Shown piece after piece: positions 1 through 64,000 of a DNA stretch of 64,000 nucleotides. The stretch is from Rhizobium binae. Lineage in GTDB: Bacteria > Pseudomonadota > Alphaproteobacteria > Rhizobiales > Rhizobiaceae. The position numbers and the translations under genes were made by a program. Each line of letters starts with the position of its first letter. The stretch's first letter is position 1. The stretch is from positions 124,001 to 188,000 of the forward strand of contig NZ_CP071610.1 of NCBI RefSeq assembly GCF_017357225.1. Direction: 5' to 3'. The notes below the pieces were generated by a model that had not been told where the DNA came from, searched no databases, and worked only from the letters and a program-made list of their open reading frames with translations.

Positions 1-174
1 GCAATGCCATTCTTTTCAACCGGCGCGGGCTCGCGCATTGGCCTGGGGTTAACAAGTTGCATCAAAATGGTGAACGCCATGAGTGGCGACATCAGAATCA
101 CTTCGTCGCCGGGGGTCGGCACCGTCGTCAGTGTCCTGTTGCCGGTTCTGAAAACCACACACCTCCCTGAATGA
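1..174 (+). CDS. Histidine kinase, C-terminal end (partial)
   Basis: The frame is open from the first base and stops at TGA 172-174, giving 57 residues of a protein whose start lies outside the window. It contains the G-box of a GHKL ATPase domain (FFSTGAGSRIGLGL), followed by a short strand-rich tail (GDIRITSSPGVGTVVSVLLP), as in sensor histidine kinases. ATP binding and autophosphorylation of a two-component sensor is therefore the likely role. The sensor part and partner regulator are not visible. The IS3 element begins about five bases after the stop, so anything originally downstream has been separated from it. Confidence 0.75.
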   Translation, partial: AMPFFSTGAGSRIGLGLTSCIKMVNAMSGDIRITSSPGVGTVVSVLLPVLKTTHLPE

Positions 175-217
175 ACTGGGTAATCCCCCCGTTTTTAGCG
201 GGGCTCTGCAGTAGAAT

Positions 218-1051
218 TCACGCAGCCATTTTCAATTTCTGTGCGGGTGTGATGCCGCCGATGCCCATATTGGGCCGTTCGTTGTTGTAGGTCCATAGCC
301 ACTGTGTGGCGAATTTCTGTGCCTCCTCGATGCTTTCGATGATGTTCTGGTCGAGCCATTCATGGCGGACGGTGCGGTTATAGCGCTCGACATAGGCATT
401 CTGTTGCGGCTTTCCGGGCTGGATGTGGTTCAAGGCAATCCCTTGTTTCTCGGCCCATTCCATGAGCTTGCCGCTGACATATTCCGGGCCGTTGTCCACC
501 CGAATGGCGTATGGTTTGCCTCGCCATTCGATGATCTGGTTCAGACTGCGGATCACGCGTTCAGACGGTAGCGAAAAGTCCACCTCGATGCCGAGCCCCT
601 CGCGGTTGAAGTCATCCAGCACATTCAGCAGCCGAAACTGCCTGCCGTCCTCCAGGCGGTCTGCCATGAAGTCCATCGACCAGACCATGTTCGGTTGATC
701 CGGGACGATCAGCGTATCGGGTTTGTCCCGCTTCAAGCGCTTTCTTGGCTTGATCCGCAGGTTCAATTCCAGCTCGCGGTATATCCGGTAGACCCGTTTG
801 TGATTCCACAGATGCCCCCGGACATTGCGCAGGTAAAGGAAGCACAGGCCGAAGCCCCAGCTCTTCTTTGCTCGCGTCAGCCCGATGAGGAGATCGGCGA
901 TCTGTTCGTTCTCCTCGTTCAGCTTGGTGCTGTAACGATAGCAGGTCTCGCTGACCTCGAAGGTGCGGCAGGCGAGCGCAATGCTCACCCCGCGCAACGC
1001 CACTGCTTTCCCGGCCATCTCCCGGCGTTGAGATGGCCGCGTCACTTTTTT
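218..1051 (-). CDS. IS3-family transposase OrfB (DDE integrase)
   Basis: This is the catalytic subunit of the IS3 transposase, normally made as an OrfAB fusion. It shows an HTH_21-like region ([20 protein letters not shown]) and an rve integrase core. The acidic residues sit in WSMDFMAD, in [10 protein letters not shown] and in [16 protein letters not shown], matching the D, D and E of the DDE triad. The tail [11 protein letters not shown] is the usual family ending. No frameshift is seen, so this copy may still be active if frameshifting with OrfA works. Confidence 0.8.
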
Positions 1052-1316
1052 CCCAGAGCCTCTTTGAGCAGTTCGGCCTGCATGCTCATCTCCGCATACA
1101 TCTTCTTCAGTCGACGGTTCTCGTCTTCCAGAGCCTTCATCTGACTGATCATCGATGCGTCCATGCCCCCATACTTGGCCCGCCATTTGTAAAATGAGGC
1201 CGTGCTCATCCCGTGCTCCCGGCATAGCTCGGGTACAGGGACACCACCTTCTGCCTGGCGCAGGATGGCCATTATCTGTGGTTCGCTAAATCTGCTCGTC
1301 TCATCGAAATCTCCTC
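1042..1316 (-). CDS. IS3-family transposase OrfA
   Basis: This is the helix-turn-helix DNA-binding subunit of the IS3 transposase. It has the typical opening ([18 protein letters not shown]), the motif [20 protein letters not shown], and then a leucine-rich coiled segment ([18 protein letters not shown]) used for dimerisation. It ends EALGKK at 1042, overlapping OrfB in another frame. That layout fits programmed -1 frameshifting to make OrfAB. No ATG sits at the usual start in this frame, so the start given here is approximate and may be damaged. Confidence 0.65.
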
Positions 1317-1424
1317 GATCATAAAGCCGGAGAAAATTCCACTTTTGAAGCCCATTAATTGGCGGGGGGATTACCATTATCATGGAATACCAATCTTGCA
1401 TGACGGCCAGAGACGAATCGGCCG

Positions 1425-1440
1425 TATCATACCCATGATA
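1425..1440. promoter_or_regulatory. Short inverted repeat upstream of the protease gene
   Basis: A perfect 6-base inverted repeat, TATCAT-ACCC-ATGATA, lies 28 bases before the ATG of the SUMO-protease gene. It could be an operator half-site pair or a small hairpin in the leader. No tts box (the TtsI site that drives rhizobial type III effectors) is seen in the 93 bases left between the IS3 element and the gene. Confidence 0.3.
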
Positions 1441-1468
1441 GATACCTAATGGCGAAGGAGAGACCGCG

Positions 1469-3733
1469 ATGCGCAATACAGGTTGGGAATCGTCCGACGA
1501 ATCGTCCGACTCTAGTCCCGAACAAAATCTCGAGGCTGATACTTGGATCAGGAATTTGAGAGGGGAAGATGTGGCGCAGCAGCTGAGCGACCTCCATTTA
1601 GGCCGTGGTGCAATTCGGCGTACGTCCATGGGTGGGTCGATGCGCATGCCGGTGCAGCCTTCCCTGCGAGACAACAACATCAGCGGCGCGCGCCACAGCA
1701 CAGACCAGTCTTACGAAGCCTCGAGCCGCTCGCGGTCCGGGCTTTCGACCTCCTCGCAGGAGGAGCCGATAACCCGACAGCCGAAAAAAAAAGGATTCTT
1801 TGCAGCAGCCGCACATAAAGTGAAGAAGGCCTTCGCTCAAAGGAGCGGCAAGAAATCGTCGAAGGACTGGACGCGGGAGCCGGAAACGGTCGTTGAGACG
1901 ACGTTTCGCGTCGATCATGCCAAGAAGCAGCCTGCGGGCTCTGCCGACGACCAGCGCCTCATTGATGAGGCGGTCGCGACGGCAACGGGGAATGATTATG
2001 CGGAGAGCTACATCGCAACTAATCGGTCCGCTCTTCGCAGATTATCCGGCGAGCTCAACTCTCGCGGATCCAGTCTAACTCAACTTAGTGACCAACAGCT
2101 GCGCGCATATGTTGACGCCGAGCTCGAGGGGGGTGCTTATTATAAAAAAGCGCTGAGAATGCTTCAGAACCACAGAGATACCCTTCCGTTGGAGGAACGG
2201 TATCAGCCAATGGATCAAGCGCCACCGCCGACGCGCACGGGAGCAGTGCGTCGTCCCTCTCCTGAAGACCTGGCCCTCATAAATAAGGCAATGGAGACGG
2301 CGCGCGGAAGGTTAGCCCCGGTGACCATTTCCCAGTATGCTACGCCTCTTCGCAGGTTAGCTGAGGCGCTCCGGTATTGCGGCCAGAGCCTTACCGGAAT
2401 CGAGAACGCGACGAGGCTGAAAAACCGTGTTGCGGAGTTGGGCCTGGATAGCCCCGAAATGGCCGGCGGGTTGCGCATGCTTGAGTCACACCGCGAGGCC
2501 CAGCGGACGCAAAATTCGCAGGATGTAGGCGGAAGCCTTCAACCTTTTCCGTGGCAGGTCGTAGTTCCCCGGAGCCAGATAGATCCGTCGTCAGAGGTCC
2601 CGGCGATCGCGCCATACTCGAACACCTTCGGTTGGCCAGACGGTTCGCAGCAGAACTGGCAGGAGGATGTGGCGGCAGGGTTCTTAGGCTACGCGCCACC
2701 CCCGCCCCAGATAGATCCGTCATCGGACGGTTGGCAGCAGAACTGGCACTTTAACCCGCCCTTAACGCCGGAGTTCGGCTTGACGCAGAACGAGCTACCT
2801 CCACCGACACCAGAAGAACGCCCCTGGGACAATACGCGTCAGTCATCGGACGGTTGGCAGCAGAACTGGCACTTTGCCCCGCCCTTAACGCCGGAGTTCG
2901 GCTTGACGCAGAACGAGCTACACCCTCCGACACCGGAAGAACGCCCCTGGGACGCGGCCAATATTCCGGATTTCGGCTCTGTCGTCGGCCGTTGGCAGCA
3001 CGGCCGCCAGCCTGCCCCGGACGTTCTAACCAACGCTCTAATTGCACACGGCCTCATGCCAGCCTGGAACTCACAGACACACTTGTTGATCAACCACGAG
3101 CTTTACACGGCCGAGCTGCAGTGGGACGGAGGTGTTTTTCTCACCCATCAATCCGGAGCTTGGCTCGGCGACAGAGATTGGCTGCACGACCGGCACATCG
3201 AAAGGGATTTCATTCGCCTAAGGGGTGAGTTGCAGAGAAACCACCCGCATCTCGCCGCTCGGACGACGCTGGTGGATCCCGCGGTAGTGCAACTTATGCA
3301 GACGGACCAGTTAAGGGCGTTCCAGTACATGGTCCGCGGCCAACCCGGTACCGCGCAGGAGGGTGCCGAGGATGCAGCCGACTTCGTGTTCATTCCAGTG
3401 ACTGACGCCCAGGGTGGTGATCCCAATCAGCGCGGCACCCACTGGTCGCTGCTACTCCTTGATCGCCGCGATCGAAACAGCCCGATTGCCTATCACTACG
3501 ACTCCGCCGACGACTACAACGCCGACGCTGCCGAACGGGTCGCAAGGGGGGTGGGAGCCAGGGTGATCCGAATGGGGATGGCCCAGCAGCCGAACAATCA
3601 TGATTGCGGCGTCTTTTTGCTGGAGGCGGCGCGGGCGCTGATTGGACAATTGACACGAGGACAGCCCCCGCGGGACCTCGACAACCTCGTCGCCGATCGG
3701 CGAGCACTCCAGGCCCGATTAAGGGACTTTTAA
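1469..3733 (+). CDS. Ulp1/C48-family SUMO-protease-like effector (XopD/NopD type)
   Basis: 754 residues, with an ATG preceded by a good GGAG ribosome site (gcgaaggagagaccgcg). The N-terminus is Ser/Asp rich and followed by basic stretches. Two degenerate repeats of about 85 residues (around 155-245 and 262-345) begin with D..LI..A...A and carry a G.SL..L core. A near-perfect 41-residue tandem repeat (from residue 418) follows. The C-terminal 250 residues form a cysteine protease domain with GTHWSLLLL (His658), YHYDSADD (Asp678) and QQPNNHDCGVF (Cys713 with a preceding Gln), the His-Asp-Cys triad of C48 deSUMOylases. The family includes Xanthomonas XopD and bradyrhizobial NopD, which are injected into plant cells and remove SUMO. 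That role is inferred here. No secretion genes of type III are in the window, so the delivery route is unknown. Confidence 0.8.
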   Translation: MRNTGWESSDESSDSSPEQNLEADTWIRNLRGEDVAQQLSDLHLGRGAIRRTSMGGSMRMPVQPSLRDNNISGARHSTDQSYEASSRSRSGLSTSSQEEPITRQPKKKGFFAAAAHKVKKAFAQRSGKKSSKDWTREPETVVETTFRVDHAKKQPAGSADDQRLIDEAVATATGNDYAESYIATNRSALRRLSGELNSRGSSLTQLSDQQLRAYVDAELEGGAYYKKALRMLQNHRDTLPLEERYQPMDQAPPPTRTGAVRRPSPEDLALINKAMETARGRLAPVTISQYATPLRRLAEALRYCGQSLTGIENATRLKNRVAELGLDSPEMAGGLRMLESHREAQRTQNSQDVGGSLQPFPWQVVVPRSQIDPSSEVPAIAPYSNTFGWPDGSQQNWQEDVAAGFLGYAPPPPQIDPSSDGWQQNWHFNPPLTPEFGLTQNELPPPTPEERPWDNTRQSSDGWQQNWHFAPPLTPEFGLTQNELHPPTPEERPWDAANIPDFGSVVGRWQHGRQPAPDVLTNALIAHGLMPAWNSQTHLLINHELYTAELQWDGGVFLTHQSGAWLGDRDWLHDRHIERDFIRLRGELQRNHPHLAARTTLVDPAVVQLMQTDQLRAFQYMVRGQPGTAQEGAEDAADFVFIPVTDAQGGDPNQRGTHWSLLLLDRRDRNSPIAYHYDSADDYNADAAERVARGVGARVIRMGMAQQPNNHDCGVFLLEAARALIGQLTRGQPPRDLDNLVADRRALQARLRDF
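2720..2965 (+). repeat. 123-bp in-frame tandem repeat (2 copies) inside the protease gene
   Basis: Two consecutive 123-base units start at 2720 and 2843 and differ at only a few positions. Each encodes 41 residues containing DGWQQNWHF, PPLTPEFGLTQNEL and PTPEERPWD. A weaker, partly matching segment (SQQNWQED) lies just upstream at about 2640-2670. The near identity suggests recent duplication. The Pro/Trp-rich unit resembles a linker or interaction repeat between the helical repeats and the protease domain. Confidence 0.85.
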
Positions 3734-3840
3734 AGGGCGAAGGGATCGAGGTTTGGGCGGCTGGGGCTTTGGTGCATGAATGGTTTCTGAACGGTTCGGC
3801 GATAGGCAAACAGGATCGCAATCAGCTTGATCCGAGTGCC

Positions 3841-4829
3841 ATGCCGTACAAACACAACGCCAATCGTCGTCATCACATCGCAAAGATGAACTTCAGGGTG
3901 ACGAATTGGCCGGAGTACGAGGCAGGCCTGCGTCGGCGTGGACAGTCTTACACTGTGGATGACGCCGGAAGCATTGGCCGGATGGCATGCACGACGGCGA
4001 AAAACGCGAGGTGGTCAACCCCGTAATTCCGATCTTGCCATCGAAACGGCCCTGACCCTGGGCTGTGTGTTCGGAATGCGGCTGCGCCAGACCGAAGGGC
4101 TCATGAATTCGGTGTTCGATCTTATGGGACTTGAGATACCCGTCCCCGATCATACGACGCTGAGCCGTCGGGCACAAACGTGGAAGCTGCCGGCCCAACG
4201 AAACCCGCCTCTGCCGGACGGCCCGCTGCATGTGCTGGTCGACAGCACGGGGTTAAAGGTGTACGGCGCCGGGCAATGGCTTGAGGAGAAACATGGCGCC
4301 AGATCACGCCGCAACTGGCGCAAATTCCATCTGGCAGTGGATGCCAATAGTGGCGAGATCATTGCCCATAGGCTGACCGATCAGGGCACGGATGATCCTT
4401 CCCAGGTGGAGCCGTTGCTCAGCCAGATCGACGGCGAGATTGACCAGTCACCGCCGACGGAGCCTATGATGGCAAGCCAACCTATCAGACGGTCCTGCAG
4501 CACAGCGCAACCGCGAACGTCGTCATTCCACCGCGTTCGACGGCGGTGGAAAGCAATGGTGATACAGGGCCACCTGATCAAAGAGACAAGCACATAGCGG
4601 CGATCGCAAAAGACGGTCGGCTGCAATGGCAGGCGGCCACCGGCTACGGCAAGCGTCCACTGATCGAAACCGCCATCGGGCGATACAAGGGGGGCTGATC
4701 GGGCGACGTGTGCGGGCTCGTTCGTTCGCCACCCAGCAGACAGAGGTCGCCATCGGTTGCATCGTCCTCAACCGCATGCTGGCATGTGGACGCCCGGAGT
4801 CTGTCCGGCGTCAAGTCAGGCAGGCATAA
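3841..4829 (+). pseudogene. IS5-family transposase, broken by frameshifts
   Basis: Begins MPYKHNANRRHHI and reads through an IS5 (IS903/IS1031-like) transposase: VTNWPEYEAGLRRRG, TLWMTPEALAGW, VPDHTTLSRRA, VLVDSTGLKVYG (catalytic Asp), HRLTDQGT and, late, ETAIGRYKG (catalytic Glu region) to LNRMLACGRPESVRRQ. The frame changes near 3950, near 4465 and at a run of G near 4690, so the gene cannot make a full protein. The element's left end (gggacttttaaaggg) directly abuts the stop of the SUMO-protease gene. Confidence 0.8.
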
Positions 4830-4845
4830 TACCAACATGCGTTGA

Positions 4846-5706
4846 TCAAAACCGATGGGCCCACTGGCGCAGTCCAATAGACATTATGAGCTTCGGCGTG
4901 ACGTGCCATCCGGCTTGATCGAGGATGAGGACCGCGTGAGCGCCGTCATCGACTGCCTGGCTGATTTCCAGCAAATTCATGGCGTCGGTATCGCAACAGG
5001 GCAATACGAGGCCCGCGCCCTTACCTTGCTTGGGGCAGATGGCACCGAAAATGTACGCCCACATCGTCCGTTGATCCAATGGCGCTGAAGGTCGGGTACC
5101 ACGGCGAGCCCATCGGCGGGTGATCTTGTTTTTCTGACCTATGCGCGCTTCGTCGGCCCACCAGAGTTCGATCTCGGTATTCTTCGGGAGGCTGTTTCTG
5201 ATGGCTGCCAATGCGGCAGGGAACTCTTTTTAAAAGCGTCCACTTCGAGTTCATTCTGGGCGTAGTGGCGCGGCCGGGCAGACAGCTTGGCAAAGCCGAG
5301 AGCCTTCAATTCACGACCAACCGTGGTCTCGTCCATCGAGATCCGGAATTCCTGGAAGATCCACCTTGCGCCGCCACCGAACGACACCGTCGATAGCCGG
5401 GATCGGACCACGCTCTACAATCTTGGCCAAGGCCTGGCGCTCATCAACATTCAGCTTGGGCCGATTGCCAGGAGCCTTGCCGTTGAGGACCCCGGCAAAC
5501 GCGTGTTCATTGAAACGAACGACCCAGTCGCGAACAATCTGCAAGGTCACGCCCCCGATCCGGGCCGCATCTGTACGCGAGCCACCGTCATAAATTTCCG
5601 CCAACGCCAAAAGCCGCCGCGCTTGAGCGGCATCCCTGGTCCCTTTCGCGAACTGCCGCAGAGCAGGACCATCAAAATCATCGCGCAATGCAATCGCCGA
5701 ACCCAT
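4846..5706 (-). pseudogene. IS630-family transposase, frameshifted and truncated
   Basis: Minus strand. It starts MGSAIALRDDFDG and shows an N-terminal HTH region (RTDAARIGGVTLQIVRDWVV), then FQEFRISMDETTVGREL in a second frame. A third frame carries the IS630 DDE core (ELWWADEARIGQKNKITRRW and VLILDQAGWH). Two frame changes lie near 5370 and 5230. The C-terminal third, normally containing the PELNP-type motif and final acidic residue, is missing where the IS5 element begins. It is a dead relic. Confidence 0.75.
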
Positions 5707-5809
5707 TGCAAATCTCCCGTTTGCTCGATTTTCACCGATTCGGGAATCCCAAAAGAATCGCACTCTGCGCTCGCTGGTATAACCGACAACATCAAAGGCC
5801 GATATGCGT

Positions 5810-5962
5810 TCGATTCATATCCGCTCACCAACGCCATTCCCAATACGACGGCGATCTCGCGGGAGCTCCTCCCGCTTCCGGCAAGCCGAAGCATTTGTCT
5901 TAATTGTCTCATGGTCAGCCTTCTCTTTGCCGGCATCAAAATGTCCTCGTTCATCGCGAGGT
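5810..5962 (-). pseudogene. IS21 IstA N-terminal fragment
   Basis: About 40 residues beginning around MPAKRRLTMRQLRQMLRL, followed by SGRSSREIAVVLGM, match the first helix-turn-helix of IS21-type IstA transposases. The homology then stops and runs into the IS630 end. Other pieces of IS21 (IstB and the IstA C-terminus) occur at 29-30 kb and 39 kb, so several copies once existed on this replicon. Confidence 0.5.
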
Positions 5963-6064
5963 GATTGATGCCAAAGTTGCTGACCCAAGGGATATCTTCG
6001 GTGCCGACAACTGGCCGGTTTTTGATTGGAATGGCGGCCGGCTTCAGGTCGGAATCCGCACCAC

Positions 6065-6860
6065 ATCTAGAGCGTTCTGAGGGCACCAGCCCTAGATAGG
6101 CCATCAATTGCCGCGGGTTTGTGAAGCGGCTCAGATCGCCGAGTTCGGCAATTATCGTCGCCGCCGTCACCAGAGCCATGCCAGGTAACGATTGCAGTGC
6201 GACCACCACTGGGGCCAATGACCAGTCGCCCAGCATGGTCTCGATCTGCTTCGTCAGCCGATCTCGCCGCTCAGTGGCTGCGTCGATCGTGGCGATGTGA
6301 TCCTCAAGCACGATATTGTGGATTGGCTGCTCAAAGCGAAGACCGGGCAACCAACGTCGATGCATCTGTGTCCAGGCTGGGCGGCCGTAGTGAAAGCCGT
6401 GTCGGAGTAGAAATCCGCTGAGCTGCTGTCGGGCCTGACGCAGGCTGCGGACCGCGGCAAGCCGTGCCCTTACCAAATCACGCATCGCCTCATGAGCGGC
6501 ATCGGGTATCCAGTCAATTCCCCGGCGCGATGTAATCTCGCCAAATTGTTGGCGTCGCGGCGGTCCGTCTTGATACGATCGCCGGGTTTTTTGGGATCAA
6601 CGACGGCGCAACGACCACCAGTCGTGCCCGGCATCCGATAGCTGTCGCTGGATACCGTAGCCGCACGGACCTGCTTCGTAGCAGAACTTTAAGGCTCGAC
6701 CCGGCTGAACCAACTTGGTCAGCAGGCGCGACAGAGCCGCAGGGGTGTTGGTGATTTGGCCAAATGCACGCACGTCACCACGCTCACCGCCATCAGCAAG
6801 CGCTACCGCGATCGTATCTTTGTGAACATCCAAACCAACATATATGATAGTCTCGTTCAT
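6065..6860 (-). pseudogene. IS110-family transposase, frameshifted and truncated
   Basis: Starts MNETIIYVGLDVHKDTIAVA, the RuvC-like first motif of IS110 transposases, then YEAGPCGYGIQRQL. The frame changes near 6610 (to KPGDRIKTDRRDANNLARL) and again near 6480 (to RARLAAVRSLRQARQQLSGF). It continues to the transposase_20 region (LQSLPGMALVTAATIIAELG, FTNPRQLMAYLGLVPSE) and breaks off at about 6065. The last part of the family domain is absent, so the gene is inactive. Confidence 0.8.
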
Positions 6861-6998
6861 GCCGTCTCCTATGCATGAGGCTCTGTGCGAGGTTAACTTA
6901 CGCAACCCTCGATACCTGCATATTGTGAGACGGGTCACCTGGTCCCCAGGCGAACATTTAGTCTAGCTGTTCAAATTTCCCGAGCCACCTCTGTCGGG

Positions 6999-7304
6999 TC
7001 ATGCCTTTGCAGAAAATCCGAGCTGAATGCGCTTAGCGCGCAGGATTGCCTTAAGGACATCGATTCCAAACTTGAGGCTTTCTGCTTCAGCATCGATGGA
7101 GATACCTATCGTGGCGGTGCCCTTGGCTTCATTGAGCGCGACCTCCTCTAAATCATCAAACCACTTCTGACCTTTACCTTCTTGAATTTTCGATAAGTTC
7201 TCAATCGCCACCCAAAGTGCCGATTGAACTGCTATGAGGGCGGCGCCGAGGTTTTGTTCATTTGCGCCGGAGATAGACACGATAGGTTCTTTTCGGTATT
7301 TCAT
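6999..7304 (-). CDS. Small protein of unknown function, 3' end of the vgrG-PAAR unit
   Basis: 101 residues from an ATG at 7304, preceded by TAGGGAAC, a plausible ribosome site. It is acidic in the middle and has no signal peptide or membrane segment (KYRKEPIVSISGANEQNLGA, FDDLEEVALNEAKGTATIGI). The same frame is open upstream through an IS110 transposase, so this stretch can be read either as an independent gene or as the tail of the gene that IS110 interrupted. Its place after vgrG and PAAR suggests a T6SS accessory, effector tail or immunity protein. I recognise no family. Confidence 0.5.
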   Translation of the reverse strand: MKYRKEPIVSISGANEQNLGAALIAVQSALWVAIENLSKIQEGKGQKWFDDLEEVALNEAKGTATIGISIDAEAESLKFGIDVLKAILRAKRIQLGFSAKA

Positions 7305-8285
7305 GGTGTTCCCTACATAGGATGGAAATTGGCCGAGCTGGCCCCTCAGCAACAGTGTTGTTGGGGCTGGTTCCATGTTTTTAAGAATAATGTTGCTCAC
7401 GATGATGAGCTTTCGCATGGCGGCGACGATGGCAACCTTGGGCGGCGCGCCCGCGTCGCGCAGCCTTTTGTGGAAGGTCTTGATAGCCGGGTTGCAACGG
7501 ATGGCCGAGAGCGTAGCCATATAGAGGGTCGCATCGGACGGTGCGCGGCCGCCGGCGATATGGCGTTGTCCACGCCATGTGCCGCTGTCGTGAGCGATGG
7601 GGGCGACGCCGACGAGGGCGGCGAGCTTCTTGTCGTCGATGGCGCCGAGTTCGGGCAGTTCGGCGATGAGCACGGCGGCACTGACCTCGCCGATGCCCGG
7701 CACGGTCAGCAGCAGATTGCGGCGTGCGGCCATGTCGGGCTCGGCCTCGATGGCGAGCGCGATGGCGGCATCGACGCGGGCGAGCTGAGCCTTGAGGGCG
7801 GCGAGGGTCTCGCCAATCAGCGCTGCGACGGCCTCAGGCGCATGCTCGAGGCGGTTCTTCTCGGCGACCGCCATGTCGATGAGTTGGCGACGGCGGGTGA
7901 CAAGCGCAGCAAGCGCGATGCGGCCGTCGTCGATATGGGGGATCTGTGCCGGCCGCATCGCTCTGGCGAAGTGGAGCGTGACGCGGGCGTCGACCTGATC
8001 GGTCTTGGCCAAACGACCGCTGGCCCTGGCGAAGTCGCGCACCTGGCGGGGATTGACGACGGCGACGGCAATACCGGCGGCCATAAGCGTTCTGACGATT
8101 GCCATCTCGTAACCGCCGGTCGCCTCGACGACGACAAGCTCTGCGCCGGCCACTGCCGCAGTGAGTGCGACACAGCCTGGCGCATTGTTGTCGAAGCGGA
8201 CAACGGCGCGTTTGCCCTCAACGGCAACGTCGAGATGGGCCTTCGAGACATCGATACCGACCATGAAAGATTGCTGGATATGCAT
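6999..8285 (-). CDS. IS110-family transposase fused in frame to the T6SS-linked tail
   Basis: From MHIQQSFMVGIDVSKAHLDV (first DEDD motif) through VEATGGYEMAIVRTLMAAGI, FARASGRLAKTDQVDARV and LTVPGIGEVSAAVLIAELPE to GAPPKVAIVAAMRKLI, this is a complete IS110 transposase body of about 315 residues. No stop codon follows. The frame continues without interruption into the 101-residue protein ending at 6999. IS110 elements lack clear terminal repeats, so the right boundary is put only roughly at 7310-7340. The upstream part of the same frame reaches back to the PAAR gene. Confidence 0.75.
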   Translation of the reverse strand: MHIQQSFMVGIDVSKAHLDVAVEGKRAVVRFDNNAPGCVALTAAVAGAELVVVEATGGYEMAIVRTLMAAGIAVAVVNPRQVRDFARASGRLAKTDQVDARVTLHFARAMRPAQIPHIDDGRIALAALVTRRRQLIDMAVAEKNRLEHAPEAVAALIGETLAALKAQLARVDAAIALAIEAEPDMAARRNLLLTVPGIGEVSAAVLIAELPELGAIDDKKLAALVGVAPIAHDSGTWRGQRHIAGGRAPSDATLYMATLSAIRCNPAIKTFHKRLRDAGAPPKVAIVAAMRKLIIVSNIILKNMEPAPTTLLLRGQLGQFPSYVGNTMKYRKEPIVSISGANEQNLGAALIAVQSALWVAIENLSKIQEGKGQKWFDDLEEVALNEAKGTATIGISIDAEAESLKFGIDVLKAILRAKRIQLGFSAKA

Positions 8286-8581
8286 GACTGCTCCTCCTTG
8301 CAACGCGGGCTCGAAGCCCAACCAACCGTTCGAGCGAAGACATGGCGACGGAGATGCTTGCTGAGGCACGAGTTCAAGACCCAGGATGACACGCATCTCC
8401 GCCGCGCAGCCCCTTAATACAGCAACGGCAACGTACAAGGTTGAGGTCGGTTTAAGCATGCGCGCCATCGACGAAAGGGGCGCGCTGCGGTGTGGGCCAT
8501 GGTTGCAATCTGGGCCATCGGTCATGGCGCCGTGCTCGAAGACGACGGGCGGGTATCCCGCGCTTAAACGCTGGGGCGTAC

Positions 8582-8920
8582 TCATGTCCCCATCACCCGA
8601 CTCTGGCTGGCGGCGATGATGGGCGGACCGCCAGGGATCTGTTCTGCCGAGAGGCATAGAGCGGTAACTGGATTAATGAGGACGGGCTGACCATTGACCC
8701 GTATGCGCGTGGCGGCGGCGATCCAGCGTGTTGTCACACAGGGCTGCGGTTTGCCGTCTGGAAGCGTGAAGGCGCAGCCGGCCACCAGTCCTTGGTCAGT
8801 CAAGACCGCCACGGGCATGTACGAGACGGAGACGCGCGGCGAGGTAGTTTTTACCACAGTGAGGATGCCGCCGTGCGGGCAGCTCGCGATGGTACCTGTG
8901 TGAAGGACGGTACCAGGCAT
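8582..8920 (-). CDS. PAAR-like T6SS spike-tip protein
   Basis: 112 residues overlapping the vgrG stop by one base. It opens MPGTVLHTGTIASCPHGG and contains ARG-type turns with Cys and His residues (CPHGG, CVTTRW) and GQPVLI, resembling PAAR-like proteins that cap the VgrG trimer and carry effectors. The stop codon overlaps an ATG at 8585 (ATGA), so a further gene was translationally coupled to it. That gene is now interrupted by IS110. The assignment rests on size, the CxH pattern and the vgrG linkage. Confidence 0.65.
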   Translation of the reverse strand: MPGTVLHTGTIASCPHGGILTVVKTTSPRVSVSYMPVAVLTDQGLVAGCAFTLPDGKPQPCVTTRWIAAATRIRVNGQPVLINPVTALCLSAEQIPGGPPIIAASQSRVMGT

Positions 8921-10842
8921 CAGGTCACCACAAGCGCTTCGTTGTTGATCATAACCGAGGGACCCAATATCTGAACCGAGGCTCCCTGGCTGTTCGTGAG
9001 AGTGATTCCGGCGGCGCCGATTTCGATGACTTGCGTACCGGTTGCGGCCTTCACTGAGAGTCGAATTTTGTCAGGGCTCAGTTCGATCCTGCTGCCGAGT
9101 GCCGCCGCAGCTGACGTCAGGAGGTATTGATTCTCGACCTCGATGGCATAGATATTCCCGACCTTGACGTTATGATCTTTCTGCGCTTTTAGAAAGACTT
9201 CCTCAAAACCTTGTCTATCCTCGAACCGCAGTTCGTTGTAATCTGCAATTGTGCCGCGATCGGTGTGCGTTCGGAAAGTGGAGCGGGTCTGGTTGGCCGG
9301 CAAGACCTCGGGCGGCAGGTTGGAGCCGTTGTAGACAACCCCGGTCACGAGTGGACGGTCAGGGTCGCCATGGACGAAATCCACCACAACCTCTTGACCT
9401 ATCCTTGGAATTAGCAGGCAGCCGAAGCCCTTGCCCGCCCAGTTTTGGGCTACCCTGATCCAGCAGGAGCTACTTTCGTCCTTGTTGCCCTGGCGATCCC
9501 AGAAAAATTGGACCTTGATCCGGCCGAACTGATCTGTGGCGATTGTCTCACCCTTCGAGCCCACCACGACCGCCGTCTGCGGCCCCTTGATAATGGGCAC
9601 CGGCGTGAGGCGCGGCGGGCGGTACTGGGTGCTCGCAGAGATGATCTCGACCTTACCACGATAGAGAAAGCGCTCAAGATCGCGGCCGGCGACCCCTCTC
9701 GACGGATCGTCTCCAACATCCCCCAGAACCATGAATTCGTTTGCAATCGCCAAAAAGCGCTGAGTGGCCTTCGGGCGCACACCCCCTTCGCCGTAATTAA
9801 AAGGATTGGCCGCCTTGAAGATGGATCCTGTTGTGATCTGGCGAGCCGTAGTCTCAATGCTCGCGCGATAGTAATTACACGCGAGTTCTTCCGCGCGGAT
9901 CGCGGCGTAGAAATCGCCATCCCCTTTTTGCTTGTAATCTCCGGGATAGTTGAATGTCTCTTTCAATGTTGGGGAAACGACTGAAGTCAGGGACTCCGAT
10001 GCCATGACAGGGGCGCCAGAACGGTTGATACCGGCATTCATTGCGGGTGGAATGCCTCCTATCCGCACGGATGGGAGGTGCGCGATAGCAGTGAGCTCTG
10101 CCATCGGCTTCTCATAATCATAGTCCTTGAGAACGACCTTGGAAGGCTGCAGTGACACGACTTCGCTCCAGTCCAAGATTAAATCATCATGATGAAGGTT
10201 TCGGGCTGGCCTAAGATTTGGATGGGTCTCCACGGTCTCAGGCATGCATGTCGCGTGGCTCGAAAGGTTGTCGACAAGAACCAGATCATGTACGTTCGCC
10301 CCGTGTTCAAAATAGTAGTATATGCCGTCCTGCTCCATTAAGCGGCTGACAAAGTTCAAATCCGACTCGCCATACTGCACGCAAAAGCTACGCCGAGGAA
10401 ACCGCCCGACTGTACGGTTCTTGAAATTTTGTTTGTGTTCTTGAAGGATGGACGTAATGATTTCGATGCTGGTCTTGTTCTGGAAAATCCGACTGTTAGT
10501 ACGATAGTCGAGTAAGAAGAGCGAGGGACGTACCTCTGCAACGTAGTTTAGGTGCTCGGTGGCGTGCAGCCCGAGATATTCGAACCGAGTGATTACGCCG
10601 TTGAAAAAGCGCGTTGCCGCGTCCTTCAGCTTAAGGCCGACCGTCAGGGGTTGGCCAGGAACTTTGGCGAAATTCTGAATCGGAGTCGGGGCGGCGAGCA
10701 TGACTTTGTAAAGGAAGGGTTGCGACAGGCGTTCGGTGCCTTTGAGCCAGCGAATAGTGACATCTCCCGGTTGGAATGCGGCCGATGTAATCGCGACAAA
10801 TCGATTGTGCTTCAGAAGATTTTTGATTTTAGACTGGGCCAT
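8920..10842 (-). CDS. tssI: T6SS spike protein VgrG (TssI)
   Basis: 640 residues. The N-terminal two thirds match the gp27-like base (FEYLGLHATEHLNYVAEVRP, YGESDLNFVSRLMEQDGIYY). A gp5-type OB fold follows (TAVVVGSKGETIATDQFGRI, VQFFWDRQG, GKGFGCLLIPRIGQEVVVDF), with the canonical GDPDRPLVTGVVYNG. The last 80 residues are a short beta-strand-rich stem (LSPDKIRLSV, GAAGITLTNSQGASVQI). There is no extra C-terminal catalytic domain, so it is a structural VgrG that needs a PAAR or cargo partner. A 724-base gap separates it from tssG upstream, so it may have its own promoter. Confidence 0.93.
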   Translation of the reverse strand: MAQSKIKNLLKHNRFVAITSAAFQPGDVTIRWLKGTERLSQPFLYKVMLAAPTPIQNFAKVPGQPLTVGLKLKDAATRFFNGVITRFEYLGLHATEHLNYVAEVRPSLFLLDYRTNSRIFQNKTSIEIITSILQEHKQNFKNRTVGRFPRRSFCVQYGESDLNFVSRLMEQDGIYYYFEHGANVHDLVLVDNLSSHATCMPETVETHPNLRPARNLHHDDLILDWSEVVSLQPSKVVLKDYDYEKPMAELTAIAHLPSVRIGGIPPAMNAGINRSGAPVMASESLTSVVSPTLKETFNYPGDYKQKGDGDFYAAIRAEELACNYYRASIETTARQITTGSIFKAANPFNYGEGGVRPKATQRFLAIANEFMVLGDVGDDPSRGVAGRDLERFLYRGKVEIISASTQYRPPRLTPVPIIKGPQTAVVVGSKGETIATDQFGRIKVQFFWDRQGNKDESSSCWIRVAQNWAGKGFGCLLIPRIGQEVVVDFVHGDPDRPLVTGVVYNGSNLPPEVLPANQTRSTFRTHTDRGTIADYNELRFEDRQGFEEVFLKAQKDHNVKVGNIYAIEVENQYLLTSAAAALGSRIELSPDKIRLSVKAATGTQVIEIGAAGITLTNSQGASVQILGPSVMINNEALVVT

Positions 10843-11032
10843 AATGGATTTCCGCTAGTTTTGCTGCTAGAGCGCCGCAGCGCTTCGTTCACTTGGCTGA
10901 AGAGACACGGCCGGAGCCGCAGATGAAAATATGAAAGGCGGCACGAGGGACTTCGTTGATGAGCCCCGCCGATTGGCCTCCACCGCCGCCGCCGTTCAGT
11001 TGCGTTGACTTGATAATCCCCAGGGCGCCAAC

Positions 11033-11557
11033 CTATCTTATGCTGCAGCACCTTCGTTCCTTGATGAAGAAGGTGGATTTCGGGTTTGAGATAACTGCAG
11101 TTGGCGGCTGATGGTGAGTTGGGTGCGGGGGAGGTCCAACAGGGTCAGCAACTTGTTCGGCAATTGGCCAACGGGCATATGCTATTGCGGCGGCAAGACT
11201 AGGGGCGATATGTTTTGGCCGGACCGCGCCATATGGATGGCGCTCTCGCAACGAAACCGTCCGCATCCTGTTCTTCTGATCACGCGGTACCGTTATCGGT
11301 GGGCTGTAGGTGCTCACTGGCGTCAAGGTCTTAATAGTCTTAGTAAAGGTCGCTCGCCCTGCGAGAATGCCTTGGTCAACGCCACGATTTGGTATAGTCC
11401 GCCACAAATCTTGCTTGGCCGTGCTATTGAGCGGTTCGGGCTTCAATTCAAAATAAGTTGAATAGTGCGCCCCGCTAAATGTTGTCGCACTTTTGACTGT
11501 GACCTCGCGAAGGACACTCGACTTGCTGTTGAGACTCGTGCAGCTCAAATATTCCAC
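11033..11557 (-). CDS. Doubtful ORF between tssG and vgrG
   Basis: A 174-codon minus-strand frame starts 10 bases after the tssG stop. It is Pro/Ser/Thr/Arg rich with no recognisable domain, and a similar-sized frame lies on the opposite strand, so it may not be a gene. The 724-base interval 10843-11566 otherwise shows nothing I can name. It could hold the vgrG promoter or a decayed T6SS accessory gene. Confidence 0.25.
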   Translation of the reverse strand: MEYLSCTSLNSKSSVLREVTVKSATTFSGAHYSTYFELKPEPLNSTAKQDLWRTIPNRGVDQGILAGRATFTKTIKTLTPVSTYSPPITVPRDQKNRMRTVSLRERHPYGAVRPKHIAPSLAAAIAYARWPIAEQVADPVGPPPHPTHHQPPTAVISNPKSTFFIKERRCCSIR

Positions 11558-11566
11558 TCCATGAGA

Positions 11567-12643
11567 TTACTTCGAAGGTTGAACATCCGCGCCGGTCGGC
11601 AGACGCACGATTGGCGTCAGGGTCAGGTCGGCGGCATCATGAAGGATCCTGCGTTTGCCCACCCAACTGGTCCAGCCGAGCCTACCGCTATGTCCTAAAA
11701 GAACTTTCGGCACCTCTTTGTGGTCGAGAACAAGGTTGAGCTCCCAGTCCAGTTCATCACTCAGGTAGTTACGAATAATCGTGGCGAAAGTCTCGAGGTC
11801 ACGTGCTCCTGGCAGTAGCCGCTCGTACTGAGCCAAGCCGAGCGGACCAATGACGATGCGGAAGCGGTGGTGGTAGACTTTGATCCTGCCACCAACAGTA
11901 GCTGTGCTTCCAACTGTGCCGGTGCGTGGATCACGACCCAGAAGGCAGAGCGAGCTGATAGGCAACTCAACCCATTTCGGAATAAATTCACGGATTTCGA
12001 TGGGAGCCGCAAAGAAGCCGGCGAGAATGGCGGCTAGCCCGTCGGCATTGCGGGTTAGCGAGGCGAACCGTCCGATAAAGTGTAATTTAGCCAGATCGGG
12101 CATGGCGTCACGCCTATGAAGAGAGGTCATTCCAAAGCCTGCGAGGGCGCCGAGCTGCAGGGCAAAGCGATCTGCATGTGGCCGGTCATGGCTGACCGTG
12201 GGCTCGCTCTCCGCCCAGGCGCGGAAGAAGAGCGAGGCTAGTCGATGGTGAAATATATCGGTGAAGCGTACGAATGTTTCATCGGCAGCATTGCGCTGTC
12301 GAAATAGAGCAAACTCGGTCAGATGCAGAGGCAGCGGGCCGTTGGGGCCGAACAGGCCAAAGGTGTAGGTGGAGATACTGGCGGGACGGTTCCCTAAAGC
12401 CTCTGTCACGTGCGCGATAGACCGCGTCGGAAAGGCCAGCGTGGGCTGCTGTCCAAGTCGCACCCTATCTAAGTTCGGCCGGCTCGATTCCCCAAGCCGA
12501 GGGCCATCCCAACAAATTACATCGATGAGCCGCATAACCTGAAAGAAATCGTAGGCATGCGGCTCGGCCGCCACCGCACCAAGAAGGTGGTCGAGCTTGC
12601 TCTGCATCACAGGGCCGTCCGGCGACCAAGCATTGTGGGCCAT
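11567..12643 (-). CDS. tssG: T6SS baseplate protein TssG (ImpH)
   Basis: 358 residues, starting MAHNAWSPDGPVMQSKLDHL, with the family's early motif EPHAYDFFQVMRLID, then FPTRSIAHVTE and the conserved TYTFGLFGPNGPLPLHLTEF. A C-terminal IGPLGLAQYERLLPG follows. TssG joins TssE, TssF and TssK in the baseplate wedge that anchors the sheath to the membrane complex. Its start overlaps the end of tssF by 37 bases, implying coupled translation. No damage is seen. Confidence 0.92.
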   Translation of the reverse strand: MAHNAWSPDGPVMQSKLDHLLGAVAAEPHAYDFFQVMRLIDVICWDGPRLGESSRPNLDRVRLGQQPTLAFPTRSIAHVTEALGNRPASISTYTFGLFGPNGPLPLHLTEFALFRQRNAADETFVRFTDIFHHRLASLFFRAWAESEPTVSHDRPHADRFALQLGALAGFGMTSLHRRDAMPDLAKLHFIGRFASLTRNADGLAAILAGFFAAPIEIREFIPKWVELPISSLCLLGRDPRTGTVGSTATVGGRIKVYHHRFRIVIGPLGLAQYERLLPGARDLETFATIIRNYLSDELDWELNLVLDHKEVPKVLLGHSGRLGWTSWVGKRRILHDAADLTLTPIVRLPTGADVQPSK

Positions 12644-14493
12644 CGCATCACCTTACCGCGTTGCAATGTCGAGACGACCATCTCCGTGAAGCTGTTGATT
12701 GATACATATCTCGCGAAGAACTGGTTGAGCACAGAAGTGAGAGGAAAAATACCCACGCCTTCGAAAGCCGCTTCGTCCAGGATAACGCTGATTTCGGTAC
12801 CGCGTGCGACAGCTGCTTGTCCGCCGCCTGGCAGTCGCCGATCTATCGGTCGCGACTGGATTTCTCGTATGCCGTCGATCTGCCGTGCGGCAAGAGCATC
12901 TTCGGGATCGACGTAAAGGCGCAAGAGTTCGCGCAGCGCCTCTGCGCCCCCGTGACTGTTATTGTTAGAATTGGTGATCGAGAGATAGTTCAGCGACAGG
13001 TGGCTGATTAGCTTCCACGCCACATCTCCGCTCGCGGAGGAATGACGCGGCCTGCTTGGCAACGACAGGCACCGCGTGGCGGTAATCGGAGCTCCGATTT
13101 CGAGAGTGAAATCTGTTTCGTTTTGACCGATCGGAAGTAGCAGGGGAAGATGTCTATTCGAGCAAAGACAGCGCACCGACAACCATGAGATATCCACCGA
13201 ATTGGGCGCCGCCCGCCGGTCGACCAGTGAGAGAAATGTTTCGCTGCCGACATAGCCAGTCCTGGCGCCGTTCAGATGCTGGTGCTCCGGCAGCAGTCGA
13301 TGCTGTCGCCTAACGGTGTAATAGCTGTTGTTCTGCACCTCCCGTCCATGGGCGCTAATGCTGTAGAAAGGAAAAAACTGAACGGGGCCTGCTTCGCTTC
13401 TCTCTCCTTTTCCACTCATCTCGAGTATCGACTGAACTTCGAAATCAAGTGGCCTCATTCGGTCGACAACCAAATGATGCTCGTAATTCTGGTTACTCAA
13501 GTGGATGCGATCTGCTTGGCGCTCGAAGAGATTGATAGCCGGTGTCGCGAAGAGAGCGATGTTATGAGTTCCGACGTGACGTTCCAGCCGTGGCTCGGCA
13601 CGGCCGAGCGCGAACACGATCTCGAGAGTATCTGTCGCCGACAGGCCCACCGCGTCGGCTAGCCCGCTGAGCTCGATGAACAAGGTTCGCTCCGCAAGCG
13701 CGAAATATTCCTGCAGCAGTCGATAACCGTCAAAGGAGCGCGGAACCGCCGGCAAAAGCGCAAAGTTGTCGTCCAGACCGCACTGCCGCAGTTCGCTGAG
13801 TGGGATTGTCTCCTGCCATGGGGGTGGCCGGCCAACTGGCCGAGCGACAATGGCGCGAGGATCGGCGACAAGCTGTTCGGCGACTGCCGCGCCGATGCCG
13901 CCGGGTCCAGCAAGGAAGAATGTCAGGGCACGAAGCGCGAGCTTGTTGAAGGGAATTCCATTCGTTGTCCGAAGGCGAAGTCGCAGCGCAGCCTTCACGT
14001 CTTGCAGGGGTGGGAGATTTAGAGCCGAAAGTTGCGACGGCGTGGTATAGTAGTCTACAGCACTCACCTCGATCGGCCAGAGATGGACGTCGTGAGCAGT
14101 GCGGAACTCGCAATGGGTGACTGCGTCTGAAGCGAGTTGGCCGAGCAGCTTCGTTCCGCGCGGCACCACATATCCCTGTTCAAACCGCCCGGCCAAGGGA
14201 TCCGGTTCGAATCGGACGATCGTCGTCGATGGGATCGGAGACAGAAAATGTGGATAGACCAGTTCCAGCAGGTGCTGCGTGAAATCAGGAAAACGAGCCT
14301 GCAGCTTCAATTGGACACGCGCCGCCAGGAAAGCAAACCCTTCTAACAACCTTTCGACATAGGGGTCGGCAACTTCGGCTGATTCCATTCCGAGCCGACC
14401 AGCGACCTTTGGGAATGAACGAGCAAACTCTGCTCCCATCTCCCGGATATATGCAAGCTCATCATTGTATAATTGGAGAAGCCTCGGGTCCAT
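12607..14493 (-). CDS. tssF: T6SS baseplate protein TssF (ImpG)
   Basis: 628 residues. The N-terminus MDPRLLQLYNDELAYIREMG and FARSFPKVAGRLGME, then DPYVERLLEGFAFLAARVQL and FPDFTQHLLELVYPHFLSPI, are hallmark TssF sequence. The body and C-terminus (DALAARQIDGI, LPGGGQAAVARGTEI) are complete at the usual family length. It is the major wedge component of the T6SS baseplate. The start codon overlaps the tssE stop by one base (TGATG), so the two genes are translationally coupled. Confidence 0.94.
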   Translation of the reverse strand: MDPRLLQLYNDELAYIREMGAEFARSFPKVAGRLGMESAEVADPYVERLLEGFAFLAARVQLKLQARFPDFTQHLLELVYPHFLSPIPSTTIVRFEPDPLAGRFEQGYVVPRGTKLLGQLASDAVTHCEFRTAHDVHLWPIEVSAVDYYTTPSQLSALNLPPLQDVKAALRLRLRTTNGIPFNKLALRALTFFLAGPGGIGAAVAEQLVADPRAIVARPVGRPPPWQETIPLSELRQCGLDDNFALLPAVPRSFDGYRLLQEYFALAERTLFIELSGLADAVGLSATDTLEIVFALGRAEPRLERHVGTHNIALFATPAINLFERQADRIHLSNQNYEHHLVVDRMRPLDFEVQSILEMSGKGERSEAGPVQFFPFYSISAHGREVQNNSYYTVRRQHRLLPEHQHLNGARTGYVGSETFLSLVDRRAAPNSVDISWLSVRCLCSNRHLPLLLPIGQNETDFTLEIGAPITATRCLSLPSRPRHSSASGDVAWKLISHLSLNYLSITNSNNNSHGGAEALRELLRLYVDPEDALAARQIDGIREIQSRPIDRRLPGGGQAAVARGTEISVILDEAAFEGVGIFPLTSVLNQFFARYVSINSFTEMVVSTLQRGKVMRWPTMLGRRTAL

Positions 14494-15014
14494 CAGTTCC
14501 GCTCCGAGGTAGTTTCGACAATGCGAACGATCCCACGTCCTCCATCAACGTCAGTACGCATTACGATCCGCAGCGGCACTGGCTGCGCCCAGAGGTCAGC
14601 CTCAATTCTAAACCCAAAAGGGCCGCTACTATGAGCGTCAGGCAGCGGTGTAACCTTGACGGTTTCCGCGAGGAGACGAGGTTCGAAAAGTTGCAAACTA
14701 TAGGCGATCTCCTGTCCTAAGTCGTTTGCGTCGAGACTTTCGACCGCGGCAAGAGCGCGGACTCCGTAATTGAGGGTGCTGGCTTCAACGTGGGGATAAG
14801 ACCGGAGGTCTATGGTTGCGGCCAACTGAGTTGCGTTAAGCAGCCAGGACACGTCACGCAGGATCAGCGCTTGCATCTTGCTGAGCGAGAAATTGTAAAA
14901 GTTTGCCGATTCGAACGTAGCGCGCGGCGCGTCGTCCGTTAGCCGGTCGAGAAGCGATGGCTGAATCAAATTCCACTTGGCAATGACCATATTCAATCTC
15001 CATATGGAGTGCAA
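14493..15014 (-). CDS. tssE: T6SS baseplate protein TssE (gp25-like)
   Basis: 173 residues from the upstream ATG. A second ATG at 14990 (MVIAKWNLIQPSLLDRLTDD) is also plausible and fits other TssE starts. The motif PSLLDRLTDD and the gp25-like region (LRDVSWLLNATQ, YPHVEASTLNYGVRALA) with a C-terminal beta sheet (VPLRIVMRTDVDGGRG) identify it. TssE is the baseplate hub at which sheath polymerisation begins. It sits between hcp and tssF in the same transcript. Confidence 0.88.
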   Translation of the reverse strand: MHSIWRLNMVIAKWNLIQPSLLDRLTDDAPRATFESANFYNFSLSKMQALILRDVSWLLNATQLAATIDLRSYPHVEASTLNYGVRALAAVESLDANDLGQEIAYSLQLFEPRLLAETVKVTPLPDAHSSGPFGFRIEADLWAQPVPLRIVMRTDVDGGRGIVRIVETTSERN

Positions 15015-15056
15015 GAAGCCGGACGCGCAAAGCGCAACCCCTAGGGTGCGCTTGCC

Positions 15057-15590
15057 TCATGCGACAAGCCTGTTGAAGTCCGTACTGTTGGCGATTTGAT
15101 TCCAAATACCCTCCCCAGATTTCGTAAGAACACCTTTATCGTCCTGCCCGTAGTAGATGATCTTGCAGGCGCCGAATCGGAAGGTAATCGTCTCCTCCGG
15201 GGCGTCCTCCGCATGTGCCCACTCGACCTTCTCGATCGCCAGCATGTTGAAACTCCAGTGCAGGAATAGGTTCGACGAGGCCGTCGCCCGTCCGGCGCCA
15301 GTCGACTTGAATAGCTTTAGATCAACGTTGTTGAAATGGGCACCGCGGCCACATGCTACATACAGGGGGGCAGAGGAGTTATCCACCTGCTTCTTAATGG
15401 TGAAGACTTCAAACTCGGCCTTACCGGACCCAGCGCCCGAGGTGTGTGGACCGATATTGAGCTTGTTCTCGAGCGAGAAGCTCCATTGGTCGCCAAGCGT
15501 GATGCCATCCTTTAGGATAATGGACTCCCCCTTCGGCTGGATTCCGTCTTTAGACGCTTGCGTGAAGCTCATGACTGCATCGAATGCCAT
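15057..15590 (-). CDS. hcp: T6SS inner-tube protein Hcp (TssD)
   Basis: 177 residues. MAFDAVMSFTQASKDGIQPK, SFSLENKLNIG and the late HWSFNMLAIEKVEWAHAEDA match the Hcp family, whose hexamers stack to form the secreted tube. Family length is usual (about 160-175). It lies 84 bases after tssC and 43 bases before tssE, inside the structural operon. The two short gaps may allow separate ribosome loading, consistent with Hcp being needed in excess. Confidence 0.92.
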   Translation of the reverse strand: MAFDAVMSFTQASKDGIQPKGESIILKDGITLGDQWSFSLENKLNIGPHTSGAGSGKAEFEVFTIKKQVDNSSAPLYVACGRGAHFNNVDLKLFKSTGAGRATASSNLFLHWSFNMLAIEKVEWAHAEDAPEETITFRFGACKIIYYGQDDKGVLTKSGEGIWNQIANSTDFNRLVA

Positions 15591-15673
15591 TCTGAATGTC
15601 CTCTATTTGCCGTTTCGGATCGGTGGCCGAAATGGTCACCGATCAGCGTCGTCTTCGGAGGCGGTGTTTAGAC

Positions 15674-17176
15674 TCAGGCCGAGCGAGCCGACGGGAGCCG
15701 CGATACCAGCCTCAGCGAGATAGTGAGGCCCTCTAGCTGATAGTGCGGTCGCAGATAGAATATCGCGGTGTAATAGCCAGGATTATCCTGGGTTTCCTCG
15801 ACCTTGACCTCAGCGGATGAGAGCGGCTGTTGCGCTTTGCTTTCTTCGCTCCCCAACTCTGGCGAGGGGTGGACAAAGCCTTGGATCCACTGATTCAGCC
15901 ACTCCTCGACCTCGTAACGTTCTTTAAAGGCGCCAATCTTGTCCCGGACCATGCACTTCAGATAATGGGCGAAACGGCAGGTCGCAAAAATATAGGGTAG
16001 CCTGGCGCTAAGCTCAGCATTCGCCGAGGCGTCTTGATCGTCGTATCTGATCGGCTTATTGACCGTCTGGGCTCCGACGAATACGCCCAGCTGCGTGTTC
16101 TTGCGGTGCAACAGTGGCAAAAGGCCATTCTTAGAGAGCTCTGACTCTCGCCGATCGCTGATTGCGATCTCAGTTGGGCATTTGAGGTCGACACCACCGT
16201 CGTCGCTTGGGAAAGTATGCACCGGCAGGTCCTCAACGAGGCCGCCCGATTCGAATCCACGGATTCTGGACAGCCAGCCGTAGAGCTTGAACGATCGCGT
16301 GATGTTGACACCCATAGCATAGGACGCGTTCGTCCATAGATATTTTGCACTGTCACTACCGTCAGCGTCCTCTTCAAAGGAAAATTCATCGACGGGATTG
16401 GTCTTAGCGCCATAAGGCAGCCGCCCGAGTATACGTGGTAGAGTCAGCGCCACATACCGGGAGTCCTCACTCTCGCGAAAAGCTCGCCAAGCAGCGTGCT
16501 CAGGCGTCAGAAAGATCTTCGAGATGTCGCGCGGGTTGGCAAGTTCACGCCAAGAATCCATTTGCATAAGATGCGGCGAGGCAGCCGAGATAAACGGCGA
16601 GTGGCTTGCCGCAGCAATTTGCGCAATGCCAGTGAGCAGATCAATATCGTGAGGGCTGTGAGCAAAGTAGTAGTCCCCAATCAAGCAGCCATAGGGGTCG
16701 CCCCCTACTTGCCCGTACTCCTCTTCATAGATCTTCTTGAACAGCGGGCTCTGATCCCAGGCGATTCCCTTGAATTTTCGCAGTGTTCGAGATATATCTT
16801 TCTTCGAGATGGAAAGAACGCGAATTTTTAACGTCTCGTCAGTCTCGGTATTGAACGTGAGGTGATGCAAGCCTCGCCAAGCTGATTCCAGCGCTTGAAA
16901 ATCCGGGTGATGGAGTATTTCGTTGATCTGTTTTGATAGTTTCTGATCGATCGATGCTATAATCGACTGGATTGTCTCAACAGCATCATCACTAATCAGC
17001 GGTGTATGTCGAAGTGCCTGATGAGCCAACGTCCTAATCGCATTCTCCACCGCCTCGCGGCTTTGAACGGAACGGGGCTTGAATTCGCGCTGCACAAGAA
17101 CGACGAAATCATCGAGACCAACGACACCCGGGGGATGTATCTGCTCATGCACTGGGGTTGTTACGGTCATACTCAC
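15674..17176 (-). CDS. tssC: T6SS sheath protein TssC (VipB/ImpC)
   Basis: 500 residues. It contains the family signatures FQALESAWRGLHHLTFNTET, GQVGGDPYGCLIGDYYFAHS and PRILGRLPYGAKTNPVDEFS, with a C-terminal LRPHYQLEGLTISLRLVSRL. TssC pairs with TssB to build the contractile sheath around the Hcp tube. The start overlaps the tssB stop by four bases (ATGA). No internal damage is visible, and no second tssC-like gene follows as in some imp clusters. Confidence 0.94.
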   Translation of the reverse strand: MSMTVTTPVHEQIHPPGVVGLDDFVVLVQREFKPRSVQSREAVENAIRTLAHQALRHTPLISDDAVETIQSIIASIDQKLSKQINEILHHPDFQALESAWRGLHHLTFNTETDETLKIRVLSISKKDISRTLRKFKGIAWDQSPLFKKIYEEEYGQVGGDPYGCLIGDYYFAHSPHDIDLLTGIAQIAAASHSPFISAASPHLMQMDSWRELANPRDISKIFLTPEHAAWRAFRESEDSRYVALTLPRILGRLPYGAKTNPVDEFSFEEDADGSDSAKYLWTNASYAMGVNITRSFKLYGWLSRIRGFESGGLVEDLPVHTFPSDDGGVDLKCPTEIAISDRRESELSKNGLLPLLHRKNTQLGVFVGAQTVNKPIRYDDQDASANAELSARLPYIFATCRFAHYLKCMVRDKIGAFKERYEVEEWLNQWIQGFVHPSPELGSEESKAQQPLSSAEVKVEETQDNPGYYTAIFYLRPHYQLEGLTISLRLVSRLPSARSA

Positions 17177-17772
17177 CGCTCCTTCGTATCCGGAGATGGC
17201 GGTGGCGTCTCGGGGGATTTAATGGGGTCCAGAGACTCGGAAGGTGCACTAAGGGCACCGAGCAGCGCGGGATTGTTTAGGAAGCGGACGATCAACTCTT
17301 CTGCGCCGACCTTGCCGTCCAGGTACGCCAGGAGATTAGAAAGCTCCATCCGCGCCTCCAACAGCACCCTCAGGCTTTCAACTTTCCGCGCCACGGCTGC
17401 TGGTGAGAAATCGTCCATAGATTCGAAAGTCAAGTCGACAGCGAGTTGACCTTCGTTAGTGAGACGGTTCGGTACACGCATGGCCACCCTAGGTTTTAAT
17501 GACCTGAGCCGGTCATCGAAATTATCGATGTCGATCTCCATCATTTTGCGTTCGGCCACGGGCGGCAGTGGCTTGGCGGGATTGCCGGCGAGGTCGGACA
17601 TGACGCCTACCACGAACGGAAGCTCCACCTTTTTTCTGGAACCATAGGTCTCCAGGTCGTATTCGATCTGGACTCGAGGGGGACGATTCCGATTGATGAA
17701 TTTCTGACTGCTTGCCTTTGCCATTGTTCCATTTATCCTGATGTTAGTCGCGTTTGGAGGTTGGTACTTCAT
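17173..17772 (-). CDS. tssB: T6SS sheath protein TssB (VipA/ImpB)
   Basis: 199 residues. RPPRVQIEYDLETYGSRKKV, ELPFVVGVMSDLAGNP and the following DIDNFDDRLRSLKPRVAMRV are characteristic of TssB, the small sheath subunit. The C-terminus (LLAYLDGKVGAEELIVRFLN) is the usual helical tail. It overlaps tssA by four bases and tssC by four bases, giving a tightly coupled tssA-B-C block. Confidence 0.93.
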   Translation of the reverse strand: MKYQPPNATNIRINGTMAKASSQKFINRNRPPRVQIEYDLETYGSRKKVELPFVVGVMSDLAGNPAKPLPPVAERKMMEIDIDNFDDRLRSLKPRVAMRVPNRLTNEGQLAVDLTFESMDDFSPAAVARKVESLRVLLEARMELSNLLAYLDGKVGAEELIVRFLNNPALLGALSAPSESLDPIKSPETPPPSPDTKER

Positions 17773-18764
17773 GCACCAGAGTCAGCTGCCGCACCCGCAA
17801 TCGTGCGGTATTGAGCAGCTCCGTCCGGAGCGAGATCTGTGAGCAAAGCCATGAAGTCCTTGGATACAAGTCGCTTTGCCCGCTCAAGCAGGGCTGGCAC
17901 GGGACTGGCTGGCTCATTCACGTGATACCATCGGCAGATCCAGTCGAGTATGCTGATAACATCGTTGCGGCCGCGGATCTCTTCCGGATTTCGTATCTGG
18001 TCGTGGGATAGCGGTGGCCGCATGATGGCGGACTGCGGCAATTGCTGGTATCTATTTACCACATCTTTTCCCTGGCGGAGAACCGAGATGAGCGGCTCAA
18101 AGCGGACAGCATCGATGACATCGACGCGCTCCTTTACACTGGCATCCAAGCGCAAAGCAGCCGCGAGACTAGCGTCGAGTTCCTCACTGAGTTGGCAGAG
18201 ATGGGCTGGGTCGGTGTCGCCGAAAGCCATTTCGATAGGCGCTGAATTGATCTCGCTCGATCGAGGTCGCTGAGTCTCCATCCAGTCATGGAGGGTAAAG
18301 TTTCCAAACTGTCTGGACGCGGTGACGGGGACTTGGCAAATCTCTGCAATAAGCCTGGAGGGATCGCAGAGATTTGCCAAGGCATTAAGTCGCACAGTCT
18401 GGTCGCCGCAATCCTCTGTGTCTGGCCGCGGATGCAGCTCCGGCCAATAGAATTCGACATAGCCGGCAAGCAACTCAAATCCCTGACGGAGGCCAGGGTA
18501 TCCAAATTGGCTGAGAGCGGAGCGTGTTAACATAACACCGACGCGCAAATCCTTCGTGCGGGCAGCGAGGCCCAGGCTCAACTGCCACACTTGGTGCCAG
18601 TCGGGAGCCACTCCGGCTACAACGGAATCTCCCATCTGCTGACCGGGCCTGCCCTGCGCGGCCATCTCAAGTTCAAGAAAACTCAAATCGTAGTCGAGAG
18701 CATCACCGCATGGGTTGCCGTCGCTGACCGCCTTTAATAAATGATCTATATCGAGCATAGCCAA
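17769..18764 (-). CDS. tssA: T6SS assembly protein TssA (ImpA)
   Basis: 331 residues. The N-terminal ImpA domain is clear (GNPCGDALDYDLSFLELEMA, PDWHQVWQLSLGLAARTKDL, SALSQFGYPGLRQGFELLAG and YWPELHPRPD). The C-terminal part is short, with the final YHVNEPASPVPALLERAKRL motif. TssA recruits and caps sheath/tube growth. This is the first gene of the minus-strand operon, and its promoter must lie in the 241-base divergent gap shared with tssK. Confidence 0.9.
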   Translation of the reverse strand: MAMLDIDHLLKAVSDGNPCGDALDYDLSFLELEMAAQGRPGQQMGDSVVAGVAPDWHQVWQLSLGLAARTKDLRVGVMLTRSALSQFGYPGLRQGFELLAGYVEFYWPELHPRPDTEDCGDQTVRLNALANLCDPSRLIAEICQVPVTASRQFGNFTLHDWMETQRPRSSEINSAPIEMAFGDTDPAHLCQLSEELDASLAAALRLDASVKERVDVIDAVRFEPLISVLRQGKDVVNRYQQLPQSAIMRPPLSHDQIRNPEEIRGRNDVISILDWICRWYHVNEPASPVPALLERAKRLVSKDFMALLTDLAPDGAAQYRTIAGAAADSGA

Positions 18765-19005
18765 ATTCCCGTTTGCCCTTCACAGCGTCACGCTGCCCGA
18801 AGGCCCGATCAGTCTGAGGTCATGTCTGACTGTCTAGCTGATGATCGACGGCCAGTGGCATGCGAGAGGCATATGCGGTCATCGTCAAAGCGGACCGGAA
18901 TTCCTTTCGTTGATGGGCAAATACCAGCTGCGCATGCGAGGGTGTTAGAAAAGCACTCTAAGCTCCCCTTCAGCTTCGATTTTTCGAACAACGTGGAGCC
19001 AGCGG
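18765..19005. promoter_or_regulatory. Divergent intergenic region between tssA and tssK
   Basis: 241 bases separate the starts of the two oppositely transcribed T6SS arms, so both main promoters are expected here. I looked for a sigma-54 -24/-12 element and found only a weak partial match (tggcatgcgagaggcat), which I do not call. No clear terminator or coding frame is seen. Confidence 0.4.
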
Positions 19006-20367
19006 ATGTCTTTGGACAATAAGGTCGTTTGGTCGGAGGGATTGTTTCTCCGGCCGCAGCATTTTCAGCAAAACGATCACTACTTCGAAAAGCTGATGCG
19101 CAGTAGAACGGCCGTTTTGCATAGCTATGCCTGGGGCGTGACCCACCTCAGGCTCAACCAGGAGCTGCTTGGTTTGGGAAAGATTGTTATCGATTCAGCG
19201 CATGGAGTGCTGCCAGATGGCACTCCTTTTAGCATTCCCGACGACGCGGACCAGCCAGGCCCGTACGAGGTGCCCAGCAATGCCCGCGATTCGCTTATCT
19301 ATCTCGCAGTTTCACTTTATCAGCCAGGAGCAGTGGAAACAGATGCGCGAGCAGAGATAGATGTCCCGACCCGCTTTAAGGTTGCTGTTCAGGACATTGT
19401 CGACACAAATGCCGGCGAACGCAGCAACGCTTCCATCGAAGTGGCGAGGCTACATTTTCAGCTCTTACCGGACACTGCAGATCGCGCTGGATTCACCTGT
19501 CTTCCTATAGCGCGCGTAATAGAGGTTCGAGCCGACCGGCAGATCGTTCTCGACGAGGATTACATCTCGCCAACTCCTGACTGTGGCAGTTCCCGTGTTC
19601 TCTCTAATTACATGATCGAAATAAGCGGCTTGCTTCACCATCGGGGTGAGGCGCTGGCTGCGCGGGTTTCGCAATCGGGCGGGGGCGGGGTGGCGGAGAT
19701 CGCTGATTTCCTTCTTCTTCAGGCAATCAATCGTTACGAGCCGTACTTCCACCACCTTTCCAAAGCGGCAGGCGTGAATCCAGTGAGACTTTATGGCCTC
19801 ATGGTCCAATTGGCCGGTGAACTGGCGACATTTTCTCGAACCGAGAAGCGTCCTCCAACTTTCGTCAACTACAGGCACGACGCTTTGTCGCACACTTTTG
19901 TGCCAGTGATCCGGTCGATTCGATCCTCGCTGAGCACAGTGCTAGAGCAGACGGCGATATCGTTGCCGTTGCAGCAGCATAAGTATGGTGTCCATGTCGC
20001 GGAGGTGCAAGACCGCTCGCTGCTCACAACGGCGAGCTTCGTGCTAGCCGTGCGTGCCGACGTAGAGACCGAACGGCTGCAACGCGAGTTCCCCACTCAA
20101 ATTAAGATTGGTCCGGCTGAGAAGATCAAAGAGCTAGTCAACGTCGCGCTGCAGGGGATTGTCATCAATCCTCTGCCGGTCGCCCCACGGCAGATCCCTT
20201 TCCAGGTCGGCGTCACCTACTTTGAGATCGACCAGCACAGCCGGCTTTGGAAGGACATGCCTCACTCCGCGGGCTTGGCGCTGCATGTGGCGGGTGATTT
20301 CCCGAATCTCCAAATGGCTCTCTGGGCCATCCGCGGTCATAGCGACCGTTCGACTAGCTCAGGCTAA
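19006..20367 (+). CDS. tssK: T6SS baseplate protein TssK (ImpJ)
   Basis: 453 residues beginning MSLDNKVVWSEGLFLRPQHF, the textbook TssK start. It continues with YAWGVTHLRLNQELLGLGKI and LQAINRYEPYFHHLSKAAGV, ending in the receptor-like C-terminal domain (YFEIDQHSRLWKDMPHSAGL, ELWAI-type ending MALWAIRGHS). TssK links the baseplate wedge to the TssL/TssM membrane complex. It heads the plus-strand arm and is followed by the damaged tagH. Confidence 0.93.
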   Translation: MSLDNKVVWSEGLFLRPQHFQQNDHYFEKLMRSRTAVLHSYAWGVTHLRLNQELLGLGKIVIDSAHGVLPDGTPFSIPDDADQPGPYEVPSNARDSLIYLAVSLYQPGAVETDARAEIDVPTRFKVAVQDIVDTNAGERSNASIEVARLHFQLLPDTADRAGFTCLPIARVIEVRADRQIVLDEDYISPTPDCGSSRVLSNYMIEISGLLHHRGEALAARVSQSGGGGVAEIADFLLLQAINRYEPYFHHLSKAAGVNPVRLYGLMVQLAGELATFSRTEKRPPTFVNYRHDALSHTFVPVIRSIRSSLSTVLEQTAISLPLQQHKYGVHVAEVQDRSLLTTASFVLAVRADVETERLQREFPTQIKIGPAEKIKELVNVALQGIVINPLPVAPRQIPFQVGVTYFEIDQHSRLWKDMPHSAGLALHVAGDFPNLQMALWAIRGHSDRSTSSG

Positions 20368-20422
20368 AATACTCGCGACGAAGACGAAAGCCAATTCATC
20401 GGTGAACTGCAGGCATAATCCA

Positions 20423-21639
20423 GGCGATTGGATCGGGCGATAGAATATCGAAAGTCTATTCGAGGATCGTGGTCTTATTCTGTCTAACGACCACCATGAC
20501 CATGTCAAAGCACCGCTGCGCGATCGAGCGAGCGGATAGGATTCGCAATGATCAAGCCCAACGACAACAGCGTATTTCTGAACGGCCAGGCGAAACCGCT
20601 GCCGTCGGAGGTGTCAACTACCTTGAGTGGCAGTGATGTCACTCGAACCGGCTGCTACACGATCAATATCGACGCTTTTTCAAGAGAGCATGTTAGCGAG
20701 CCCTGTTGGCACATTGGAGGCTCCCTTGATGAGTCGAGGTTGGTGGACGTCGTCGAAGTGGCTTCTGAGCTGTCTGTTTGCAGGGTTACGCGACTCGGGG
20801 AGCTGCTCGATCGAGACTGTAATCTTCCGCCGTTTTTGGATGTAAAACAATGCCAATCGCTAGCCAGCGTAGATATCCGGCAGGCGGACATTCTCTCAGA
20901 TCATATCCCGGACCATGCGTGTGTCTTCGTTCACCCGAGGCAATCGGTTGAGACCATTCCAGACGATTGGGATCTCGCGACAGAACTAAGGATAACACAG
21001 GCGGTTGGGAAGGTCGGTTGTGGCGACGAAAAACATGTGGCCGTAGCGGCCTTACCTGCCGCCTGTGGTCTATCTTCAGCAGCTATTGAACAAGGCGATG
21101 TTTTAGCCGTTACGGACCGTGCGGAGCTGACGCTACTGAATTCCGCCGCCGGTCTCGGCACCACGTTCTCGCCATGCGAAGCCGCCGCCGGGTGCACGGT
21201 GACCAAGCAGCCCGTTGGAGGCCGCCTAGAAGTCATGGCGGGCGCCAGGAAGGCGTTGCAGGCGGCTCTGTGCTCCGACGCTTCGCCACTCCTTCAAGGG
21301 GACATCGGCGTCGAGCCAGCCTTAGCTGACATCAATGCGCATGAGGCTTTCATGCTTACCTCACTGCTGAAACCTCTACTGAGCGTCCGCGAACGACTCT
21401 GCCCGGCAGCGATCGAGGCGTCGGTTGTGCGGACCAGTTGGCTCTGGAGTGGCAGGGGGAAGGCCAGACTTTGGGATGAGTACTGTCGTGTCTTCAATGA
21501 TGTCGTCTCGGACATCGAGAGTGACATCCTTCGGAGCTTTGCCGCCGACGTTGGATCGTCGCCCCGCGTGGGCACGCCAACCCAGAAAGAACCACCGGTT
21601 GCGGTGAAGGTTCAAAGGGATCACAGCCGTGTTGACTGA
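20423..21639 (+). pseudogene. tagH: T6SS FHA-domain protein TagH (ImpI), N-terminus decayed
   Basis: The open part (ATG 20548, 363 codons) ends in the typical TagH C-terminal domain (FMLTSLLKPLLSVRERLCPA, SGRGKARLWDEYCRVFNDVV). Upstream, an FHA domain can be read only across three frames: GDWIGR then a TAG stop at 20441-20443, ESLFEDRGLILSNDHHDHV in the same frame, SKHRCAIERA in a second frame from 20505, and DNSVFLNGQAKPL at the start of the open part. These match the GG-IGR, SKxHC and NSVFLNG landmarks of FHA. FHA proteins read Thr phosphorylation to trigger T6SS assembly, so loss of the domain would remove that control. A shorter protein from 20548 may still be made. Confidence 0.7.
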
Positions 21640-22900
21640 AGAAACCGTATCAAGTCCCCCCGAGTCTGCCGCCGCCCCTGAGCCCTCGGCCTTGACGTCG
21701 CCAGCGATAGACCAACAGTTCTGGGAATCGCTAACGCTCCACAGGCTCAATCCACTTGTCGCGGCCGCTGCAGCGCTGCTGAGCCTTTGTGCTCAACTCA
21801 AGAGCAATACGGAACATAAGAATGTCGAGGAGCTTCGGCTGCAGGTCTTGCGAGAGATTGATGTGTTCGATCGCCGGATAGTACAGCTTAGACTACCGGC
21901 AGGGGCGATCAAGATTAGCAAATATGCTCTCTGCGCTACTATTGACGACATCGTTCTGAATACCGCGTGGGGTAACCAGAGCATATGGACAACGCGGAGT
22001 ATGGTCGGGACGTTGTTCGGCGAGACCTGGGGCGGGGACCGATTCTTCGACCTTCTGGAGCGCTTAAAAAGGGGCCCGGCAATCAATATCGAATTGCTGG
22101 AGTTGCTCTACTACTGCATGCGGATTGGCTTCGAAGGCCGCTTCCGGGTGGCTGCTAGAGGTGCGTCCGAACTCAGCCTGCTGTGCGAGGATGCGTACCG
22201 CCTGATCCGAGCAGCGCGGGGTGACTTCGAGGGTGACATATCCCCGCGCCGGAAAGAACGCGCAGACGCGCGTAGACCGCTTCGCCGATTCGTTCCCACG
22301 TGGGCCATCGCCGCATTCGGCGTAACCTCCGTCCTATCGCTTTATGGGGGGCTCCAGTACATATTCGCCAACCGTTCTGATGTGGTCCTCGCGGAGCTCG
22401 CCGCTCTGCCACCGAGCGGTGCAGTAAGGATGGTGAGGGCCACCACAAAAGCCACAGGTGCTACTGACAGCAATAGACTACGTCATTTTCTAGAGACTGA
22501 GATCCGCGATGGGTCCGTCACTGTCACCGAGGATGCGCAACAGATTTTAGTTACCATCCGCGGCTCCGGGATGTTCGACCCGGCAAGTTCGATCGTGAAT
22601 GTATCATTCGTGCCGCTTTTTCTGCGGATTGGTCGAGCACTGAACGAGCAGCCGGGGCCAGTTATTTTAACCGGACACACCGATTCGGTGCCAATCCAAT
22701 CTCTTGTCTATCCTTCCAACAAAGATCTCTCTCTGGCGCGTGCCAAAGCAGCGGGTGAGACGATCAAATCAACAATGAGAGAACCCGGGCAGGTGAGAGA
22801 ACAGGGCAGGGGCAGCGGTGAACCGATCGCTTCCAATGCGACGCGAGAAGGGCGCGCCAAGAACCGGCGGATCGAAATCATAATCCGAAAGTCAAATTGA
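21629..22900 (+). CDS. tssL: T6SS membrane protein TssL (DotU/ImpK) with OmpA-like C-terminus
   Basis: 423 residues from a GTG that overlaps the tagH stop. The N-terminal DotU domain shows FWESLTLHRLNPLVAAAAAL, ALCATIDDIVLNTAWG, FGETWGGDRFFDLLERL and LELLYYCMRIGFEGRFR. One membrane helix (about residues 222-245, WAIAAFGVTSVLSLYGGL) follows. The last 150 residues are an OmpA-type peptidoglycan-binding domain (PGPVILTGHTDSVPIQS, NKDLSLARAKAAG, REGRAKNRRIEIIIR). It anchors the membrane complex to the cell wall, as in extended TssL proteins of Rhizobium and Agrobacterium. Confidence 0.92.
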   Translation: MLTEETVSSPPESAAAPEPSALTSPAIDQQFWESLTLHRLNPLVAAAAALLSLCAQLKSNTEHKNVEELRLQVLREIDVFDRRIVQLRLPAGAIKISKYALCATIDDIVLNTAWGNQSIWTTRSMVGTLFGETWGGDRFFDLLERLKRGPAINIELLELLYYCMRIGFEGRFRVAARGASELSLLCEDAYRLIRAARGDFEGDISPRRKERADARRPLRRFVPTWAIAAFGVTSVLSLYGGLQYIFANRSDVVLAELAALPPSGAVRMVRATTKATGATDSNRLRHFLETEIRDGSVTVTEDAQQILVTIRGSGMFDPASSIVNVSFVPLFLRIGRALNEQPGPVILTGHTDSVPIQSLVYPSNKDLSLARAKAAGETIKSTMREPGQVREQGRGSGEPIASNATREGRAKNRRIEIIIRKSN

Positions 22901-22910
22901 GAATTAGATC

Positions 22911-25900
22911 ATGCAGTCAATAAACAAAGCGCTTCAGTCAAAATGGCTTCATATCGGACTAGTTGGTCTCGTAATTGCAGGAATCTTTCTGTTTGGACGG
23001 AACCTCTCATTTGGTGGCATCGGCCCATTTGACACCCTCAGCGAGCAGCTCCTGGCGTCAACGTTGATTCCCATCGCGTATGTCGTGATCTATATGATCC
23101 AAGGCAACTTCGAAGACTTTTTCCTTGACCGAGTGTCCGGTATGCTGGACGGCCATGGGGTAAAACAAAAGGAGGACGGCGCGGGATCTTCTTCTTCCAA
23201 CTCGGGGAAAACGCCCGCCAACGCCGCTACGAGAGCAGAGTTGGAGACGATGTCAGCTCGTTTCCGTGAAGCCCGTACCACGCTCAAGGGTCTCCGTCGT
23301 GACGGCGTCCTCGACAGGCGGTGGCTCTATAAATTTCCATGGTACGCAATTATCGGTGCGCCCCGGTCTGGAAAAACCACCGCGATTGCTAATTCGGGCC
23401 TCGGTTTCCCTCTGGCACAAAGACTCAGCCGGAAATCCGCGAGCAAGGTCAAAGAAGCGCGAAATTGTGATTGGTGGTTCACCGACCATGCCGTGCTCAT
23501 CGATACTCCGGGACACTACATAGTCCACGAGCCCAATCCTGACCAGAGCAAAGAGGTCTGGCATGGCTTCCTTCGACTGCTCAGCCGCACACGCCGCCGA
23601 CAGCCACTGAACGGGGTGTTGGTATCAATCGCGATCAACGAGCTGAGTTCGTTATCCGAGGACGAGTTCCTCCATCATGCCGGATGTATCCGACAACGGA
23701 TTCTTGAGCTTTACAGAGAACTCGGAGTGCGACTGCCGATCTATGTGCTACTCACCAAGAGCGACCTGATTGCTGGATTTAACGAATTCTTTGACGACCT
23801 CGGAGGCGAGGGGCGTGAAGCCGCTTGGGGATTCACCCTCGCTCAGGTGCCATCGGAGAGGGAAAGCAATCCGATGGAAAGTTACGCAACGGAATATGAT
23901 GCACTCGTTGGGCGTCTCAACGACAGGCTGCTCGAACGGATACACCAAGAGAGCGATATTCAACGTCGCGCACTTGTGTTCCGATTCCCACAGCAGGTCG
24001 CAAGTCTGAAGCATCCGTCACAAAACTTTCTGGAGGAAGTCTTCGCTCCCAATTCGTTCGAGGATCCGATCATGCTCCGGGGCGTCTACTTCGTGAGCGG
24101 GACGCAGGTGGGCACGCCGATTGACCGCGTCGTGACGGCGACCTCGCGGACTTTCGGTATCACTGAGCCGGCCAGACCTATTTCGCCGGACCAGAAGCGT
24201 AGTTATTTTATTGCTCGTTTGCTTCGAGAACGAGTTATCGCCGACGTTGGGCTTGTCGAGACCCACCCCCATGCCGAACGGCGTCAGCGTTGGCGTCGAT
24301 ATTGCCTCTGCGCGATGATCAGCGCACTTGTGGTCGTTGTGTCCGTCTTCTCGATCGTCAGCCTCGCCCGCGAAGTCCATATGATCGAAAGGGTTCGTCA
24401 ACCGCTGAGTAGCTATGCCCAGGAGGCGGAGAAGCTCAGGATCGACGTGGTGGACAATAGCGATCTTCGACGGGTCTTGCCGCTGATCAAGCGACTGCGC
24501 GACATGAGGACCGACTATGATGAAGGCATCAGATCGAGCCATCCCCTCCAAAGAATTGAGTTTGACAAGAGCAAAGAGATCCGCATTCAAACCCGTGCGG
24601 CCTACGGTCGTGGTCTTGAAACGATCTTGCTGCCGCGTCTGATTTTGCGACTGGAAACACTACTGGCGGAACGACAGGATGATCCTCCTTTCCTTTATCA
24701 AGCGCTGAAAATATATTTGATGCTTGGGGGACAAGGTCCTTTTGAGCCCAAGGCCGTCAAAGACTGGATGACCCTAGACTGGCAAGTGCAGTTTCCAACT
24801 GAGGCCGATGCCAGCCTTCGCCACGCGTTGGCCGAACACCTAGATGCTCTTTGTGAGAACCCTCGGTTAAATATTGGTCTCGACAGCCATTTAATTGAAA
24901 AGACCCGCGCGAAGCTCAGGACCATCTCACTATCCCGCCGAGTCCTCAACATCATCACAACCACTCCTCAGGCCATCCAATTACCAACATGGCGTCTATC
25001 CGACCACGCTGGACCGACGGCGGAGGACGTCCTGATCCGCAAATCAGGACAACCGCTCAACACTGGGGTCGCAGGCATTTACACCCGAGCCGGGTTCTAT
25101 GGCCCTGTCCTGCAACTTTTGCCACGGATAGCAGATGCGGTTGTTGCAGAAGGTTGGGTGCTCGGTGATCAGGTGATCACTCCGGGCGATAAAGCGAGTC
25201 AGAAGCTGCAAGAGGCGGCTTTGGATCTCTACTTTCAGGATTTTGCGTTTTATTGGGATCAACTCATTAACGACATCTCCATCCGTTCGATCGCAAGTGT
25301 TGACGACATGCTGCGAACGTTGAATGCCCTTTCCGCGCCGACGTCGCCTATGCGTTTGTTCCTCGCCGCAGCGGCACGCGAGACCAAGCTCGGCGAACCA
25401 CCGGCACCCGAAACGCCGACTAAAGGTAACAGCACTGCCCAGGGGGAGCCTTGGCGAAGCGACCTCCAGGCACTCTTCCATCCGAGGATTGTCTCCCGCG
25501 ATCCAGAAAGCCAACCCCGGCTCTATACCGATGAGCATTTCCACTGGTTGCACCAGCTTGTCGATGTGGCGCCAAACAGCCCGGCGGGCGCCCAAGCGCC
25601 GATCGACAGCGCAATCCGCGACCTTAGCACTCTCTATCAGTCGCTCAGCGATGTGCAGAGCCCGGCGCTTGAGAAGGGTGATCAAACCACTGTCGCCATC
25701 CGCAAAATTGAAGCCGGAGCAGCCAATTTGCCGCCACCCATCCAGCAGTGGGTTGGTGGCGTGGGCCACCTAAGCTCGAAACTCTCGATCGGCGACACAA
25801 AACGCCGTCTCGCGAAGATGTGGACGGTTGGTGCTGGTGATTTGTGTCGACGCGCGACCGCGGGACGGTACCCCTTCGCACGCGGATCCCGTCGCGATAT

Positions 25901-26495
25901 TCCTTTGGGAGATTTCGCTCGGCTGTTTCGCCGACATGGCATAATAGACGCATTTTTCTCAGAGCACTTGGCGAGCATTGTTGATCGTTCCGAGGGGTCG
26001 TGGAAGTTTCAGTCGACGGGAAATGCCGATATACAAATTAACCGAGATGCCTTGGCGCAGTTCAAACGAGCGGCTGCAATTGGGGACTCCATGTTCAAGG
26101 ATGGCGGCAATCAGCCGTCCTTTGACTTCCTGCTAACTGTCGCTGACACCGATCCGTGGACCGACGAGGTGGGGGTCGAGATCGACGGCCAGCAACTCAC
26201 GCAGCGCCGAGGAGCATACAAACCTGTGCGTTTCCACTGGCCCACGGATGGTGGCGTCGGTGGCGCTTCAGTTACTTTCGACGCCTTCGACCGTACGGCG
26301 CTTTCTGAGGTGGGGCCCTGGGCGTTGCTCCGGCTATTGGATAAGGGGAAAACGCTTCCCCAAGCAGACTCCGACCGCATTTACGTGCGGATGGAGGCTG
26401 GCCGCCGATGGGCGACATTCATCCTGCAATCCGACAACCTGATCAACCCGCTATCTCGCAGCCTCTTATCGCAATTCCGATGTCCACAACTCTAA
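22911..26495 (+). CDS. tssM: T6SS membrane ATPase-like protein TssM (IcmF/ImpL)
   Basis: 1194 residues, full family length. Two membrane helices lie at the N-terminus (LHIGLVGLVIAGIFLFGRNL; LLASTLIPIAYVVIYMI) and a third near residue 470 (LCAMISALVVVVSVFSIVSL). The cytoplasmic NTPase domain has an intact Walker A (GAPRSGKTT, about residue 148) and VLIDTPGHY. The C-terminal periplasmic part contains the IcmF-related and DUF1215-like blocks (FHWPTDGGVGGASVTFDAFD). TssM spans the envelope and joins TssL. The intact Walker motif suggests that nucleotide binding is retained. Confidence 0.93.
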   Translation: MQSINKALQSKWLHIGLVGLVIAGIFLFGRNLSFGGIGPFDTLSEQLLASTLIPIAYVVIYMIQGNFEDFFLDRVSGMLDGHGVKQKEDGAGSSSSNSGKTPANAATRAELETMSARFREARTTLKGLRRDGVLDRRWLYKFPWYAIIGAPRSGKTTAIANSGLGFPLAQRLSRKSASKVKEARNCDWWFTDHAVLIDTPGHYIVHEPNPDQSKEVWHGFLRLLSRTRRRQPLNGVLVSIAINELSSLSEDEFLHHAGCIRQRILELYRELGVRLPIYVLLTKSDLIAGFNEFFDDLGGEGREAAWGFTLAQVPSERESNPMESYATEYDALVGRLNDRLLERIHQESDIQRRALVFRFPQQVASLKHPSQNFLEEVFAPNSFEDPIMLRGVYFVSGTQVGTPIDRVVTATSRTFGITEPARPISPDQKRSYFIARLLRERVIADVGLVETHPHAERRQRWRRYCLCAMISALVVVVSVFSIVSLAREVHMIERVRQPLSSYAQEAEKLRIDVVDNSDLRRVLPLIKRLRDMRTDYDEGIRSSHPLQRIEFDKSKEIRIQTRAAYGRGLETILLPRLILRLETLLAERQDDPPFLYQALKIYLMLGGQGPFEPKAVKDWMTLDWQVQFPTEADASLRHALAEHLDALCENPRLNIGLDSHLIEKTRAKLRTISLSRRVLNIITTTPQAIQLPTWRLSDHAGPTAEDVLIRKSGQPLNTGVAGIYTRAGFYGPVLQLLPRIADAVVAEGWVLGDQVITPGDKASQKLQEAALDLYFQDFAFYWDQLINDISIRSIASVDDMLRTLNALSAPTSPMRLFLAAAARETKLGEPPAPETPTKGNSTAQGEPWRSDLQALFHPRIVSRDPESQPRLYTDEHFHWLHQLVDVAPNSPAGAQAPIDSAIRDLSTLYQSLSDVQSPALEKGDQTTVAIRKIEAGAANLPPPIQQWVGGVGHLSSKLSIGDTKRRLAKMWTVGAGDLCRRATAGRYPFARGSRRDIPLGDFARLFRRHGIIDAFFSEHLASIVDRSEGSWKFQSTGNADIQINRDALAQFKRAAAIGDSMFKDGGNQPSFDFLLTVADTDPWTDEVGVEIDGQQLTQRRGAYKPVRFHWPTDGGVGGASVTFDAFDRTALSEVGPWALLRLLDKGKTLPQADSDRIYVRMEAGRRWATFILQSDNLINPLSRSLLSQFRCPQL

Positions 26496-26727
26496 CGGAA
26501 AACTGCCATTGATCCGAGTGAGGCTGCAGTCGGAAGTTGCCAAAGATCAATGCCGGTGGACGGGATAGGCTTACCATCGGGTCGCGGAGAAACCCGATAG
26601 GGGCTTCCACTTGCCTGAGGGGCGATCTCTTTGATCGACGTCGTCGCTGGCTCGGGCTAGGGAAAGGCCACACTACGTCCATCTTTCAGCGAAATTGAAA
26701 CTACGCCAACCAAAATGGAGACATACA

Positions 26728-28269
26728 ATGAGCCAAGTACACAGTTCGCAAATGGCCCAGCGCTTCTTGTCCGTGATCAGGAGCACTCAAGCCAAAGAAG
26801 GACTCGAATTCTGCTTTGCTGTTGGCACCATCGTCATCGCCGGCGATAAGAAGCCAGTGGTTTTGGTGCGGAAAAAAGGCCTGACGAGCCTGCGGAGAGC
26901 ATTGGAGGATATGCATTATAAAACTGTCAAAGGTGTTCAAGAGCCCGATGACTTTAAATTTCTGAGGTCCGGCACAGGGAGAATGAACAAAGAGGGCATC
27001 ATTGTCGTACGGCTTGCCAAAGGAGGTATGGCCAAATTTATGGCGGTTAAGACAAATATGAGGCGTTATTTCAAAGACCTGAGAGTAAGCCTTCCGGATC
27101 TACAGGAAGCTGAACTCCTGAATGAAGAAGACCTCAATCGATTTGAGATAGCGGCTCAGGCGAACGCCGATGAGCTGCCGTCAGACAATCAGGAGGTCGC
27201 CGAAGCGAACCCCGAGGAAGGTGCTGAAGAAGCTTTGCCGGAAGGGCTGAAGGAAGTCGTTGCCATTTCGGCAGAGGCAATAGCAAGCCACTCCATTCGT
27301 ATCAGTCGGCAAACGGGGTCATTGCAAACCGCTGAGCTCGGCCCCTTGACAAATAAAATCGATGATTGGCTCAAGGCTATGTTGGCCGCCACGCCGTTGG
27401 AAGAGCAGGAGGATGCCTTACACAATTTCACCTGCCGGCTGCTATTGATGCTGGCCTACGACGACCATCGGAGAAATCTTCAGTATGTGGACGAGGCGCC
27501 CGATGGCGACGCGGTGAAGACGGATGGTTCCGGCGATGGCGTTGAGCGCGAGGCGTTCATGATAGGTGGGGTTGACTTGGACCACGTTGGGAGACACCCC
27601 GTTGAGAAAGGAGAGGTTGTGGAAACCCTATTCCGAATGACCAAGGCCGCTGCTCAAGCGCGACGGCTTCCCTATCATTTGGAAAACTCGAACTCCGACA
27701 GAATCACCATGATGGTCTCATCACAATGGCCAAGCCAGTCAGCTGGCAGGCGTGAGGTTTTCGAGCGCCTTATGGCCGTGGTAGAGCAGCGCCTCGGCAA
27801 CGATGATCAGTTGATTGCCCTGCTTGGCCTCAGCAAGAGCGACAAGCTTGAAGATTTCGACGCAATCGTTCGGACCATTGAAAATAAATGGCGAGCAGAC
27901 CTCGATGCAGCACTCGTGCATTGGGAGGAGACGAAGAGCAAGATCGAGACGTACAATGAGCAAGCCCGCGGTGGAACCTGGGAGCCTGTCGTTGAGCTTT
28001 TTCAGGAGATCAAGGATGTGGTTTCGGACGAATTTGCTGACCTCGTTGAGCAAGGAGGCGGAGTAAATTTTGACGTGATCGAGCGCGCCGAAGCAGTCTT
28101 CGAAGCACTCCTCCAACACCTCGACGAAAACGATGTCGTCCAGATGCTGGACAACCCTCCGACGGTCTTTGGTCCAAACTCGATCGGGAAGACGCTGCGG
28201 GAAGGACTCTCCACTGTCGGCGGTGAACTGAACCGCGTCAGAACCTTCCTCGTTGCAGCCAATGCATAA
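26728..28269 (+). CDS. Unrecognised 513-residue protein at the end of the T6SS arm
   Basis: Start chosen at MSQVHSSQMAQRF because aaaatggagacatacaATG supplies a ribosome site. No signal peptide or membrane segment is seen. The first 130 residues look like a compact globular domain (FCFAVGTIVIAGDKKPVVLV). An acidic linker follows (about residues 150-190), then a long helical region (DFDAIVRTIENKWRADLDAA, WEETKSKIETYNEQARGGTW) and a C-terminal block (VQMLDNPPTVFGPNSIGKTL). It follows tssM at 232 bases on the same strand, so a T6SS accessory or cargo role is possible, but this is inference from position only. I cannot name a family. Confidence 0.6.
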   Translation: MSQVHSSQMAQRFLSVIRSTQAKEGLEFCFAVGTIVIAGDKKPVVLVRKKGLTSLRRALEDMHYKTVKGVQEPDDFKFLRSGTGRMNKEGIIVVRLAKGGMAKFMAVKTNMRRYFKDLRVSLPDLQEAELLNEEDLNRFEIAAQANADELPSDNQEVAEANPEEGAEEALPEGLKEVVAISAEAIASHSIRISRQTGSLQTAELGPLTNKIDDWLKAMLAATPLEEQEDALHNFTCRLLLMLAYDDHRRNLQYVDEAPDGDAVKTDGSGDGVEREAFMIGGVDLDHVGRHPVEKGEVVETLFRMTKAAAQARRLPYHLENSNSDRITMMVSSQWPSQSAGRREVFERLMAVVEQRLGNDDQLIALLGLSKSDKLEDFDAIVRTIENKWRADLDAALVHWEETKSKIETYNEQARGGTWEPVVELFQEIKDVVSDEFADLVEQGGGVNFDVIERAEAVFEALLQHLDENDVVQMLDNPPTVFGPNSIGKTLREGLSTVGGELNRVRTFLVAANA

Positions 28270-28290
28270 TCGAAGGGGTGAAATGGGGCG

Positions 28291-28884
28291 TTGGTGCACG
28301 AAACGTTTAGCGTTCTGAGCCAGGCAGAAGGCTTGTTGGAATCGGTGCTGCAATTGATGGGCTTAGCGCTTGCCGTTCCCGATCACACCACGCTGAGCCG
28401 TCGGGCGCGCGCATGGCGATCTGCCGGGAAGCGGCCCGGAAATCAGGTTCCACCTGCCGGACCGTTAAATGTTCTGGTGGACAGCACCGGCCTGCAGGTT
28501 TACGGCGCGGGCCAGTGGCTGGAGGAGAAGCATGGAGCCAGATCCCGCCGAGGTTGGCAAAAGCTGCATCTGGCACTGGATGCCGATAGCGGCGAGATCG
28601 TTGCCCATACCCTGACGGATCAGGATGCTGGCGATGTCTCTCAAGTTGCGCCACTCCTCGACCAGATTGGCGGTCTGATCGGACAGTTCACAGCCGACGG
28701 TGCCTGTGATGGAAAACCTACATACGACGCAGTCATCGATCATAGCGCGGCGGCTATCGTCATTCCGCCTCGCGGCAACGCGGTCGAGCCAAGCGACGAT
28801 AGAAGCGCAAGCAGGGATACATCCGTGGACGTCGCAGTGGATACTGCTGCAGCCGTCGCCTCCGGCGACCGGTGCACAGTGTGA
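28291..28884 (+). pseudogene. IS5-family transposase fragment
   Basis: The frame carries the central part of an IS5 (IS903/IS1031-like) transposase: LLESVLQLMGLALAVPDHTT, VLVDSTGLQVYGAGQWLEEK, LHLALDADSGEIVAHTLTDQ and FTADGACDGKPTYDAVIDHS. The N-terminal third is missing where it joins the T6SS island. The C-terminus diverges after VIPPRGNAVE, so the final catalytic segment is lost. It marks the right border of the T6SS island. Confidence 0.8.
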
Positions 28885-29033
28885 CTAAAATACTTGGAGA
28901 AGCAGAAGTGTTCTTTGATACCCATTGGATTACCGGAGTCATGGTCGGCATCGAGATTATAGAGGATCCCGATTATATTCAAGTTATTGTTGATTTAGGA
29001 ATTCTTCGCATAGCTATTACTAAGGAGCGGTAG
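28881..29033 (+). CDS. Small hypothetical ORF beside the IS5 fragment
   Basis: GTG at 28881 (overlapping the IS5 fragment's stop) opens 50 codons reading TKILGEAEVFFDTHWITGVM, then VGIEIIEDPDYIQVIVDLGI, ending ITKER. Composition is protein-like (acidic, hydrophobic periodicity), and the frame is open a further 27 codons upstream, so this could be the 3' end of a larger, lost gene. No ribosome site is evident and no family is recognised. The remainder, 29034-29252, shows nothing identifiable. Confidence 0.3.
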   Translation: MTKILGEAEVFFDTHWITGVMVGIEIIEDPDYIQVIVDLGILRIAITKER

Positions 29034-29252
29034 TGTCTCTACGGCACTGAATCGCGCTCGCTAGTCTACCGGCTATCATCGCAAGCATGCGATCCGGGTG
29101 CTCCGCCGTCGAGCGACCGGTTCCTCACCCACTAGATGCTGTAATGGGCCGACGCTTCCGAGAATGTAGCCAGATTGGTGGCTGTCCCTCAGAATGACGA
29201 TGTTGAGACGGGGTCCGAGCTGGTCGGCCCCAAACATCAAGCGAGGAACAGC

Positions 29253-29310
29253 CATGGAGTACTTTGCCGGAATTGATGTTTCTTTGGAAGCGAGCAGCGT
29301 GTCTTGCTCA
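29253..29310 (+). pseudogene. IS110-family transposase N-terminal stub
   Basis: ATG at 29253 reads MEYFAGIDVSLEASSVSC, the first catalytic motif of an IS110 transposase, then stops matching exactly where the truncated istB begins. About 200 bases upstream (from about 29040) may be the 5' end of the same element. Only some 18 codons survive. Confidence 0.65.
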
Positions 29311-29878
29311 ACAGGTGGAAGAGCAGCGCTCGGCCTGAGACACTGAACGGAAGGTAGCCCAATTCGTCCAGGATCAGTAGGTCGAGGCGGACCAGCGTTT
29401 CGGCAATCTGACCTGCCTTGCCTTTAGCCTTCTCCTGTTCGAGAGCGTTGACCAATTCGATCGTCGAGAAGAAGCGGACTTTTCGGCGGTGATGCTCGAT
29501 GGCCTGGATGCCGAGGGCTGTCGCGACATGTGTCTTTGCTGTTCCCGGCCCACCGACGAGCACGATATTCTGCGCTCCGTCCATGAACTCGCACCGGTGC
29601 AATTGGCGCACCGTCGCTTCGTTGATTTCGCTGGCGGCGAAGTCGTATCCGGAGATGTCTTTGTAGGCCGGGAAGCGAGCCGCCTTCATGTGGTAGGCGA
29701 TCGAGCGAACCTCGCACTCGGCCATCTCGGCTTTCAGCAGTTGGGATAGGATGGGTACGGCCGCATCAAAGGCTGGAGCACCTTGCTCGATCAGGTCCGT
29801 GACCGCTTGGGCCATGCCATACATCTTCAGGCTACGCAGCATGATGACGACGGCGGCGCTGGCAGGATCATGACGCAT
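29300..29878 (-). pseudogene. istB: IS21 IstB helper ATPase, C-terminally truncated
   Basis: Minus strand from ATG 29878 (MRHDPASAAVVIMLRSLKMY). It has the AAA+ Walker A variant GGPGTAKTHVATALGIQAIE and Walker B LDLLILDELGYLPFS. IstB normally runs about 250 residues. Here the match ends after FHLLSK because the sequence switches to the IS110 stub, giving a chimeric tail that ends at 29237. Without its C-terminus the helper is probably inactive. Confidence 0.8.
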
Positions 29879-30060
29879 TGCGGCCTCCTGCTATCCGGAC
29901 GCGCAGGCCATCATAGCGCTCTACGTTTGCCTTGGGTTCACGCAGCAAGGTCAGCGCATGTGGCGTGTCGATGTCGGGACCGTCGGTGGTCTTGCCGTCG
30001 ATCAGGCGGTGCAGAAGATTCAGCACATGCGTCTTGGTCGCCACGCCCGCATCCAGGGGG
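29879..30060 (-). pseudogene. istA: IS21 IstA transposase, C-terminal remnant
   Basis: Directly upstream of istB, the minus strand encodes NLLHRLIDGKTTDGPDIDTP, then ALTLLREPKANVERYDGLRV, the usual C-terminal tail of IstA in rhizobial IS21 elements. The match starts abruptly at about 30060, where an IS5 element joins, so over 90 percent of the gene is missing. The same tail recurs at about 38.8 kb. Confidence 0.65.
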
Positions 30061-30112
30061 ACGTGTTGCAGGGATCAGATTCTGTGCGAGATAATCCCAC
30101 CCATGGGATTTT

Positions 30113-30945
30113 TCATACAACACGCCGGAATTCTGGACGACCAAGTTCAGTCATCCGGTTGAGAACGTGGATGCCGATCTTGGCTTCTGTTCTGATTGTC
30201 GAAATTCCTCGCTTTGAGTTTTGGCCCAATGACCGGTCTTCCATCTACCCATCTGGGTCTCCACCCGGCTGCGCTGGTTATAGCCGGTGGATTTCTGCCA
30301 AGGCCATCCGGCCCTTGTTTTCGCGATTTCGGCGATATGGCGGTCCCGTACCGTTGGATTGAACGGCCGATTGCGGACTTTCAACGGCCGATTGCGGACT
30401 TTCAACGGCCGATTGCGGACTTTCAACTGCTGTCTTGGGAGGCGGGATAATGATCTCCACGATCTCGCCGAAGCGCGTCTCCAGAAGATCACGGGTCGGC
30501 GCTCCGTCATAGGCGCCATCACCGATAAACTTGGCAACTGGGCCATCAATCTGATCCAGAAGACCTGGCAAAGCGGTCGGATCGCCAACATCATCCGTGG
30601 TTAGATCCGCGCAGACAATCTCACCGCTAGCAAGATCAAGGCCAATGTGAAGCTTGCGCCATCTTTTACGTTTCACCTTGATTGTGTGCTTGTTTTCCAG
30701 CCACTCGCCCTCACCGAAGACTTTTAACCCCGTGCTATCGACCACCAGATAAACAGGACCGGACGCTCTGGCTCCGGACTTTGTCGACGGCAACGCCAGC
30801 CCTTTGCTCCGGCGCGACAGGGTGGAGAAGTCAGGCACGGCAATATCGAACTCCATCAGCGCCGCAACGCAGGCTTTCATTATAGGCCGCCCAATTCGTC
30901 ACCTTAAACTTCTGCTTGGCTATCTTGTCCCGTCGGTCTGAACTT
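30113..30945 (-). pseudogene. IS5-family transposase with deletion, frameshifts and an internal triplication
   Basis: Minus strand. The start region reads KFKVTNWAAYNESLR at about 30930. After a deletion/frameshift it continues FDIAVPDFSTLSRRSKGLAL, VYLVVDSTGLKVFGEGEWLE, ASGEIVCADLTTDDVGD and FIGDGAYDGAPTRDLLETRF. Then comes a threefold ESPQSAV repeat, and after further frame changes RTEAKIGIHVLNRMTELGRP to a stop at 30113. It belongs to a different IS5 subgroup from the copies at 3.8 and 28.3 kb. It is inactive. Confidence 0.75.
30362..30424. repeat. 21-bp unit tandemly repeated three times
   Basis: The unit aacggccgattgcggacttt plus c is repeated exactly three times (30362-30382, 30383-30403, 30404-30424). 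It encodes the sevenfold-residue unit ESPQSAV on the minus strand inside the IS5 relic. The period is a multiple of three, so the frame is kept. Replication slippage is the simple explanation. Confidence 0.95.
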
Positions 30946-31282
30946 ATGCGACATCATCAAAACCCCGATCAGGAGACTGAAAACCAAAGCCCAATATCAG
31001 TCGCCGGGTGATCCGCGCAACAACGCCGTCGCTGCAATGCATATGCTTGAGAAGAAAGTGTGGGCGTAGCAATCATATCACGGTTTGCTCTCGAAGGAAT
31101 ACAGGCGGCGATCTTGCGCTCCGCCAGATCCTATGAGGAAGGTGGATGGCGACCTGCACTGTGGCAAAGTGACGTTGCTTAAACACCCTACCTCGGAGGC
31201 AAGCATGCCCGTTGCAGCTCACCGATCTTAAGCGCTGACCGCTATCCGTACCGATCTTCGCGCAATTTTCAACTCATCGGAA

Positions 31283-31561
31283 TTGGGTCGCCCGAAATGG
31301 CTAATCACCTCTGTCGCCGGGTGGGGGCGACAAGACGTCAAAGCTGCGGTGGCGGCCGGTGATGTCGCAGGCATGCTGGACTGGTTTGCCGAGCTCAAGA
31401 GAAAGGCTAAGGCGCGGAGCGGGCGATGCTTTCTCATCATCGTGATCCAGGAGGCCGGGGTTCGACGGCTTCTGGATTCATCGCGCGGACTGCAGGCCGA
31501 AGAGATCGAAAGCTACGTCGTCGATCCGGCGTCGATTGCGACAGGAGACGATGAGGCATGA
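31283..31561 (+). pseudogene. IS110/IS1111-type transposase fragment
   Basis: A frame of 92 codons resembles the start of an IS1111-like transposase. It reads KWLITSVAG, VAAGDVAGMLDWFAELKRKA, FLIIVIQEAG and AEEIESYVVDPASIATGDDE. A related, longer but scrambled copy lies on the opposite strand at 35.8-36.3 kb. The remaining two thirds are absent. Confidence 0.6.
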
Positions 31562-31651
31562 AGGTCCTCCTGACGCTCGGTCTATCAGTGTAGCTTATCC
31601 TATGTCATGGAGCAGGATGATCCGGCAAAGATCGGCAATCCTCTCGTCAGT

Positions 31652-31665
31652 TTGACTTGTGTCAA
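31652..31665. promoter_or_regulatory. FNR/FixK-type site
   Basis: TTGACTTGTGTCAA is a perfect dyad TTGAC-N4-GTCAA (flanked by a further T/A pair), fitting the TTGAY-N4-RTCAA consensus of FNR/FixK-family regulators that act under low oxygen. It lies 158 bases before a second site of the same class and upstream of a fixG relic. No intact gene follows it now. Confidence 0.5.
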
Positions 31666-31743
31666 AGACCACAAGCATACGAGCCGTTAGTAGTTGGCTG
31701 GTCGAGGACGTGCCAGCCGTGTCTCTCCTCGGCAGCTCCTGCG

Positions 31744-31781
31744 GGCCACGCCCTCTGTCCAGGGCGTGGCCTTTTCCTTTT
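31744..31781 (+). terminator. Strong rho-independent terminator
   Basis: A perfect 11-bp stem (GGCCACGCCCT / AGGGCGTGGCC) with a 6-base loop (ctgtcc) is followed by TTTTCCTTTT. It is oriented for plus-strand transcription and sits just before the fixG relic, so it most likely ended a gene or operon that has since been lost. No matching coding sequence remains upstream. Confidence 0.85.
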
Positions 31782-31822
31782 CGTGAAGATTGCTTTCCCA
31801 CGAGATTGCCTTTTGGCATTTC

Positions 31823-31836
31823 TTGATCTGCATCAA
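31823..31836. promoter_or_regulatory. FixK/FNR box (anaerobox)
   Basis: TTGATCTGCATCAA is an exact match to the TTGAT-N4-ATCAA consensus. It sits 51 bases before the ATG of the fixG relic at 31888, a normal spacing for a FixK-activated promoter. It supports the reading that this segment came from a microaerobic (symbiotic respiration) gene cluster. Confidence 0.7.
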
Positions 31837-31887
31837 TAACGGATGCGCGGCAGATGGGACAAGGACGGGTGAAATCGGATAGGTCCT

Positions 31888-32080
31888 ATGAACCTCTACA
31901 CTGCACCTGATCGCGATAACATCGCGGCTCAATGTCGAGCCGGTCAATGCCCGTCGCAACCGGCAGAGCCGCTCTGCATCGACCAGCGACGGTGTCATGG
32001 ACAAGCTAGGAAAGCCTCGCGGCCTGATTGCCTACGCCACGGTGGCGAATACTCGAGCAACATGTCGCTTGCCACGTAGG
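31888..32080 (+). pseudogene. fixG: fixG relic with internal deletion
   Basis: ATG 31888 starts MNLYTAPDRDNIAAQ and continues to PSQPAEPL, like the start of FixG, the ferredoxin-like protein needed for cbb3 oxidase assembly. The sequence then jumps, with frame change, to LCID...DGVMDKLGKPRGLIAYATVAN, the segment just after the second 4Fe-4S motif (CALCIDACDGVMDKLGRPRG in the family). Several hundred codons are missing between the two and the C-terminal half is absent. The 32081-32145 remainder is unassigned. The assignment is by eye from two short blocks plus the FixK box. Confidence 0.5.
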
Positions 32081-32145
32081 GTGGAGGAAGGTGTAGATAA
32101 GCAACTGATAAGGCTCGTAAACGTCCTAGTTCCATAATTGTGTTT

Positions 32146-33262
32146 ATGCCACTTTTGCATGTAAGGGGGGTACATTCTATTTCCAAGTGCGACATGCCAA
32201 TGATTTCAATGGCTTCACTTTGGAGATTTTGGCATGTCCCGATGCTATACGCAGCTTGCCCTCGCCGATCGCCGACGCCTGCATCACTTGGTGGCGGCGA
32301 AAGTTCCGGTCAACGAGATGGCCCGTCAGCTTGGCCGTCACCGCTCGACGATTTACCGCGAGATCAAGCGCAACACGTTTCGCGATCGTGACCTTCCGGA
32401 CTACGACGGCTACTACAGCACGGTTGCGAACGACATTGCGCAGGACCGACGTCGCCGGCTGAAAAAGCTGCGGCGTCACCCGAATTTGCGAACACAGATC
32501 ATCAACCTGTTGGAGGCTCGCTGGTCTCCGGAACAGATTGCCGGACGCCTGCTGTCGGACGGCCTCAGTCGTGTTCGCGTTTGCAAGGAGACAATCTATC
32601 GCTTTATCTACAGCAAGGAAGATTATGGGCTTGGTCTCTATCAGTATCTACCGGAAGCGCGCCGCAAACGTCGTCCACTCCGCTCCAGGAAGCCGCGCGA
32701 CGGTGTTTTTCCAGCCACGCACCGCATATCCCAACGTCCTGATTCTATTGGAGATAGATCGCAGTTTGGGCATTGGGAGGGCGACCTCCTCATCTTCGAA
32801 CGTCCACTCGGCCATGCCAATGTCACCTCCCTCGTCGAGCGCAAGAGCCGCTATACCGTTCTCATCAAGAATCCGAGCCGGCACTCGCGCCCGATCATGG
32901 ACAAGATCATCAGAGCGTTTTCGCCTTTACCGGCCTTCGCGCGTCAAAGCTTCACCTTTGATCGCGGTACCGAGTTTGCCGGATTCAGGGCTTTGGAAGA
33001 AGGGATCGGTGCGCGTAGTTGGTTTTGCGACCCAAGTGCGCCTTGGCAAAAAGGAACCGTCGAGAACACCAACAAGCGCATTCGACGTTTCCTGCCAGGC
33101 ACGACAGACTTGGCAGTTGTGTCGCAACACGACCTTCTCAACCTGACGCGCCATATCAACGATCAGCCGCGCAAATGCCTCGGATACAGGACACCGACCG
33201 AGGTATTTATGGCGCATTTGCGCGAAGATGGGTGATCCCCTATCCTGCAAAACAGGCATGAT
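32146..33262 (+). mobile_element. IS30-family insertion sequence (intact copy)
   Basis: A single full-length transposase frame lies between imperfect inverted ends, near tgccacttttgcatgtaagg at the left and, read in complement, gcctgttttgcaggatag at the right. The sequence shared with the damaged second copy extends a little further, to about 33280 (agcttctcca), so the true right edge is uncertain by about 20 bases. Confidence 0.65.
32234..33235 (+). CDS. IS30-family transposase
   Basis: 333 residues. The N-terminal HTH (LALADRRRLHHLVAAKVPVN, EMARQLGRHRSTIYREIKRN) is followed by WSPEQIAGRLLSDG and the DDE core: HWEGDLLIFERPLGHANVTS (first Asp), SFTFDRGTEFAGF (second Asp) and APWQKGTVENTNKRIRRFLP (Glu). 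The ending LGYRTPTEVFMAHLREDG is typical. There is no internal stop, so it may be active and able to mobilise the damaged copy at 36.3-37.1 kb. Confidence 0.92.
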   Translation: MSRCYTQLALADRRRLHHLVAAKVPVNEMARQLGRHRSTIYREIKRNTFRDRDLPDYDGYYSTVANDIAQDRRRRLKKLRRHPNLRTQIINLLEARWSPEQIAGRLLSDGLSRVRVCKETIYRFIYSKEDYGLGLYQYLPEARRKRRPLRSRKPRDGVFPATHRISQRPDSIGDRSQFGHWEGDLLIFERPLGHANVTSLVERKSRYTVLIKNPSRHSRPIMDKIIRAFSPLPAFARQSFTFDRGTEFAGFRALEEGIGARSWFCDPSAPWQKGTVENTNKRIRRFLPGTTDLAVVSQHDLLNLTRHINDQPRKCLGYRTPTEVFMAHLREDG

Positions 33263-33423
33263 GCACTTGGGTTAGCTTCTCCAGGGGGGCTATTTAGTAA
33301 TGCGACAGTTGGGCCAGTTAGAGATGCGACAGTCTCGCCTCTCGACGCGCTGGTCAATGTCAACGTTGGGAGCAAGGATGACGACCTTCAGCCTGGTCGA
33401 GACCATGAGCGGTCGGAGTCGTC

Positions 33424-34851
33424 ATGTCCTTTATGATCACCATGTCGCAGAAAGAGTTGCATCGCCTCGAAGTCATCCAGAAGATCCGTGACCAACGCCT
33501 GAGCGTCGTCCAGGCCGGCGAACTGCTTGGGCTTAGCCGAAGTCAGGTCCATCGGCTGCTGCAGGCCTATGACCGAGATGGTCCAGCCGGACTTGTTTCC
33601 AAGAAGCGATCACAGCCGAGCAATCGGCGCCATAGCGAGGAGTTTCGCAATGCGGCGCTCGACCTGATCCGCGAACGTTATCTGGATTTCGGTCCGACGC
33701 TGGCGCGCGAGAAGCTGATCGAACTGCATCGCATCTCGGTCGCCAAGGAGACGCTACGGCAATGGATGACAGAGGCCGGCATCTGGATCTCGCGGCGTGA
33801 GCGAAAGAAGCGGGTTTTCCAACCGCGCGGCCGACGCGACTGCTTTGGCGAACTCGTGCAGATCGATGGTTCGCATCACTGGTGGTTCGAGAACCGCGGC
33901 CCCAAATGCGCCCTGCTCGTCTATATCGATGACGCCACCGGCAAGCTTTTGCATTTGCGCTTTGCCGGATCGGAGAACACGTTCGACTATCTGCATGCGA
34001 CGAAGGCCTATCTGCAGCAATGGGGCAAGCCGCTGGCCTTCTACAGCGACAAGCACGGCGTTTTTCGCTCCACCCATGCGTCGGAGAAAGACCGCACGAG
34101 CGGCCTGACGCAGTTCGGTCGGGCGCTCTATGAGCTGAACATCGATATCATCTGCGCCAACACCCCGCAGGCCAAGGGCCGGGTGGAGCGTGCCAACCAG
34201 ACACTGCAGGATCGGCTGGTCAAGGAGATGCGGCTTCGCGGCATCGATACGATCGAAGCTGCCAATGCCTATGCGCCTGAGTTCATTGCGGATTTCAATT
34301 CTCGTTTCGGCAAGCAACCGCGCAATCCGAAGGACATGCACCGGTCGCTGGCCGACCATGAGAACCTCGATGGTGCCATGTGCCGGAAGGAAGTGCGCAC
34401 GCTGTCGCAATCCCTGACGCTACGCTACGACAAGGTGCTGTTCATTCTTGATCCGACGGACCTTTCTAGGCCGCTGGCGGGAAAGAAGGTCGTTGTCTGC
34501 GACTACCCGGATGGCCGCCTCGAGATCATGCACGAGAACTTCACCCTCCCCTACAGAACCTTCGACAAGTTGCGATCGGTCCATCGAGCCGAGGTCGTTG
34601 AGAACAAACGTTTGGACGACGTGCTGTCGATCGTCGCCGAGCTGCAGGCCGGGCGCGAACAGCAGCGTAGCAAGAGCGGCCCTCGCCGCACTGGCCAGAC
34701 GGATCATATGTTCGGTATTCCCGATGGCAGCCAGGGCAATGGTTATCAGAAGCGTGGCCGCAAGCCTGGCCGGCGGACGGACTTCATGAATGATCCAAAG
34801 GTCATCGCAAAAAGGCAGAAGGCGCTGGCACGAATGGAGGCAGCAGAATAA
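33424..34851 (+). CDS. ISNCY-family transposase
   Basis: 475 residues. The start context offers ATG 33424 and, more likely by family resemblance, MITMSQKELHRLEVIQKIRD a few codons on. It has an HTH (VVQAGELLGLSRSQVHRLLQ), an rve-like core with LVQIDGSHHWWFENRG and LLVYIDDATGKLL, FYSDKHGVFR, and TPQAKGRVERANQTLQDRLV. A basic C-terminal tail (PDGSQGNGYQKRGRKPGRRT) follows. Length and motifs are those of complete ISNCY transposases. Two relatives, one deleted copy and one different subgroup, lie within 4 kb. Confidence 0.88.
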   Translation: MSFMITMSQKELHRLEVIQKIRDQRLSVVQAGELLGLSRSQVHRLLQAYDRDGPAGLVSKKRSQPSNRRHSEEFRNAALDLIRERYLDFGPTLAREKLIELHRISVAKETLRQWMTEAGIWISRRERKKRVFQPRGRRDCFGELVQIDGSHHWWFENRGPKCALLVYIDDATGKLLHLRFAGSENTFDYLHATKAYLQQWGKPLAFYSDKHGVFRSTHASEKDRTSGLTQFGRALYELNIDIICANTPQAKGRVERANQTLQDRLVKEMRLRGIDTIEAANAYAPEFIADFNSRFGKQPRNPKDMHRSLADHENLDGAMCRKEVRTLSQSLTLRYDKVLFILDPTDLSRPLAGKKVVVCDYPDGRLEIMHENFTLPYRTFDKLRSVHRAEVVENKRLDDVLSIVAELQAGREQQRSKSGPRRTGQTDHMFGIPDGSQGNGYQKRGRKPGRRTDFMNDPKVIAKRQKALARMEAAE

Positions 34852-35026
34852 ATGGGGCACTCATAATCTCAAAGCTAAAGCCGAAGTGCTGCTCCTCACC
34901 CGCCCCCGCTCCGCCCTTGCAACCCGGCCCAGCCGGTCGGATCGTGGGCTGATCGGCGGAGCCGGTGTCGCGTTTCTAACTGGCTGACAGCGTCGCGCAT
35001 CTAATCAGCTTTGACATTGCATGTAA

Positions 35027-35451
35027 GGGCAGATCGATGGGTCGCATCACCGGTGGTTCGAGAAACCGCGGCCCCAAATGCGCCCTGCTCGTCTATATCG
35101 ATGACGCCACCGGCAAGCTGCTGCATCTGCGCTTTGCCGGATCGGAGAACACGTTCGACTACCGACACGTTACGCTCAGTGCATCGAGCCGAAGTCGTTG
35201 AGAACAAGCGTTTGGACGACGTGCTGTCGATCGTCGCCGAGCTGCAGGCCGGGCGGGAACAGCAGCGTAGCAAGAGCGGCCCTCGCCGTACTGGCCAGAC
35301 GGATCATATGTTCGGTATTCCCGATGGCAGCCAGGGCAATGGTTATCAGAAGCGTGGCCGCAAGCCTGGCCGGCGGACGGACTTCATGAATGATCCGGAG
35401 GTCATCGCAAAAAGGCAGAAGGCGCTGGCACGAATGGAGGCAGCAGAATAA
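35027..35451 (+). pseudogene. ISNCY transposase, internally deleted second copy
   Basis: Nearly identical in DNA to the intact copy. It begins within the DGSHHWWFE motif (with an extra base after the GAG codon), runs to GSENTFDY and then jumps to HRAEVVENKRLDDVLSIVAE through to the normal C-terminus and stop. The start and about 230 internal codons are missing. The preceding 175 bases (34852-35026) contain nothing I can identify. Confidence 0.85.
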
Positions 35452-35777
35452 ATGGTGGCGAGCATATCTCAAAGCTCACATGAGGATTTCTGCGTCAAGA
35501 CCAATCATTGATGCATAGAACGTTTCCTTTGGATGTTTGTTTCGAACCCATAGTCTGAGCCAGATTGCATGACGCGGCACGTTTCCGTCGCCCTTTCAAA
35601 CTCACATACGGTTGCCGTTCGTTCGGCAGCACCACCATCCCGCTGGCGTTGCGGCTAGGCTCAGGAGAACGGGACCATTCTAAAGCGCGGCATCTGAAGC
35701 CAGACTTTGAGTCGGTTCGCTCACCTGGATCCGCGAGGATTGATCAGTCCTGGAAGATTTCGATATTTGGTCCAACG

Positions 35778-36275
35778 TCATGCAGACTTCATGACCGCGC
35801 CTTCAATGACAACACCCGCGGTGACATACTTCCACAGCGCAATAAGGAGCTTCCGCGCTAGTGCCACGATTGCAGCCTTTTTCAAGCCGGCAAATGCGAC
35901 GCCGATCTTCGTCCTCTGGGCTCGGCGCTTTGACCATTGCGCATACGCGTGGTTCGCCGCGCTTGAACGCAAGCAGTGCACGGACCAGTGCTTCACCATC
36001 AATCTTATCGGTCTTCGCGCGCCGGCGCCGACGTGAAGTAGCGATCGAAGCAGCATCGACCACGTAACTCTCGATCCCGTTTGCTTCCAGCACGCGATGT
36101 ATCCAAAAGCCGTCCAGTCCCGCCTCCTGGATCGTGACGATGGGAAACGATCTTCCCGTTCGGAGCCGGCCTTATGTTGTAACTGCGCAAACCGATCCAA
36201 CAGCCCGGCAACGTCGCCGCCCTCTACCACATGCTTTGACATCGTCTCGCCGTTGCCCGGCGACAACGAAGTCAC
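35778..36275 (-). pseudogene. IS110/IS1111-type transposase, frameshifted
   Basis: Minus strand. TSLSPGNGETMSKHVVEGGD, then VAGLLDRFAQLQHKA, is in one frame. In a second frame come LEANGIESYVVDAASIATSR, KTDKIDGEALVRALLAFKRG and EPRVCAMVKAPSPEDEDRRR. The end returns to ALARKLLIALWKYVTAGVVI in the first frame. Much of the middle is gone. The 35452-35777 interval before it has no recognisable gene. Confidence 0.7.
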
Positions 36276-36318
36276 CAGCCAGGTCGATCTGCTCAGTTCC
36301 TAAGACACAAAAATTGCG

Positions 36319-37090
36319 CTTCGCCGGCTGAGAAAGCTGCGGCGCCACTTGACTTTGCGCACAGAGATCACCAACCAGTTGGAGGCTCGCTGGTCGCCGG
36401 ACGCCTGCTGTCGGACGGCCTCAGTCGTATTCGCGTTTGCAAGGAGACAATCTATCGCTTCATCTACAGCAAGCAAGATTATGGGCTTGGTCTCTATCAG
36501 TATCTACCAGAGGCACGCCGAAAACGTCGTCCAATGCGCTCCAGGAAGCCGCGCGACGGTGCGTTTTAAGCCACGACCGCATATCCCAACGGCCTGATTT
36601 TGTTGGAGATAGACCACGGTTTGGCCATTGGGAGGGCGACCTCCTCATCTTCGATCGCCCACTCGGGCATGCCAATGTCACCACTCTCGTGTAGCGCAAG
36701 AGCCACTATACCGTTCTCATCAAGAATCCGAGCCGGCACTCGCGCCCAATCATGGACGAGATCATCAGAGCGTTTTCTCCTTTACCGGCGTTCGCGCGCC
36801 AAAGCTTCACATTCGATTGCGGTACCGAGTTTGCCGGGTTTAGGGCTTTGGAAGAAGGGATCGGTGCGTGCAGTTGGTTTTGCGACCCAAGTGCGCCTTG
36901 GCAAAAAGCGACCGTCGAGAACACCAACAAGCGCATCCGACGCTTCATGCCAGTCACCACAGATCTGGCAGTTGTGTCGCAACGCGACCTTCTCCACCTC
37001 ACGCGTCATGTCAACGATCAACCGCGCAAATGCCTCGGATACAGGACGCCAACCGAGGTGTTTATGGCGCATTTGCACGAAGATAGGTGA
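36319..37090 (+). pseudogene. IS30-family transposase, damaged second copy
   Basis: Closely related to the IS30 at 32.2 kb, but lacking its first 80 codons and carrying a deletion at WSP(EQIAG), frame changes near 36570 and an in-frame stop (CTCGTGTAG, about 36693). The downstream part MDEIIRAFSPLPAFARQSFT to LGYRTPTEVFMAHLHEDR is open. The 3' flank is the same as in the intact copy up to agcttctcca, and both copies are followed by an ISNCY-type element. Confidence 0.85.
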
Positions 37091-37209
37091 TCCCCTACTC
37101 TGCAAAACAGGCGTGATGCACTTGGGTTAGCTTCTCCACCGCAAAGTCGAAATGTCCTGTTTCTGCAAAGTTGGAATGTCACACTCCCCTTGTTTGATGA
37201 CGGTGGGGA

Positions 37210-37996
37210 TTGCGGATGGGACTGATAGCGATGAGCGAGCGCGACCTGCAACGGATCGAGATTTTATCGAAAGTGATCGCCGGCCGGATGACGATGGTGT
37301 TGGCGGCGCATGTGCTTGATCTGAGTACACGCCAAGTGCGACGGCTGTTGGATCGGATCAGAACGGCCGGTGCGGCGTCGATCCGGCACAAGGCGATCGG
37401 CCGACCGTCACTGGATCAGCGATGGTGTTCGGGATTACGCCGTGACGTTGGTTCGCGAACGCTATGCAGACTTCGGACCAACCTTGGCGGCCGAGAAGCT
37501 TGCCGAGCGCGATGGGTTGCGGGTGTCGCGTGAGACGTTGCGCAGCTGGATGGTGGATGCGGGCCTGTGGCTCTCGCGCAAGCAGCGGCGGACGTTTCAT
37601 CAGCCGCGCTTGCGGCGTGAAGCCTATGGCGAGTTGGTGCAGATTGACGGGTCCGAGCATCGCTGGTTCGAGGACCGCGGTGATCCATGCTCGCTGCTGG
37701 TGTTCGTCGACGATGCGACGGGCAAGCTGATGCAGTTGCGGTTCGTGCGCTCGGAAAGCGCCTTCAGCTATTTCGAGGCGCTGGAGCTTTATTTGAAGGA
37801 TCACGGCGCGCCCGTTGCCTTTTGTTCCGACAAGCATTCGGTGTTTCGGGTGGCGAAGAAGGATGCCAAGGGTGGCCAGGGCATGACCCAGTTCGGGCGT
37901 GAGCTCTCAGAGCTAAATATCGAGATTCTTTGCGCAAATTCGAGCCAGGCGAAGGGTCGCGTCCAGCGGATGAACCGGCGATGTCACGTTGTTTGA
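37210..37996 (+). pseudogene. ISNCY-family transposase (second subgroup), truncated
   Basis: Starts MGLIAMSERDLQRIEILSKV (ATG near 37216) with an HTH region (LSTRQVRRLLDRIRTAGAAS). A frame change near 37410 is followed by LVRERYADFGPTLAAEKLAE, LVQIDGSEHRWFEDRGDPCS, LVFVDDATGKLMQLRFVRSE and FCSDKHSVFRVAKKD. It breaks off right after SSQAKGRVQRMNR, losing the C-terminal third. It is a different subgroup from the copy at 33.4 kb. Confidence 0.8.
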
Positions 37997-38027
37997 TCAA
38001 CGGCCGTAAAGTCGCTTGTCGGTAAAC

Positions 38028-38751
38028 TCATGCAATTGCAGCGGTCACGGCTTTCCACTGGGCCATGGCGCGGATGCGATGAATATGGGTGGCTAGGGCT
38101 GAGTGTCTCTGGTGCGGCGCGCCGAAAAGATTTCGGACTGCTGAAAAGACCGAGATGAAACGTTGCAAACCTCCGACGGATCGAAAGCCCTGCATCATCC
38201 GCTCTCGTTTTCGAAGCGGCACGTGAGAATTCTCTGCGCGATGTTAAGGCCCTTGTGCGATCGATGTTCGACAGCGGACATCACGTCCCGTTTTGCCGCT
38301 CCGTATGAGCGCAGTTTGTCGGTGATGATGCGCTTCGGCGACAGACCTTGCTTCTTCAGCAGCCTGACCAGCAATCGCTTGGCAGCCTTGGTATCGCGGC
38401 GGGTCGGGACGATCTCGTCGAGAGCGTAGCCGTCTTGGTCGACAGCACGCCACAGCCAATGTTTTCGGCCGCCTATGGAAATCACGACCTCGTCCAGATG
38501 CCAGATATCTTTCCGCGACGGCTTCTTTCTAGGCAGCTGCTTGACTAGGCTGCCCCGAATTTGCGGCCCCATCGCGGTATAGTTTCGTAAGAGACGACGA
38601 TACCGCGCTCCAGCAACATTTCCTCGACCAGCCGCAGGCTCAACGGGAACCGGAAATACAGCCAGACCGCACGGGCGATATTCTGCGGTGGAAATCGGTG
38701 GTTCTTGCAGCTGATGGTCGATGAGGTCATCTCAACCGTATTATCCGCCAC
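38028..38751 (-). pseudogene. IS6-family transposase, frameshifted
   Basis: Minus strand from ATG 38751. FPPQNIARAVWLYFRFPLSL and RLVEEMLLERGIVVSYETIP appear first, then in a second frame WHLDEVVISIGGRKHWLWRA, VDQDGYALDEIVPTRRDTKA and RIITDKLRSYGAAKRDV. In a third frame RKRERMMQGFRSVGGLQRFI and SVFSAVRNLF complete the IS6 pattern. Two frame changes (near 38555 and 38215) inactivate it. Confidence 0.85.
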
Positions 38752-38779
38752 CCGTTAAGTTGCCGACAACGTGACATCG

Positions 38780-39240
38780 CCAGGTCAGCGCCTGTGGTGT
38801 GTCGATATCGGGACCATCAGTGGTTTTGCCGTCGATCAGTCGATGCAGTAGGTTCAGCACATGCGTTTTGGTTGCCACGCCGCATCCAGGGCCAGTTCCA
38901 CAGCGCGGAGGAAGACCTGTTCGTCATGATGGAGGACGAGAGCAAGGATATCGGCCATCTCACGATCACCGCCGGGGCGGCGAAGCATCTGGTCCTGCAA
39001 CCGCCGAAACGCCAACGATAATTCCAGGAAGGGCGCACCATTGCGCAAGGCACCGGGCTTGCGCTGGATGACGGCAAGGCAATGCCGCCAGTAAATCGTT
39101 CGCGGTGGTTTGTCGTGACTGCGCTCGATCACCCGCGTCTGTTCGTAGAGGATATTGCCCTCGGCCGCAACGACCAGCCGCTTGGGATAGATCCGCAGGC
39201 TGACGGGCCGGTTCGCAAAAGACGCAGGCACGCTGTAGCG
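38780..39240 (-). pseudogene. istA: IS21 IstA transposase, C-terminal fragment
   Basis: NRPVSLRIYPKRLVVAAEGN, ILYEQTRVIERSHDKPPRTI and FRRLQDQMLRRPGGDREMAD are IstA C-terminal sequence. After a frame change near 38875, IDGKTTDGPDIDTPQALT repeats the tail also seen at 29.9 kb. The catalytic core is absent. The following 39241-39398 shows no gene. Confidence 0.75.
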
Positions 39241-39398
39241 GTTCCGCTCGAAGGTGATCAGGCAGGTGGGGGGGACGCGCTTTGGTCAACGCCGACAGTG
39301 CACAAAATTCGCAGACGGCAACCCTTGCAATACAGTCATTGCAAGCAACCTATAACTTGTTTGCCAAGCAAAAAGTCGACGCCTGATTGGTAGGGCGA

Positions 39399-39426
39399 CA
39401 GGAGTGGGCCTTATGGCCTACTCCTG
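39399..39426. terminator. 12-bp hairpin in a gene-poor gap
   Basis: CAGGAGTGGGCC-TTAT-GGCCTACTCCTG forms a 12-bp stem with one G-T pair and a 4-base loop. No T-run follows on the plus strand, and no gene stop is close, so it may be a transcription terminator relic or the end of a mobile element. The rest of 39241-39560 holds nothing I can identify. Confidence 0.4.
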
Positions 39427-39559
39427 CTACAGCGAAAAATGCTCCAGTTGAGATGGATCAAGGTAGGAACTAAAGTTATCAGCGGATTGATGCAGCGATA
39501 GCTGGCCGGGACGGCTGTCAGGCTGCGGCGACACACGCGATTTTGTTCCAGATTTGCAT

Positions 39560-39845
39560 GGCGGCGTTACGCAGGTCTCGATGTTGAGCCAATCACAGCG
39601 TATTGCGGGGAAAGTGGAACAGGTTGGCAATCGGATCATCGATGGAAACGAACCGCTGAAGCTGGCGTGCCGACTTGAAGCGTTTCATGGTCCTTTCGCG
39701 TCGCCGGGTCGGCTGGTGCGAATTTCCGCTCGATTATTGAGGCCTTTGTGCAACCGGTGCTCGACACCGGGCATGAGGTCGCGCGTGGCGGCATCAAAGG
39801 ACCGGAGCTTGTCGGTGATCATGACCCGTGGTGTCGGCCCTTGAG
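39560..39845 (-). pseudogene. IS6-family transposase fragment
   Basis: Minus strand. PRVMITDKLRSFDAATRDLM and GVEHRLHKGLNNRAEI match the IS6 core after the second catalytic Asp, followed in another frame by FSGSFPSMIRLPTCSTFPAI (FVSIDDPIANLFHFPRN-like). The N-terminal half is missing. It is distinct in sequence from the IS6 relic at 38 kb. Confidence 0.65.
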
Positions 39846-39874
39846 CCTTCAGCAACTTGGGTAAAGACCAATAT

Positions 39875-40063
39875 TTAGGCGGATTTGCGAGCGAACTGCG
39901 CGCGGCGCTCCTCGGCTGGCTGGTCCTTGGTCAGGGCGAGGATTTTGCGCATGCGCGGGCTGAGCACCATACGTTCGACAGCACTGATCTTTTCGGCACG
40001 CGCCTGGGTAAGGCGGCCGGTCTTTGCGTCGCGGGTCAGCTGGGGTGTATTGCTCGTGCTCAT
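39875..40063 (-). CDS. Small basic hypothetical protein near the iterons
   Basis: 62 residues, ATG 40063 with a good ribosome site (gagaggttctgatt). The sequence is basic and helical (TQARAEKISAVERMVLSPRM, TKDQPAEERRAQFARKSA), with no membrane segment. It is transcribed away from the candidate origin 500 bases upstream. A plasmid-maintenance role is possible but unproven, and I do not recognise the family. Confidence 0.45.
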   Translation of the reverse strand: MSTSNTPQLTRDAKTGRLTQARAEKISAVERMVLSPRMRKILALTKDQPAEERRAQFARKSA

Positions 40064-40419
40064 GAATCAGAACCTCTCAGGACCTCATGGCGGCCGGCAA
40101 AAGAATTCCGCTTGGCAATACCTGACTGGCGTGATTCACTGTGGCTACGGTAGGCTGGGAAGCCGATGACCGTAAAGGGTAGATGCCACCATGGAAACGT
40201 GGTGGCATTCGCCGTTCAGGCGCCCTTTAAACGCGTTTTGCGTCCCCAGCCGACCTACCCCTCGTTTCCTCTGCAAAACCTACCCAACCGCCCTTCGCTA
40301 ACCCTTTGGCAAGTATCCTCTGTCTGGGGGCAGACGGCCCCCAGGGTTGCTTCATTTTTGGCGTCGGCTAAATACGGAGCTTCGACAAATCTGGTTCTCT
40401 TGCACTGCTAACGCCCTTT

Positions 40420-40810
40420 TTAAAAATCCGAAAAATTTAAAAAATGTCAGCGTCAGCGTTTTCTCTGAGTTTTGATAGTTTTAAAAGAAAAGTTTCATCC
40501 TAGTTTTAGGGGAAAAAAAGCTTCCCATATCAGTAGCTTATAAGGCGATTTGGAATTGAAGTACGGTTTTGACGGAACGATGTACGGGAGTTGACGGAAT
40601 GATGTACGGCGCCGACAGAACGAAGTACGGTTATCGTGGACCGAAGTACGGTGGACTTCGACATATCCACAGCCACCGGGGATAACTCCTCAACATCGTG
40701 CCCCAGCCATTTTTGTCCAAAAGAGGCGGATTGAAGTACGGTTTTGTGACAAATATCGCCTGCGAATCGCGCGCTGATATTTTTGTCAAAAATGGGCGGA
40801 TCGAAGTACG
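40420..40810. other. Candidate plasmid replication origin (AT-rich tract, iterons, DnaA-like box)
   Basis: An AT-rich stretch (about 40420-40520, with several A and T runs) is followed by seven GAAGTACGG-like iterons (40558-40810) and one near-consensus DnaA box (ATATCCACA, 40663-40671, one change from TTATCCACA). This is the arrangement of iteron-controlled plasmid origins. No replication-initiator gene follows. Tn3 begins at 40946, so the rep gene may have been displaced. The 40064-40420 part has a hairpin (ctgggggcagacggcccccag, about 40325-40346) and no gene. Confidence 0.6.
40558..40810. repeat. Iteron array (7 copies)
   Basis: Copies of (C/T)GAAGTACGG or GATGTACGG lie at about 40558, 40579, 40601, 40622, 40643, 40732 and 40802. 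The first five are spaced 21-22 bases apart, two helical turns. In copies 2-4 the match extends upstream (gacggaacga, gacggaatga, gacagaacga), so the full iteron is about 20 bases. All point the same way. The last copy ends tacgtcg rather than tacgg. Confidence 0.85.
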
Positions 40811-40945
40811 TCGCTTGCCAAAATTAGGCGATCGCTGCGAGATCCTTCTCCGCGGGAAGGCTCTTGTTGCGCTTGCGCATGTGCAAGATCTGATCGTGAC
40901 CGCGATCCTCAAGGTTGAGGTCATAGTCAGGTAGCGGGGTAGTCT

Positions 40946-43900
40946 GGGGGCAGAACAAGAGCAGTCCGAAATCGTACGCTAAGGGCGAACGGAATGAGAA
41001 CTTATGCGACCCACCGCAGCCCGGCTGGCAGACGGAGCGATCGAAATCCGTTCGGCATCTGATGTTCGGCATCCCAAGTGTAGATGCCGGTAAGGTTGAT
41101 ATGCTCCCAACTGAGCGGCGAGATATGCTTCGATAGAGTATCAGGAATATCTCGACCCGCTCGCTTCAGCTGTGTGATTGCACGGTCGAGATAGACAGTA
41201 TTCCAATGGACGATCGCACTGACGACGAGGTTGAGACCCGAGGCGCGGAACGCCTGGCTTTCGAACGACCGATCACGGATCTCGCCTCGCTCGTGGAAGA
41301 AAACAGCACGTTTCAGCTTATGGGCGGCCTCGCCCTTGTTGAGACCGGCTTGGCATCTCCGCCGTAGTGCCGGGCTTGAGTACCATTCGATCATGAAGAG
41401 CGACCTTTCGATACGCCCGAGTTCGCGGAGCGCCCTCGCGAGATGGCTTTGCTTCGGAGATGCGGACAGTTTCTTGAGGATCGTAGACGGCACCACGGAC
41501 CGCGTCGTGATCGACGCGGCGAGATGGAGCAGATCGTCCCAATGATCGAGGATCAGAGTGGTGTTGATCTGCGCCCCGATATGGTTCGACAGGGTCGGAT
41601 ATGCATCGCTCTTCTCGAACGTGTGGAACTTCCGGTCTTTGAGATTGCGCAGTCGCGGTGAGAACCGCTTTCCGATCAAGGCAAACAGCCCGAAGATATG
41701 ATCACTCGCCCCGCCTGTGTCGGTAAAGTGTTCATGGATGTCGAGGACCGTGTCTTGATCGAAGAGCCCATCGAGCACATAGGCCGCCTCGCTCTCGGTC
41801 GGACTGATGGGCAAAATGCTGAAGTAGCCGTACTGATCAGACAGATGGCTATAGAATTTCGAACCGGGCTCGCTGCCGTAATGCAAATTGATGTCGCCGC
41901 GCTTCGCGGCTCGGTCGCTCGCACGGAAGAATTGGCCATCGGACGATGACGTTGTGCCATTGCCCCACAGGCGGGAATGCGGATGGCGGGTGTGGGCATC
42001 GGTGATGCACGCTTGTGCCGCGCGGTAGGTCTCCGATCGAGCATGGAATGTGCGCATCCACCCAATCTGGTGAGCGCTGATCCCCTTGGATGCGCCCGCC
42101 ATTCGCTTGGGGCCGAGGTTAGTCGCATCGGCCAGTACACCAGCGAGCATGGCAGAGACATTTTTCGGGACGTCGCCGGTGCGAACATGCGTGAAGTGAT
42201 CCGCAAAGCCGGTCCATTCATGCACTTCCCTTAACAAGTCGGGAACCTCGACCAACGGATACATGTCGCTGATCTCGGCATTCAGTTCCTCGGCTGCCAC
42301 GGGGACTTCGCCGACGGTTGGTGTGACGATCAACGTTCCGGCCTCAAGACGAACTCCTTCGAGCTTTCCGGATCGTGCTCTGTACGCGAGACGCTGCAGG
42401 TTGAAGTCGAGCATCTGATGCGCTTCGGCAAGCCACTGCGCGCCGTCGCCCTGGACCCCCAAACCGAGACGATCTTCTTCCTTCATCGTGATGAATGTCG
42501 ACCTCGGCATCAGATGCTCGTCAATCGGCCGGAAAGATCGGCTGCCGTCGACCCAAATGTCCGCAGATCTAAGCCGGTCTCGCAAAACCGCTAGCGTGGC
42601 GATCTCGTAGAGACGGCGATCGGGTTTCCCCTGTTCGAAGATATGCCGCCGATCAGTTTGGCTAAGGTGGGTGAGCGGCACGCGATCCGGGAGTGTCCGC
42701 CGCTTCTCGGCATAAAGCCTTTTCAGCAGCGCGATTGCTGCGAGAAGCGGGTCGTGGCGATGCGCCGAGCGGAACGTGAAGGCCTGAAGGAACGCACCAA
42801 TGTATTTGTGGACGGTCGCATATTGCTCGGCTGCCACGGTCAACGGCGGTGCCTCGTTGTCGTCGACCATCAATTCAAGCTCAGGCTTCATCCGAAGCAG
42901 CCGGTCCCAGCCGACTCTTTGGTCGAGAATATCCAATGCGTTCCGACCATAGTCGTTGGCGGACTGCAGGGCGGTGATCGTATCTAGAAACATGCGCAGC
43001 GCTTTGGCGGTATTCGCTCTGCAGTCCATCTGTCGCTGCTTCTTTCGATTGTTGGCTTGCGAGAACAACTTGCCCATCAGCTTGATGAACATCGTCACCG
43101 CATCGTCCGTGAGCTTCTGGCAAAGCTTGATGACTTGAGCCACGATCAGAGCGTGGCGACGGCTGGCGTTGAAGTCGCTGGCAAGCCAGGCCGGCGTTGC
43201 GTTGCCCTCCCGTATCATCTGGTCCCACCGTCCAGATGATACGCGCGCCTGCAGTTCCGGATCGATCTCCAGCCGCCGCAGAAAAGCTATCCGCTCGGTC
43301 AGCCCGACGAGGTTCGACGCAGCCGGCGCTTCTGGCGCGGAACGCAGCCAATGAAAGCGCGTCTGGCCGATCGACGGGTCAACCTCTAAGAGCCTATCCA
43401 GTGATTGAAGCCTATCGAGTGGGATGTCTTCAATCAGAGTTCTTTCTGCCCGGCGCCGGGCTATGGCACGGCCGGCAAGGCCGATGCGTTCGATCGTGTC
43501 GATCGCCGGCAAAAGAGCTCCGCGTTCGCGAAACGTTGCGACAAGCGAACTGGCTATCGCAGCACCGTCGTCGGACATGGTCGCCGCTTGAATTGCCGCC
43601 AATAGCGCGGCGCGGCGATCTTGCACCGTCGCGCTTCTCGTATCCAGATAGACCATTAGTCGCGCCGTGTGATCCCGACGGGTTTCTTCGCGGCGTGCAT
43701 AGAGGGCAAATTCGTCTGGGGTGGCGCCGATCTGATCAGCAACATACTTCAGCATGGCGCGAGGCGGAGTTTCTTCTGCTCCAAGCACTCGACCCGGGTA
43801 TCGCATCAGACATAGCTGGATGGCAAAGCCGAGCCGATTGTGATTACGTCTCCGCAGTTCGATCTCCAGGCGATCCGCTAATGACAACGAATAGTGGCGA

Positions 43901-44161
43901 ATTAAGCTGTCCTCGTCGACTGGGATATCGACAAGCTTCCGGCGATCTTGATCTTTGAGAAGCTTGCGCTTTGCCATCGCCCGACTCCATTCATGACCAA
44001 TCTGCGTGAAGCGTTGTCGAGTCGGGCCGGACAGAGAAATCAAAACTGGCGCATGTCGATGGCAATCCACAGAGATCGGATGTTGCAGATCCGAACTACG
44101 ACATCGTTCCTGTTCCGTTCGGCCTTAGCGTACGATTTCGGACTGCTCTTGTTCTGACCCC
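40946..44161 (-). mobile_element. Tn3-family element carrying only tnpA
   Basis: Terminal inverted repeats of about 48 bases begin ggggg/ggggt then cagaacaagagcagtccgaa at both ends, with about two internal mismatches. The 3.2-kb interior is filled by one transposase gene. No resolvase, res site or passenger gene is visible. Flanking bases (agtct on the left, aaccc on the right) do not match, so the 5-bp target duplication is absent or one flank has been rearranged. Confidence 0.85.
41002..43977 (-). CDS. tnpA: Tn3-family transposase TnpA
   Basis: 991 residues from MAKRKLLKDQDRRKLVDIPV, which is preferred over an ATG 31 codons upstream by family resemblance. The N-terminal DUF4158-type DNA-binding region (LADRLEIELRRRNHNRLGFA) is followed by the large DDE_Tnp_Tn3 domain. 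It includes KRMAGASKGISAHQIGWMRT, SSSDGQFFRASDRAAKRGDI (catalytic Asp), FDQDTVLDIHEHFTDTGGAS and late NLVVSAIVHWNTVYLDRAIT (Glu region nearby). There is no frameshift, so it is likely active and lies just inside both inverted repeats. Confidence 0.93.
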   Translation of the reverse strand: MAKRKLLKDQDRRKLVDIPVDEDSLIRHYSLSLADRLEIELRRRNHNRLGFAIQLCLMRYPGRVLGAEETPPRAMLKYVADQIGATPDEFALYARREETRRDHTARLMVYLDTRSATVQDRRAALLAAIQAATMSDDGAAIASSLVATFRERGALLPAIDTIERIGLAGRAIARRRAERTLIEDIPLDRLQSLDRLLEVDPSIGQTRFHWLRSAPEAPAASNLVGLTERIAFLRRLEIDPELQARVSSGRWDQMIREGNATPAWLASDFNASRRHALIVAQVIKLCQKLTDDAVTMFIKLMGKLFSQANNRKKQRQMDCRANTAKALRMFLDTITALQSANDYGRNALDILDQRVGWDRLLRMKPELELMVDDNEAPPLTVAAEQYATVHKYIGAFLQAFTFRSAHRHDPLLAAIALLKRLYAEKRRTLPDRVPLTHLSQTDRRHIFEQGKPDRRLYEIATLAVLRDRLRSADIWVDGSRSFRPIDEHLMPRSTFITMKEEDRLGLGVQGDGAQWLAEAHQMLDFNLQRLAYRARSGKLEGVRLEAGTLIVTPTVGEVPVAAEELNAEISDMYPLVEVPDLLREVHEWTGFADHFTHVRTGDVPKNVSAMLAGVLADATNLGPKRMAGASKGISAHQIGWMRTFHARSETYRAAQACITDAHTRHPHSRLWGNGTTSSSDGQFFRASDRAAKRGDINLHYGSEPGSKFYSHLSDQYGYFSILPISPTESEAAYVLDGLFDQDTVLDIHEHFTDTGGASDHIFGLFALIGKRFSPRLRNLKDRKFHTFEKSDAYPTLSNHIGAQINTTLILDHWDDLLHLAASITTRSVVPSTILKKLSASPKQSHLARALRELGRIERSLFMIEWYSSPALRRRCQAGLNKGEAAHKLKRAVFFHERGEIRDRSFESQAFRASGLNLVVSAIVHWNTVYLDRAITQLKRAGRDIPDTLSKHISPLSWEHINLTGIYTWDAEHQMPNGFRSLRLPAGLRWVA

Positions 44162-44164
44162 AAC

Positions 44165-44275
44165 CCTGCGATAGTTCGACGCGCGGTTTTGAAGGATTGG
44201 AATCCGCCGATCTTCGGCATGTTCTTCTTCACGCGGAAATGGTCACTCTCAATGGCGTTGGTGCACGGATGTGGA
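44165..44275 (-). pseudogene. IS6-family transposase C-terminal fragment
   Basis: Minus strand. TNAIESDHFRVKKNMPKIGG, then FQSFKTARRTIAGLG, matches the segment around the catalytic Glu of IS6 transposases. It starts immediately beyond the Tn3 right end and ends at the IS5 fragment, so Tn3 apparently inserted into this IS. Confidence 0.6.
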
Positions 44276-44279
44276 ACAG

Positions 44280-44640
44280 AACGGATGGGGATCTTTGAAA
44301 CGGCTGACTGTGACGTGGCTGCCTTGCGGCGGACGGCTTCGGGCGTGCGCAAGCAAGCATGCGGTTGAGGACGGCGCAGCCGATGGCGACTTCGGTCTGC
44401 TGACACCGCAGACGCCGCCCAAATGGACTTGTATCGCCCGATTGCCGTCTTCCGCTTCCGATCGCCATGCGCGCGCCCGACGGCTCAGCGTGGTGTGATC
44501 GGGGACGGCAAGCGCTAAGCCCATCAATTGCAGCACCGATTCCACCAAGCCTTCTGCCTGGCGAAGCCGCAAGCCAAACACCAGGCCCAGCGTCAAGGTG
44601 GTCTCGATTGCCAGATCTGAATAACGGTGCTGGCCGCGGC
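44280..44640 (-). pseudogene. IS5-family transposase fragments
   Basis: Minus strand. HRYSDLAIETTLTLGLVFGL and LRLRQAEGLVESVLQLMGLA appear first, then VPDHTTLSRRARAW. A large internal deletion joins this to AIQVHLGG, then in another frame CQQTEVAIGCAVLNRMLACA. The catalytic Asp region is lost. The 5' end is fused to the P450 remnant, apparently disrupting it. Confidence 0.7.
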
Positions 44641-45035
44641 GCCACGGCCAGGCGCAGCGTGGGGAAGCGCTGGAGATCGTACCGAACACCGCCTTGAGTT
44701 CCAGGCTGGCGAGCGCCAAGCCGATGCAGTAGTGCGGCCAGTAGGAGAACGCCAGGTGCGGCTTTAGGGCGCGTCCGATTTCGAAAATTTCAGGGTCGTC
44801 CAAATGGCGTGGATCGACCGACGTCGCCGGTAGGCCGACCAGCACCTTGCTCTCCGCGGGAATAAGCACGCCCGCGATGGTCACGGCCGTCCCTTGGATA
44901 GCGCATGATGCCATCCCAGCCCGCGCCCGGCCAACGCCTTGTCCACCAGGGATGGATCGCCGACCAGGGTTCGGCTTAAGAGAGCGCGCGTATTCGTCCG
45001 GTCATCGCAGGCGCTCGGGCTGTTTCAGGTTCCGC
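44640..45035 (-). pseudogene. Cytochrome P450, C-terminal remnant
   Basis: Minus strand. LVGDPSLVDKAL in one frame is followed, after a frame change near 44915, by GTAVTIAGVLIPAESKVLVG, SVDPRHLDDPEIFEIGR and HLAFSYWPHYCIGLALASLE. The last contains the haem-binding Cys in the usual F..G.H.C.G setting (here Trp replaces Gly). The match ends GTI where the IS5 fragment begins. Rhizobial symbiotic plasmids carry P450s in the gibberellin operon, but the subfamily cannot be decided from this piece. Confidence 0.7.
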
Positions 45036-45216
45036 AACCAGCAATCGGTTAATGATACTAGTGGATATACAACTAAAAGTGCAGAAAAGGTCCGACCCTA
45101 CTCTCGACTAAGAGACGCATCAGCGGTTAAACATCCATCGGGTGGAAGCAAATTTCGCACGGCAACGCCGCTTTACTTCGGCGGAGTGAACACCTGTTGC
45201 CGTTCAGGGGGGTCTT

Positions 45217-45345
45217 ATGAAAGTAATCTATTCGCTCTTTCTTGCCTTTACGCTATCAGCAAGTTCGGCTACCGGACACGGCGGCGGAACTGACGGGAAC
45301 GGGTGCCATACCAATCACAAGACCGGGGGCTACCATTGCCATTGA
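45217..45345 (+). CDS. Tiny exported His/Gly-rich protein (YHYH-like)
   Basis: 42 residues from ATG 45217, preceded by ggggggtctt. A signal peptide (MKVIYSLFLAFTLSASSATG) is followed by HGGGTDGNGCHTNHKTGGYH, ending CH. The mature part is a short His/Cys-rich peptide of the kind expected to bind a metal ion in the periplasm. Its TGA stop overlaps the TTG start of the next gene (TTGA), so the two are translationally coupled. It is easily missed because of its length. Confidence 0.6.
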   Translation: MKVIYSLFLAFTLSASSATGHGGGTDGNGCHTNHKTGGYHCH

Positions 45346-45611
45346 GAACTCTTGCACTGATTGGAATGTTTTTCGCCTCGACCAATATTTGCCTTGGCTG
45401 GGATGGCTTCGATAACGAAACGGGCGCCTCAGTCGAGATCGGTAAAGGTAATCTTGTTAGATCCGGCCAGACTATTGAGATCTACGACCACGGGTCCGGT
45501 GAATACCGCGACGTTGACGTCCAAAGCATTCAACGTTCCGGTGGATCCGTTGAAGTGGAAGTCTACGACAGTGAGAGCGGCGAATATCGCACTCTCGAGA
45601 TGGATGATTGA
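45342..45611 (+). CDS. DUF5334-like small exported protein
   Basis: 89 residues from a TTG overlapping the upstream stop. An ATG 13 codons earlier, within the upstream gene, is possible but less likely. A hydrophobic leader (RTLALIGMFFASTNICLG) precedes WDGFDNETGASVEIGKGNLV, then GQTIEIYDHGSGEYRDVDVQ and VEVEVYDSESGEYRTLEMDD, the pattern of DUF5334 proteins, which are small beta-rich exported proteins found in proteobacteria. Function is unknown. It pairs with the YHYH-like peptide, a combination suggesting a shared periplasmic task. Confidence 0.65.
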   Translation: MRTLALIGMFFASTNICLGWDGFDNETGASVEIGKGNLVRSGQTIEIYDHGSGEYRDVDVQSIQRSGGSVEVEVYDSESGEYRTLEMDD

Positions 45612-45775
45612 AACCATGAGCAGGCGTCATGATGGCGCCTGCTTCATCTCGTTGTGCAGGGTTGAATCTAATTTGTTCCTCTTCCGGGGAGTCAGGTTTG
45701 CAACGCGCGATCAGAATTGACGATCCGCTCCCAACCGGAGTGCGAAATCGCGCGAGCGCATCACTTTAATCGCAT

Positions 45776-46072
45776 TCACTCATTGCCAGATGAAAGCGGC
45801 TGGTCTTGGAACGGCTCCTTTGCAGGTATAGCGGGCAAGGCTAAGTGCGAAGCGTTCGCCTTGGAAACGGGTCGATGCGCCTGTATGAGAGCTTTGATCT
45901 CTCCCGAAGGATCCCACTCAAGCGCCTCCTCCGCGAGGCTGAGGTACTGCGACGACAGCGCGAAGTCCTCTGGCTTTTCAGCCATGATCCGCAGCAGACG
46001 GAAGCTGCCATCTGGCTGCGCGATACTCAATAGAATGCATGCGTGTGCATCCTTAAAATCCGACAGGTGCAA
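45776..46072 (-). CDS. Hypothetical 98-residue protein
   Basis: ATG 46072 opens a frame with protein-like composition (HLSDFKDAHACILLSIAQPD, LRIMAEKPEDFALSSQYLSL) and a Pro-rich end. No signal peptide or membrane segment is seen. An overlapping plus-strand frame exists, but it is Arg-rich and less natural. I do not recognise a family. It lies between the small exported pair and the ABC transporter and may belong to neither. Confidence 0.4.
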   Translation of the reverse strand: MHLSDFKDAHACILLSIAQPDGSFRLLRIMAEKPEDFALSSQYLSLAEEALEWDPSGEIKALIQAHRPVSKANASHLALPAIPAKEPFQDQPLSSGNE

Positions 46073-46221
46073 GACCGCTACGGCATAGCCAAGACGTCAA
46101 AATCGAAATCCGATCAAACCAGGACTGGTGCACCAACACCTCGTCTACCGTGAATAAGACTATCTGTCGGCCAGACCATGCCGAGTACCATCCGTTGGCC
46201 TCGATCGACAATAGTTCAAGC

Positions 46222-46965
46222 TCAATGTTTGAGGATCTGGCTGAGAAAAAGCTTCGTACGCTCATGCTGGGGATTGGTGAAGAACGCCTCCGGACTACCT
46301 TCTTCGACGATCTGGCCGGAGTTCATGAAGATGACCCGGTCGGCGACCGCGCGGGCAAAGCCCATTTCATGGGTGACGCAGACCATCGTCATGCCGTCAC
46401 GGGCAAGGCTTGTCATCGTGTCGAGAACTTCCGAGACCATTTCCGGGTCGAGCGCCGAAGTCGGCTCGTCGAACAGCATGACGGCTGGTTCCATGCAAAG
46501 GCTGCGGGCGATCGCGACGCGTTGTTGCTGGCCGCCGGAAAGCTGGGCCGGATATTTGTTGGCCTGCTCGGGGATCCTGACACGCTCCAGGAATTGCAGG
46601 GCCGTTTTCTTTGCCTCGGCGGCGGACACGTCCTTGATCCACATCGGCCCGACCATGCAGTTCATCAGCACTGTCATGTGGGGAAACAGGTTGAAATGTT
46701 GGAATACCATGCCGACATTCTTGCGGACCTCTGCAACGTTGCGCATCTTGTCGTGCAGCGTGATCCCATTGACGGTAATCTTCCCCTCCTGATGCGCCTC
46801 GAGCCGGTTGAAACAGCGGATGAGGGTCGACTTACCCGACCCCGACGGTCCGCAGACGACGATGCGCTCGCCCTTCCTCACCGTCAGGTTGATGTCCTTC
46901 AGTACCTGGAACGCGCCATACCATTTGGCGACATCCTTCGCCTCGATGATCAGGTCCATGCTCAT
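46222..46965 (-). CDS. Polar amino-acid ABC transporter, ATPase
   Basis: 247 residues. Walker A ([20 protein letters not shown]), Q-loop ([20 protein letters not shown]), signature ([16 protein letters not shown]), Walker B ([20 protein letters not shown]) and switch His ([17 protein letters not shown]) are all present. It resembles GlnQ/AapP-type ATPases. The start overlaps the permease stop (ATGA). The substrate is not readable from the sequence. Lying directly after the catabolic operon on the same strand, it may import that operon's substrate. Confidence 0.92.
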
Positions 46966-47936
46966 CTGACTTTACTCCTGGCATAGTGGCGCTCGATGCG
47001 GGACTGGATAAGTTCGAGGCAGATCGACATGCCCCAGTAGATAAGCGCGGTCGAAATCAGCATTTCCATGTGCTGGAAAGTCTTTTGGCCGAGCGTGCGG
47101 GCAAGGAACATCAGTTCCCAGACACCGATGACGGACACCAGCGAACTATCCTTCAGCATGGAAATGAACTGGTTTCCGGTCGGCGGAATGATGACGGGCA
47201 GCGCCTGCGGCAGGATAATGCGGCGCATGGTGATTCCGAAGCCGAAACCCATGGAGCGGGATGCCTCCCACTGGCCGCGATCGATGCTCTGGATGCCGGA
47301 GCGGAAGATCTCGGTCATGTAGGCGCCATAGCAGAGCGACAGAGCGAGGATGCCGGCCGGCACCGCGTCAATGACGAACCCAAGCTGCGGCAGGCCGAGA
47401 TAGATCAAGTAGACCTGCATCAAGAGCGGTAGGCCACGAAAGAAGGACGTGTAGAAGCTGGCGATCGCATAGGCGAAACCGTTGGTCGACAGCTTGGCGA
47501 CAGCGCCGAGGATAGCGATAACCGAAGCGATGACGATCGAGATCGCCGACACATAGAGCGTCGTCACGGCACCTTGTGTGATCAGGAAGGGCAGCTTTTC
47601 CCAGATGAATGGCAGGCTGAGATGAAAGGTCTCGAAGAAAGCCAGAAACAGCATCAGCAGCTCCAGCCAGACAATGGCGATCTGTATCTTCAGTGAGGCA
47701 AAGCCGATCAACACCACGTTCAGGGAAAAGATCACCGCGACGACGAAGGCGACCGCGAAACGTCCGTAGAGCCCGCTTTGCAAGGGATCGCCGATCACCG
47801 GACGCATCAGCTCGCCCATCGTCGTGCCGGTCAGGTTGAATGCGAGGAAGACTGCCAGAATGATGGCGAACATGGTGGCGACGAACCACGGCTTGTGTAC
47901 CAGAATTTCAGCGTCGACTGTATCCGGATAGAGCAT
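46962..47936 (-). CDS. Polar amino-acid ABC transporter, permease
   Basis: 324 residues from ATG 47936, which has the ribosome site aaggacaagag. A longer frame reaching 48026 overlaps the binding-protein gene and is unlikely. Several membrane helices are seen ([60 protein letters not shown]). The EAA-type loop is [20 protein letters not shown], followed by [20 protein letters not shown], as in HisMQ/GlnP permeases. The long N-terminal extension with two extra helices is seen in the AapM-like subgroup. Confidence 0.9.
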
Positions 47937-47992
47937 CTCTTGTCCTTCGGACGGTTTGGCGGCCCGTGTTTGCGGACCGCCAGAGAGGGTGG

Positions 47993-48826
47993 TTATTTCA
48001 CAACGGTGTAGTCGACCCCGTACCACTTGACCGACAGTTTGCTGAGCGTGCCGTCGTTCTGCATGGCTTTCACGGCCTCGGAGATCTTGGCGTCGAATTC
48101 CGCGTCGCCATGCTCGGTTGCGACAGCCAACGGCTCGTAGAATACAGGGTCGCCGAGCTGTTTGATCGGGTACCCGGCCTTCTCCGCATCGATGATGCTC
48201 GGCAGTGAGGAGACGACTGCATCGAGCCGAGTGCCGTCACCCAGGCGCAGATCGTCGAACGCCGTCGTCGAATTGCTGTAGGACTTCACGTCCTTCGGTT
48301 TGAATTCATACTTGAAGGCCGGCGCGCCGGCGGCATCCAGCGTCAGGTCCTGCTTGGCATAGGCCTCGAAAGTGGAAGTCGCCGTCGTGCCGACGGCCTT
48401 GTCGTTGAGGTCGGCAAGCGTCGTCGCCTTGCTGTCCTTGTGAACGGCAACGGCGGCCGGCGTGTAATAGTAGACGCCGGGGAAATCGAAGATCTCGGCC
48501 CGCTTCTTGGTGGGGGTCATCGAGCCGACATGCATGTCCCAGCGGCCAGACCAGTTGCCGGCGGTGATGATGTCCCAGCCGGGGGTTACGAACTCGACGC
48601 TGACCCCTAGGCGCTTGCCGATATCCTTGGCGACGTCCACATCGAAGCCATCGAGTTCGTTCTTGTCGTTCATGAAGGATTGCGGCGCCCAGTTGGCATC
48701 CGTCGCAACCTTGAGCGTCTTGGCCGCCAGCACGCGCTCCAGCACCGCCCCGGCATTGGCCGGAAGTGCTGACAAGGTAAAGGCGAGCGAAGCTGCAAGC
48801 GCCGTCAGTCTGGTGAGATGTCTCAT
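47993..48826 (-). CDS. Polar amino-acid ABC transporter, periplasmic binding protein
   Basis: 277 residues with a signal peptide (RLTALAASLAFTLSALPANA). The SBP_bac_3 fold is clear: TLKVATDANWAPQSFMNDKN, ELDGFDVDVAKDIGKRLGVS, WDMHVGSMTPTKKRAEIFDF and AVKAMQNDGTLSKLSVKWYG. It captures the substrate and delivers it to the permease. It is the first gene of the transporter unit, 149 bases after the end of the catabolic genes, with a hairpin in that gap. Confidence 0.9.
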   Translation of the reverse strand: MRHLTRLTALAASLAFTLSALPANAGAVLERVLAAKTLKVATDANWAPQSFMNDKNELDGFDVDVAKDIGKRLGVSVEFVTPGWDIITAGNWSGRWDMHVGSMTPTKKRAEIFDFPGVYYYTPAAVAVHKDSKATTLADLNDKAVGTTATSTFEAYAKQDLTLDAAGAPAFKYEFKPKDVKSYSNSTTAFDDLRLGDGTRLDAVVSSLPSIIDAEKAGYPIKQLGDPVFYEPLAVATEHGDAEFDAKISEAVKAMQNDGTLSKLSVKWYGVDYTVVK

Positions 48827-48903
48827 GCTGTCTGTTCCCTTTGTTGTTGATGGGTTCTACGGCTCAACCCTCCCGGTCTCGCCGCCGTGGTCGTCATTTA
48901 GTC

Positions 48904-48933
48904 ATCACCGGATGGGCCCGGTCTTCCGGTGAT
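48904..48933. terminator. Inverted repeat between catabolic genes and transporter
   Basis: ATCACCGGA (48904-48912) and TCCGGTGAT (48925-48933) form a perfect 9-bp stem with a 12-base loop, just downstream of the carboxymuconolactone-decarboxylase-like gene on the minus strand. No clear T-run follows. It could attenuate read-through into the transporter or serve as an mRNA-stabilising hairpin. Confidence 0.5.
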
Positions 48934-48974
48934 CCGGAGGATGTTTGTGCTGCTGCTTGCTTGAAACGGCGAAA

Positions 48975-49364
48975 TCAAAGCTCCCCTTTCTCGCGCATCT
49001 CGGCGCGGACATTGCCTGCTACGCGGAAAGCCTCGACGCCTGCGGGAATTCCGCAATAGACGGCGATCTGGACGAGTGCGGCGCGCAGCTCGTCGTCGGT
49101 CACGCCGTTGCGGATCGCGCCGCGGACATGGATCCCGAACTCGTGCATGCGATTGAGGGCCGCGAGCATTCCAAGGTTGACAAGGCTGCGCTGCTTGAGG
49201 TCGAGGCCGTTGTCGGTCCAGGCGGCACCCCAGCAATATTCATTGAGAACATCCTGGAAGGGCCGGGAGAAATCGTCGGCATTGCCGAGAGCGCGATCGA
49301 CATAATCGTCCCCGAGCACCTTGCGTCGCACGGCCTCGCCAGCCTGCCGGAGCATCTTATCCAT
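48975..49364 (-). CDS. Carboxymuconolactone decarboxylase-family protein (PcaC-like)
   Basis: 129 residues. YCWGAAWTDNGLDLKQRSLV, NLGMLAALNRMHEFGIHVRG and AIRNGVTDDELRAALVQIAV, then YCGIPAGVEAFR, match the gamma-CMD family (all-helical, AhpD-like fold). It lacks a CxxC pair, so a peroxidase role is unlikely. Its start overlaps the hydrolase gene by eight bases. In this operon it may act on a dicarboxylic ring-cleavage intermediate, but that is inferred from position. Confidence 0.82.
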   Translation of the reverse strand: MDKMLRQAGEAVRRKVLGDDYVDRALGNADDFSRPFQDVLNEYCWGAAWTDNGLDLKQRSLVNLGMLAALNRMHEFGIHVRGAIRNGVTDDELRAALVQIAVYCGIPAGVEAFRVAGNVRAEMREKGEL

Positions 49365-50169
49365 GGCTCACCTCTTCTGATGCAAGGAAATCTCCCATCA
49401 GGCGGGCCACGGTCGCCGGGGCCTCGATGAGAATGGAGTGACGCAGACCCGGCAGGATCGCCAGCGTCGAGCCGGGGATGCGGTCATGCATGTAACTGGC
49501 CATGCGCGGGTTTGAGCCGGCATCCTCCTCTCCGGTCGCAATCAGCGTCGGGCAGCGGATCTGGTCGAGAAACCCGCCGAAATCCGTTTCCGCCAGAACA
49601 CGATAGGCGGAGGCGTAACAATCGGGATCGTTCTCGGCATCCCGCGCGCGCAGTCTCTCGATAATCTCGGGATTGCGTTCCTGAAACCCTTCCGTCAGCC
49701 AGCGCGACAGCGAGGCATCGTGATGGGCGCCGGGATTACCGATCCTGAGCGCTGCAAGCCGTGTCAGGACGCGTTCGCGCTCCTCCGAGGTGCGGCCGGC
49801 GACCGTGGAGAGAAGCACTAGTTTTCTCAACCGCGCTTGATGGGTGAGCGCCAGTCGCTGTGCGATCAGCCCGCCGAGCGAGAAACCCGCCAGATGGAAG
49901 GTCTCGAACCCCGCATGCGCCGCCAGCGTCAGCGTCTCGGCGACGAAATCGTCGATTTCATAACGGCCCTTGATGCGCGTAGACCGCCCGTGGCCACGCA
50001 GGTCGAAGGTCAGGATTGTGAAACGATCCTTGAGCTCAGCCACCACGCCGCCCCACGCCTCCAGAGACGACCCGACGCCGTGGATGCAGACCAGCGGCTC
50101 CACGCCGTTGCCGTCGATACGGAAGTTGAGCGTTACATCGCCGACGGTATGTTGCCGAAGCTGCGTCAT
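49357..50169 (-). CDS. Alpha/beta hydrolase (TgnD-like amide/enol hydrolase candidate)
   Basis: 270 residues from ATG 50169, one base after the monooxygenase stop (TGAGATG). Oxyanion loop CIHGVGSSLEAW, strand FDLRGHGRSTRIKGR, nucleophile elbow LAGFSLGGLIAQRL (Ser), later LIATGEEDAGSN (Asp candidate) and LRHSILIEAP (His) give a full triad. In A. baylyi, TgnD, an alpha/beta hydrolase, cleaves the N-formyl-enamine in trigonelline breakdown. The same neighbours here make that role plausible. A 3-oxoadipate enol-lactonase-like activity is the alternative. Confidence 0.8.
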   Translation of the reverse strand: MTQLRQHTVGDVTLNFRIDGNGVEPLVCIHGVGSSLEAWGGVVAELKDRFTILTFDLRGHGRSTRIKGRYEIDDFVAETLTLAAHAGFETFHLAGFSLGGLIAQRLALTHQARLRKLVLLSTVAGRTSEERERVLTRLAALRIGNPGAHHDASLSRWLTEGFQERNPEIIERLRARDAENDPDCYASAYRVLAETDFGGFLDQIRCPTLIATGEEDAGSNPRMASYMHDRIPGSTLAILPGLRHSILIEAPATVARLMGDFLASEEVSHG

Positions 50170-50170
50170 C

Positions 50171-51250
50171 TCAGCGCCCCGAACCCACTGCACGCTGGCG
50201 GTCTTGTTCACGAGCCGCGAAGAATGGCATGACTTCATCGACGAACAGCCGCAGCGTCTTCTTCTGCAGTTCAAACGGCAGGTTGAACGTGAGGCCCAAG
50301 CAATATTGATCGACGCCAGCCGCCTCGTAGGCGAGCAGTTTTTCGATCACTTCGTCCGGCGTTCCGAACATCAGGTTTTTGCGAATATTGTCCGGATTGT
50401 AGTTGTCCTTGCCCTTAACGCTTTCGAACGGGACCGCTTCCGGAAAGCCTTCCCGGACCGCGCCGATATTCTGCATGAGGTTCTCGAAAGTCCTGCCATA
50501 GTCCATGCTGTGCTGGACGGCGAGTTGCCAGTCCTCGGGCCTGTCGTAGACACAAGTCCGGCGCTGCATCATGAAGCGCGGCCGCGGGACCTCCGGATGA
50601 TCGGCGACAGCCTTTTCGAACTTGTCAGCGAGAACCTGGATTTCGGCTGCAGGTGCTGACAACGGTGTCGACAGAATATTGGCGCCGACGCTGATTGCCC
50701 AGTCAAACGTGCCGGGATCGCGTGCCGCGACCCAGATCGGCGGATGCGGCTGCTGCAGCGGTTTTGGCACCGCCGTCGCAAGTGGGAAGTTCCAGTATTG
50801 GCCATTATGGGCATAGTCGCCCTGCCACAATTTCCTCACTGCCGGCACCAATTCCTTGAGATAAGCGACGCCTTCCTGCTGCGGCATGCCGCCGGCCATG
50901 CGGTCGAATTCATATTGGTAGGAGCCGCGGGCAATGCCGAATTCCAGCCGGCCATCCGTCAAGTGGTCGCAAAGAGCCGCCTCACCGGCAAGCCGGATCG
51001 GGCTCCAATAGGGCGCAACCAGAGTCGAGGTGCCGAGGCGGATCTGGTCGGTGTGTTGTCCGAGCCATGTCAGTGTCTGGAACGGATTGGGGGAAATCGT
51101 GCATTCGATCGTGTGATGCTCGGCGGTCCACAGCGTTTCAAAACCGCCCTCGTCGGCTATCCGGGCAAGCTCGAGCAGGTTGTTCTTGACCCTGGACATC
51201 GGCGCGTCCGGCGAGAAACGTTCCATGGTGAGTGAGACTGCGAATTTCAT
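50171..51250 (-). CDS. Luciferase-like flavin-dependent monooxygenase (TgnB-like)
   Basis: 359 residues from MKFAVSLTMERFSPDAPMSR, the natural LLM start. An ATG eight codons upstream is less likely. LLM family blocks: FETLWTAEHHTIECTISPNP, QIRLGTSTLVAPYWSPIRLA, LEFGIARGSYQYEFDRMAGG and GTPDEVIEKLLAYEAAGVDQ. It uses reduced FMN supplied by the flavin reductase two genes upstream. In the trigonelline pathway the oxygenase TgnB opens the pyridinium ring. The same two-component arrangement here supports a ring-opening or N-heterocycle role. RutA-like pyrimidine cleavage is less likely without other rut genes. Confidence 0.85.
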   Translation of the reverse strand: MKFAVSLTMERFSPDAPMSRVKNNLLELARIADEGGFETLWTAEHHTIECTISPNPFQTLTWLGQHTDQIRLGTSTLVAPYWSPIRLAGEAALCDHLTDGRLEFGIARGSYQYEFDRMAGGMPQQEGVAYLKELVPAVRKLWQGDYAHNGQYWNFPLATAVPKPLQQPHPPIWVAARDPGTFDWAISVGANILSTPLSAPAAEIQVLADKFEKAVADHPEVPRPRFMMQRRTCVYDRPEDWQLAVQHSMDYGRTFENLMQNIGAVREGFPEAVPFESVKGKDNYNPDNIRKNLMFGTPDEVIEKLLAYEAAGVDQYCLGLTFNLPFELQKKTLRLFVDEVMPFFAAREQDRQRAVGSGR

Positions 51251-51290
51251 GAGTTTTCCTCCCTCGCGGGCCAAGGTTTCTTTTGTCCGG

Positions 51291-52802
51291 TCACTTCAGG
51301 CGAATGACGAAGGGGTCCTGCATGGCGCCGGAATAATCGATGATGACGTTCTTCAGCCGCGAGAACTCGCGCATCACCTCGAAGCCGCCGCGCCGGCCGT
51401 AGCCGCTCTCCTTGAAGCCGCCGTTGGCGGACATGAAGGACGATGAGCGATAGGTGTTGATCCACACCGTTCCCGCCTCGACCTGGTTGGCGAAGCGCAA
51501 GGCGCGGTCGATGTCCTTGGTCCAGATGCCGGAGGCAAGGCCATAGCGTGTATCGTTGGCTAGAGCGATCATCTGCTCTTCCGACGAAAAAGGCATGACG
51601 CCGACAACCGGACCGAACAGCTCGTCGCGCATGAATGTCATGTCGTTCTGCGCATCGACCATGACGGTGGGCTCGAAATACCAGCCGCGTCCAAGCTCGC
51701 CCGATTGCGGCCGCTTGCCGCCGGCCGCGACCCTTGCCCCTTCCTTCACGCCGGAAGCGACATAGCCCTCGACCTTGGAGAGTTGATCGGCCAAGGCGAG
51801 CGGACCGATATCGGTCACGTCGACAGTCGGGTGGCCGACCCTGATGCGCTGTGTGCGGGCAACAAGTGCCTCGACGAAACGGTCGTAGACACTTGCCTCG
51901 ACGAAGCAGCGCGAGCCGGCAACGCAGGTCTGCCCTGCCGCAGCAAAGACACCGGACACGACGCCATTAACGGCATGCTCGATATCGACATCGGCAAATA
52001 CGACATGCGGAGACTTGCCACCCAGCTCCATCGAGCAAGGAATGAGGTTTTCCGCTGCGTTTCCGGCGATACGCCGGCCAGTCGCGGTGCTGCCAGTGAA
52101 GACATATTTGGCGATGCCCGAATGCCGTGTCAGCGCTTCGCCCGCATTTTTGCCCGTGCCGGTGACGACGTTGACGACGCCGGCGGGAAAGCCTGCCGCG
52201 GCAATCAGCTCGGCAAGCGCCAGCGTCGAGGCGGTCGCGTGTTCGGACGGCTTGATAACGACGGTGTTGCCGATGGCAAGGCACGGCGCCAGCGTACCGG
52301 TCAGAAGCATCAGCGGCGAATTCCACGGCGTTATCATGCCGACGACGCCGATCGGCTCGCGGAGGTTGAAGTTGAGCATCTCTAGCTTGTTGACCGGGAT
52401 CGTCTCGCCCTGCAGCTTGTCGGCCATCCCGGCGAAATAGTGATAAGCGTCCGGCATGGCGCGCATCTGCGCCCGTGTTTCCTTGAGAAGCTTGCCGTTG
52501 TCGCGCGTCTCGATATCAGCCAGTTCGTCGGCGTGCTCCAGTACGAGATCGGCCAGCCTGCGCACCAGACGGCCGCGGTCGGTCTGCGTCATCCGCCGCC
52601 AAGTGGGGTCGCGAAAGGCGGCCTGCGCCGACGAAACGGCCGCCTCCACGTCATCGGCGTCGGCTTCGGCGAGTTCGTACCAGCATTCGCCAGTGGTCGG
52701 GTCGAAGCTGTCGATGTAGCGCCCATTCTTCGGCGCCACCAACTGGCCGCCGATGAACAGACCCTGACGTGACCCTTCGATGGTTTTGACTGTCGTCTTC
52801 AT
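51291..52802 (-). CDS. Aldehyde dehydrogenase (TgnC-like)
   Basis: 503 residues from MKTTVKTIEGSRQGLFIGGQ (ATG 52802). An ATG eight codons upstream and a longer frame overlapping the reductase gene also exist. NAD-binding region (GVVGMITPWNSPLMLLTGTL, VVIKPSEHATAS, FTGSTATGRRIAG), catalytic Glu in MELGGKSPHVVF, Cys in AAGQTCVAGSRC and the C-terminal GGFKESGYGRRGGFEVMREF are intact. It oxidises a semialdehyde to an acid. Position between reductase and monooxygenase matches TgnC, which oxidises the ring-opened N-methylformamido intermediate. Confidence 0.88.
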   Translation of the reverse strand: MKTTVKTIEGSRQGLFIGGQLVAPKNGRYIDSFDPTTGECWYELAEADADDVEAAVSSAQAAFRDPTWRRMTQTDRGRLVRRLADLVLEHADELADIETRDNGKLLKETRAQMRAMPDAYHYFAGMADKLQGETIPVNKLEMLNFNLREPIGVVGMITPWNSPLMLLTGTLAPCLAIGNTVVIKPSEHATASTLALAELIAAAGFPAGVVNVVTGTGKNAGEALTRHSGIAKYVFTGSTATGRRIAGNAAENLIPCSMELGGKSPHVVFADVDIEHAVNGVVSGVFAAAGQTCVAGSRCFVEASVYDRFVEALVARTQRIRVGHPTVDVTDIGPLALADQLSKVEGYVASGVKEGARVAAGGKRPQSGELGRGWYFEPTVMVDAQNDMTFMRDELFGPVVGVMPFSSEEQMIALANDTRYGLASGIWTKDIDRALRFANQVEAGTVWINTYRSSSFMSANGGFKESGYGRRGGFEVMREFSRLKNVIIDYSGAMQDPFVIRLK

Positions 52803-52839
52803 ATCAACGGTCCTGCTTTTCAAATTCATTCTACGCGGC

Positions 52840-53823
52840 TTAATCTTGAGCGACCGGCATCCAGGCACGCGCCTGACCGTCGATCATCGCCACCCGGCCG
52901 CCGTCGCCCGTGTCCATGTAGATGCCGAAGCGCTTTTCCTGCCGTTCACGTACGTAGCGGCGCAGCATCGACCGCAGTTCGTGGGTCGGTATCAGGTCGT
53001 AGGGCAAAGCGTCGATCGGGAAGAATTGTAGCCCCGCAGGCAATGCGGAACCGGCGGCGTCGGCCGCGAGCCGGGCGCGATAGATCAGGTAACCCGGATC
53101 GCTGTCGGCAACGTCGAAGACCGAGTAGAGAAACGTGTCTTCAGAGACGAGGCTCAGCGCATCGCCATCATCGATCATCAGGCGGCTATCGGCCTTGCGC
53201 CGTCTTGCCGTCGGCAGGACCCAGCCGCCTTTGCCATCAGAGCGCAGAAGCAGATTGTCCTCGGCCTCGATAAGATAGCCGATGATCATGCCATGCGAGG
53301 CAAGCCAGCCGGCGGGCAGCGGATCCTTAACGCTGGCATACCGGCCGCGGCAGAAGCCGAGCGGCGCCGAAGGGCTGGTACCGAACGCCTGCACCTGGCC
53401 AACGAGGATGACGTGATCGCCGGCATCGACGCGGGTATGAACCGTGCAATCGAACCAGGTCAGGCTGTCGGTCAGGATCGGCGAGCCCGTGTGCACCCGG
53501 TCATGGTTGACCGACTGGAACTTGTCGGGGGATTTCGACGCGAACGTTGCCGAGACGTCAACCTGGCCTTCATGCAGAAGATTGACTGCAAAAGCCGGGG
53601 CCGCCGTGAAGGCCGGAAAACTCGATGCGGATTTTCCGACACAGACGAGCAATAGTGGTGGATCGAGCGACACGGAAGTGAAGGAATTGGCGGTCATGCC
53701 CCGGGGCGTGCCATCCTCATCCAGCGTCGTGATCACCGTAACGCCAGTGACGAACGTGCCGAAGGCGCGGCGCAGGGCGATGGGGTCGATTGCCGTATCG
53801 GGTCTTGCTGCTATTTGCGCCAT
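52840..53823 (-). CDS. Flavin reductase with C-terminal extension (TgnA-like)
   Basis: About 327 residues from MAQIAARPDTAIDPIALRRA (other ATGs 4-20 codons upstream). The first 165 residues are a flavin reductase domain (RRAFGTFVTGVTVITTLDED, RGMTANSFTSVSLDPPLLLV, DHVILVGQVQAFG). The last 150 residues form a second, Nudix-like module (GYLIEAEDNLLLRSDGKGGW, LQFFPIDALPYDLI) lacking an obvious catalytic Nudix box, so it may sense or bind a ligand. It reduces FMN for the downstream monooxygenase. It is the first gene of the operon, 128 bases after the regulator gene. Confidence 0.82.
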   Translation of the reverse strand: MAQIAARPDTAIDPIALRRAFGTFVTGVTVITTLDEDGTPRGMTANSFTSVSLDPPLLLVCVGKSASSFPAFTAAPAFAVNLLHEGQVDVSATFASKSPDKFQSVNHDRVHTGSPILTDSLTWFDCTVHTRVDAGDHVILVGQVQAFGTSPSAPLGFCRGRYASVKDPLPAGWLASHGMIIGYLIEAEDNLLLRSDGKGGWVLPTARRRKADSRLMIDDGDALSLVSEDTFLYSVFDVADSDPGYLIYRARLAADAAGSALPAGLQFFPIDALPYDLIPTHELRSMLRRYVRERQEKRFGIYMDTGDGGRVAMIDGQARAWMPVAQD

Positions 53824-53889
53824 CGTTCCTGCCATCCTCATTCCAGTTCGATGAAAGAAGGCTACCGGCTGGCGACCAGCCATTCTTCC

Positions 53890-53936
53890 TCCTGTCCGCA
53901 GGAAGGGATGGGAATTTCCTGCTCAGATCGGCAGGA
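53890..53936. promoter_or_regulatory. Two TCCTG...CAGGA dyads before the catabolic operon
   Basis: TCCTG-N4-CAGGA (53890-53903) and TCCTGC-N8-GCAGGA (53917-53936) lie 70-115 bases upstream of the flavin-reductase start. The same half-site sequence used twice in a short promoter region suggests an operator, most simply for the adjacent PucR-type regulator. A TCCT...AGGA fragment also occurs between the regulator and the divergent gene (around 55908). Confidence 0.4.
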
Positions 53937-54011
53937 CACCGAAAATGGCCAAGCCGTACGCTTCCGCGGCCACAGGCGCGGCCCGCCGATTTAAGAATCC
54001 AATTATGAGCG

Positions 54012-55841
54012 CTAGTTTTCGACGGGGCTGCGATTGTCGATCACGGCATGCAGCCGCAGCGCCAATTCAACGGCGAAGCGCTTTTCCGGCGTCTCCACAT
54101 CGATGCCGAACAGCTCCTGAATACGCGACAGGCGATATCGCAGCGTCGTCACATGCAGGCCCATCGTATCCGCGCAGGCCTGGCTGCGGCAGCCTTCCTG
54201 CAGGAAGGTCGACAGCGTTTCGAGATAGGGCGTGCCGTTTTTACGGTCATGCTCGGCGATGGCGCCGACGCTGTCATGAACGAACCCCCGGATATCGCCG
54301 GCATCGGACGCCGCGACCAGCAACGGCAGCGGCCCGAAATCCTGCCCGGACAGCGCGCCGGTGCGACCGAAGGAACGGCCGATGCGGATCGTGCGGCTGC
54401 ACCGCTCCCAGGCCGCGGGATAATCTGCAAGACCGCTGCAGCGATTGCTGGCGACGACGATCGGCCCTTCCTCGAAGGAATGCCCGAGATCCTCGGCGAT
54501 ACGGCGCATCACCTTGTTGAGTTTCTCCTGCCGCTTGCTGGCATCGAACGGCACCAGGCACACCAGCCCACCTTCTGTGGCAATCACGCTCGCCGGCATC
54601 GACGCCTGCTGCAATGTCCGTGCAACGCTGTGTTCGACATCGATCGAGATACCGCCGAGGCTCTTCGTGCGCTCCGGAAAGTCGACGACGATCATCTGCT
54701 GCGCGGCTGCAAAATTCAGCCCGAGACGCTGCGCCCGCTGCAGCACATCGCTGGCATTGCGCCAACGTTGCTCGACAACCTCGAAAAACAGTTCCGTCTG
54801 GGTGCGGGTCTCAAATCGGAATCGTACGAAACTGCGCATCATCTGGACATTGAGCGCGAACTTGGCGCTGTCGAGCATCAACAGATCCAGATCGCTGAAT
54901 TCGCGCGACGACGGAAAGATGATCAGCGCACCGACCAACTGGGCATCGACGTTCAGAGGCTCGATCCGCGCCGAAATCGTGAACCGGCGCGTGCCGTCAT
55001 CGAGAAACAGATTGGCCGTCTCGCTGCTGCCGTGATCGATCGCGTCGCGCGCAGCGCGCATCAAAGGCCGGCGGAGCGACGTCGCCGCCACCTCCTGCCA
55101 GGCGGCATCCTCGAACTGACCCAGATTGGGAGACCGACCGGGGATCACCTGGCTTGTGGTGAAATCGATGACGACAAGCGGATTGGGCAAGAGGGCGCCG
55201 ATCATGCTCGACAGCGAAGCGACCGACCCGTCGGCCAGCACGTGTTCCAATAGCGAAGTATGGGCCTGCAATGCTTTCTGCAGGCGGTCGGACGAGCGCT
55301 TCTCCGCTTCCAGCCGGTGCTGCCGCTCGATGGCGATTGCACCGAGATGAACGATCATGCCGAGGAAAGCGAGGTCGTCTTCCGAGACTTCGGTGATCTG
55401 TCGCGCGATCACGCTCAGCACCATCGGCCGGCCCTCGCTGTCGGCACAGCTCATCGGCATGACCAGAACCGTGCGGTAATCACGCTCGAACGCCTCGCGC
55501 CGATAGCCCGGAAATTCCTCGGATTCTCGCGCATCGCGAATATAGACGGGTTCGTTGCGCTGAAGCGCAATCAGCGACGGGCTCGTCGCCAGTTCCCACT
55601 TGTCCGGCAATTGCCGCTGGATCAGCGTCGGATCGTGCCGCACGACGACATGGGCATAGCCATGCGCCGCATCGATCGCCATGATCGAGCCCAGCGTCCA
55701 ATGCGCGTGACGGCAGGCGGCAATGATCAGGTCGCGCAGGACAGTCGTGAGATCGCCCCCGCTGTTGATCTGGCTGGCGACATCCCTCAATGACAAGATC
55801 TGCGATTTCTGGTCCACGCTGCGCATGTGCTCCCTGGGCAA
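54012..55841 (-). CDS. PucR/CdaR-type transcriptional regulator with GAF domain
   Basis: 609 residues. The N-terminal 190 residues form a GAF-type sensor (LRDVASQINSGGDLTTVLRD, MVIHLGAIAIERQHRLEAEK). A middle ligand-sensing region and a PucR C-terminal HTH follow (ETLSTFLQEGCRSQACADTM, LHVTTLRYRLSRIQELFGID). Such regulators control use of purines, aromatics and N-heterocycles. It is transcribed toward the catabolic operon and divergently from the DUF1185 gene, so it likely controls both. Confidence 0.85.
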   Translation of the reverse strand: MPREHMRSVDQKSQILSLRDVASQINSGGDLTTVLRDLIIAACRHAHWTLGSIMAIDAAHGYAHVVVRHDPTLIQRQLPDKWELATSPSLIALQRNEPVYIRDARESEEFPGYRREAFERDYRTVLVMPMSCADSEGRPMVLSVIARQITEVSEDDLAFLGMIVHLGAIAIERQHRLEAEKRSSDRLQKALQAHTSLLEHVLADGSVASLSSMIGALLPNPLVVIDFTTSQVIPGRSPNLGQFEDAAWQEVAATSLRRPLMRAARDAIDHGSSETANLFLDDGTRRFTISARIEPLNVDAQLVGALIIFPSSREFSDLDLLMLDSAKFALNVQMMRSFVRFRFETRTQTELFFEVVEQRWRNASDVLQRAQRLGLNFAAAQQMIVVDFPERTKSLGGISIDVEHSVARTLQQASMPASVIATEGGLVCLVPFDASKRQEKLNKVMRRIAEDLGHSFEEGPIVVASNRCSGLADYPAAWERCSRTIRIGRSFGRTGALSGQDFGPLPLLVAASDAGDIRGFVHDSVGAIAEHDRKNGTPYLETLSTFLQEGCRSQACADTMGLHVTTLRYRLSRIQELFGIDVETPEKRFAVELALRLHAVIDNRSPVEN

Positions 55842-55983
55842 GCCGTAGTCTGCACCGTTTCCTCCCGTTCATTCTACTCTTTTTGGGAGGAGAATGCAGT
55901 CGTCCATTCCTCTCAGGAGCAGGAAGACTTCAAGGCTTGCTACTTACTAGTTTCGCCGTCATCATCAACGAAAGATCGCGACC

Positions 55984-56571
55984 ATGGATATCGGCGTTAG
56001 GAAAATTGCCACGTTCATCGAGGAGACCTTCAACGAAGGCGGCAAGGATGCGGAGCGGCCGATCACCATGGTGGTGGTCGCAGCCATCCTGCGCAATCCA
56101 TGGGCTGGACAGGGTTTCGTCGACAATTTGCGACCGGAAATCCTGCGCGTGGCGCCGGTGCTTGGCCAGGAACTAACACGCCGGTTGCTTGCCCTGATGC
56201 CCGCTGAAAAGGTCGAGGCTTTCGGCAAGACCGCCGCCGTCGGCGTCAACGGAGAAATCGAACACGGCTCGGCCCTGATCCATACGCTCCGTTTCGGAAA
56301 CGTCTTCCGCGAAGCGGTCGGCGGTACTTCCTACCTGGAATTCACCAACACGCGCGCAGCCCCCGGAGCACTCCTCTCGCTTCCGATGACGCACAAGACT
56401 GAGTCCGGCAAGCGCTCGCACTTCCTCACCGCCAGCTTCCAGATCGCCGATGCGCCAGGACCGGACGAGATCGTCGTCGCGATCGGGACCTCTGACAGCG
56501 GCCGCGCCCATGCCCGCATTGCCGACCGCTTCCAGGACATGGCGGAAATGGATACCGAAAAGCGCACGTGA
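55984..56571 (+). CDS. DUF1185 / amino-acid-synthesis family protein
   Basis: 195 residues, ATG 55984. MDIGVRKIATFIEETFNEGG, PITMVVVAAILRNPWAGQGF, EAFGKTAAVGVNGEIEHGSA, LIHTLRFGNVFREAVGG and HKTESGKRSHFLTASFQIAD fit the DUF1185 family, which has a suspected but unproven enzymatic role. Its divergent position next to the PucR regulator links it to the catabolic operon, and the substrate may be an intermediate of that route. Confidence 0.8.
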   Translation: MDIGVRKIATFIEETFNEGGKDAERPITMVVVAAILRNPWAGQGFVDNLRPEILRVAPVLGQELTRRLLALMPAEKVEAFGKTAAVGVNGEIEHGSALIHTLRFGNVFREAVGGTSYLEFTNTRAAPGALLSLPMTHKTESGKRSHFLTASFQIADAPGPDEIVVAIGTSDSGRAHARIADRFQDMAEMDTEKRT

Positions 56572-56651
56572 GCCGCGCCCTGCGCAGCATAAGCATCAAA
56601 GGGCGACGTCAAGGATGAGAGCTGTTGCGTACCGGCAGGATACGAACCCGC

Positions 56652-57146
56652 ATGAAACTTGACGCGATCGATCTGCGCATCCTCGAGGCTGTCCAGCGCG
56701 ACGGCCGCATCACCAAGGTGGCGCTAGCAGAAGAGGTCGGACTGTCGCCGACCCCCTGCTGGATGCGGCTTCGAAAACTGGAAAAGTCCGGTATCGTCTC
56801 CGGCTATCACGCCCGCGTCGCGGTGCGTCGCATGGCGCCGGTCGCCAGCGTCATGATGGAAGTCACCCTGGAAAACCATCGACGGGCCGATTTCGATCGT
56901 TTCGAGCGCGCCGTTGCCGCCATCACCGAAATCATCGCCTGCTGGTCGGTCGGCGGCGGAGTCGATTATATCCTGAAGATTATGGCCGCCGATATCGACG
57001 CTTATCAGCGGCTGGTCGATGGCCTGCTCGACCGCGAGATCGGCATTGCTCGCTATTTCACCTATATCGTCACCAAGACGGTAAAGGAGAAAACCACGTT
57101 GCCGCTGTCGGTGCTCTTGTCCGCGCCAGACGCGCCGAACAGCTAG
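56652..57146 (+). CDS. Lrp/AsnC-family transcriptional regulator
   Basis: 164 residues from MKLDAIDLRILEAVQRDGRI (ATG 56652), 80 bases after the DUF1185 gene. An ATG nine codons earlier lacks the family start. The HTH is TKVALAEEVGLSPTPCWMRL, then RKLEKSGIVSGYHARVAVRR, with an RAM ligand-binding domain (CWSVGGGVDYILKIMAADID). Members of this group regulate amino-acid-related catabolism. Likely cotranscribed with the DUF1185 gene. Confidence 0.9.
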   Translation: MKLDAIDLRILEAVQRDGRITKVALAEEVGLSPTPCWMRLRKLEKSGIVSGYHARVAVRRMAPVASVMMEVTLENHRRADFDRFERAVAAITEIIACWSVGGGVDYILKIMAADIDAYQRLVDGLLDREIGIARYFTYIVTKTVKEKTTLPLSVLLSAPDAPNS

Positions 57147-57209
57147 ACGATCGCTCTGCGACAACTGCCTTCTTTGGACCAATCCTCTCTCATCGTCCGG
57201 CTCAACAGA

Positions 57210-57311
57210 TCATTCCTCGCGTGAAAGCTGCCAGACTTCCGGGAATGCTGCGGCAAGGGCGTCGACCGCCAGGCGCGCCTTGAGCGGAAGATGAGGTGTC
57301 TGTAGCCACAG
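57210..57311 (-). pseudogene. LysR-family regulator, C-terminal tail only
   Basis: The minus strand reads LWLQTPHLPLKARLAVDALA, then AAFPEVWQLSREE and TGA. PHLPLKxRxxxDxLxxxF is the stereotyped end of LysR substrate domains. Nothing upstream continues the frame, and the cold-shock gene promoter occupies the next bases. It is a deletion scar from a lost regulator. Confidence 0.6.
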
Positions 57312-57426
57312 CGCGGAAGCGTTCTCGCCTCTTCATGGACGAGGTTCATTCGTTGATTGGCAATTGCTTCCGCTATAAGGTTTGTCTCGCGTGTAGACAT
57401 GCCGCAAAGACTGAAGAGGAATTGAG

Positions 57427-57630
57427 ATGGCGACCGGTACTGTTAAGTTTTTCAACGATGATAAGGGATTTGGCTTCATCACTCCGGATAACGGAGGAGC
57501 GGACGTATTCGTTCACGTATCCGCTTTGCAGCAAGGCGGCTCGCTCAGAGAAGGTGACAAGGTCAGTTTCGAGGTAGGCCAGGACCGCAAGACCGGGAAG
57601 TCCAAGGCCGAGAACGTCAGCGTGCTCTGA
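57427..57630 (+). CDS. cspA: Cold-shock protein (CspA family)
   Basis: 67 residues, ATG with ribosome site gaggaattgag. [20 protein letters not shown] has both RNP motifs (KGFGFI and DVFVHVSAL). A single cold-shock domain of usual length binds single-stranded RNA/DNA and acts as an RNA chaperone. A clean hairpin terminator follows 19 bases after the stop, so it is a single-gene transcript. Confidence 0.95.
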
Positions 57631-57648
57631 TTGCGGGCTCCGCGTGAC

Positions 57649-57675
57649 AGCCTGACCAAAAAATTCGGTCAGGCT
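57649..57675 (+). terminator. Hairpin terminator after the cold-shock gene
   Basis: AGCCTGACC (57649-57657) and GGTCAGGCT (57667-57675) form a perfect 9-bp stem with an A/T-rich loop (aaaaaattc). It lacks a long T-run on the plus strand, but the position 19 bases after the stop supports termination. Confidence 0.7.
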
Positions 57676-57768
57676 AGTCGCGTCCGAGATCCGCGGGCTC
57701 ACGGAATTCCGCCTAAATTCGTCGCCTTGAACGGCTTCGAACCAACGACCAGCTCTTCAAACTCAATA

Positions 57769-60700
57769 TCAATGAAAATTCCTGCTCTTCACCTTCAGCG
57801 TATCGATATGAAGGTCAGGCACGAACATGTCGCGCACGGCTATAACCGGCTTCGGTTTGTCCCGTGGATCAGGCCCTCCGGCTCTGGCAAACTCATCACC
57901 ACGGCCGGCCGGAAGCGTGAACTCTTCATCGCGATCGGCAAGGCCGGTCAGATCGCCTGACAGATCGAACAGTTGCTGAGCGACAAGATGCACCACCTCC
58001 CCTTCCCGCTGAATCCGACCATTGATCGCCATCATCGAGGATCCGAGCACGACCCGCCGGCGTTTTTCAAACAGCGTCGGCCAGACGACGAGGTTGGCCG
58101 GCCCGGTCTCGTCCTCGATGGTGATGAACATGACGCCCTTGGCCGATCCGGGCTTTTGCCGCACCAGCACAAGTCCTGATGTATAGACCCAACGCCCGTC
58201 CCTCGAGTTCATCGCCTCGGCACAAGTGATAATGTTGCGCACTGATAAATCCTTGCGTAGGAAGGCAATCGGATGCTGCCGCAATGTCAGTCCGGTATGA
58301 CTATAGTCCTCGATAACATTGTGCCCGTCCGTCATCTGTCGAAGCAGGACTTCAGGCTCCTGCTGCTCGGCGATTGCAGCCCTCTCCCGTTCGGCAGCCG
58401 CCGCAAACAGCGGCAGGGGTTCGTCGCGCAGCGCCTTGATCGCCCAGAGCGCGTCGCGGCGTTCGAGCTTCAGCGACGGCAGGAAGGCATCGGCCTTGGC
58501 AAGCTGGACGAGCGCCTCCGATGGCACGCCGGATCGCCGCCACATATCGTCAACCGAGGCAAAGGCATTGTCCATGCGTGCCGCGACGATGCGCGCCGCG
58601 TCAGCGACCGCCAGTCCTTTCACCTGCCGGAAACCGAGCCGTACGGCGTGGCGGCCAGAATTGCCGATCCGCTCCAGCGTGCAGTCCCACCGGGACCGAT
58701 TGATGCAGACCGGCCGCACCTCGACGCCGTGGGCTCTCGCATCGCCGACGATCTGCGCCGGAGCGTAAAAACCCATGGGCTGCGAATTGATCAGCGCGGC
58801 ACAGAAGGCTTCCGGATAGTGGCATTTGATGTAGCTCGACGCATAGGCGATCAGCGCGAACGAAGCCGCATGGCTCTCCGGGAAACCATAGGAGCCAAAG
58901 CCTTCGAGCTGGGAGAAGGTCTTTTCGGCGAATTCCGGCGTGTAGCCGTTCCTCACCATGCCGGACACGAGCTTGTCCTTGAACCGCGAGACGCCGCCGG
59001 TGAACTTGAAGGTCGCCATCGATTTGCGCAGCTGGTCAGCCTCGCCACCGGTAAAGCCGGCGCAAACCATCGCCACCCTCATCGCGCTCTCCTGAAACAG
59101 CGGCACGCCCAGCGTCTTGCCGAGCACCGCCTCAAGCTCGGGCGTCGGATATTCGACGGCCTCCTTGCCTTCGCGCCGGCGCAGATAGGGATGCACCATG
59201 TCGCCCTGGATCGGACCGGGCCGGACTATGGCGACCTGCACCACGAGGTCGTAGAAGGTTCGGGGTTTCAGCCGCGGCAGCATCGCCATCTGAGCGCGGC
59301 TTTCGATCTGGAACGTGCCGAGCGTATCGGCCTTGCGGATCATCGCATAGGTCGCAGGATCCTCCTGCTCGATGTCAGACAGGTCGAGATCCCGATCCTT
59401 GTGCTCGCGGATCAGATCGAAGGCCTTGGCCATGCAGGTCAGCATCCCAAGGGCCAGGACGTCGACCTTCATGAATTTCAGGGCTTCGACGTCGTCCTTG
59501 TCCCATTCGATGATCTGACGGTCCTTCATCGTGGCCGGTTCGATCGGCACGAGATCGTCGAGCCGATCATGGGTGAGGACGAACCCGCCCGGATGCTGGC
59601 CGAGATGCCGTGGCGCGCCCATCAATTGCTGCGCAAGCTTCAAGGTCAGCACAAGACGCCGGTCGTCTGGATTGAGATTGAGTTCGCTAACATTGCGATC
59701 GCAGACCTCCTCCGACCAAGCCCACATGCCCGACGACAAGGCCTTGATCACGTCCTCCGGCAGGCCGAGCGCCTTGCCGACATCGCGGATCGCGCCGCGC
59801 GCCCGGTAGCGCGTCACGGTGGCGCAGAGCGCTGCCTTTTCTCTGGAATAGGTGCGATAGATCCACTGGATCACCTCTTCCCGCCGCTCGTGCTCGAAAT
59901 CCACATCGATATCCGGCGGCTCGTCGCGCTCCTGGCTGACGAAGCGCTCGAACAAAAGATCGTTTGTCGAGGGATCGATACTGGTGATGCCGAGAATGTA
60001 GCAGACGGCGCTGTTGGCGGCGGAACCCCGCCCCTGGCAAAGAATGCCCTGGGACCGCGCATAGCGCACGATCGAAAAGACGGTCAGGAAATAGGGCGCG
60101 TATTTCATGGTGCGTATGAGATCGAGCTCGTGCCGCACGACCTTCAACACATCAGGCGGTAGTCCTTCAGGATAGCGATCAGGCACGCATTGCCAGACAT
60201 AATGCTCAAGAGACGCTTGCGCGTCCTTGCCTGGGAGAATGGCCTCCTCAGGATATTGATAGGTCAGCTCCTCGAGCGAGAACCGACAGCGGTCGGCGAT
60301 TTCAATCGTCCGGGCCAGTGCATCCGGGTAACGGGGGAACAGTCGCTGCATCTCTTCCGGTGGCTTTAGGAAGCGGTCGGCGTGGCGTTCCCTTTCAAAA
60401 CCAACATCGTCGATCGTCGTGCGGGTGCGAATGCAGGTGACAATGTCCTGCAGCTGTCGGCGGCCTGGCTCGTGGAAGAGGACATCATTGGTGACGACCG
60501 TCCGCACCTTGAACCGCGCCGCAACATTGGAAATCTCATGCAGCCGCAGCTGGTCGTTCTGCCGGCGTCGCAGACAAAGCGACACATAGGCCCGATCACC
60601 AAACAGCTCGGCCATCTTGCGCAGCTGGATCGCGCAGACGTCATCCGGCAGATCCGGCACAAGAATGCCGATCATGCCGTCGTTGTACGCGATGACATCG

Positions 60701-61026
60701 TCCCAGTGCAGGATGCAGTTGTTCTTGCCGCCGCGCGACTTGCCAAGCGTGATAAGGCGGGTCAGCCGGGAATAGGCAGCCCGGTCGGTCGGGTAGACCA
60801 GCAGCGACATGCCGTCGGCCAGATCAAGCCGGCAACCGACAACGAGGCGTAAGGCGGTGGCACGCGATGCTTCAAGCGCCCGGACAATTCCGGCAAGCGA
60901 ATTGCGGTCGACAACGCCGAGGGCTTCGATGCCAAGAGCCTTGGCGGTCTCGAACAGTTCCTGCGCCGAGCTTGCACCGCGCAGGAAGGAAAAATGGGTC
61001 GTGACCTGCAACTCGGCATAGCTCAT
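57769..61026 (-). CDS. dnaE2: Error-prone DNA polymerase DnaE2 (ImuC)
   Basis: 1085 residues. PHP domain at the start ([33 protein letters not shown]), polymerase core with [20 protein letters not shown] (catalytic Asp residues), [20 protein letters not shown] and [20 protein letters not shown], then an OB-fold near the end ([20 protein letters not shown]). It is the translesion polymerase of the imuABC mutasome, working with ImuB in SOS mutagenesis. The start overlaps imuB by four bases (ATGA). Length and motifs are intact. Confidence 0.95.
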
Positions 61027-62534
61027 GCGAAGATCCCATGGCAGAACCAGCGATGGCTTCCGGTTTCCGGATCGATGCCATCACCGGAGCGAAACACCCA
61101 GAGACGCTCGCCGGCCTCGTCTTCGATAACGAAGTAGTCTCGCACCGCCTCCATCTCGGCGTCGCGCCGCCACCACTCGCCAAAAATCCGCTCAGGCCCA
61201 TCGGCTCGCTTGACCTTCCGGCGCCTTCCGCGCCAGGTGATCGAGACCGGCGGCCGGTCCGGCAGCAAGGCGATAGCCTCGATCAGCTCCGGACGGGCCA
61301 GCAGCCGGACCGGTCGGCGCCAATGGCTGACCCAGGTGACCTCGACCGGATCGGCAGCAGGACTGATCCGCTGGACGGAGCGCTCGGGCACATCGGAGGC
61401 AACGGGTGCCACTCGATACACACGCTGGCCACGGTTGCCGTAAATGTCGATCAGCGGCGTCACGTCCTTCACTTCCTCCTCGACCAGCGAGGAGGATTTC
61501 TGGCGCTCCTCCAGCGGCTCGGCCATCACCGCAACCAAGGTGAGCTTCTCGATCCCAAAGCCAGGTTCGATCTTTTCCGTCCGGTCGCGGAACAGCTTCG
61601 TCAGCCAGGCGACATCGCGCACCGGCTTGACCGTGCCGGCGCGGATTGCCTGCCGCGTACCGTCGACCTTTTCGACGATCAGGTCGGCGCGCCGAACACC
61701 AAGGCCGCGCCTCTGCAGCTCCTCGATCAGTTGCACGACCAGCCGGCCCACATATTTGTTGATGGTTTCGGCAGCACCGATCGGCTCGGCGAAGGCTCTG
61801 GAGACCTCGATAGTTTCGGCGGTGCGGATCGGATCGATCGGTTCGGAAGCGCGGCCGAACATCTGGTCGAGCCGCCGGCCAATCTCCGGACCAAAACGAA
61901 GCGTCAGCGGCGCGCGCGGCGTGTTCGCCAATTCGCCGATCGTCTGGAAGCCGAGCGTGCGCAGATCGCTGACGACTTTCCCCGGAAGGCGCAGCAACGA
62001 TATCGACAGCTTTTCGACGGCGCGGACGGTCTCACCTGAAGGCACGATGACCGTTTCGCGGCTGATGGCACGGGCGCAGGCGTGCGCCGCACCCCAGGTG
62101 TCGGCGATGGCGACACGGGGGGTGAGTTTTTTTGCCAGGAACTGATTAGCGATCTTCGTCACCATGGCGAGCTCGCCGCCCTGCAGGTGATCGGCACCCT
62201 CCGTGTCCATGACGATCCCATCGACCCCATCGACTGCGACGATCGGCGAATAGAGCGTCAGCGCCCAGAGGGTAATGCGTTCGAGTGCTGCGGCATCCAT
62301 TGCAGGATCCGCCTCGACCAGCATCAGGCCGCGGAACAGCGCCTGTGCTTTGGCGGCCGGCATGCCGACATGAACGCCGGCTTTTCGGGCGGCGGCGTCG
62401 GCCGCCGACACCCAGCGTTTCGAGCCGCTCCTGGCGATCACCGCGATCGCCTGTTCAGGCGGAATAGACGGATCGGCGCGACGAATGCGATCCGTCGGCA
62501 GATCCGGAAGATAGATCGAGACAACCCTTGTCAT
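61023..62534 (-). CDS. imuB: ImuB, inactive Y-family polymerase-like mutasome protein
   Basis: 503 residues. [20 protein letters not shown] and [20 protein letters not shown], then [20 protein letters not shown], match ImuB. The Y-family catalytic acidic residues are not preserved, as expected for ImuB, which instead recruits DnaE2 to the sliding clamp. The ending [20 protein letters not shown] is the usual C-terminal motif. Overlaps imuA by 80 bases and dnaE2 by four, so the three are translated together. Confidence 0.93.
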
Positions 62535-63207
62535 CGCACGCCCTCACGAGAAACTCAGCACATTCACCCGCTTTCACGCGCATCAATTCCAGCAACCATC
62601 GAGCCCTCCCCACACCCGGCACTGGCAATTCCTCCGACGGCATCACGCTGACCCGCCACCGCGTGGTCGATGCCGTCGGCTGCCCGAAATCACTGGCCTC
62701 CGTCTGCCGTCGCCAGCGTCGCACCGCGAGCGCCATGGTGCCTGTCCGCTCGGCCGCCAGCTGCAGGCGGCGCGAACTGACCATCGGCAGGCGAACGAGT
62801 TCACCGACGACGGCGCCGAGACCGCCAAATGAAAGCCCTTCTTCCATATTGGCGAGCACGTCCTCTTCCTTGTCGGATTCGACAAAGATCACCCGGTCGG
62901 GATGGAGACCGACCTGGGCGAGTGCCGGAAAAAACAGATCGGGACGGGTCAGGCACCAGACGATCGGGCCTTTGGTGCGGGCCGCGATGCCCGCCGCACA
63001 CAGAGCTGCCGCCGCGCCGTCCACCGTGCCCGACCCGCCGCCGGCAAATTCGTGCAGGGCACCGTAGGCCAGACCACCTCCCGGCAGGAACGCATCGATT
63101 TCCGGCACGCCGAAGGACAGACAGCCAGCCTTTCTGGCTGACACGCCCTCCAGCGAAGCGATGCGCTCGCGCAAATCGGAAATCACCCTTCCACGGGCAG
63201 CAGTCAT
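62455..63207 (-). CDS. imuA: ImuA, SOS mutasome recombinase-like protein
   Basis: 250 residues. LSFGVPEIDAFLPGGGLAYG, ALHEFAGGGSGTVDGAAAAL and VWCLTRPDLFFPALAQVGLH are typical of ImuA, a RecA/SulA-like protein. PDRVIFVESDKEEDVLANME also fits. It heads the imuA-imuB-dnaE2 operon. A LexA box lies 62 bases upstream of the start. Confidence 0.93.
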   Translation of the reverse strand: MTAARGRVISDLRERIASLEGVSARKAGCLSFGVPEIDAFLPGGGLAYGALHEFAGGGSGTVDGAAAALCAAGIAARTKGPIVWCLTRPDLFFPALAQVGLHPDRVIFVESDKEEDVLANMEEGLSFGGLGAVVGELVRLPMVSSRRLQLAAERTGTMALAVRRWRRQTEASDFGQPTASTTRWRVSVMPSEELPVPGVGRARWLLELMRVKAGECAEFLVRACDDKGCLDLSSGSADGSHSSRRSVYSA

Positions 63208-63268
63208 CGTTCACGGCTCCCTTCAAGGTCGTGTTGGCGGCCGACATCATGTCGAGCAAAATGCGGAT

Positions 63269-63283
63269 GTTCTCTTTCTGTTC
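63269..63283. promoter_or_regulatory. LexA (SOS) box upstream of imuA
   Basis: GTTCTCTTTCTGTTC is an exact GTTC-N7-GTTC, the alphaproteobacterial LexA recognition sequence. It lies in the 282-base gap between imuA and the divergent ligase gene. It predicts DNA-damage induction of the imuABC operon. The rest of 63208-63489 shows nothing else I can name. Confidence 0.88.
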
Positions 63284-63489
63284 CGACCCAATGGAAGAGT
63301 CAAGCAACCGGAGGAATGGGAATATTATCCTGAACATTAGAAAGCAGCCGAATACCGAAGGGAATCAGCCCAATAGCGGCCCGCGGATTTTTTTTCGAGT
63401 GTTTGCGAGCACTAATCCCTTTGTGTGAATTGCGGGGACAAGTCGGTATCGTCACAGTGTCTTAATGATTTTTCTGCTGAACTGCCGGC

Positions 63490-64000
63490 ATGACGAAGCC
63501 TCCGAGATCAAAACCCCTCCTTCGTGACGCCGAGGTCCCGATCCGGTCCCGGCCGCGCAGGAAACGGAATCCCGCCCAACCGCAGCTGCTGTTCGATCCC
63601 ATGCCGGAGCGCGTCGAGCCTGCGCTGGCGCAATTGAAGTCCCGTCCACCAATAGGAAACGAGTGGAGTTGGGAGCTGAAATGGGATGGCTATCGCCTCG
63701 CGGTCCATATCGAGCCCCAAGGCGTCCGGATCCTCACCCGCGGCGGCCATGACTGGACCCACCGGTTTCCGGCCATAGAGCAGGCCGCCCGAGCGCTCGG
63801 GCCGGCGACGATGATCATCGATGGCGAAGCCGTTGTTCTCGACGAAGAGGGTCGGCCGGATTTTGGGCTGCTGCAGCAATCGCTCGGCGCATCCGGCAAA
63901 CAGGCTGGCAACCGCGCCTCCGACGCCGTTCTTTACGCTTTCGATCTTGTTTATCTGGACGGCCACGATCTGCGTGGTGTCGAATATCGGTCCCGCCGAC
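63490..64000 (+). CDS. ligD: LigD-like ATP-dependent DNA ligase (partial)
   Basis: ATG 63490 opens a frame that runs off the window (170 codons). After a basic N-terminus, WSWELKWDGYRLAVHIEPQG carries the adenylation lysine (motif I, KWDGYR). IIDGEAVVLDEEGRPDFGLL and LYAFDLVYLDGHDLRG are ligase motifs III and IIIa. This is the ligase domain of LigD-type enzymes that seal double-strand breaks with Ku. Whether polymerase or nuclease domains follow is outside the window. Confidence 0.85.
   Translation, partial: MTKPPRSKPLLRDAEVPIRSRPRRKRNPAQPQLLFDPMPERVEPALAQLKSRPPIGNEWSWELKWDGYRLAVHIEPQGVRILTRGGHDWTHRFPAIEQAARALGPATMIIDGEAVVLDEEGRPDFGLLQQSLGASGKQAGNRASDAVLYAFDLVYLDGHDLRGVEYRSRR

What the first reader, a model, noticed from the sequence alone, without database searches (positions are those of the whole stretch)
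48975..55841. Putative trigonelline-type N-heterocycle catabolic operon with its own importer
Flavin reductase, aldehyde dehydrogenase, luciferase-like monooxygenase and alpha/beta hydrolase in one operon equal the TgnA, C, B, D set that degrades trigonelline in Acinetobacter baylyi. Here they are followed by a PcaC-like protein and a polar amino-acid ABC transporter, and led by a PucR/GAF regulator instead of the regulator type I recall for tgn. Trigonelline is a legume seed and root compound known to be used by rhizobia, so the locus fits plant-associated nutrition. The extra CMD and DUF1185 genes suggest a variant route.
Basis: partly seen in the sequence, partly recalled or inferred. Interest (0 to 1): 0.7.

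Follow-up and report, generated by a model that had tools for sequence, protein, structure and literature searches.

The report
Sister version of trigonelline-degradation operon
A plasmid-borne operon of a rhizobium-like bacterium carries the same enzyme set that opens the ring of the plant betaine trigonelline, but its five core enzymes belong to a separate sister lineage, so it probably feeds on a related compound whose identity is unknown.

Summary
The genes are real and correctly placed: a 9.6 kb module (46222-55841, minus strand; DUF1185 and Lrp divergent on plus) with PucR regulator, flavin reductase, aldehyde dehydrogenase, luciferase-like monooxygenase, alpha/beta hydrolase, CMD and an ABC importer. 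I located the Acinetobacter baylyi tgn cluster (recognised indirectly, by a recalled marker protein matching at 100%) and compared each protein. All are homologous, but the window monooxygenase is only 41% identical to that of A. baylyi, while the Sinorhizobium meliloti pSymA one is 72% identical to it, and S. meliloti without pSymA does not grow on trigonelline (PMC4207669). The window lineage ('type B') is a clean clade in trees of all five core enzymes, apart from the tgn lineage; Rhizobium etli CFN42 carries both types on different plasmids. So this is a tgn-like ring-opening cassette, not an orthologous tgn operon. In 15 of 31 type B loci the importer is a ProVWX system that keeps the betaine-binding aromatic box, which suggests a betaine substrate. 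Most likely: uptake and oxidative ring opening of a quaternary N-heteroaromatic betaine other than trigonelline. The substrate is unproven; trigonelline remains possible (0.25).

The parts
46222..46965 (-). ABC importer ATPase (polar amino acid type)
   Evidence: Pfam ABC_tran 134 bits; best NCBIfam GlnQ and EhuA, both below cut-off
46962..47936 (-). ABC importer permease (ORF reaches to 48026)
   Evidence: BPD_transp_1; start from homologous locus
47993..48826 (-). family 3 solute-binding protein
   Evidence: SBP_bac_3 115 bits; nearest solved structures are amino-acid binders
48975..49364 (-). CMD / PcaC-like protein
   Evidence: CMD Pfam; TIGR02425 PcaC 135.9 bits, below cut-off 155.7; 50% to the CMD protein beside the SSADH gene in the A. 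baylyi cluster
49357..50169 (-). alpha/beta hydrolase, TgnD/PcaD-like
   Evidence: Abhydrolase_1; 29% to the A. baylyi hydrolase of the cluster
50171..51250 (-). luciferase-like flavin monooxygenase, TgnB-like, type B
   Evidence: Bac_luciferase; 41% to the A. baylyi LLM of the cluster; type B clade; luciferase fold
51291..52802 (-). aldehyde dehydrogenase, TgnC-like
   Evidence: Aldedh 567 bits; 44% to the A. baylyi dehydrogenase next to the LLM
52840..53823 (-). two-domain flavin reductase, TgnA-like
   Evidence: Flavin_Reduct; matches PDB 3rh7 over nearly its whole length; 36% to the A. baylyi reductase of the cluster
53884..53904 (-). inverted-repeat site TTCCT-N9-AGGAAGA upstream of the flavin reductase, putative operator
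   Evidence: one of two matches in the window, 0.04 expected; relaxed form upstream of the reductase in 12 of 31 loci
54012..55817 (-). GAF-PucR transcriptional regulator (ORF reaches to 55841)
   Evidence: HTH_30, GGDEF_2, GAF_2
55907..55927 (+). second copy of the inverted-repeat site, between the regulator and DUF1185
55984..56571 (+). DUF1185/AA_synth protein, TgnF-like
   Evidence: PF06684 217 bits; 53% to the A. baylyi DUF1185 protein next to the hydrolase
56625..57146 (+). Lrp/AsnC regulator, often near DUF1185
   Evidence: AsnC_trans_reg; recurs near the module in many of the loci

Best explanation
A catabolic cassette for a quaternary N-heteroaromatic betaine, most likely a pyridinium betaine other than trigonelline. 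The ABC importer brings the zwitterion in. The flavin reductase makes FMNH2, which the LLM monooxygenase uses with O2 to open the ring. The aldehyde dehydrogenase oxidises the exposed aldehyde or lactol. The alpha/beta hydrolase splits the N-formyl enamine acid, and CMD and DUF1185 assist. The GAF-PucR protein controls both divergent promoters. Shown here: gene content, orthology relations, shared cis sites, betaine-type importer in sister loci. Inferred: every reaction step, by analogy with the Tgn pathway (recalled). Unknown: substrate and end product.
For: Each core protein is homologous to the A. baylyi tgn cluster, found in a genome whose AtfA matches a recalled ADP1 sequence 100% over 458 residues. 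Type B is a clean clade in 5 of 5 enzyme trees (support 92-100); the lineage of A. baylyi, S. meliloti pSymA and R. etli p42c is separate, and itself a clean clade in 4 of 5. LLM identity to the window is bimodal: in the window's family 8 genomes at 83-100%, one at 58%, the others 38-48% (60 of 346 with a match); in the family of G249 21 at 77-80%, the others 41-45% (51 of 299). Both kinds co-occur in R. etli and in 6 sampled genomes, whose second copies fall in lineage A (2) or C (4). S. meliloti without pSymA does not grow on trigonelline (PMC4207669, one passage); pSymA carries type A. In 15 of 31 type B loci the importer is ProVWX, and all 19 ProX proteins found there keep Phe/Trp/Trp at the betaine-box positions. 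34 LLM columns are at least 90% fixed to different residues in types A and B, while the E-H-H motif is kept.
Against: No substrate evidence for type B. Sequence divergence need not mean a new substrate, and gene content alone cannot exclude trigonelline. The window importer is of the amino-acid type, not ProVWX. SSADH genes near 8 of 31 type B loci would fit the same end product as trigonelline, though some of these loci also hold ectoine genes. The cited trigonelline phenotype removes all of pSymA, not the cluster alone. DUF1185 lineage A is not a clean clade, and long-branch warnings were printed.
Confidence: 0.58

Rival explanations
1. It is a divergent but isofunctional trigonelline operon; strains with both types simply have two versions with different regulation or importers.
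For: Same enzyme set including DUF1185 and CMD; betaine-type importers beside sister loci; SSADH genes near 8 of 31 type B loci, as in the A. baylyi cluster; the A. oryzae locus lies beside genes that resemble a nicotinate route (resemblance recalled).
Against: 41% against 72% identity to the A. baylyi LLM; separate clade in all five trees; coexistence with type A in R. etli and two further genomes of the family; S. meliloti growth on trigonelline depends on pSymA, which carries type A.
Confidence: 0.25
2. A special case of the best explanation: the substrate is homarine (N-methylpicolinate), the 2-carboxy isomer. Ring opening on the other side of the nitrogen would give an N-methylglutamate-type product.
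For: The authors of PMC8269262 argue that TgnAB is unlikely to act on homarine for steric reasons (passages), so a variant LLM would be needed; type A has Phe/Trp where type B has Leu/Gly at the end of the last barrel strand.
Against: A homarine pathway is already reported (Ferrer-Gonzalez 2026, seen only as a citation); its genes could not be compared. No N-methylglutamate dehydrogenase is named in the annotated type B neighbourhoods, though I did not search for it. In one search all 10 hits in family f17 (presumed Rhodobacteraceae, marine members among them) were 38-47%, not type B.
Confidence: 0.12
3. The operon serves a non-pyridine compound: an aromatic lactone route (the PcaD-PcaC-like pair) or ectoine-type solute breakdown.
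For: Hydrolase and CMD both best match a PcaDC fusion model; in R. etli the operon sits between ectoine genes and DoeB lies near type B in L185, L188 and probably L190.
Against: All PcaC/PcaD models are below cut-off; DoeB in the window genome is on another contig; a CMD protein of the same type sits in the A. baylyi cluster.
Confidence: 0.05

Closest known systems
tgn cluster of Acinetobacter baylyi (trigonelline degradation; Perchat 2018, not held)
   Same: All six families (A, B, C, D, DUF1185/F, CMD) are homologous and clustered; TgnF is the DUF1185 homologue according to PMC7913881 (passages).
   Different: 29-53% identity; gene order A-C-B-D-CMD instead of F-D-A-B-C-...-E-CMD; PucR instead of GntR/FCD; ABC importer instead of a cytosine/purine-type permease; no SSADH gene in the module (A. 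baylyi has one over cut-off).
tgn-type locus on S. meliloti pSymA and R. etli p42c
   Same: Same families, plasmid-borne in rhizobia, with its own ABC importer.
   Different: Lineage A; 41% LLM identity to the window; the S. meliloti LLM is 72% identical to that of A. baylyi.
Rut pathway (RutA/RutF/RutD) for pyrimidines
   Same: Luciferase-like oxygenase, flavin reductase and alpha/beta hydrolase open an N-heterocycle (recalled).
   Different: NCBIfam RutF and RutD models score far below cut-off.

Membership tests
tgn (trigonelline) operon | Homologues of TgnA, B, C and D clustered | tested here: met
tgn (trigonelline) operon | Oxygenase in the TgnB orthologous clade | tested here: not met
   Separate starred clade; 41% against 72% for S. 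meliloti pSymA
tgn (trigonelline) operon | Reductase, dehydrogenase and hydrolase in the Tgn clades | tested here: not met
   Lineage A and type B are separate clades in the FRed, ALDH and ABH trees
tgn (trigonelline) operon | DUF1185 (TgnF) and CMD present | tested here: met
   53% and 50% identity; but DUF1185 too is in the type B clade
tgn (trigonelline) operon | Succinate-semialdehyde dehydrogenase (TgnE) in the cluster | tested here: not met
   No second Aldedh among the module's genes; 5 SSADH genes over cut-off lie on other contigs and could serve from there; SSADH near 8 of 31 type B loci
tgn (trigonelline) operon | Growth on, or enzyme activity with, trigonelline | not testable with these tools
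   needs bench work
quaternary betaine catabolic locus | Importer of a family that binds quaternary ammonium | tested here: inconclusive
   ProX box kept in sister loci, but the window itself has an amino-acid type importer

The most novel reading that the evidence does not exclude
The tgn gene set is one branch of a family of at least four co-inherited ring-opening cassettes. Type B, found in plant-associated and soil Proteobacteria, is dedicated to a different quaternary N-heteroaromatic betaine (homarine or another plant or microbial pyridinium betaine), giving these bacteria a second pyridinium-betaine pathway beside trigonelline.
Probability: 0.5. Interest if true: 0.6.

Novelty: new variant of a known kind. 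Interest (0 to 1): 0.45.

Why it matters
It puts in doubt a label ('flavin-dependent trigonelline monooxygenase') that 6 of the 120 listed type B homologues now carry, and shows that the five-enzyme cassette has diversified as a unit. If type B takes another betaine, rhizobia such as R. etli use at least two pyridinium-type compounds by parallel plasmid-borne cassettes, which bears on what plants offer to soil bacteria and gives a direct two-mutant test.

Tried and rejected
Label transfer: 6 of 120 listed homologues carry the name 'flavin-dependent trigonelline monooxygenase'; rejected as evidence because the identity of the window LLM to the A. baylyi one is only 41%. Two protein searches (120 rows shown each) showed no row naming Acinetobacter. 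A 16S pattern over 398 genomes of the phylum found no match. The genome-contig scan did not return A. baylyi (best 88%), but gave Acinetobacter handles from which the genome was reached. The reading 'SSADH neighbours prove a succinate-semialdehyde end product' was dropped after DoeB and ectoine genes were found beside some of the same loci. A first ORF-based neighbourhood table was spoiled by antisense ORFs and replaced; one search crashed and was repeated. Trees left out the A. baylyi locus L122, and other near-identical rows, before it was recognised; one search includes L122 but again a chosen set of rows (19 type B, 15 lineage A, 7 C, 3 D, 1 intermediate, fewer where a gene was not found). 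Type B is one clade in each of these trees, but lineage A is not a clean clade in the DUF1185 tree, and long-branch warnings were printed. The operator motif was found by looking at the same sequences, so only the second window site (55907) counts as independent support; the relaxed form was not found upstream of the reductase in 19 of 31 loci, all 12 from the family of G249 among them. Of the type B hits, 10 of 59 plasmid records at 60% or more and 20 of 29 other genome hits (G751 included) were fetched with their neighbourhoods.
Full report
WHAT IS THERE. The window carries a compact module on a contig that also holds a RepC gene (C7 at 217096), so it is taken as a repABC plasmid. On the minus strand, in transcription order: GAF-PucR regulator, two-domain flavin reductase, aldehyde dehydrogenase, luciferase-like monooxygenase (LLM), alpha/beta hydrolase, CMD protein, solute-binding protein, permease, ATPase. 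Divergent to it, on the plus strand, stand DUF1185 (AA_synth) and an Lrp/AsnC regulator. The LLM is modelled as a luciferase barrel (mean pLDDT 81) and matches bacterial luciferases in the PDB. The flavin reductase matches PDB 3rh7 over nearly its whole length.

THE DECISIVE COMPARISON. The characterised tgn cluster is that of A. baylyi ADP1; the original paper (Perchat 2018) is not held, so its gene functions are recalled or taken from passages of PMC7913881, which say that TgnF is a DUF1185 homologue and stimulates TgnE, which oxidises succinic semialdehyde. To find the cluster I scanned genome contigs with a recalled ADP1 wax ester synthase, used the resulting Acinetobacter handles to search 24 genomes (25 asked, one not held; 6 with a match at E <= 1e-20, 5 of them at 41%) and then 149 genomes of the genus. 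19 of 149 had an LLM at E <= 1e-60, all 39-42% identical to the window. One of them, G531, matches the recalled synthase at 100% over 458 residues, the others at 92% or less; it is taken as A. baylyi. Its locus (L122) reads, in transcription order, DUF1185, hydrolase, flavin reductase, LLM, aldehyde dehydrogenase, cytosine/purine-type permease, unassigned ORF, SSADH (over the TIGR01780 cut-off), CMD, with a divergent GntR/FCD regulator beside DUF1185.

Pairwise identity, window to A. baylyi: LLM 41% over 358, reductase 36%, aldehyde dehydrogenase 44%, hydrolase 29%, DUF1185 53%, CMD 50%. For comparison, the LLM of S. meliloti pSymA, a rhizobium, is 72% identical to that of A. baylyi. A closer counterpart of TgnB therefore exists in rhizobia, and it is not the window protein.

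TWO LINEAGES, INHERITED AS UNITS. In an LLM tree of 57 rows the window falls in a starred clade (type B, 25 rows) with rhizobia, Thalassospira, Azospirillum, Pandoraea, Caballeronia, Methylobacterium, Halotalea and Pseudomonas, while Acinetobacter, S. meliloti pSymA, R. etli p42c and Rhodobacterales lie in the other half. With A. baylyi included, type B is a clean clade in all five enzyme trees (support: LLM 100, reductase 99, aldehyde dehydrogenase 92, hydrolase 99, DUF1185 98), and lineage A is clean in four (LLM 98, reductase 99, aldehyde dehydrogenase 96, hydrolase 97) but not in DUF1185. Two further groups appear: C (second copies of the G249 family and Mesorhizobium WSM1497) and D (Aminobacter and relatives); C is not a clean clade in the aldehyde dehydrogenase and DUF1185 trees. 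One locus, G751, at 58% LLM identity, branches next to type B in the reductase, dehydrogenase and hydrolase trees and, with support 83, in the LLM tree, but not in the DUF1185 tree.

Identity is bimodal in genome samples: 3 genomes at 80-100% and 20 at 38-47% among 398 of the phylum; 8 at 83-100%, one at 58%, the others at 38-48% among 346 of the window's family (60 with a match); 21 at 77-80%, the others at 41-45% among 299 of the family of G249 (51 with a match; I take it for Burkholderiaceae, as G249 branches with Caballeronia and Pandoraea). Both kinds occur together in R. etli CFN42 (type B on p42f; type A with an SSADH gene on p42c), in 2 of the 8 and in 4 of the 21 type B genomes of these samples. 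The second copies of those six were fetched: two are lineage A, four group C. The window genome has no type A LLM (next best match 28%).

LINK TO TRIGONELLINE. PMC4207669 (one passage) states that wild-type S. meliloti grows on 10 mM trigonelline as sole carbon source and the strain lacking pSymA does not. The pSymA of strain ABS7 carries the type A cluster near noeB and nifT, in keeping with the title of Goldmann 1991, seen in a reference list. Among the 60 of 311 plasmid records listed, the S. meliloti rows were all about 41% to the window; chromosomes were not searched. Trigonelline is thus tied to lineage A in two organisms, and to type B in none that I found (literature searches: in an open-licence library only).

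WHAT TYPE B IS LIKELY TO TAKE. Of 31 loci (window, 10 plasmid records, 20 genome regions; one of them the 58% locus), 15 have the window's amino-acid type importer, 15 have ProVWX-type genes, and the 58% locus has neither. The A. fabrum ProX aligns with E. coli glycine betaine-binding ProX (PDB 1r9l) and keeps two of the three box tryptophans, with Phe for the third (the box positions are recalled). The same Phe/Trp/Trp is found in all 19 ProX proteins collected from these loci (20 rows, the A. fabrum protein entered twice; 19 different). This supports a quaternary ammonium substrate for the lineage, less directly for the window. In A. oryzae the cluster lies beside an FAD monooxygenase, a hydrolase, an Amdase-family and an isochorismatase-family protein, reminiscent of nicotinate breakdown (recalled; three of the four have no NCBIfam match at E <= 1e-30 and the fourth none over cut-off).

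The end product is open. SSADH genes lie near 8 of 31 loci, but in R. etli the operon stands between ectoine-type genes, and DoeB lies near it in L185 and L188 (TIGR02994 above cut-off) and probably L190 (Pfam match). In R. leguminosarum CB782 gabD and a GABA aminotransferase follow on the same strand. The window genome has 5 SSADH genes over cut-off, none on its contig C7. LLM columns at least 90% fixed to different residues in 149 type B and 16 lineage A rows number 34; the E-H-H motif is at least 95% conserved in both and invariant in the 34 sequences. Differences include Phe-Trp (A) to Leu-Gly (B) at the end of the last barrel strand. That these line the pocket is inference; no coordinates were available.

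REGULATION. The pattern TTCCT-N4..9-AGGAAGA occurs exactly twice in the window (0.04 expected): upstream of the flavin reductase and upstream of DUF1185. A relaxed form lies upstream of the reductase in 12 of 31 loci, 11 of them among the 15 with the amino-acid type importer. It is a plausible operator of the PucR-type protein.

VERDICT. It works like a Tgn cassette and is a sister of it.

Noticed in passing
window 41002-44070 and 44249-44914: Tn3-family transposase, and next to it an ORF matching both a piece of cytochrome P450 and a DDE transposase piece; insertion-element debris beyond the operon's importer end.
   Followed up: partly
window 57769-62534: A polymerase III alpha-type protein (DnaE2-like, name recalled) and an IMS/ImuB-like Y-family protein lie beyond the Lrp gene.
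   Followed up: no
L135:9081-10019 (S. meliloti pSymA): PDB entry 3rh7, named only 'Hypothetical oxidoreductase', is nearly identical to the flavin reductase of the S. meliloti type A cluster, so it appears to be an unrecognised TgnA-type structure.
   Followed up: yes
L009 (R. etli p42f): The type B operon sits between an aminotransferase/SSADH/Lrp group and an Lrp/PLP-dependent regulator-ehuABCD-eutA group, as if inserted into an ectoine utilisation region.
   Followed up: partly
L183 (G751:C3:150000-169000): Intermediate lineage: LLM and aldehyde dehydrogenase 58-59% but reductase 41% to the window; branches next to type B in four of five trees.
   Followed up: partly
L127 and L182: No CMD gene was detected in these two type B loci, which suggests that CMD may be dispensable.
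   Followed up: no
L010, L129, L130, L134, L135: A NIPSNAP-family protein follows both type A and type B cassettes in several loci; its role is unknown.
   Followed up: no
type B loci L010, L130, L185-L187, L190-L192, L194, L195: A GhrA-like D-2-hydroxyacid dehydrogenase gene (36-42% to the A. fabrum one in the L185-L195 loci) recurs next to DUF1185 in 10 of 31 loci; it may belong to the pathway.
   Followed up: no
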